From a virus, in IMG/VR virus record IMGVR_UViG_3300011113_000638, positions 1 through 32,018 of that record: a DNA stretch of 32,018 bases. One strand, 5' to 3'. Shown piece after piece: positions 1 through 32,018 of the stretch; positions within the stretch are counted from its first letter, which is position 1, and every line of letters starts with the position of its first letter. The notes beneath the pieces were generated by a model that saw nothing but the letters and a program-made list of their open reading frames with translations, did not search any database and was not told the DNA's origin. Position numbers and translations under genes: made by a program.

Positions 1-1232
1 TAGCTTACTACCTGCAAAGCCTGACCTTGCATGTCTTCTATCTGTTCACCGTAGGGATCTGTTTCGGCCTGTTTGTCCTCTAACTGCTTTTGTAAGGCTG
101 CTAAACTGCTTCGATGATGTATGGCATCCTCTTCTTTGTCGTAAAACATCACAGGCGGCTTGCCTAGCGTGCCCAGGGCTGAGTGGGCAGTCTCAAGTTC
201 TGATAGGAGCTGTGTATGCTCCGAGCACGCTTCTCTCGCTCGCTCCAGATCAGCCTGCTTACCCGCCAGGACCTGTTGGTGCTTATGGTCGTGGAAAGCC
301 TGCCCGCAAGTGTGACATGTGTGATCTTCAAGTGTCGCAATCTCCTTGCCAAGCTTCTCAATGCTTTTGTTCTCGCGGTCCTTATCAAGCTTCGTGCGGG
401 AGATCTGTCCAGCCAGGTCGTTAAGGTCTTTGCGCTTCTGATCCCATACTTTGTGGGCCTTGTGGGCCGCAATCTCGGCTTCAATGTCAATCTTCTTGAG
501 TTCTTCCAGCGCGGCCGTGAGTTTTTCGATCTCTTCTTCATGTCGGGTTGTCCATAAGGTTTGTCTACGCCTCAAGGCTTCGATCTGTTCTTCTATCCTT
601 TTATTGGCTTCTTGAACAGCTCGAATACGGAATTCTTCTTGCTGTATGGCTTCTTTGGTTTGTCTATTGTGTTCTTTGATACGGTCAGCACGTTCACTAA
701 GCATGGTAATGCCCAGCAACTGTTCAATGATGGTTCTTTGATCCGTGGCCTTGAGACTGAGAAATGGTTCAGTGTAGGTGTTGAGTGCCAGGATGTGTTT
801 GAACATGTCATGGCTGAGTCCCAGAACTGATTCTATGGCATCTTGCGTTTCTCTTGAATCGCCCTGTGCTTCATCAGTGACAGCCTGTTCTTGATTGTTC
901 ACATAGAATCGCAAGACATTGGGTTTGCGACCTCTCTCAATTCTATACTCTTTGCCACTCACACTAAAGTCTAAACTGACCAACATGTTTTTGTTGTTGG
1001 TCTTGTTGACCAGATTGTCCTTGCGTATGTTGCTGAGAGCCTGCCCATACAAGCTGTAGCTGAGAGCATTGATTATGGTGGTTTTACCTGTGCCGTTACG
1101 GCTGCCATCGCCGCCCAGATCTAAGTTTTCTCCCAACACAAGTGTCAAGTCCTTGCGGTCAAAATCAATGCCTTGTGTGGCATTGCCCACGCTCATGAAG
1201 TTTTTGACAGTGAGTTTTTTAATCTGAATCAT
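1..1232 (-). CDS. 46: Recombination endonuclease subunit gp46 (Rad50/SbcC-like ATPase), partial
   Basis: The gene reads leftward and runs off the window edge, so only the first 410 residues are visible (T4 gp46 has about 560). The N-terminal ATPase lobe carries a Walker A motif, GSRNGTGKTT, at residues 43-52. From about residue 175 the chain is rich in E, K, Q and R and reads as coiled coil. A CHTC zinc-hook motif lies at residues 306-309, as in Rad50/SbcC proteins. In this family the protein pairs with gp47 to process DNA ends for phage recombination and recombination-dependent replication. The start at 1232 gives a typical gp46 N-terminus (MIQIKKLTVKNFMSVGN). The Shine-Dalgarno match is poor (AGGA about 16 bases upstream), and the start lies inside the end of the SGNH-like gene, so translational coupling is likely. 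The identification is firm. Confidence 0.93.
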   Translation of the reverse strand, partial: MIQIKKLTVKNFMSVGNATQGIDFDRKDLTLVLGENLDLGGDGSRNGTGKTTIINALSYSLYGQALSNIRKDNLVNKTNNKNMLVSLDFSVSGKEYRIERGRKPNVLRFYVNNQEQAVTDEAQGDSRETQDAIESVLGLSHDMFKHILALNTYTEPFLSLKATDQRTIIEQLLGITMLSERADRIKEHNRQTKEAIQQEEFRIRAVQEANKRIEEQIEALRRRQTLWTTRHEEEIEKLTAALEELKKIDIEAEIAAHKAHKVWDQKRKDLNDLAGQISRTKLDKDRENKSIEKLGKEIATLEDHTCHTCGQAFHDHKHQQVLAGKQADLERAREACSEHTQLLSELETAHSALGTLGKPPVMFYDKEEDAIHHRSSLAALQKQLEDKQAETDPYGEQIEDMQGQALQVVS

Positions 1233-1935
1233 GTTCTAAAATATATTTTCCTGTGGCTAAATGCCCCTCTTCGAGCAAATGGTCGGTGGGACCAACAGGG
1301 TATGACGATACCATTTTGGTTAACCACCAAGTATTCCATCCTATATAATTTTCAAAATTTATTTGTCTGAGCAATTTTTGTATTTCGGTATGTTCTAAAA
1401 AAAGTTGCTGATTATTCATGAGATCAAAACACACTATTGATTTTACACTATTATTAAAGTTTTGCCAATCTACAGTAAACCTATCTATTAAATTATTGTC
1501 GGCATTGAGCATGATATACGGTTTATTGTTCGATTCTAAAAATCTCTGCAACAACACAATATCTTGTAACCAAGTTTTAAACGCATAGAGTTCGTTGTAC
1601 CAAATTTTGTAGTGTAGGTTTGCGTAGTCCTTGAAATTGGAATCGTTGCCATAAAGTTTGTGTTTTAATTGCACGTTGAAATTTACGTCGTGATTGTTGT
1701 CCGATCTATATCTTGTGAATCTACTGATGTAAGTCCATGCGATGTAGAATTTGTCAAAATCGTTCACGTGTTTGACCGTAAGATATTTTATACGATCATT
1801 GGTCCCGCCGCTGACTGCAAAATTAACAAACTCACAATTTTTCATCCGGCTAATCACAGACGGCCAAGCATCTTTGGATTGAAATTCCAAATCATCTCCG
1901 TAAGTATGACTACACCCATTGAAATACAATTTCAT
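1219..1935 (-). CDS. SGNH/GDSL-like hydrolase family protein, AT-rich
   Basis: This 238-residue protein starts with GCSHTYGDDL, which fits SGNH block I with Ser9 as nucleophile. SGGTNDRI at residues 42-49 fits block II (Gly44, Asn46). Near the C-terminus TDHLLEEGH (217-225) resembles block V, with His219 the likely catalytic His; the partner Asp is uncertain because Asp218 sits directly beside it. SGNH proteins are usually esterases, deacetylases or lipases, and the substrate here is unknown. The gene lies between gp47 and gp46, overlapping gp47 by 4 bases and gp46 by 14. It is much more AT-rich than its neighbours: two sample 60-base lines have 23% and 35% GC, against 62% for a line inside gp47. 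That suggests recent acquisition. The fold call is moderately sure; the activity is unproven. Confidence 0.7.
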   Translation of the reverse strand: MKLYFNGCSHTYGDDLEFQSKDAWPSVISRMKNCEFVNFAVSGGTNDRIKYLTVKHVNDFDKFYIAWTYISRFTRYRSDNNHDVNFNVQLKHKLYGNDSNFKDYANLHYKIWYNELYAFKTWLQDIVLLQRFLESNNKPYIMLNADNNLIDRFTVDWQNFNNSVKSIVCFDLMNNQQLFLEHTEIQKLLRQINFENYIGWNTWWLTKMVSSYPVGPTDHLLEEGHLATGKYILEHDSD

Positions 1936-2945
1936 AGATTTTGATAGATTTTCAACAGGAGCTTGGGATCGTAGAACTCGCTTTCAATGTTTGTGAGCTG
2001 ATCGGTCACGATCTGATCCACACTTTCAAATTTGACTTCTCCGGGGGCCATGTCGGCATCTACTGCGGTGCTCTTTACTGGGATCAAGGCCATTTCTCTG
2101 AGATTGTAATCTTTGACAAAGGTGTCTTTGATAAAATTGGCTTCTTCGTAGCTGATGTCAATGTCCAGTTCCACACGCACATGCATGTTGTCGGCCAACA
2201 AGTCTGGTGCCGAATCTATGACCTGACTCAGTTTCAATACCTTGTAAAGAGGTTGCCCAGGCCAGGCATGGAACACCGGCTCCTGCCCCCAGGTCAGGGT
2301 CATCATGCCACGTTCTGCATCGCCGGCATCGGCATAGTTGTGCGGAAAGCAATTGCCAATGTAGTGTATATTTTTCTTTTGCTGTCTCAAGTGGAAGTGC
2401 CCGCTGAACACACGCTCAAAGTTTCCAAAGTGATCCACCTGTATCTCGCCATGATCGGGCATCTCTACCATGGCATTCATTTTGAAATGTGGCAGTTCAA
2501 AGTGTCCAAACATGTATTGGCCGTTTAGCTTGGGTATGCGTCTATGATCATCCCCTACCAGCCAAGGTGCAATCACAACATCACCGTCCTGAAACCAGTC
2601 GTTGACAATTTGAATGTTGGGTATGTGTCGAGCCCATTCGGTGCTGTAGATGTCACGCTTGTCACGATAGTATAAATCGTGATTGCCTGGAATAAAATAA
2701 AATCTATCAAATGCGGCACTTAACTTTTCCAGACTACGTAGACTGTACTGTAATGTCTGCATGTTGATTGCGGCACGCTGATGGCTCCAATCGCCCAGGA
2801 ACATGCCGGTCTCGCAACCATTGGCTCGTGCTGTGGCAATAAACCAGTCAATGAAATCACTGCAATCTTGATTGTGTTGCAGGCTATTAGACTTCAACCC
2901 AAAGTGGATATCAGTGCAAACAGCAACTTTACGGAATAGACTCAT
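1932..2945 (-). CDS. 47: Recombination endonuclease subunit gp47 (Mre11/SbcD-like)
   Basis: At 337 residues this is almost the length of T4 gp47 (339). The metallophosphoesterase motifs occur in order: DIH at residues 12-14, GDWSH at 51-55, GNHD at 87-90, and a later GHFH motif, which together would bind two metal ions. In the known family it is the nuclease partner of gp46, resecting DNA ends during recombination and replication restart. It follows gp55 after a 12-base gap and its stop overlaps the start of the SGNH-like gene (ATGA type). The gene order 55, 47, 46 matches T4. The Shine-Dalgarno sequence is weak, so it may depend on translation arriving from gp55. The identification is firm. 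Confidence 0.95.
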   Translation of the reverse strand: MSLFRKVAVCTDIHFGLKSNSLQHNQDCSDFIDWFIATARANGCETGMFLGDWSHQRAAINMQTLQYSLRSLEKLSAAFDRFYFIPGNHDLYYRDKRDIYSTEWARHIPNIQIVNDWFQDGDVVIAPWLVGDDHRRIPKLNGQYMFGHFELPHFKMNAMVEMPDHGEIQVDHFGNFERVFSGHFHLRQQKKNIHYIGNCFPHNYADAGDAERGMMTLTWGQEPVFHAWPGQPLYKVLKLSQVIDSAPDLLADNMHVRVELDIDISYEEANFIKDTFVKDYNLREMALIPVKSTAVDADMAPGEVKFESVDQIVTDQLTNIESEFYDPKLLLKIYQNL

Positions 2946-2957
2946 TCAGCTATTATA

Positions 2958-3860
2958 CTATTCTTCTGTGACAATTACAACCGCACCTGGTGCCAGATCA
3001 GGATTCTTGCGACCAGCATTCTGTCTGGTCCAGCTAGGATTGAGGCCAGCCTGCTCCAGCATGTCGTCACGGATGTTTTGATTTTTCTTTTCTAAGTTGA
3101 GGATACGAGTAAAGCTGTTAGTGATAGCGGCAGTATAATACGCAAAAGGGTTCTGCGATTTTGATTCGTCGAACTGCAGGCCAATTTGGCTGAGTTGTAG
3201 TAGTGCTTGTCCGCGCATTTCTTCATTGTAGGTGTATCCTCTCCAGTTTGATCGTGTGGCATAGCGTTCACACAGTTTGATGAACATGGTGGCCAGTTTA
3301 CGGGTCATTTGGCCATGTTCACGGCAGAATTCACCGTGTTCAAGATCACCGCGCCAGTGGCTCTTGCCCACCAGGAAAGGAGTCTTGTTGGCATCTATGC
3401 GATAGTGATAGAACGGCGGAAAATTCAGCCTCACATGCTTGGGATCCAGCACAGGCTCTTCCAGCAGTTCGGCCAAGGGATCATCCTGTTCGATCAAGTC
3501 CAATTCAAATATGTCTTCTATGCTTTTTTTCTTTTTGGCCTCGGCCTTGGAGACTTTTTTGGGAGCCCAGGGTATGTGTTCCCAGCAGGTGACTCTGAAA
3601 ACCAAGTCTGTGTTGGGTATCTTTTTGGGATCAACTATGGTACCTTCACGCTTTAATCTATCGGCACGATTTCTGCGTGCTTCAGCTATGGTGCGCTGAT
3701 TGATCTTTTCCACTGTGGGCAGTATGATATCATACTGGTGGTCCGTGATAGGATCTAAGTAAGTGCAGTAGGTATTTTTGCTGAGATGTATTTCTTTTAA
3801 GATATCTCTGTTGTTGAGATAGTTGGTTTTTGCTGGTGTTCTGGTGGGTGTCGATGTCAC
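2958..3860 (-). CDS. 55: RNA polymerase sigma factor for late transcription, gp55-like
   Basis: The C-terminal third (about residues 202-268) resembles the sigma region 2 core of T4 gp55: a RGYTYNEEMRGQ segment, then FDESKSQNPFAYYTAAITNS, then an EKKNQ basic stretch. In T4, gp55 replaces the host sigma factor, recognises TATAAATA late promoters and works with the sliding clamp. This protein has 300 residues against 185 in T4. The extra sequence is N-terminal and includes a Lys-rich stretch (KKVSKAEAKKKKS). A GTG start at 3860 is chosen because AGGAG lies 7 bases upstream. An in-frame ATG at 3896 exists, but it would require translating the Shine-Dalgarno and the promoter -10 region. The gene heads the leftward operon and faces the late structural genes it is expected to activate. 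Confidence 0.88.
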   Translation of the reverse strand: MTSTPTRTPAKTNYLNNRDILKEIHLSKNTYCTYLDPITDHQYDIILPTVEKINQRTIAEARRNRADRLKREGTIVDPKKIPNTDLVFRVTCWEHIPWAPKKVSKAEAKKKKSIEDIFELDLIEQDDPLAELLEEPVLDPKHVRLNFPPFYHYRIDANKTPFLVGKSHWRGDLEHGEFCREHGQMTRKLATMFIKLCERYATRSNWRGYTYNEEMRGQALLQLSQIGLQFDESKSQNPFAYYTAAITNSFTRILNLEKKNQNIRDDMLEQAGLNPSWTRQNAGRKNPDLAPGAVVIVTEE

Positions 3861-3872
3861 TCCTGATCTCCT
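3861..3872 (-). promoter_or_regulatory. Ribosome binding site deciding the gp55 GTG start
   Basis: On the minus strand AGGAGATCAGGA ends directly before GTG. The AGGAG core is 7 bases from the start codon, which is ideal spacing. This favours the GTG at 3860 over the in-frame ATG at 3896. Confidence 0.75.
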
Positions 3873-3884
3873 AATAATATATTT

Positions 3885-3912
3885 ATTGTAGCACAAAAAC
3901 CCGATGTGTCAA
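3885..3912 (-). promoter_or_regulatory. Host sigma70-type promoter for the gp55-47-46 operon
   Basis: On the minus strand a perfect -35 hexamer TTGACA (3912 to 3907) is followed by a 16-base spacer and TACAAT (3890 to 3885), one mismatch from TATAAT. The bases just before the -10 are TGC, giving an extended -10 (TGCTACAAT). Transcription would start near 3878 and give a leader of about 18 bases containing the AGGAG of gp55. An ATAAATA string at 3880-3886 on the same strand overlaps the -10, so an added late or autogenous input from gp55 is possible but unproven. Confidence 0.72.
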
Positions 3913-3943
3913 CCTTTCTTTAACTGGGCCTATTTTGTTTTGG

Positions 3944-3951
3944 TTAAATAC
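3944..3951 (+). promoter_or_regulatory. T4-late-type promoter box TTAAATAC
   Basis: TTAAATAC resembles the T4 late consensus TATAAATA and lies just upstream of the first rightward gene. The box ends four bases before the ATG at 3955. T4 late transcription starts about six bases after the final A, so the mRNA would begin at or next to the start codon. No Shine-Dalgarno is visible. Confidence 0.55.
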
Positions 3952-3954
3952 AAG

Positions 3955-4338
3955 ATGTTGAATACCAATGCAGAACTACGACTAGACCCTGAGAGCCAGA
4001 CCCTAGTGGCCCAGCCACAGGCACGTCCATCCTTGAAAGACCTGGCCAAGATCAAGCATATATTTGGACCCAGTGTGTATATCAAGGCATTTTTTGTGCC
4101 CAAAGGAATCACAGTGGTCACCAAGGCCTTTCTGGAAGATCATGTCACGATCCTGGCCCAAGGCACTGTGGTAGTGGAAGACCCTGATGGTGTCAAGACC
4201 AAATATGTGGCACCAGCACATACTGTATTCCAGCAGGCCACACGCTATAGGTGCACTTGCATAGAGGACGCAGTGTGGTATTGTGTGCATCCTACCCAAG
4301 AAACTGATCAAGCTGTATTGATCAAACGATACGAATAA
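3955..4338 (+). CDS. Cupin-like small phage protein
   Basis: This 127-residue protein is predicted to be mostly beta. Its core, running from KAFFVPKGITVVTKAFLEDH through LAQGTVVVEDPDG and APAHTVFQQATRY to DAVWYCVHPTQETD, matches from memory a cupin-fold phage protein whose usual pattern is a VGKIHK-like segment, 'LSKGKV', 'APxTFxSxPGTKR' and 'DTVWTTIHxTDET'. The family's role is unknown, and the usual cupin metal-binding His cluster is not clearly kept. I place the start at 3955, not at an earlier in-frame ATG at 3904: that one has no ribosome binding site, would add 17 atypical residues, and lies inside the divergent promoter. It is the first gene of the rightward late block, directly under a late-type box. 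Confidence 0.65.
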   Translation: MLNTNAELRLDPESQTLVAQPQARPSLKDLAKIKHIFGPSVYIKAFFVPKGITVVTKAFLEDHVTILAQGTVVVEDPDGVKTKYVAPAHTVFQQATRYRCTCIEDAVWYCVHPTQETDQAVLIKRYE

Positions 4339-4353
4339 CAGGAATAGCATACC

Positions 4354-6261
4354 ATGGGTGGAATAGCAGAAGTTGCAACAGAATTTGTAGAAAGCTCAAC
4401 TGGTTTACTTGAACTAGCCAGTGACGTCAGTTCTGTGGTCACGGAATCGGGCCTGGAATTCCTCAACGAATTTGGCGGACCCGAATCATTTTTTGAAAGT
4501 AGCACAGGACTTCTTACACTGGGCAGTGATCTGGGCGCACTGGATGCCAGCTATGAACTGGTGGGTAGTTTTGCCGGCGATGCCAGTTGGTTTGATTTCA
4601 ATAATTTTGGCAGCATAATCGACACCGCCACCACGTTTGTGTCTGATTTCAACATCCCGTCGGCGGTGACAAACCAGATAACCGGAACTGCAATCAAAAC
4701 CGCCACCAACTTGGTCAGCAGTCAAATAGCTCAGATACCAGTCATAGGATCTTTTGCAGCGCCCATAACCAGGTCGCTGGCAGGTGCAGTGAATGCCAAC
4801 ATCGCCCAGACCCCGGGATTCAACCCCACGGCCGGTCCCAGCCTCAGTCAGCTCACAGGTATCACACCCAACATTGGCATACCCAATGTGCCCGGCATAC
4901 AGCTGGCAAGCCTGGGCAACAACATACCATTTAATCTACTTAAAACTCAAAACAGCACAGTTAGCGTGTCCGGGGTCAATGGTCAGCCATTGTCGATTCA
5001 AACTCCGGGATTCAATCCCACAGCCACGCAGGCTGTTAATCAAGACACTGGAGACTATTACACTCCAGTAAACAACACTGCTCCTTCAGTTACAGCCATA
5101 GACCGCTCGGCCGGCCCTGTGGGCTACACAGTTTCTGCAGATCCCGATGGCGGATTCGCTGTTGTAAATCTTCAAACCGGCCTGCCGGTGGCCACTGGAC
5201 TCACAGAACAACAGGCCTTGTTGCAGGCACAAGAACAGACTTTTATTGATGCTGGAGAAGTGCCTCAGCCGGGTCCTGACACAATTGGGCCTTTGGCCCG
5301 ACCACCGGGCGGATTTACTCCTGAACAACTCCGTGCCATAGCAGCAGCACAGGGTGTGGATGCTGGCGACATAGACTTGACCCAGATAGGTCCACAACAG
5401 ACCGAAGCGGCCTTGTTTGCTGCCGAAGCGGCCACCACAGCGGCCCTGCGTGATCAGGCACGCCAGCAACAGACCATACGTGCTCAACGGCAAAATCAAG
5501 CACAAAGCACTGATTGGCGTGTGCGTCTGCGCTTGGCACCCACCAGCGACTATCTGTACAATGCTCCTGACTGCGGCCCGGTGCTGTGGCCCTTGCGTGA
5601 CAGCGACGGAGTCATATTTCCTTATACTCCCAGCATAGACATTGGCTACAAGGCCAACTATGACAGTTACGACTTGATACACAGCAACTATCGCGGTTAT
5701 TTTTACAAAAACAGTCACATAGATCAAGTGCAGATCAAGGGCACGTTCACAGCCCAGGACACCACCGAAGCCAACTATTTGCTGGCCGTGATACATTTTT
5801 TCCGCTCAGTGACCAAGATGTTCTATGGACAAGATGCCCAGCGTGGCAGTCCACCACCCTTGACCTACTTGTCAGGATTAGGCGACTATCAGTTCAGTGA
5901 ACATCCTTGTGTGGTCACCCAGTTCAACTACAACCTGCCGTCGGATGTCAACTACATCCGGGCACAGAGCGTGTTGTCCAATGGCAACAACCTGCTGAAT
6001 GCCCGCAAGCGGCAGACCGTGTTGGGCAATCCCTTGAGCTATGCCCTACAACGTCTCAGTACCGTGGGCATGAGCAAGGGCGGGCTGGATCAGCCTTTTG
6101 CACCCAGCGGCAGCCTGGGCGCAGACAACAGCACCTATGTGCCCACCAAGATGGACATCAGTCTGACCTTGTTGCCCATGCAGAGCCGTAGCCAGGTCAG
6201 CAAGCAGTTCAGTCTGCAAGGATTTGCCAATGGTAATCTGCTCAAAGGAGGATTCTGGTAA
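4354..6261 (+). CDS. Baseplate/tail-tube-type structural protein (possible gp48/gp54 counterpart)
   Basis: The protein has 635 residues in two parts. Residues 1 to about 385 are low in complexity, Ala/Gln/Thr/Pro-rich, with internal repeats: FVESSTGLLELASDV (11-25) against FFESSTGLLTLGSDLG (46-61), and QTPGFNPTA at 152-160 and again at 216-224. The C-terminal part (about 387-635) is compact: a DWRVRL start, FPYTPSIDIGYKANY, then VQIKGTFTAQDTTEANYLL and AVIHFFRSVTKMFYG. This pattern recalls tube-fold baseplate proteins such as T4 gp48 and gp54, which cap the baseplate and start the tail tube. That assignment is inferred from pattern and position ahead of gp53. AGGA lies 10 bases before the ATG. 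It ends in TAATG, overlapping the next gene by one base. Confidence 0.55.
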   Translation: MGGIAEVATEFVESSTGLLELASDVSSVVTESGLEFLNEFGGPESFFESSTGLLTLGSDLGALDASYELVGSFAGDASWFDFNNFGSIIDTATTFVSDFNIPSAVTNQITGTAIKTATNLVSSQIAQIPVIGSFAAPITRSLAGAVNANIAQTPGFNPTAGPSLSQLTGITPNIGIPNVPGIQLASLGNNIPFNLLKTQNSTVSVSGVNGQPLSIQTPGFNPTATQAVNQDTGDYYTPVNNTAPSVTAIDRSAGPVGYTVSADPDGGFAVVNLQTGLPVATGLTEQQALLQAQEQTFIDAGEVPQPGPDTIGPLARPPGGFTPEQLRAIAAAQGVDAGDIDLTQIGPQQTEAALFAAEAATTAALRDQARQQQTIRAQRQNQAQSTDWRVRLRLAPTSDYLYNAPDCGPVLWPLRDSDGVIFPYTPSIDIGYKANYDSYDLIHSNYRGYFYKNSHIDQVQIKGTFTAQDTTEANYLLAVIHFFRSVTKMFYGQDAQRGSPPPLTYLSGLGDYQFSEHPCVVTQFNYNLPSDVNYIRAQSVLSNGNNLLNARKRQTVLGNPLSYALQRLSTVGMSKGGLDQPFAPSGSLGADNSTYVPTKMDISLTLLPMQSRSQVSKQFSLQGFANGNLLKGGFW

Positions 6262-6560
6262 TGGCCAACTATGATTCTACCAGCCCTTACTACACCACGG
6301 GCTACACTCAGTTCTATCTCAGTCCCATGGTCAATAGACCCATACCCAAATTGCCTGACGATCGACAGATGGTCATCAATCAGACCTATCAGTATCGTCC
6401 AGACATGCTGGCCTTTGACCTTTATGAGACTCCAACCTTGTGGTGGGTGTTCTATCAACGCAATCCCAATACCCTGCAAGCACCTCCCCTGGATTTCAAA
6501 GAGGGTGTGACCATATATGTGCCCAAGATAACTACCCTGCGCGAAGTGCTGGGATTCTAG
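6261..6560 (+). CDS. 53: Small baseplate protein, gp53/LysM-like
   Basis: The protein has 99 residues. The stretch TYQYRPDMLAFDLYETPTLW, followed by WVFYQRNPNTL and a closing PLDFKEGVTIYVPK, follows the pattern of LysM-like or gpX-like baseplate proteins, to which T4 gp53 is related: a residue-poor start, a Trp-Trp pair, an Asn-Pro turn, and 'G-x-x-I-x-V-P' at the end. In T4, gp53 joins the baseplate wedges to each other. This protein is about half the length of T4 gp53 (196). A strong AGGAGG lies 9 bases upstream within the end of the preceding gene, and the ATG overlaps that gene's stop by one base, so the two are probably made together. Confidence 0.65.
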   Translation: MANYDSTSPYYTTGYTQFYLSPMVNRPIPKLPDDRQMVINQTYQYRPDMLAFDLYETPTLWWVFYQRNPNTLQAPPLDFKEGVTIYVPKITTLREVLGF

Positions 6561-6561
6561 C

Positions 6562-9500
6562 ATGAGTGAAGTAACCAATCTGTCCACCCGCATAGCGCTG
6601 TTACAGACACAGTTGTCGCGTAATCTGGCAGAACTGGCCGTAGCCCAGCGCACAGCGGCCAACAGCTTGGTCACAGGCAGACTGCAGGATGTCATAGCCC
6701 AACAAGAACAGGAACTGGCCCAGTTGCAGACACAACTGGCTCAGGCACAACAGCGTGCGGCCCTAGGCACAGCCAGCGCAGGCAATCTGGCCCGAGATGA
6801 TCAGCAGGCCACAGTGCCTGGATCAAGGCCGCAGACTCCACTGTCAGATCCGCAGATACTCACACCCAACGGTCGCATACAAGCGCAACCCGATACCACC
6901 ACAGCCACCACAGCCACACCCCCTGTCACAGAAAACTCCACAGACTCGGGCACCGACGCACCGGTAAGGCCCATTACACAAACACAGGCCACTCCGGCCT
7001 ATGGTCCAGGCTTACTCAGAGATCCCGGCGATGCTGATGCACAGGAAGGTGGATTTTACGGTGGCGGTCAAGCACCTATAGCGGCCACACAGGCAGGATT
7101 TGGTGCCGGCGGCGAAGAAGCTGCACCACGCAATGCCACACGGGTAGAAATTGACAACATATTCACAGAAACACAGATCACTCCACAACCCAATGTGCTG
7201 GATCAGTACGCCAGTTATACCTATGCCGTTTCAGTTTATCTAGCGCCAGTTGAACAGTACAAGACCATGCTGGAGACCAAACAACGCACTCTCACTGGCA
7301 GTCAATTGTTGTTCCAGAGTGGTGGTGCACCCACTGGGGGTCGCAATCAGTTTTTCAGCCTGGACTACTACATAGACAAGTTGGAAATCAAGAGCTTTAT
7401 CGTGGGCAAAGGCACTGGACTCACACACAATGCCAAAGAAATCAACATGACCGTGATAGAACCCAATGGCATCACCTTGATCGACAATCTCACCCGTGCT
7501 GTACAGGCCATCATGCCCGACAGTGAAACCAAGAAAAGCATAACCAGCGCGATCTATCTCATGGTCATAAGATTTTATGGCTATGATGCACAGGGCAATT
7601 TGGTGCGTGGTGGAGTGGCCAGACCTGATGGAACCACAGATCCCAATGCATTCATTGAAAAATGGTATCCGTTTATCATCAAAGACATCAAATTCCGGGT
7701 GGCCAACAAAACCGTGGAATATGACATATCGGCCGCGGCTCCGCAGTTTCAGATCGCTGCAGGACAGGCCCGTGGCACTATACCTTTCAACATCGAACTC
7801 AGTGGACAGACCATCAAAGACTTGTTGAGTGGTCCTTTGCAATACAGCACCAATCAGGCCAGCGTGAGTGTGGGTGGCAACAATGCGGTGGTGCCCACAG
7901 AGACCTACGAAGATTTTATATCCGCCGCTCCGGCCAAGGCCGATGCAGCCCCCACTACCAAGGCCACTGTGCGTCAAGGTCTCATGGCCGCTCTTAATCA
8001 GCATCAAAGAGATCTAGAAGCCAGCCGACCCGGTTATGTGGCCGATGAATACAGTATAGAATTCGTGGGTGCCGGCAACGGGCCCACGGCCATTGAACAG
8101 GCACGCCTGCGCCCACCGGGCGGCCTGGACAAAAAAGGCACCAGCAACTCCACTCCGGGCACACCAGCTGATGCCAAACTGCCCAACAAGCAAAGCATGG
8201 ACCCTAACAGCCGCACACAAGGTGCCACCGCGGGCATGCAGATTGTCCAGTTCCTGGATCAGGTGTTGAGAAACAGCACCTATCTCAAAGACCAACAAGA
8301 GGTGATCATAGACCCAGTAACGCAAGAAGAAAAGTTCAATGGCACACCGGCACAAAATGTGGCCTGGTTCAAGATCAGTTTGGAAGCCATACCCAAAGAA
8401 AAGTTTGACACTGTGCGCAATCAGTATGCTTACAAAATCAAATATACTATTAGCCCTTACAGAATAGCTGATCTAAAAAGCAAATATTTCCCTACCCCCC
8501 GATTTACCGGCGTGCAGAAAGAATACAAGTACTGGTTCACAGGCGAAAACACTTCGGTGTTGAACTATGAAGAAAACATCAATGGGCTCTACTACTTGAC
8601 CTTGAGTGGAGCAGGAGTCAATCTCTCCGGAACCTATCTCAATCAAGAGGGTGAAAAGATCAACTATAATTTCCAAACTGCCAGCACAGAAAGCAGCCAA
8701 GGAGCCGACGGCAAGGTCAATGAACCCGTGGCCAACGCCAGCGAATACCTGTTCCAGCCTGGTGCCCTGAAGGAAGCCAATGTTACCATAGTGGGTGATC
8801 CGGCTTGGTTACAACAGGGCGAAGGCAGTCTGGGCCAGCTCAAAAGGAACTGGAATTTTGGCAGCTTTTTGCCCGACGGTACCTTGAACTTTGATGGTGG
8901 ACAGATCCTATTCCGCATAGCGTTCAACGCACCTGCTGACTATGACTCCGACTATGGACTGGTGCGCCCAGGTCTAGCGACCAGCCAGGCACCCGGCCCT
9001 GCACAAGGTGCACCCAATGGACCAGCACAAATAAATCGTGTTTATATTGCTCACACTGTGACCAGCTCGTTCAATCGCGGTAAATTCACGCAACAATTGG
9101 TTGGCGCACTAAAACTAGATCTCAGCACCAATGACAACACAGCAGCTCGGGTAGCACGCATTGGAGAACAACAACAGGCCATAGCCGGCATGAGTGGCAC
9201 ACGAACATTGGCATCCTCTAGCGTAGGATCAACCTTGGCTTCTACACTGGGTACTACCTTGACCGGTGTTGCCGCCACCAGTTATGTGCCGCCAGTGATA
9301 CCAAGCACCTTTGGCCAAGGACTGCGTGTGCCCACCAGCTTGGTCAACAATGTGCTGGGAGGCCAGACAACTCGACCGTCGAGTCTGCCTAGGTTACCTA
9401 CTAGTTTTGGTCTTCCTATAGGTACATTTGATGCCACCTCTCCACTGCGCTTGCCCGGAGCTGTAACCAATTTCTCTCAGACCATCAATGATGCCGCGGT

Positions 9501-9699
9501 TGGCACACAAAGAACTATACGAGGTGTAGTCGACTCGGTAAGTAACGGAGCCACACAAACTGTGGCCGGTAGTGATGACTCTGGTCTGGGCTTGATAAGC
9601 TCACCCATAGCAGAAACACCGTATCAGTCGCCGCAAACATCTGATTTGATTTCAGAACCCGTGGCTGAATTCAATGCCAACAACGACTTTTTTGGATAA
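6562..9699 (+). CDS. Large baseplate hub protein (gp27-like candidate)
   Basis: The protein has 1045 residues in distinct blocks. Residues 1-75 form a Gln/Leu/Ala-rich coiled coil (LQDVIAQQEQELAQLQTQLA). Residues 76-190 are Thr/Pro/Gly/Gln-rich linker. Residues 193-440 form a conserved core containing LDYYIDKLEIKSFIVGKGTG, NMTVIEPNGITL and WYPFIIKDIKFRV. A second linker follows. A second core spans about 558-850 and includes KEYKYWFTGENTSVLNYEEN and NGLYYLTLSG, a pattern found in hub proteins of the gp27/VgrG-N kind. The tail, about 870-1045, is again Thr/Ser/Gly-rich. Its place between gp53 and the gp5-like spike fits the hub that holds the spike. T4 gp27 has only 391 residues, so this would be a much enlarged version. 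The function is inferred from pattern and position. Confidence 0.55.
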   Translation: MSEVTNLSTRIALLQTQLSRNLAELAVAQRTAANSLVTGRLQDVIAQQEQELAQLQTQLAQAQQRAALGTASAGNLARDDQQATVPGSRPQTPLSDPQILTPNGRIQAQPDTTTATTATPPVTENSTDSGTDAPVRPITQTQATPAYGPGLLRDPGDADAQEGGFYGGGQAPIAATQAGFGAGGEEAAPRNATRVEIDNIFTETQITPQPNVLDQYASYTYAVSVYLAPVEQYKTMLETKQRTLTGSQLLFQSGGAPTGGRNQFFSLDYYIDKLEIKSFIVGKGTGLTHNAKEINMTVIEPNGITLIDNLTRAVQAIMPDSETKKSITSAIYLMVIRFYGYDAQGNLVRGGVARPDGTTDPNAFIEKWYPFIIKDIKFRVANKTVEYDISAAAPQFQIAAGQARGTIPFNIELSGQTIKDLLSGPLQYSTNQASVSVGGNNAVVPTETYEDFISAAPAKADAAPTTKATVRQGLMAALNQHQRDLEASRPGYVADEYSIEFVGAGNGPTAIEQARLRPPGGLDKKGTSNSTPGTPADAKLPNKQSMDPNSRTQGATAGMQIVQFLDQVLRNSTYLKDQQEVIIDPVTQEEKFNGTPAQNVAWFKISLEAIPKEKFDTVRNQYAYKIKYTISPYRIADLKSKYFPTPRFTGVQKEYKYWFTGENTSVLNYEENINGLYYLTLSGAGVNLSGTYLNQEGEKINYNFQTASTESSQGADGKVNEPVANASEYLFQPGALKEANVTIVGDPAWLQQGEGSLGQLKRNWNFGSFLPDGTLNFDGGQILFRIAFNAPADYDSDYGLVRPGLATSQAPGPAQGAPNGPAQINRVYIAHTVTSSFNRGKFTQQLVGALKLDLSTNDNTAARVARIGEQQQAIAGMSGTRTLASSSVGSTLASTLGTTLTGVAATSYVPPVIPSTFGQGLRVPTSLVNNVLGGQTTRPSSLPRLPTSFGLPIGTFDATSPLRLPGAVTNFSQTINDAAVGTQRTIRGVVDSVSNGATQTVAGSDDSGLGLISSPIAETPYQSPQTSDLISEPVAEFNANNDFFG

Positions 9700-9702
9700 C
9701 AC

Positions 9703-11304
9703 ATGTCAGAAAATATACAACGCAGCCGAGGTCGCCCACAGAACTACAAGTTTGATCGTGGTGGCATGCCTGCGGAAATGGGCCCTTTCATTGGCATAGT
9801 GGTCAACAACATAGATTCTACTAGACAAGGACGCCTACAGGTCTACATAGAACAGTTTGGTGCAGACACCAAAAACGGCACACCGGATCTGACAGACCCC
9901 ACCCTGTGGCGCACAGTCAGCTACTGCCCGCCATTCTATGGAGCCACACCACAGTCTGGTACCAGTGCCGGAGCCGGCACCTATCCAGGCAACCGAAACA
10001 GTTATGGCATGTGGTTCACGCCTCCAGATCTAGGCACGCGAGTTCTGTGCTTTTTTGTGGCCGGCGATCCGGGCCAGGGCTACTATGTAGGGTGCATACC
10101 CGAAGATGGCATCAATCACATGATTCCAGCCATTGGTTCAAGCACTCGTTATGTGGCCGGCAATCCCTCCCAAGAAAATCTTTTTGTCAACACACCCCTG
10201 TTGCCGGTTACCGAAATCAATGAAAAAAACTCTGGTATCAACAACAATCCTAGATTTTTTGACGCACCCAAACCTGTTCAGAGTGTGGTGGCTGGTATCT
10301 TGTTTCAGCAAGGACTCAACCGCGATCCCATACGTGGTCCTATACGCAGTAACAGTCAGCGTGAAAGTCCTAGCACGGTTTATGGCATTTCTACACCGGG
10401 CAAACCCATATATCAAGGCGGTCTAGATCCCAAGACCATAACCACAAAATTAGAAAAAGGCGAGATACGGCCTCAGGACGTGGTAGTGGTAGGACGTCAA
10501 GGTGGCCATACCTTGGTCATGGACGACGGAGATCTAGCCGGAACCGACACTCTGGTGCGCATACGCACAGCCAAAGGTCATCAGATCACCATGAGCGATG
10601 ACGGTGACTGTTTCTACATCACTCATGCCAATGGTCAGACCTGGATTGAACTGGGCAAGGCCGGCACCGTGGACGTGTTCAGCACCAATTCAGTAAACAT
10701 ACGCACCCAAGGTGACATCAACTTGCATGCCGATCGCAACATCAACATGTATGCTGGTGGTGGCATAAGAATGAAGACCATAGGCACCCTTAAACTACAA
10801 GGCGATGCCGGCATGACCATGTATTCAGACCAGACCATTACCATGTTTGGCAAGACCAAGGTTGGCATCAGAAGTGATGGTGTGTTGGCTCTCAAAGGCA
10901 AGACCAGCAGCTGGGATGGTGGTAATAGTTTGAATCTTAAAGGCAAGGTCATCAATCTCAATGGTGCAGCCACACAACCTGTGACTGCGGTGCCTAGTAT
11001 GCAAGGCTTTAAATTGGCCGATACCGCATTTGTGACCGGCCAAGGCTGGACCGTGCAACCCGGCACTCTTGATACCATAGTTACTCGGGCTCCTACGCAT
11101 GAACCTTGGCCTTATCACAACCGGGGAGTAAATGTCAATACCAATCTAAACAGCAGTGCCACACCTGCGACACCCAGTATTGAATCTTTGGCTGGATCAG
11201 CCTACCAAAGAACCGGCGCAACCGCTGTGCAAAAACCCATTGGTCCAGAAAACTATGTGTCTGAACCCCCATCCATACAATCAGTGCCAACCAACCAGGA
11301 ATAA
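9703..11304 (+). CDS. 5: Baseplate central spike, gp5-like, without lysozyme domain
   Basis: The protein has 533 residues. The N-terminal part (about 25-150) is an OB-fold of the gp5/VgrG type: GPFIGIVVNNIDSTRQGRLQ, then VYIEQFG, then GTRVLCFFVAGDPGQGYYVG. From about 322 to 400 alternating short strands (SVNIRTQGDINLHADRNINM and similar) form the triple-stranded beta-helix needle typical of gp5 C-termini. Near the C-terminus is APTHEPWPYHNRGV, a PTHEP-type motif. T4 gp5 carries a lysozyme domain between the OB-fold and the needle. Here the equivalent stretch (about 150-300) is Pro/Asn/Gly-rich with no lysozyme catalytic pattern. The trimer would puncture the outer membrane mechanically, and peptidoglycan cutting must come from elsewhere. 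The start follows the hub stop by three bases. Confidence 0.85.
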   Translation: MSENIQRSRGRPQNYKFDRGGMPAEMGPFIGIVVNNIDSTRQGRLQVYIEQFGADTKNGTPDLTDPTLWRTVSYCPPFYGATPQSGTSAGAGTYPGNRNSYGMWFTPPDLGTRVLCFFVAGDPGQGYYVGCIPEDGINHMIPAIGSSTRYVAGNPSQENLFVNTPLLPVTEINEKNSGINNNPRFFDAPKPVQSVVAGILFQQGLNRDPIRGPIRSNSQRESPSTVYGISTPGKPIYQGGLDPKTITTKLEKGEIRPQDVVVVGRQGGHTLVMDDGDLAGTDTLVRIRTAKGHQITMSDDGDCFYITHANGQTWIELGKAGTVDVFSTNSVNIRTQGDINLHADRNINMYAGGGIRMKTIGTLKLQGDAGMTMYSDQTITMFGKTKVGIRSDGVLALKGKTSSWDGGNSLNLKGKVINLNGAATQPVTAVPSMQGFKLADTAFVTGQGWTVQPGTLDTIVTRAPTHEPWPYHNRGVNVNTNLNSSATPATPSIESLAGSAYQRTGATAVQKPIGPENYVSEPPSIQSVPTNQE

Positions 11305-11306
11305 TC

Positions 11307-12083
11307 ATGATCACCAGAGGACAGGTCACAGCACTCACAGCACAGGCAAAACAAGCAGCCACTTATGAATATGTGGATGGTGCAGGCAATCTATTGCCAG
11401 ACTGGTACTTTAACGATGCAGGAGTGCCTGTGTATTTGGGCACCGAAGTTGCCACCCGAGGTGTGGGTCTATACGGACAAACTGCAGAAAATCTTGTGTT
11501 GGTAGAACTGCTGAAACCAGCGTCCTTGCAACTCATAGTCGAACCCAGTATGACCATTACAGTGCTGAACACTCCTGCGGCCTGGACTGGTCTATTCAAT
11601 ATCAACAGTTTGGTGGATTACTTAAATTCACCAGCCATACAAAATCTGGCTCAAATTGCCTTGTATGAAGGAGCATATCAGGGCCTTATTGATGCAGGCG
11701 TACTCAACGGTGCCGAGACAGCTAGATATCAGGCCACATTCATACAACCAGCTGCCAGATATGGAGTGGATGCTGTGGTGGACTGGGTACGGGGCACAGC
11801 ACCCACAGATCTTGCCACAAAAATACAAATTGCCGCCAGACAGGCACAATATGCCATAGACTTTGTTGATACCTATGGTCCAGAGTTAAATGTGGCACCC
11901 GAGTTGGGCGGCTTTGATAACACAGTGTTCCGTGAAGAAGTAGATCAGGCGGTAGCAGATATTATCAGTAATCCCAGGATACCGCCCATAGAATATGCCA
12001 ATGTTGCTGTTCCGGTAACCGTACCTGCGGTTACCACAGAAGACGGAACCTTGCGATTTGCTCCTGGAGCGCCACGAGGTTAA
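11307..12083 (+). CDS. Conserved phage protein of unknown function, next to the spike gene
   Basis: The protein has 258 residues and no family I can name. It starts with MITRGQVTALTAQAKQAA. A segment with GLYGQTAENL and LLKPASL is followed by AAWTGLFNINSLVDYLNSPA and then a mainly helical block with GAYQGLIDAGVL and AARYGVDAVVDWVRG. The C-terminus is Val/Pro/Thr-rich. No signal peptide, membrane segment or catalytic motif is apparent. The helical block recalls a repeat seen in other aquatic myovirus proteins, from memory only. AGGA lies 6 bases before the ATG, and the gene starts two bases after the spike gene, so the two are co-translated. Its place between gp5 and gp25 suggests a baseplate or spike-associated part. 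A peptidoglycan-related role is possible but not shown. Confidence 0.6.
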   Translation: MITRGQVTALTAQAKQAATYEYVDGAGNLLPDWYFNDAGVPVYLGTEVATRGVGLYGQTAENLVLVELLKPASLQLIVEPSMTITVLNTPAAWTGLFNINSLVDYLNSPAIQNLAQIALYEGAYQGLIDAGVLNGAETARYQATFIQPAARYGVDAVVDWVRGTAPTDLATKIQIAARQAQYAIDFVDTYGPELNVAPELGGFDNTVFREEVDQAVADIISNPRIPPIEYANVAVPVTVPAVTTEDGTLRFAPGAPRG

Positions 12084-12086
12084 ATA
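12080..12086 (+). promoter_or_regulatory. T4-late-type box TTAAATA before gp25
   Basis: The box overlaps the stop codon of the preceding gene and ends 7 bases before the gp25 ATG at 12094. The predicted start near 12092 would leave a leader of about two bases. GAGG at 12076 lies upstream of the predicted RNA start and could only serve read-through transcripts. Confidence 0.5.
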
Positions 12087-12093
12087 ACTGATC

Positions 12094-12468
12094 ATGGCAA
12101 CATTTATTGGATTTAACACACAGGACCAGTTCAAAAAGTTTACCCTGCTGGATGCTGAGCTGGTCAAAAGAGACCTGCTGAATGGTCTTAACATACGCCA
12201 AGGCCAACTGCCAGGTCGTCCACAGTATGGCACAGCATTGTGGGACAACTTGTTTGAAAATCAAACCAACGAAACCACACAGAGCATTGAGCGAGAAATA
12301 CAGCGTGTGGCCGGCTACGACCCCAGGATACAGATATCTAATGTGGAAGTTTTTCCACAGGAAAATGGCCTGCTGATCCAGGTAGAATTGGCCATAGTTC
12401 CCAGCACAGATGCACAGCGCCTGAGCATATTTTTTGATCAACAACAGCGCCGTGCCAGCTATGTTTAA
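12094..12468 (+). CDS. 25: Baseplate wedge protein gp25-like
   Basis: The protein has 124 residues, close to T4 gp25 (132). The family pattern is clear: LVKRDLLNGLNIRQGQLPGR, then PQYGTALWDNLFENQ, then IEREIQRVAGYDPRI, and finally VEVFPQENGLLIQVELAIVP. In contractile tails gp25/GPW proteins help join the wedges to the sheath and trigger sheath assembly. The neighbours agree, since gp6 follows directly. There is no well-placed Shine-Dalgarno before the ATG, which follows a late-type promoter box by only 7 bases, so this gene may be translated from a leaderless message as well as by read-through from upstream. Confidence 0.92.
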   Translation: MATFIGFNTQDQFKKFTLLDAELVKRDLLNGLNIRQGQLPGRPQYGTALWDNLFENQTNETTQSIEREIQRVAGYDPRIQISNVEVFPQENGLLIQVELAIVPSTDAQRLSIFFDQQQRRASYV

Positions 12469-12488
12469 CTGAGCCGTTTTTCACATCC

Positions 12489-12496
12489 ATAAATAC
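12489..12496 (+). promoter_or_regulatory. T4-late-type promoter box ATAAATAC before gp6
   Basis: ATAAATAC lies in the 45-base gap between gp25 and gp6. The predicted RNA start near 12501 leaves a 13-base leader containing AGGAAG at 12505-12510, just before the ATG at 12514. This is the only noteworthy content of the gap; no hairpin terminator is seen there. Confidence 0.65.
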
Positions 12497-12513
12497 AAGA
12501 ATACAGGAAGATT

Positions 12514-15500
12514 ATGGCCAAGACTACAAGACAAACAGTGATTTTTGGTGTGGAAGATTGGAGGAGGATCTATCAGACCTACCGAGAAGCCGACTTCCAA
12601 AGCTACGATTTTGAAACACTGCGCAAGAGTTTTGTGGACTATCTGCGCCTGTACTATCCTGAAACCTTCAATGACTATATTGAAAGCTCAGAATTTATTG
12701 CCTTGCTGGATGTCATGGCATTCATGGGCCAGAGTCTGGCCTTCCGCACAGACCTTAACACACGCGAAAATTACATAGACTCTGCTGAACGCAGAGACAG
12801 CGTGGTACGCCTGGCAAACTTGGTCAGTTACACACCCAAGCGCAACATTGCTTCCCAGGGCTATCTCAAAGTTTTCAGTGTGCAGACCACACAAAACGTA
12901 ACTGATATCAATGGCATTGATTTGGCCAATGTCACAGTCAACTGGGCTGATCCTACCAATGCCAGCTGGCAAGAACAATTTACGGCCATTATCAACGCGA
13001 CCTTGGTTGATAGCCAGCGTGTGGGTGTGCCTGGTGCCAGGACCACTATACTGGGAGTAGACACCGCTGAATACAGCATCAATTTAGTTCCTGGGTTTCT
13101 ACCAGTAGTGCCCTACACTGCCACTGTTGATGGCATCAACATGCCGTTTGAAGCTGTGACAGCCAGCACAGTGGGCAAGTCCTATGTGTATGAACCCAGT
13201 CCTAGACCCAACGGCATATTCAACGTGTTGTTCCGTAATGATCAGTTGGGTTTCAGCTCGGGCAATACCGGATATTTTTTCTTGTTCAAACAAGGAGTTC
13301 TACAAAATCAAGATTTTAACCTGGCCGACCGTGTGAGCAATCGCGCAGTGGACATCAACATTGAAGGTATCAACAACGAAGACCGTTGGTTGTATCAGTT
13401 GGACAATGTGGGTAGCATTGCCAGTGAATGGGAGTATGTGCCTAGTGTGTATGGTGCTGCTGCTGAACAGACTGGCCCAGGCTTGAGAAAACTTTTTAGC
13501 ACCACCAGCCGTACCAACGATCAGATCACCTTGGACTTCGGTGACGGAGTGTTTTCGGCCATACCTGTGGGACAGTTCCGTTGTTATGTGCGAGCCAGCA
13601 ATGGTTTGCAATACATAATCAATCCTGAGGAAATGCAAAGCGTGGTCATACCCATCAGCTATGTGAGCCGCACTGGTCAACTTGAAACCATAACATTCAC
13701 CTGCGGCATCACAACACCGGTGAGCAACGCACAACCCAGAGAAACCATCAACGAAATCAAGGCACGTGCTCCAGCTCGATACTACACACAGGATCGCATG
13801 GTCAATGGTGAAGACTACAACAACTTTCCATTCACTGCCTACAACAGCATACTAAAAAGCAAGGCCCTGAATCGTGCTTCAATTGGAACCAGTCGATATC
13901 TTGACTTGGTAGACAACACTGGCAAATACTCCAGCACCAACACATTCAGCAGCGATGGTGCGCTGTATGAAAACTACAGCCTGCCCAGTTTTCAATTTAC
14001 CACACAGACCAACAACGAAATTGACGAAGTCATTGTAAATCAGATTCAGCCGTTGCTGGGAACCAGTCAAGCACAGCAATTTTACTATGCTGAATTTCCT
14101 AGATCCAGTCTGGTACCACTGAACGTGAGTTGGAACCTCAGCACCAGCCAGGCCAATACCACCACTGGCTATTTTAAGAACAGTCTGGGCAATCCAGTCA
14201 GCATTGGCAGTTTCAGCTCCAACAACACCAGATACATCACAGTGGGAAGTCTGGTCAAATTCGTACCACCAGCCGGCTACTACTTTGACGCCAACAATAG
14301 ACTAAAAGCAGGCACCCCCACACGTGCCGACGAAAAATTAGTGATCTGGGCCAGCCCCCTGGAAATCTACATTGATGGTACCAATCAGGGCTTGGGAAAT
14401 TTTGCCAATGGTATTGGACCCGTGGCACTCAACAACTACATACCCACAGATGCCATAGCCACACAGGTCATACCTATTTTTGTTACAGACTTGCCAGTGT
14501 CTTTTGAAACCAGCATGGCCGAACAGATACGTCTGCGCAGGAACTTTGGTATAGGTTATGATAATTTAGGAACAATCACAGGCACAGCCGGAACCTGGTA
14601 TTTGATTACCAGCACTAACCTGGCTGTAGATAGCAACTGGAGCCAGACCTATGCCGGCAACACCACCGGAGCTAATCTAGATGCTTCTTGGTTGGTAGAA
14701 TTTGTTTTCAATGGCAGTTTTTATACTGTGAGCTATCGTGCCCTGGACTACTATTTTGGCAGCGTGGTACAAACAAGATTTTTCTTTACATCTGATCAAC
14801 AGATCTATGACAGCCGCACCGGCACCACCATCAGCGACTTTATCAATGTGTTGAAGACCAACAGCCGGCCTGACTCAGCTCTGCCCTTGGGGTCTGATAT
14901 CATAACAAAGATAGTGGGTCAACCCATACAAACTGATGGCTTGGTTGACGACTATCAGATCTTGGTTTCATTCCAGGATCGCGACAATGACGGTGTTCCT
15001 GACAACCCTGATTTTTTCACGGACATAGTTGGTGCAGTACCAGATCCAGCCACAGCCAACAGTCCCTGGGTGTTCTTACAAAGCATAGTTGATTTTGACA
15101 ATCTCCAGAGATATGTGCTAATAGATTCTGGCATCGTCAACAGCGAATATGCTACCTTGGATGACATTGAACTGGTCAAGGCCGAATACGTGGCCGGCCA
15201 GGTGTTTTATGCCTACGAGTCAGCCACGTTCTATGTTTTAGCGATAAGTCCTACCACAGGTGTGCGAACCTTGCAAGCAACCACAGATTACATAGCACGC
15301 AACGGTCGGCAAAATCTATTTTTCCAATACAGACACAACAGTCCATTGAGCAACAGGATCGATCCCGGAACCAGCAACATCATCGACTTGTATGTGGTTA
15401 CCAACGAATATTACACGTCTTATCAAAACTACATCAGAGACACCACCGGCACCGTGGCTGAGCCAATACCTCCGACCATTGATTACTTGACCACCACCTA

Positions 15501-15948
15501 CGGCGGTCTGCAAGATTACAAGATGATTTCAGATACCGTGATTCTTAACAGCGTGGAATTTCAACCCTTGTTCGGTGCCAAGGCACCCGAGCAACTGCGA
15601 GCCACAATAAAGGTGATCCGTGCAGCCAACAGCGTGGCCAGCACCAGCGAGATCAAGAATCTGGTGGTGCAAAATCTCAACAATTATTTCAGTATAGATG
15701 TTTGGGATTTTGGTGACACATTTTATTTTTCAGAGTTGTCAGCCTACTTGCATGACCAAATGGCTGGCATAATCAGCAGTGTGGTCTTGGTGCCCTTGAA
15801 TCCTCAAAAGAGTTTTGGTGACCTTTATGAAATCCGTTGCGCACCCAATCAAATATTTGTTAATGCGGCCACGGTGGCCAATGTAGAAGTCATTGAAGCC
15901 TTGACCAGCAACAACATACGCACTGCTCCTGGCAGCGGAGTAATCTAA
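12514..15948 (+). CDS. 6: Baseplate wedge protein gp6-like, enlarged
   Basis: The protein has 1144 residues; T4 gp6 has 660. The N-terminus carries the gp6 signature, LLDVMAFMGQSLAFRTDLNT followed by RENYIDSAERRDSVVRLANL. The C-terminus matches gp6 again: IDVWDFGDTFYFSELSAYLH, then GIISSVVLVPLNPQKSFGDL. Gp6 dimers form the ring of wedges in the contractile baseplate. The added length lies in the middle and holds mostly beta sequence. One insert contains DRDNDGVPDNPD at residues 822-833, like a thrombospondin type-3 calcium-binding loop. Another has AEYVAGQVFYAYESATFYVL, resembling a carbohydrate-binding module of the CBM5/12 kind. AGGAAG precedes the ATG, and the stop overlaps the next start by one base (TAATG). 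Confidence 0.92.
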   Translation: MAKTTRQTVIFGVEDWRRIYQTYREADFQSYDFETLRKSFVDYLRLYYPETFNDYIESSEFIALLDVMAFMGQSLAFRTDLNTRENYIDSAERRDSVVRLANLVSYTPKRNIASQGYLKVFSVQTTQNVTDINGIDLANVTVNWADPTNASWQEQFTAIINATLVDSQRVGVPGARTTILGVDTAEYSINLVPGFLPVVPYTATVDGINMPFEAVTASTVGKSYVYEPSPRPNGIFNVLFRNDQLGFSSGNTGYFFLFKQGVLQNQDFNLADRVSNRAVDINIEGINNEDRWLYQLDNVGSIASEWEYVPSVYGAAAEQTGPGLRKLFSTTSRTNDQITLDFGDGVFSAIPVGQFRCYVRASNGLQYIINPEEMQSVVIPISYVSRTGQLETITFTCGITTPVSNAQPRETINEIKARAPARYYTQDRMVNGEDYNNFPFTAYNSILKSKALNRASIGTSRYLDLVDNTGKYSSTNTFSSDGALYENYSLPSFQFTTQTNNEIDEVIVNQIQPLLGTSQAQQFYYAEFPRSSLVPLNVSWNLSTSQANTTTGYFKNSLGNPVSIGSFSSNNTRYITVGSLVKFVPPAGYYFDANNRLKAGTPTRADEKLVIWASPLEIYIDGTNQGLGNFANGIGPVALNNYIPTDAIATQVIPIFVTDLPVSFETSMAEQIRLRRNFGIGYDNLGTITGTAGTWYLITSTNLAVDSNWSQTYAGNTTGANLDASWLVEFVFNGSFYTVSYRALDYYFGSVVQTRFFFTSDQQIYDSRTGTTISDFINVLKTNSRPDSALPLGSDIITKIVGQPIQTDGLVDDYQILVSFQDRDNDGVPDNPDFFTDIVGAVPDPATANSPWVFLQSIVDFDNLQRYVLIDSGIVNSEYATLDDIELVKAEYVAGQVFYAYESATFYVLAISPTTGVRTLQATTDYIARNGRQNLFFQYRHNSPLSNRIDPGTSNIIDLYVVTNEYYTSYQNYIRDTTGTVAEPIPPTIDYLTTTYGGLQDYKMISDTVILNSVEFQPLFGAKAPEQLRATIKVIRAANSVASTSEIKNLVVQNLNNYFSIDVWDFGDTFYFSELSAYLHDQMAGIISSVVLVPLNPQKSFGDLYEIRCAPNQIFVNAATVANVEVIEALTSNNIRTAPGSGVI

Positions 15949-18900
15949 TGGCTCGCACAAGATCAGTAGATTTCTTACCAGAAATCTTCCAGACCTCAAC
16001 CAATCGACAGGTCTTGTCGGCTACGCTGGATCAGCTGGTACAGGAACCCAAGTTCAAAAGGATTCAAGGATTTGTGGGACGCCGAGTCGGACCCGGAGTC
16101 AACCCTAACGACAAATATATCACAGAACAAACTGCCACTCGAGTCAACTATCAACTTGAACCTGGGGTGGTATTCAAAACCGCAGACGATACCAACAAAA
16201 TACAAGATGCCATAACTTACCCCGGCATTACAGATGCACTGGAATTACAAGGCGCCTTGGTCAACAACGCTGATCGTCTCTACACCAGCGAATACTATGC
16301 TTGGGATCCTTTTGTAGATTTTGACAAATTTATCAACTACAGCCAGTATTATTGGTTGCCAGCAGGACCAGATGCTGTGGATGTGTTTTCTGGTACTGTA
16401 CCACTCACTGACAATTTTGTTGTGAGTCGAGCCAACGGTGAATACACTTTCTCAGGAGTCGCCGGAGCCAATCCTGACTTGACTTTGTTGCGTGGTGGAA
16501 ACTACACATTCCAGGTGGCACAAAATGCCAAAGAAACAATAAATTTTCGTATTACCAATCAAGGAGTCAGTGCCTGGGTCATTGACTATGTAAACAATCC
16601 TACCTTGACCCTGGTGCGTGGAAATACCTATGTTTTTGATCTAGTTCCTACGATTCCATTGCCGTTTTATATTAAAACACAACAGACTCTGGGCATCAAC
16701 AATCTTTACAACAATGGAGTAACCAACAATGGTGCGGTGACAGGCAACATAACTTTTGTGGTTCCGCAAGACGCCCCTGATGTGCTTTACTACAATAATT
16801 CTACCCAACCAAACATGCAGGGCGTGTTCAACATTGTTGATGCTACACCAGGCACTGGACCAGGATTTTGGATACAAACAGATCCTGGGGTCAACGGTCG
16901 TATACCCAGCACACCTAACATCAGCAGTCGGCTGACCACTGTCAATGGAGTGATAAACAACGGCGAAGATCTAGGTACCATCACGTTCAACGTGCCTTTG
17001 AGTTCGGCACAGGATTTTTATTACAATCTCACACCTATTACATTTGCCAGTGGCAAGGTAGATTTAATCTGCGATTTACAATTTGATCAGCTGAATAATG
17101 TTTTTGTAGATCAATTCCTAGCACAGTTTCCTTCAGGCATAGATGGAATCACAAACCTCAATGGCCGAACCTTGGTGTTTACAGAAACCAACACCGATCC
17201 TGACGGCGGCGGTTGGGAAGTCACCACACAATATGATCCATTGATTCGCACTGCACCTCCCTCGGTGCCAGTAATCGCTGGGCCTGGCAGCTATGATAGT
17301 ATAACATTTGACCAAACCACGCCTATAACCAATGTCAATATACAGCGCAGTGTATGGCAGGTGCAGTATGTCACGACCGAAGGTGGCGGACAGTACATAC
17401 AATTGACCAGTGTGTACGAAATACCCGACCTATACAAATTCAACATACAGTTTGGCACACAATGGGCCAGCACCGGTTGGTACAAAGATGCCAGTGGCGA
17501 ATTCCAACAGATACCTTTGCTGACTGCCACAAGAAGTCTGTTGTATTATCAAGATGGCACTGATCCAGAAATATTTGGTAGTATCAAGATCATAGATCAG
17601 GATCAGGCAGATACTCTAGACATTGCGGATATTCTGGGCAGAAAAAATTACACAAGCCCCAACGGCGTGGTGTTTACCAATGGACTCAAGGTCACATTCA
17701 TAGGCAGTGTTGTTCCAGCCGGCTACCAAAACAACAGTTACTATGTGGAAGGTGTGGGTACGGCCATCAAACTATTGGCTGTCTCTGATTATGTGACTCC
17801 AGAAACTTATACTGAAAGTGCTACAGTACCTTACGACAGCACACCTTATGACGTTGGCAACTTTGATGCCAGCTTGAATCAGCCTGTACAACAGGATTAC
17901 ATCACCATCAATCGCGCCAGTCCAGATCTCAATGCCTGGACACGCAGCAATCGTTGGTTCCACATCAGCGTGATCGAACAGTCGGCCGAATACAACAATA
18001 CTGTGCCGGTGGTAGACAATGCTGCACGTGGACGCAGACCTATCTTGGAATTCCGTGCTGGCACTAGATTATTTAATTTTGGCACAGCTGGCAAACTGCC
18101 AGTGGATATTGTTGATTTTTCTGCTACCGATGCTCTTAGCACCATCAACGGGAGCACAGGCTATGGGGTGGATGGTTATACGTTTATCTCAGGAACCAGG
18201 GTCATATTTGCCAACGATTCAGATCCGCAGGTACGCAACAAGATATATGTGGTAGAATTTATAACTCCCGACACAGTGCCACCTGAAATAGCACAACCTA
18301 TTATTAATCTAGTGCCGGCCTCTGACAGTACGGTGCTGGTTGACAATACCGTGGTCAGCCTCAGTGGAGTTACACAACAAGGATTAAGTTTTTGGTTTGA
18401 TGGAGTAAACTGGATCTCGGCACAGCAAAAAACTTCTGTGAATCAGGCTCCTTATTTCGATGTCTACGACAAAGACGGAGTCAGTTTTTCCAATGTTATC
18501 AAGTATCCCAGCACAAATTTTGTTGGCAACAAATTATTTTCCTATGCCACAGCCGGGGGCACCGATGATCCGGTATTGGGATTCCCTCTCAAATACCTAA
18601 GTCTGGCCAACATTGGCGACATAGTATTTGATAACAATCTATATACCGATACGTTTATCTACACCCGAGACAGTGTTAGTACTACCACGAATGTCAGTGA
18701 AGGATTTGTTCGCGAATACAGCAATCGTATCACTTACATTCGTGAACTGGGTTGGCAAACTGCCGCAGTGCCCAGCCGCGCCCGACAGCAATTCCAGTTT
18801 GCCTACGATGGCCGTCCTTTACAGTTAGACGTGGCTGTGTTGTCCGACAATGTGGTACCAAGTGTGCAGGTGTTCGTAGGTAGTCAATTCCAGGAGCCCG

Positions 18901-21900
18901 ACAAGTATACTGTGTCTACTACAACAGACAGCACCACGATCACGCTGTCTGAAACTTATGTACCCGGCGACGTCATTGAAGTAAACGTGCTCAGTGATCA
19001 GACCAGCAAGGTGGCGTTCTACCAAGTTCCAATCAATCTCGAAAACAATCCATTAAACGTTAATAGTCCGTCGTTTACCTTGGGCACGGCTCGGTCTCAC
19101 TATGAAACCATTTGCCAAAACTTGTTGGATTTACAAGGACCCATCAACGGCAACAACAATAGCAGAGACCTAGGCGATATCATACCTTACGGTACCAACA
19201 TCATACAAAACAGCAGCCCTATGACCCTGGCCGGTTATTTCATGCGCAGTGCCCAATACAATATTTTTGCCGCCTTGGCCTACAACAGTAGAGAATATGA
19301 GCAATACAAGGCACAGTTGTTGAACAATGTGATCACCAACGACTACACTAATCTAACCATACCTGAAATGCTGACAGCTGTAGTCACCGATTTAATAGCT
19401 GGTCGCACACAACTGAATCCATTTTATTGGTCGGACATGTTGCCGGCCAACCCAGTATACACTGAAACGACTACGACTTACACACCCATATCCACGTCCA
19501 CGTTTAATCTCAACACCACCTATGACTTTACAGCATCTAACTATCAAAGCGTGTTGGTTTATGTGAATGACGTAATTCTTCAATCAGGCTATGACTATGT
19601 GGTCAGCGCCGAAGGTCCTACTCTGACCATAACCGTGCCACTCAGCATAGGTGACGTTATTGTCATACAAGAGTACGCCACAACCTATGGCACCTTTGTG
19701 CCCAATACTCCTACCAAGCTGGGACTGTATCCGGCATTTAGACCCAGGATTTATTTGGATACTACCTATGTAAATCCTACCCTGGTCATTCAAGGCCACG
19801 ATGGCAGCAAAACTATAGCATTTGGCGACTTCAGAGACGATCTCCTGTTGGAATTTGAAACCAGGATTTTCAACAATTTGAAAATCAAATCTGCTGTGCC
19901 ACTTACCCAAGCAGATGTTACTCCTGGTCAGTTCCGCGAAACAGACTACAGCCTCAGTGAGATCAATCAAATCCTTGCGCCCAGTTTCTTGAGCTGGGTG
20001 GGCTGGAACAAGCTGGCTTATCAACAACAAGACTATATTGCCTCCAACCAGTTTACCTGGAACTACAGTGCTGCCGGCAATCGTATCAGCAGCGACAATA
20101 CCCGAACAGAAACACCCATGCCAGCAGGAGCCTGGCGTGGTATCTATCAGTATTTTTATGACACTCCAACTCCGCAGAGCACACCCTGGGAAATGCTGGG
20201 ATTCAGTGAAAAACCCACTTGGTGGGAAGATCAGTATGGTCCAGCACCATATACCTCAGGAAACTTGGTTCTCTGGGACGATCTAGCCCTGGGACGGGTG
20301 GCAGATCCTGCAGGCGAATACATCCGACCCAGATACAGACGTACTGGTCTACAACAGGTGATTCCGGTTGACAGCGAAGGACAATTGCTGAGTCCATTTT
20401 TCAGTGTGGTAGGTCTGTATGACAGCAGCCAGTTCCAAAAGAGCTGGGTGTTTGGTGATGAAGGCCCAGTAGAATACTCATGGCGCAGCAGTTCAGCTTA
20501 TCCATTTGCAGTCATGCGCATGTTGGCCTTGACTCGTCCAGCAGAATTTTTCAGCTTGTTTGCCGACAGAGATCTCTACAAATACGACACAGATCTAGGC
20601 CAATATCTCTACAATCAACGCTATCGTTTGGATGCCAACGGTGTAGAAATCTATGGCAACGGCGTCAGCAAGGCCAGTTACATTGACTGGATTGTAGACT
20701 ACAATCAACAACTGGGTAGAGACTCTACAATCAAGCTCACACAAGATTTGACATTGCTTGATGTTAGATTATGCTATAGGCTTGGCTCATTTACCGACAA
20801 GCAATACTTGAAAATATTCACAGAAAAATCCAGCCCCAACAGCCTGAACAGCAGTCTGTTGTTGCCAGACGAAAGCTACAACTTGTTGTTGTATAAAAAT
20901 CAACCATTCGATCGTGTGCTGTACAGCTCAGTGATCATACAAGTGGTCAATGGTGGATATGCTGTGTTTGGTTACAGCACAACCACACCTTATTTTGAAA
21001 TCCTGGCCAGCCGCACCGCAGGCCCAAAGAAAGTCATATCTGCTGGTGGCACCACGGTCACAGTGCCCAGCACCTACTATCAAGATGTGGTCCAGATACC
21101 CTATGGTTATGTGTTCACCAATGAAACTGTAGTAGCAGATTTCTTGTTGAGTTATGGTGCACTGTTGCAGAGCCAAGGTCTGGTGTTTGATGATCGAGAA
21201 AACGGCTACGCACTCAACTGGGACCAGATGGCACAAGAATTTTTGTATTGGGCCAATCAAGGTTGGGCCACAGGTGCAGTGATCAATCTCAACCCCACTG
21301 CTACGTCACTGACAGCAGTCAAGGCCGAAGCCGTGGTTGACAGCATCATAGCTCAGACTCCAGAAAACTTGATCTTGGATCAGAACAGGACCACTATACC
21401 TGCACGAGATCTTGTGGTGGATCGGTATGAAAATACATTCCGGGTCAACAGTTTGAGTTCACAGACCATCAGCTATCTTGATCTACGATATACCAGTTAT
21501 GAAAGCATGGTAGTCCTGGACAATGTCAGTATATTTGCTGACCTAATTTACAATCCTGCCACTGGTGCCAGACAAAGCCGTATTAACGTGAGTGCTACGG
21601 TCAGTGCCGAGTGGAACGGGCAATTAGATGCACAAGGATTTATCTACAACAATGATCGCACAGTTGAACAGTGGCAACCCTTTAAGAAATATGCCAAAGG
21701 TGAAATCGTTCTTTACAAAACCAACTATTGGTCAGCACAGAATATCGTACAGCCTGCCGCTGAGTTCCGTTACAGTGACTGGGTGCAGAGTGACTATACC
21801 AAGATCCAGCGCGGATTGTTACAAAATATACCTAACCTGGCTGACCAGTTGGCCAATACCTATGCAGTCAATCAGGCCAATCTTGAACTTGAACAAGATC

Positions 21901-24900
21901 TGTTTGCGTATGGCCTGATTGGATTCCGACCACGGCAGTACATGACAGATTTGAATCTAAGTGATGTAAGCCAGGTCAATCTGTATCAGCAGTTCCTCAA
22001 AGACAAAGGAACCATACAGAGCGTGAGATTGCTGACCAATGCTGACCTGGGCAAAGAAACAGCACAGTATGATGTTTTTGAAAACTGGGCTATCTTGCGT
22101 GGCATCTACGGAGCCAATGCCAACCGCAGATTTGTTGAGATGCGACTCAACGAAGCATTGCTGAGATCAGATCCTGCCTTGGTACAGATCACGGCTCCGC
22201 AACAGACCAGTGTAGCCGATCAGGCCATATTGTATTCTGACCTGTGGAGAGAAAGTTACAAGGTAACCAGTGCAGACATTTTTCCAACTACCACTGTACA
22301 GGTCACAGACACAGCGTTGCCCAGTGCGGGTTATGTGAACCTGGACGATGTAGATGTCACAGTGTTCAGCCTTGATGGACAACTGGGACTGGCGCCAGGA
22401 GTTCTAGATACCATTGGTATTGGCACAACCATTTGGGCTGCCAAGAGCAACAGATACGACTGGAACATTTACAGAAGCACCGCCGTGCCGGGGTACGTGA
22501 ACTCAGCGCAGTCAAATCTCAACGGTACCACCATCATCACATTCAGCCAGGCCCCTGAGCTAGTAGTAGATGACATTGTGGTTATCAGATTCTTTGATCC
22601 TGCTGTGGATGGCATATATCGCGTGTTGGCCTTGCCGGATCTGCGAAGCATCGTGATCCAACTTGCCACAGGCGGTACCATCACCGGAGTTGGATTAGCA
22701 TACACTTTGGACACCATGCGAGTGACCCAGGCCAGTGATGTGTTGAATCTGCCATATGCACAAGAACTTGTTCCTGGTGCAAGAGTCTGGGTAGACAACA
22801 ATGGCGCTGGTCTATGGGAAGTGTTGGAAAAAACAGATCCATTCACTCCTGGATTGACGTTTACTCCAGATATTCCTGAAATCAATTCTGGCTATGGAAC
22901 AACAATATCCCAAGGCTTTGAGAATATCATGGCCATGGTAGGAGCTCCTGACTACAGTACCACTGGTGCGATCTATACCTATCTCCGAGGAGATACCGGC
23001 AACTATATACCAAATACTATTCTGCTATTAGGTGCCACAGATACTGTAGGCTATGGTAATAGTCTCGAAATAGGCCATCAAAACTGGGCCGTGGCTGGAG
23101 CCAGTGCCAGCAACAATAATCAAGGGTATGCGGCAGTCATATATCGTGCCAGTGCCAGCAATGCATTTGTGCAGACACAGTTGCTGGTAGCACCAGACCT
23201 GGATTTTGGCACAGGGGAATTTGGCCACAGTGTTACTGTGAGTCAGGATGAACGCTGGATGTATATTGGTGCGCCCGGCAACAACAAAGTCTATGCTTAT
23301 GGTCGAGTTGATGTTCCTGCACAGGTGGTAACCTTTATAGCCACCGGCAGTTACCAGGTTTATAATGTAGGAGGACTGATAGAATTTGACAACAATGAGC
23401 AACTAGCTGTGGTGCTTAATAATCAGTTGCTTACTCTCAACACCGACTATACTGTAGCTGGCACTGTGATTAATCTGTCCACAGTGCCCACAGCCGGCCA
23501 GCGTTTGATCATTACTCGCAAAGTTGAACAAGATTTTACCGGCGACGGAGTACAAGATGAATTTGATTTAGAGCCTTATCTTTATACCGCAACAAATATC
23601 TACAGTTTCTCTGTGTATGTCAATGACGTGATACAGAGACCCGAATTTGATTACGATTTCAACTCAGACAGTGCCGCATTGCAGTTTCAGTTGGTATTTA
23701 CTACTCCGCCGGCTTTGAATGCCACTATCAAAGTGTTGACAGGAACCTACTGGCAGTACATTGATACCATCACAGTGGACGGACTTTCTGGCTCGGCAAG
23801 ATTTGGATCCAGAATTACTACAACCACAGACGGCCGCCAGGTCATGATCGGATCCATCAATGACAGCGCAGATCTCACACATCCTAGAGCCGGATCAGTG
23901 TATGTGGTTGATCGCAGTGTGACTCGTTACATCGTTGACGATACGGCCCAGCTTACCTATGCATTGCCGGCTGGATTCCAAGAGCCTGTGGCGGTTTTGC
24001 TGAACAATCAATACTTGACCAACGGTGCTCAATACATCAATGGCGAGTTTACAGTCAGTGGCAGTGATGTTGTGCTAGATGTGACTTTGAGTGTAGGCGA
24101 TGTGTTGGAACTCGAAAGCAATATCTTTACACAGGTACAAAAAATCACAGCCTCTGCACCCTTTGACGAAGCCGACTTTGGTGCTGCTGTAGATGTATGC
24201 CCAACAAATTGCAGCCTGTATACTGGTGCACCCCTAGACGGATCTGTGATTACCGGTGGCGGATCAGTGCAACGCAATGTCAATCAAGCACGAGTCTATG
24301 GAACAATAAGTGCTACCACAGCTGACCCCAGTCTCACTGCCGGGGACACCATAAGAATCAACAACACCCCGGTGGCTGTGCCAGCTAGTCCCAACAACGA
24401 TGTTGACGGACTAGCGTTGGCTATAATAAACGCAGGTATACCCAATGTTACTGCCGCAGTGTCCGATGGCTTGTTGACCATAAGTGTGGTCAACGTAGAA
24501 GCAGCCGATGAATTTAACCGTCTGACAGTGTTGCCAGGTACCTCGGGCACTGCATTTGCAGATCTTGGGTTTGTATCATATGCTTACACACAGACCATAA
24601 CCAGTCCTAATCCATCAGGCAATGCCAACTTTGGATCTGCCTTGAACATCGATACTTCGGCCCTGGTACTGGTGGTGGGTGCTCCTGGTGGCAATCTATA
24701 TCAAGCCGAACGCTTTGACAACGGAACAACGTATTTTGATGATCGTAGCACCACATTCTTTACACCTGTAACGCAAAGTGGTGTAGTCTACACATTTGAT
24801 TACCTGCCCAGCGCCACGGACATTGTTACAAATCCTGGTAAATTTGTGTTTGGACAACAGGTCTACGACACCGACATACAACCCCTGGATCAGTGGGGCA

Positions 24901-27900
24901 CAGCAGTTAATTATACATCTGGTAAACTGTTGATTGGCAGTCCTGGCAGTGACCTAGGCGACAGCACAGGCAACTACGGACGTGTGGGCGAATTTGACAA
25001 CCCAGGTCGATTACCAGCTTGGTCGGTATTGCGCATACAACAACCAGTGGTAGATGTTTATCTGTTGAACAGCGTTTACATGTATGATAAACTACAAAGT
25101 GCTACCACCAATTTCTTTGATTTCTTTGATCCTTTGCAGGGCAAGATACTGGGCGCAGCCAGACAGAACATAGATTTTATTGGTGCCATAGATCCAGCCA
25201 AATACAACTTTGGGTCAGTCAACAACGATGGCAATTTCTGGGCAGGAGATCGTGTGGGAGAAATTTGGTGGGACACTGATTCAGTGCGTTTTATTGACCC
25301 CAATCAAGATGACATTGTGTATGCCAGCCGAAGATGGGGCCAGGTGTTTCCAGGCAGCCGTGTAGAAGTCTATCAGTGGACTGCCAGCTCGGTGCCACCG
25401 GCCAATTACACCGGACCTGGTGTTCCATTCAACACCACCAGCTATACGATCAAGACCAACTTGACCAACGTGGGCACCTTTGAGACGGTGTATTATTTCT
25501 GGGTCACTGGACTCACAACCATTGACACTGCGGCCGGCAAAACACTCAGCACCACAGGCATAGCAAGATACATTGAAGATCCCCGCAGCAGTGGCATACC
25601 TTACATTGCTGCCTTGGATGCCAGCACCGTGGCTATCTACAACGGCCTGCAATTCCTTTCGGCCAGTGACACCATACTGCACGTGGAATTTGATCAGGTC
25701 CTGAATGATGCCAATGTGCATACTGAATATCAGTTGATAGCACAGGACAAGCCCGAAAGTTTCTTGGCCGCCAATCTTTACAGAAAACTGCAAGACAGTT
25801 TTTCAGGATACAACACTGCAGGTGCCGCAGTTCCGGATCCGTTCTTGAGCCCACCCGAGCGCTATGGCGTGCAGTTCAGCCCCAGACAAAGCATGTTCGT
25901 GGATCGTTTCGTGGCCTTGCAAAACTATCTTACAAGGGCCAACGAAATCCTACGATACTTGCCCATAGTGGAACTGCGCAGATTTGGCCTGTTGAACTCC
26001 AGAGAGCCCGTACCATCACCCACCAGTGATGCCTACAACAAAGTTGTCAACAACATCGAAGAACTCGGCTATCAAGACCTCAATGCTGTGCCCTTGGGCT
26101 ACAGGTATCTGGTCCTGAGTGACAGCACCAACAACGGTGCCTGGACCATATACACTGTCATACTAGAATCAGCCTTGCCTGGAGCTTCTAGGACCACACA
26201 GTTAACCCGTGTGCAAAACTACGACACAAGGAATTATTGGCAATTTATCAACTGGTACCAGTTAGGCTACAATACCAACACAGTTCCTGTAGCTGAAGTG
26301 CCTAACTATGCCAGCCTGGCTACTTTGACAAATATAAGTGTGGGAAGCAGTGTAAAAGTCACTGCCAATGCACAAAACAAGTTTGAGATCTATATCAAAA
26401 CCAACACAGGATGGGATCGTGTTGGGCTCCAAGATGGCACCATTGAATTCAAGGCCGAACTTTGGGACTATGCCCTGGGGCGGTATGGTTTTGACATTGA
26501 AGTGTTTGATGCCCAATACTATGATCAGGAACCGATTACAGAAACACGCCGTATCATACAGGCCATCAACGAAGAATTGTTTATAGACGACCTGGCCATC
26601 AGCCGTAATCGTTTGTTGATACTGATGTTTGAATACATATTGACTGAACAAGAAGCACCCGAGTGGTTGACCAAGACCAGCCTGATTGATGTGCGTCATG
26701 AAATACGTGAACTGCTACCGTTCCAGACATATCGTCAAGACAACCAAGATTTTGTGCTGGATTACATCCAGGAGGTCAAACCTTATCATGTGCAGATCAA
26801 ACAATTCAATCTGGCCTACAATGGATTAGATGCTTATCCAGGCATGGTCACCGACTTTGACAATCCGGCCTATTACAACACTGACCTGGAAATTCCACAA
26901 TATGTAAGTCCGGTGCTGTTGCCCTACACCAAGAGCACAGCCACAGGCACAGGCACGGCCAGCGATATTGCAGACACTGCCGCAGATGCTGAAATCTGGG
27001 CCGAAACACCCTGGAATGCTTGGTTCAACAACTACTTGCTGAATCTCCAGTCAGTAGACGTGGCCGTGGTTGGATCAGGTTATACCAATCAACCTGTGGT
27101 CACCGTAGGCACATCATGGCAGTCTAACACAGCGTATGTGATAGGACAACAAATTTTTTATGGCACCAATTTATATTCAGTTGCTCAAGCCGGAACAACT
27201 GGTACCGTTGCGCCAGAATTTACCACAGGAAGTCAACCCAATGGTACTGCTATCCTGACATTTGCTGGCACAGCAGCCACAGCAGTTTCAGTGATCAATT
27301 CACAAGGACAAGTAGTGGCTGTAACTATTGTTGAACCCGGTTCTGGCTACACAACTACTCCGGTGATAACACTCACAGGTGGCAATGGATCTGGCGCTGT
27401 GGCCTATGCTGTCATGGGCAACGATCTGGTCCGTAGCATGAAGACCACGATCAAGTATGACCGTTATCAATACACCAGCGATATCACTGATTGGACCTAT
27501 CTGGTAGCCAGCTACCCTGCAGGCACACAGGTTCGGTATTTAGATCGGGTATGGCAAGCCACAGCCACAGTGACCAACACACCAGTGACGACCTCAGCAA
27601 CCGGCACTGCTGGATCCTACAACATTGTTGTGGCCAGTACCACAGGTCTTGGTACCGGCATGTTGGCCGTGGGATTTGGCATACCTGCTACCACAATCAT
27701 CACAGCAATTGATGAAATTACCAATACCGTGACCCTGGGCCAGGCCCTGACCAACTCTATCACGTCAAGATCTACAAGTTTTTACAATCCATTCTTGTTT
27801 GATCAATGGACCGAAGTTGATGCCAACACCCTGGGCGGAATAGATCGTACACAAGGTTTCTACCTGCCCACAGTGAATCAACCAGGCCGCAGTTTGCCGT

Positions 27901-32018: not shown

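Follow-up and report, generated by a model that had tools for sequence, protein, structure and literature searches.

Late transcription systems close to the one analysed here have been described in phage T4 and in Pectobacterium jumbo phage CBB. The function of gp55 in T4 is treated in passages of a review (PMC2988020) and of a structure paper (PMC7892883); T4 late promoters read TATAAATA, with a TAAATA core and no –35 element, and T4 gene 55 lies within a same-strand cluster rather than divergent from a late gene. For CBB, passages of the study on CBB and GAP32 promoters (PMC5259590) describe a host-like promoter immediately preceding gp55 (Porf_244), give 35 places at which an ATAAATA motif stands ahead of structural genes, report that no gp33 or gp45 was found, and are silent on leaderless messages. 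For AR9, passages of PMC5312081 describe some genes as dual early/late, that is, continuously expressed, in a system that differs from the present one by two polymerases of its own, tandem rather than overlapping promoters, and leaders of 26–491 nt.

Here, we analysed positions 1–32,018 of the phage record IMGVR_UViG_3300011113_000638 from IMG/VR (this whole 32,018-nucleotide stretch of ca. 32 kb is referred to as the window). Bases 3861–3955 probably form a divergent control region that is conserved in a group of jumbo myoviruses; transcription would there be handed over from host sigma to the phage's own sigma, and many late messages of the group would be leaderless. The basic layout is partly in print for CBB, which shares the same divergent gene order, and the sigma cascade is ordinary in kind and well conserved. 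Two aspects appear new: the host-type promoter of the sigma gene itself contains a putative late box, and late messages are predicted to be leaderless. The features of the region and its leftward flank are the following.

3–1232, minus: gp46/SbcC-like gene, named from position and sequence, running off the left end
1219–1935, minus: gene matching DUF6071, between the gp47 and gp46 genes
1932–2945, minus: gp47/SbcD-like nuclease gene (phrog_100, E=2.3e-55), downstream of gp55
2958–3860, minus: gp55-like late sigma gene, 300 aa, GTG start at 3860 (phrog_12791, phrog_234)
3872–3868, minus: Shine-Dalgarno AGGAG of gp55
3886–3880, minus: late-type box ATAAATA, overlapping the last two bases of TACAAT
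3893–3892 (TG), C, and 3890–3885 (TACAAT), minus: extended –10; predicted sigma70 start at about 3878
3912–3907, minus: –35 TTGACA, preceded by GG, with a 16-base spacer to the –10
3944–3950, plus: late-type box TTAAATA, 31 bases from the gp55 promoter, reading into the virion genes
3955–4338, plus: short tail fibre-like gene, ATG at 3955 (phrog_12032, E=3.1e-15)

The product of 2958–3860 matched phrog_12791 (E=1.2e-75) and phrog_234 (E=4.5e-23), and a profile built from 11 jumbo-phage gp55 relatives, T4 excluded, matched T4 gp55 (PDB 7d7c_F) at E=5.2e-10. By these matches the gene is a T4-type gp55 homologue including the sigma2-like core, and the first-pass annotation was right that the leftward promoter serves a late sigma factor gene. 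Most of the aligned jumbo-phage gp55 proteins differ from that of T4 by ca. 100 extra residues between the first segment and the sigma2-like core, which are also missing from S-RIM32 and XacN1. No T4-like clamp-binding C-terminal tail could be aligned in the jumbo gp55 proteins, the motif being short and the alignment poor there, and a PF02916 search for the gp45 clamp was silent in the five whole relative genomes (0/5), as were that search's controls. The lack of a gp45 match and of an evident T4 clamp tail suggests that the late machinery may differ from that of T4.

On the plus strand, the short tail fibre-like gene is followed by genes for a virion protein and for gp53-like, hub/lysozyme-like, gp25-like and gp6-like baseplate proteins ('gp53' and 'gp6' being names given here to matches of the PHROG 'baseplate wedge subunit'). 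A 4370-codon open frame (15948–29060, plus strand) comes after the gp6-like baseplate gene. Family matches and the gene order of relatives both indicate that the two directions read into the late sigma gene and into virion genes, as had been proposed. Across 102–131 bases, gp55-gp47-gp46 faces virion genes in RaK2, PBECO4, CBB and PA5oct, and gp55 and its neighbour likewise diverge in Atu_ph07, Phosso, SCTP-2, XacN1 and Vibrio phage 2.275; they do not in cyanophage S-RIM32 and T4. The gene opposite gp55 varies (short fibre-like, virion protein and others), while the box and its spacing to gp55 are constant. The gp47 and gp46 genes are adjacent in RaK2 and PA5oct; in the window they are separated by the DUF6071-match gene (1219–1935), which we take to be SGNH-like in look.

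Relatives of gp55 were drawn from IMG/VR and from named phages, yielding 217 input loci (80 and 127 environmental, 10 named; L361 and L362 were left out). Atu_ph07 gp55 as a query returned only Atu_ph07 itself. After removal of 8 loci with fewer than 110 bases upstream, of repeats identical over 100 bases and of loci without a start candidate, 146 regions were retained. Among the 136 environmental ones, 95 carried TTGAC(A/C)-16-TAnnnT and another 35 TTGACn-17/18. The 95 were picked without regard to the divergent box or to the bases that follow the –10.

The gp55 promoter (TTGACA-16-TACAAT with TG) carries 11 of the 12 sigma70 consensus bases together with the TG of an extended –10, and the minus-strand TTGACA, 16-base spacer and extended –10 that had been read into gp55 are indeed present at 3912–3885. 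It is the best of 20 sigma70-like matches in bases 1–16000, a number at background (20.2 ± 4.8 in shuffles). As such matches are no commoner than in shuffles, frequency alone was rejected as support for a sigma70 promoter, and a chance origin is excluded by conservation in relatives rather than by match count. TTGACA was found in 94, GGTTGAC in 95, TACAAT in 77 and TG in 86 of the 95 distinct relatives, although this conservation is partly by choice because the regions were chosen by their promoter. The divergent TAAATA and GGTTGAC were invariant in 95/95, with 37–42 bases between box and –35; each position of TATTTA and GGTTGAC reached 2.0 bits, as against less than 0.8 at many flanking positions. 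In the full set, an opposite-strand TAAATA lay 75–125 bases before gp55 in 135 of the 146 regions, including PA5oct, RaK2, PBECO4, CBB, XacN1 and Atu_ph07. The first-pass annotation had proposed a comparison of related contigs, in which the –35 and –10 hexamers, the TTAAATA box and the overlapping box all proved conserved.

The plus-strand box TTAAATA was found at 3944–3950 within 95 bases of the gp55 start, as had been claimed. The sequence here is GGTTAAATA and departs from the full T4 octamer TATAAATA; the bases before TAAATA vary in these phages, and according to a passage of PMC1524935 the T4-like phage Aeh1 also departs from T4 in them. The T of the box lies 10 bases from ATG 3955 with no Shine-Dalgarno between, a point that the first-pass annotation did not contain, and a spacing of 10 recurs in loci L443–L447. 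The ATG at 3904 was rejected as start of the plus gene, as in L009, L445 and L446 its frame terminates ahead of the box. The conserved block between both promoters was also considered as a regulon, which was rejected because no convincing second copy was apparent in five genomes.

The other late-type box, ATAAATA, overlaps the leftward –10. This overlap, equally foreseen, stands for the window and its relatives, being kept as TAA(A/G)TA in 86 of 95 (related clades, and hence not independent events); it does not hold for the ten named phages, whose gp55 promoters lack the overlapping box, which means that the basic divergent layout does not require it. CBB likewise differs in having a variant –35 and no late box over the gp55 –10. 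The five bases after the –10 read AAATA in 51, AAGTA in 35 and otherwise in 9 of the 95 regions, the overlap being limited to the region's own clade and a sister clade (TAAATA 51, TAAGTA 35). In five of the nine exceptions (L280, L282, L291, L298 and L313) TAAATA sits in the spacer instead; the other four (L060, L072, L239 and L309) have neither. Of the TAAGTA copies, 9 of 17 in relative G008 and 12 of 43 in the other four genomes had leaderless spacing, and it is plausible that TAAGTA acts as a weaker late box.

The five whole relatives (G001–G004 and G008, comprising L083–L150 and L449–L467; 337, 317, 321, 344 and 364 kb) contain 201 non-coding host-type promoters of the form TTGACn-16..18-TAnnnT. 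AARTA follows the –10 in five of these, exactly the five gp55 promoters; as these are homologous, this shows specificity to gp55 and not five origins. In two pattern searches, 6 of 7 and 4 of 6 whole records each contained a single copy of the promoter with its overlap, the match in G012 being counted irrespective of gene. The idea that late boxes generally accompany host-type promoters was rejected, as TAARTA (counted as two hexamers) lay in 20 of the 201, per hexamer no more than the four control hexamers with 48. The T4 geometry would put a late start from the overlapping box at about 3874, just 5′ of the gp55 Shine-Dalgarno, which stays intact; this Shine-Dalgarno lies 13 bases after the T of the box and falls in the genome-wide range.

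That range was obtained from the spacing between the T of TAAATA and the first start-codon base, on which scale the T4 rule puts the transcript start at 11. A simple frame picker found 285 non-coding TAAATA in the five genomes that have a start no more than 59 bases away, of which 111 lay at spacing 10–14 (107 ATG; 1 with a Shine-Dalgarno), 17 at 7–9, 18 at 15–20 and 67 at 21–36 with a Shine-Dalgarno. An ATG at 10–14 without Shine-Dalgarno followed 106/285 TAAATA versus 52/784 for seven control hexamers (p=2e-31), and, in support of TAAATA as the core, 85/233 of its sites were leaderless-type versus 48/681 for seven control hexamers (p=1e-24), p-values that overstate independence because related genomes are pooled. 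Each single-base variant of TAAATA lost the positional signal, the preceding bases being variable. Without gene calling, ATG frames of at least 80 codons followed 146 of 871 TAAATA at 10–14, as compared to 11 at 6–9 and 16 at 15–19; the same count at 10–14 gave 3/225 in T4, 2/306 in RaK2, 4/611 in PA5oct and 1/159 in S-RIM32. In XacN1, 17 of 133 TAAATA had an ATG frame at 10–14, and none in either flanking bin. T4, although similar in the spacing of its Shine-Dalgarno units, differs in that only 1 of 36 boxes (a TTG) lies 10–14 bases from a start.

Bare TAAATA counts were rejected as a signal, since genomes richer in A+T contain about as many as expected or fewer; the discriminating features are position and conservation only. 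Counting TAAATA-N4-8-ATG crudely, without a frame test, gave no excess in most named phages (XacN1, 25 against 8 for the reversed control). Leaderless-type units did not prefer AUG significantly (ATG in 107/111 at 10–14 versus 60/67 leadered, p=0.10).

Leaderless mRNAs, which lack a Shine-Dalgarno and carry their AUG at the 5′ end or no more than a few bases from it, occur in mycobacteria, in Caulobacter and as phage lambda cI. The present case would differ in that such messages are predicted for whole gene sets read by a phage sigma. Leadered-unit Shine-Dalgarnos begin at least 11 bases after the box T in 106/109 cases versus 74/133 for controls (p=2e-15), which places the transcript start no later than about 11; the first leaderless-type AUGs lie at 10. 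Together, the Shine-Dalgarno and AUG positions suggest a late-promoter start ca. 10–11 bases after the box T, with no –35. This bracketed position agrees with a passage of PMC1524935, in which the T4 box spans –13 to –6; with T4 geometry, transcripts at a spacing of 10 would begin at the second base of the AUG. Four further units in the window illustrate both classes.

12081–12096, plus: leaderless-type unit; TAAATA 12081–12086, ATG 12094 of the gp25-like gene (PF04965, E=4.4e-11), spacing 13, no Shine-Dalgarno
12490–12516, plus: leadered late unit; TAAATA 12490–12495, AGGA, ATG 12514 of the baseplate wedge gene (phrog_10646, E=7.3e-281), spacing 24
29064–29079, plus: leaderless-type unit; TAAATA 29064–29069, ATG 29077 of a 48-codon frame
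29860–29890, plus: leadered late unit; TAAATA 29860–29865, ATG 29888, spacing 28

The 32-kb record thereby holds three short-spaced units (3955, 12094 and 29077) and two leadered ones (12514 and 29888), plus gp55. In whole relatives, the portal gene is short-spaced in G001 and G002, tail tube and sheath genes are leadered in G001, and several homing endonuclease genes are short-spaced. Among 80 portal homologue loci (L363–L442), of which 63 were distinct with enough upstream sequence, 37 had a spacing of exactly 13 without Shine-Dalgarno and 22 a spacing of 23–33 (21 with it), with none between; 4 had no usable box, three because the match started inside the gene. Genes opposite gp55 (n=146) comprised 15 short-spaced ones, all without Shine-Dalgarno, and 117 longer-spaced ones, 104 with it. 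Major capsid genes of five relatives and XacN1 had no box within 60 bases of their starts and bear on neither class.

Host-type promoters show the same habit: the start codon lay 11–16 bases after the first –10 base in 34 of the 201, none with a Shine-Dalgarno, and leaderless spacing was found in 11 of 126 host-type promoters of XacN1 (L177–L196). Leaderlessness as a property of gp55 promoters only was therefore rejected in favour of a phage-wide habit, which may reflect a habit of the host. A clear Shine-Dalgarno precedes 119/301, 116/278, 123/290 and 120/287 genes in four genomes (T4, 92/151); with only about 40% of genes carrying one, its absence alone is weak evidence.

We propose that, leftward, host sigma70-RNA polymerase would read the near-consensus promoter, presumably early, and make gp55 and gp47. 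Rightward, gp55-RNA polymerase would read TAAATA and start the virion gene cluster, with a transcript whose 5′ end, judging by the spacing, most likely lies at AUG 3955, give or take about one base, and which would be leaderless. About twenty such leaderless late genes per genome are predicted from spacing in these phages. Transcription beginning nearer the box than predicted from T4, giving short leaders without a Shine-Dalgarno, would also account for the short spacing, and many genes in these phages lack a Shine-Dalgarno anyway. We regard this as unlikely, since Shine-Dalgarnos stop abruptly at 11 after the box T (an upper, not a lower, bound on the start) and since portal genes have either 13 without Shine-Dalgarno (37) or 23–33 (21 of 22 with it), with no intermediates.

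In the region's own clade and its sister clade, the late box in the gp55 –10 is placed as for other Shine-Dalgarno late genes, and gp55, once made, could sustain transcription of its own gene from a start some 4 bases further on, by taking over from sigma70 the –10 that both share. As the shared bases would prevent both polymerases from binding together, gp55-RNA polymerase might conversely occlude sigma70 and shut gp55 off; such negative autoregulation seems quite improbable, given that the box lies 13 bases before an intact Shine-Dalgarno, as in other leadered units, and binding should yield a translatable mRNA. A more serious possibility, if still a doubtful one, is that the two promoters form a plain divergent early/late pair, with the gp55 promoter read by sigma70 only and AARTA acting as a discriminator for fast opening. 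The sister clade's poorer box TAAGTA, the named phages' host-type gp55 promoters without overlap and the four regions with neither form of the box would all fit such a pair. Yet AARTA occurs at that place in 0 of the 196 other host-type promoters of the five genomes, and lost overlap copies are often offset by TAAATA in the spacer. A fuller reading, slightly less likely than not, is that a large group of environmental jumbo phages has a leaderless late programme in which at least about 20 late messages per genome would begin from the AUG while genes such as tail tube and sheath are leadered, combined with self-maintenance of gp55 via the nested late promoter. If such a leaderless programme operates, promoter position alone would set how a late gene is translated. 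A literature search, with most subscription journals outside its scope, returned no report of leaderless gp55-type late messages or of a late box nested in a gp55 –10.

The 95 bases offer a testable model for phage transcription hand-over from host sigma to the phage's own sigma. Phage-wide leaderless late messages are suggested, so far from spacing alone, also in the cultured phage XacN1, and the portal gene, present in both forms among relatives, provides a natural experiment on the role of the leader. Gene callers that depend on a Shine-Dalgarno would misplace leaderless-type starts. The 48-codon frame at 29077–29223, which has leaderless-type spacing, ends in a stop codon shared in part, as ATGA, with the start of the following gene (ATG at 29220).
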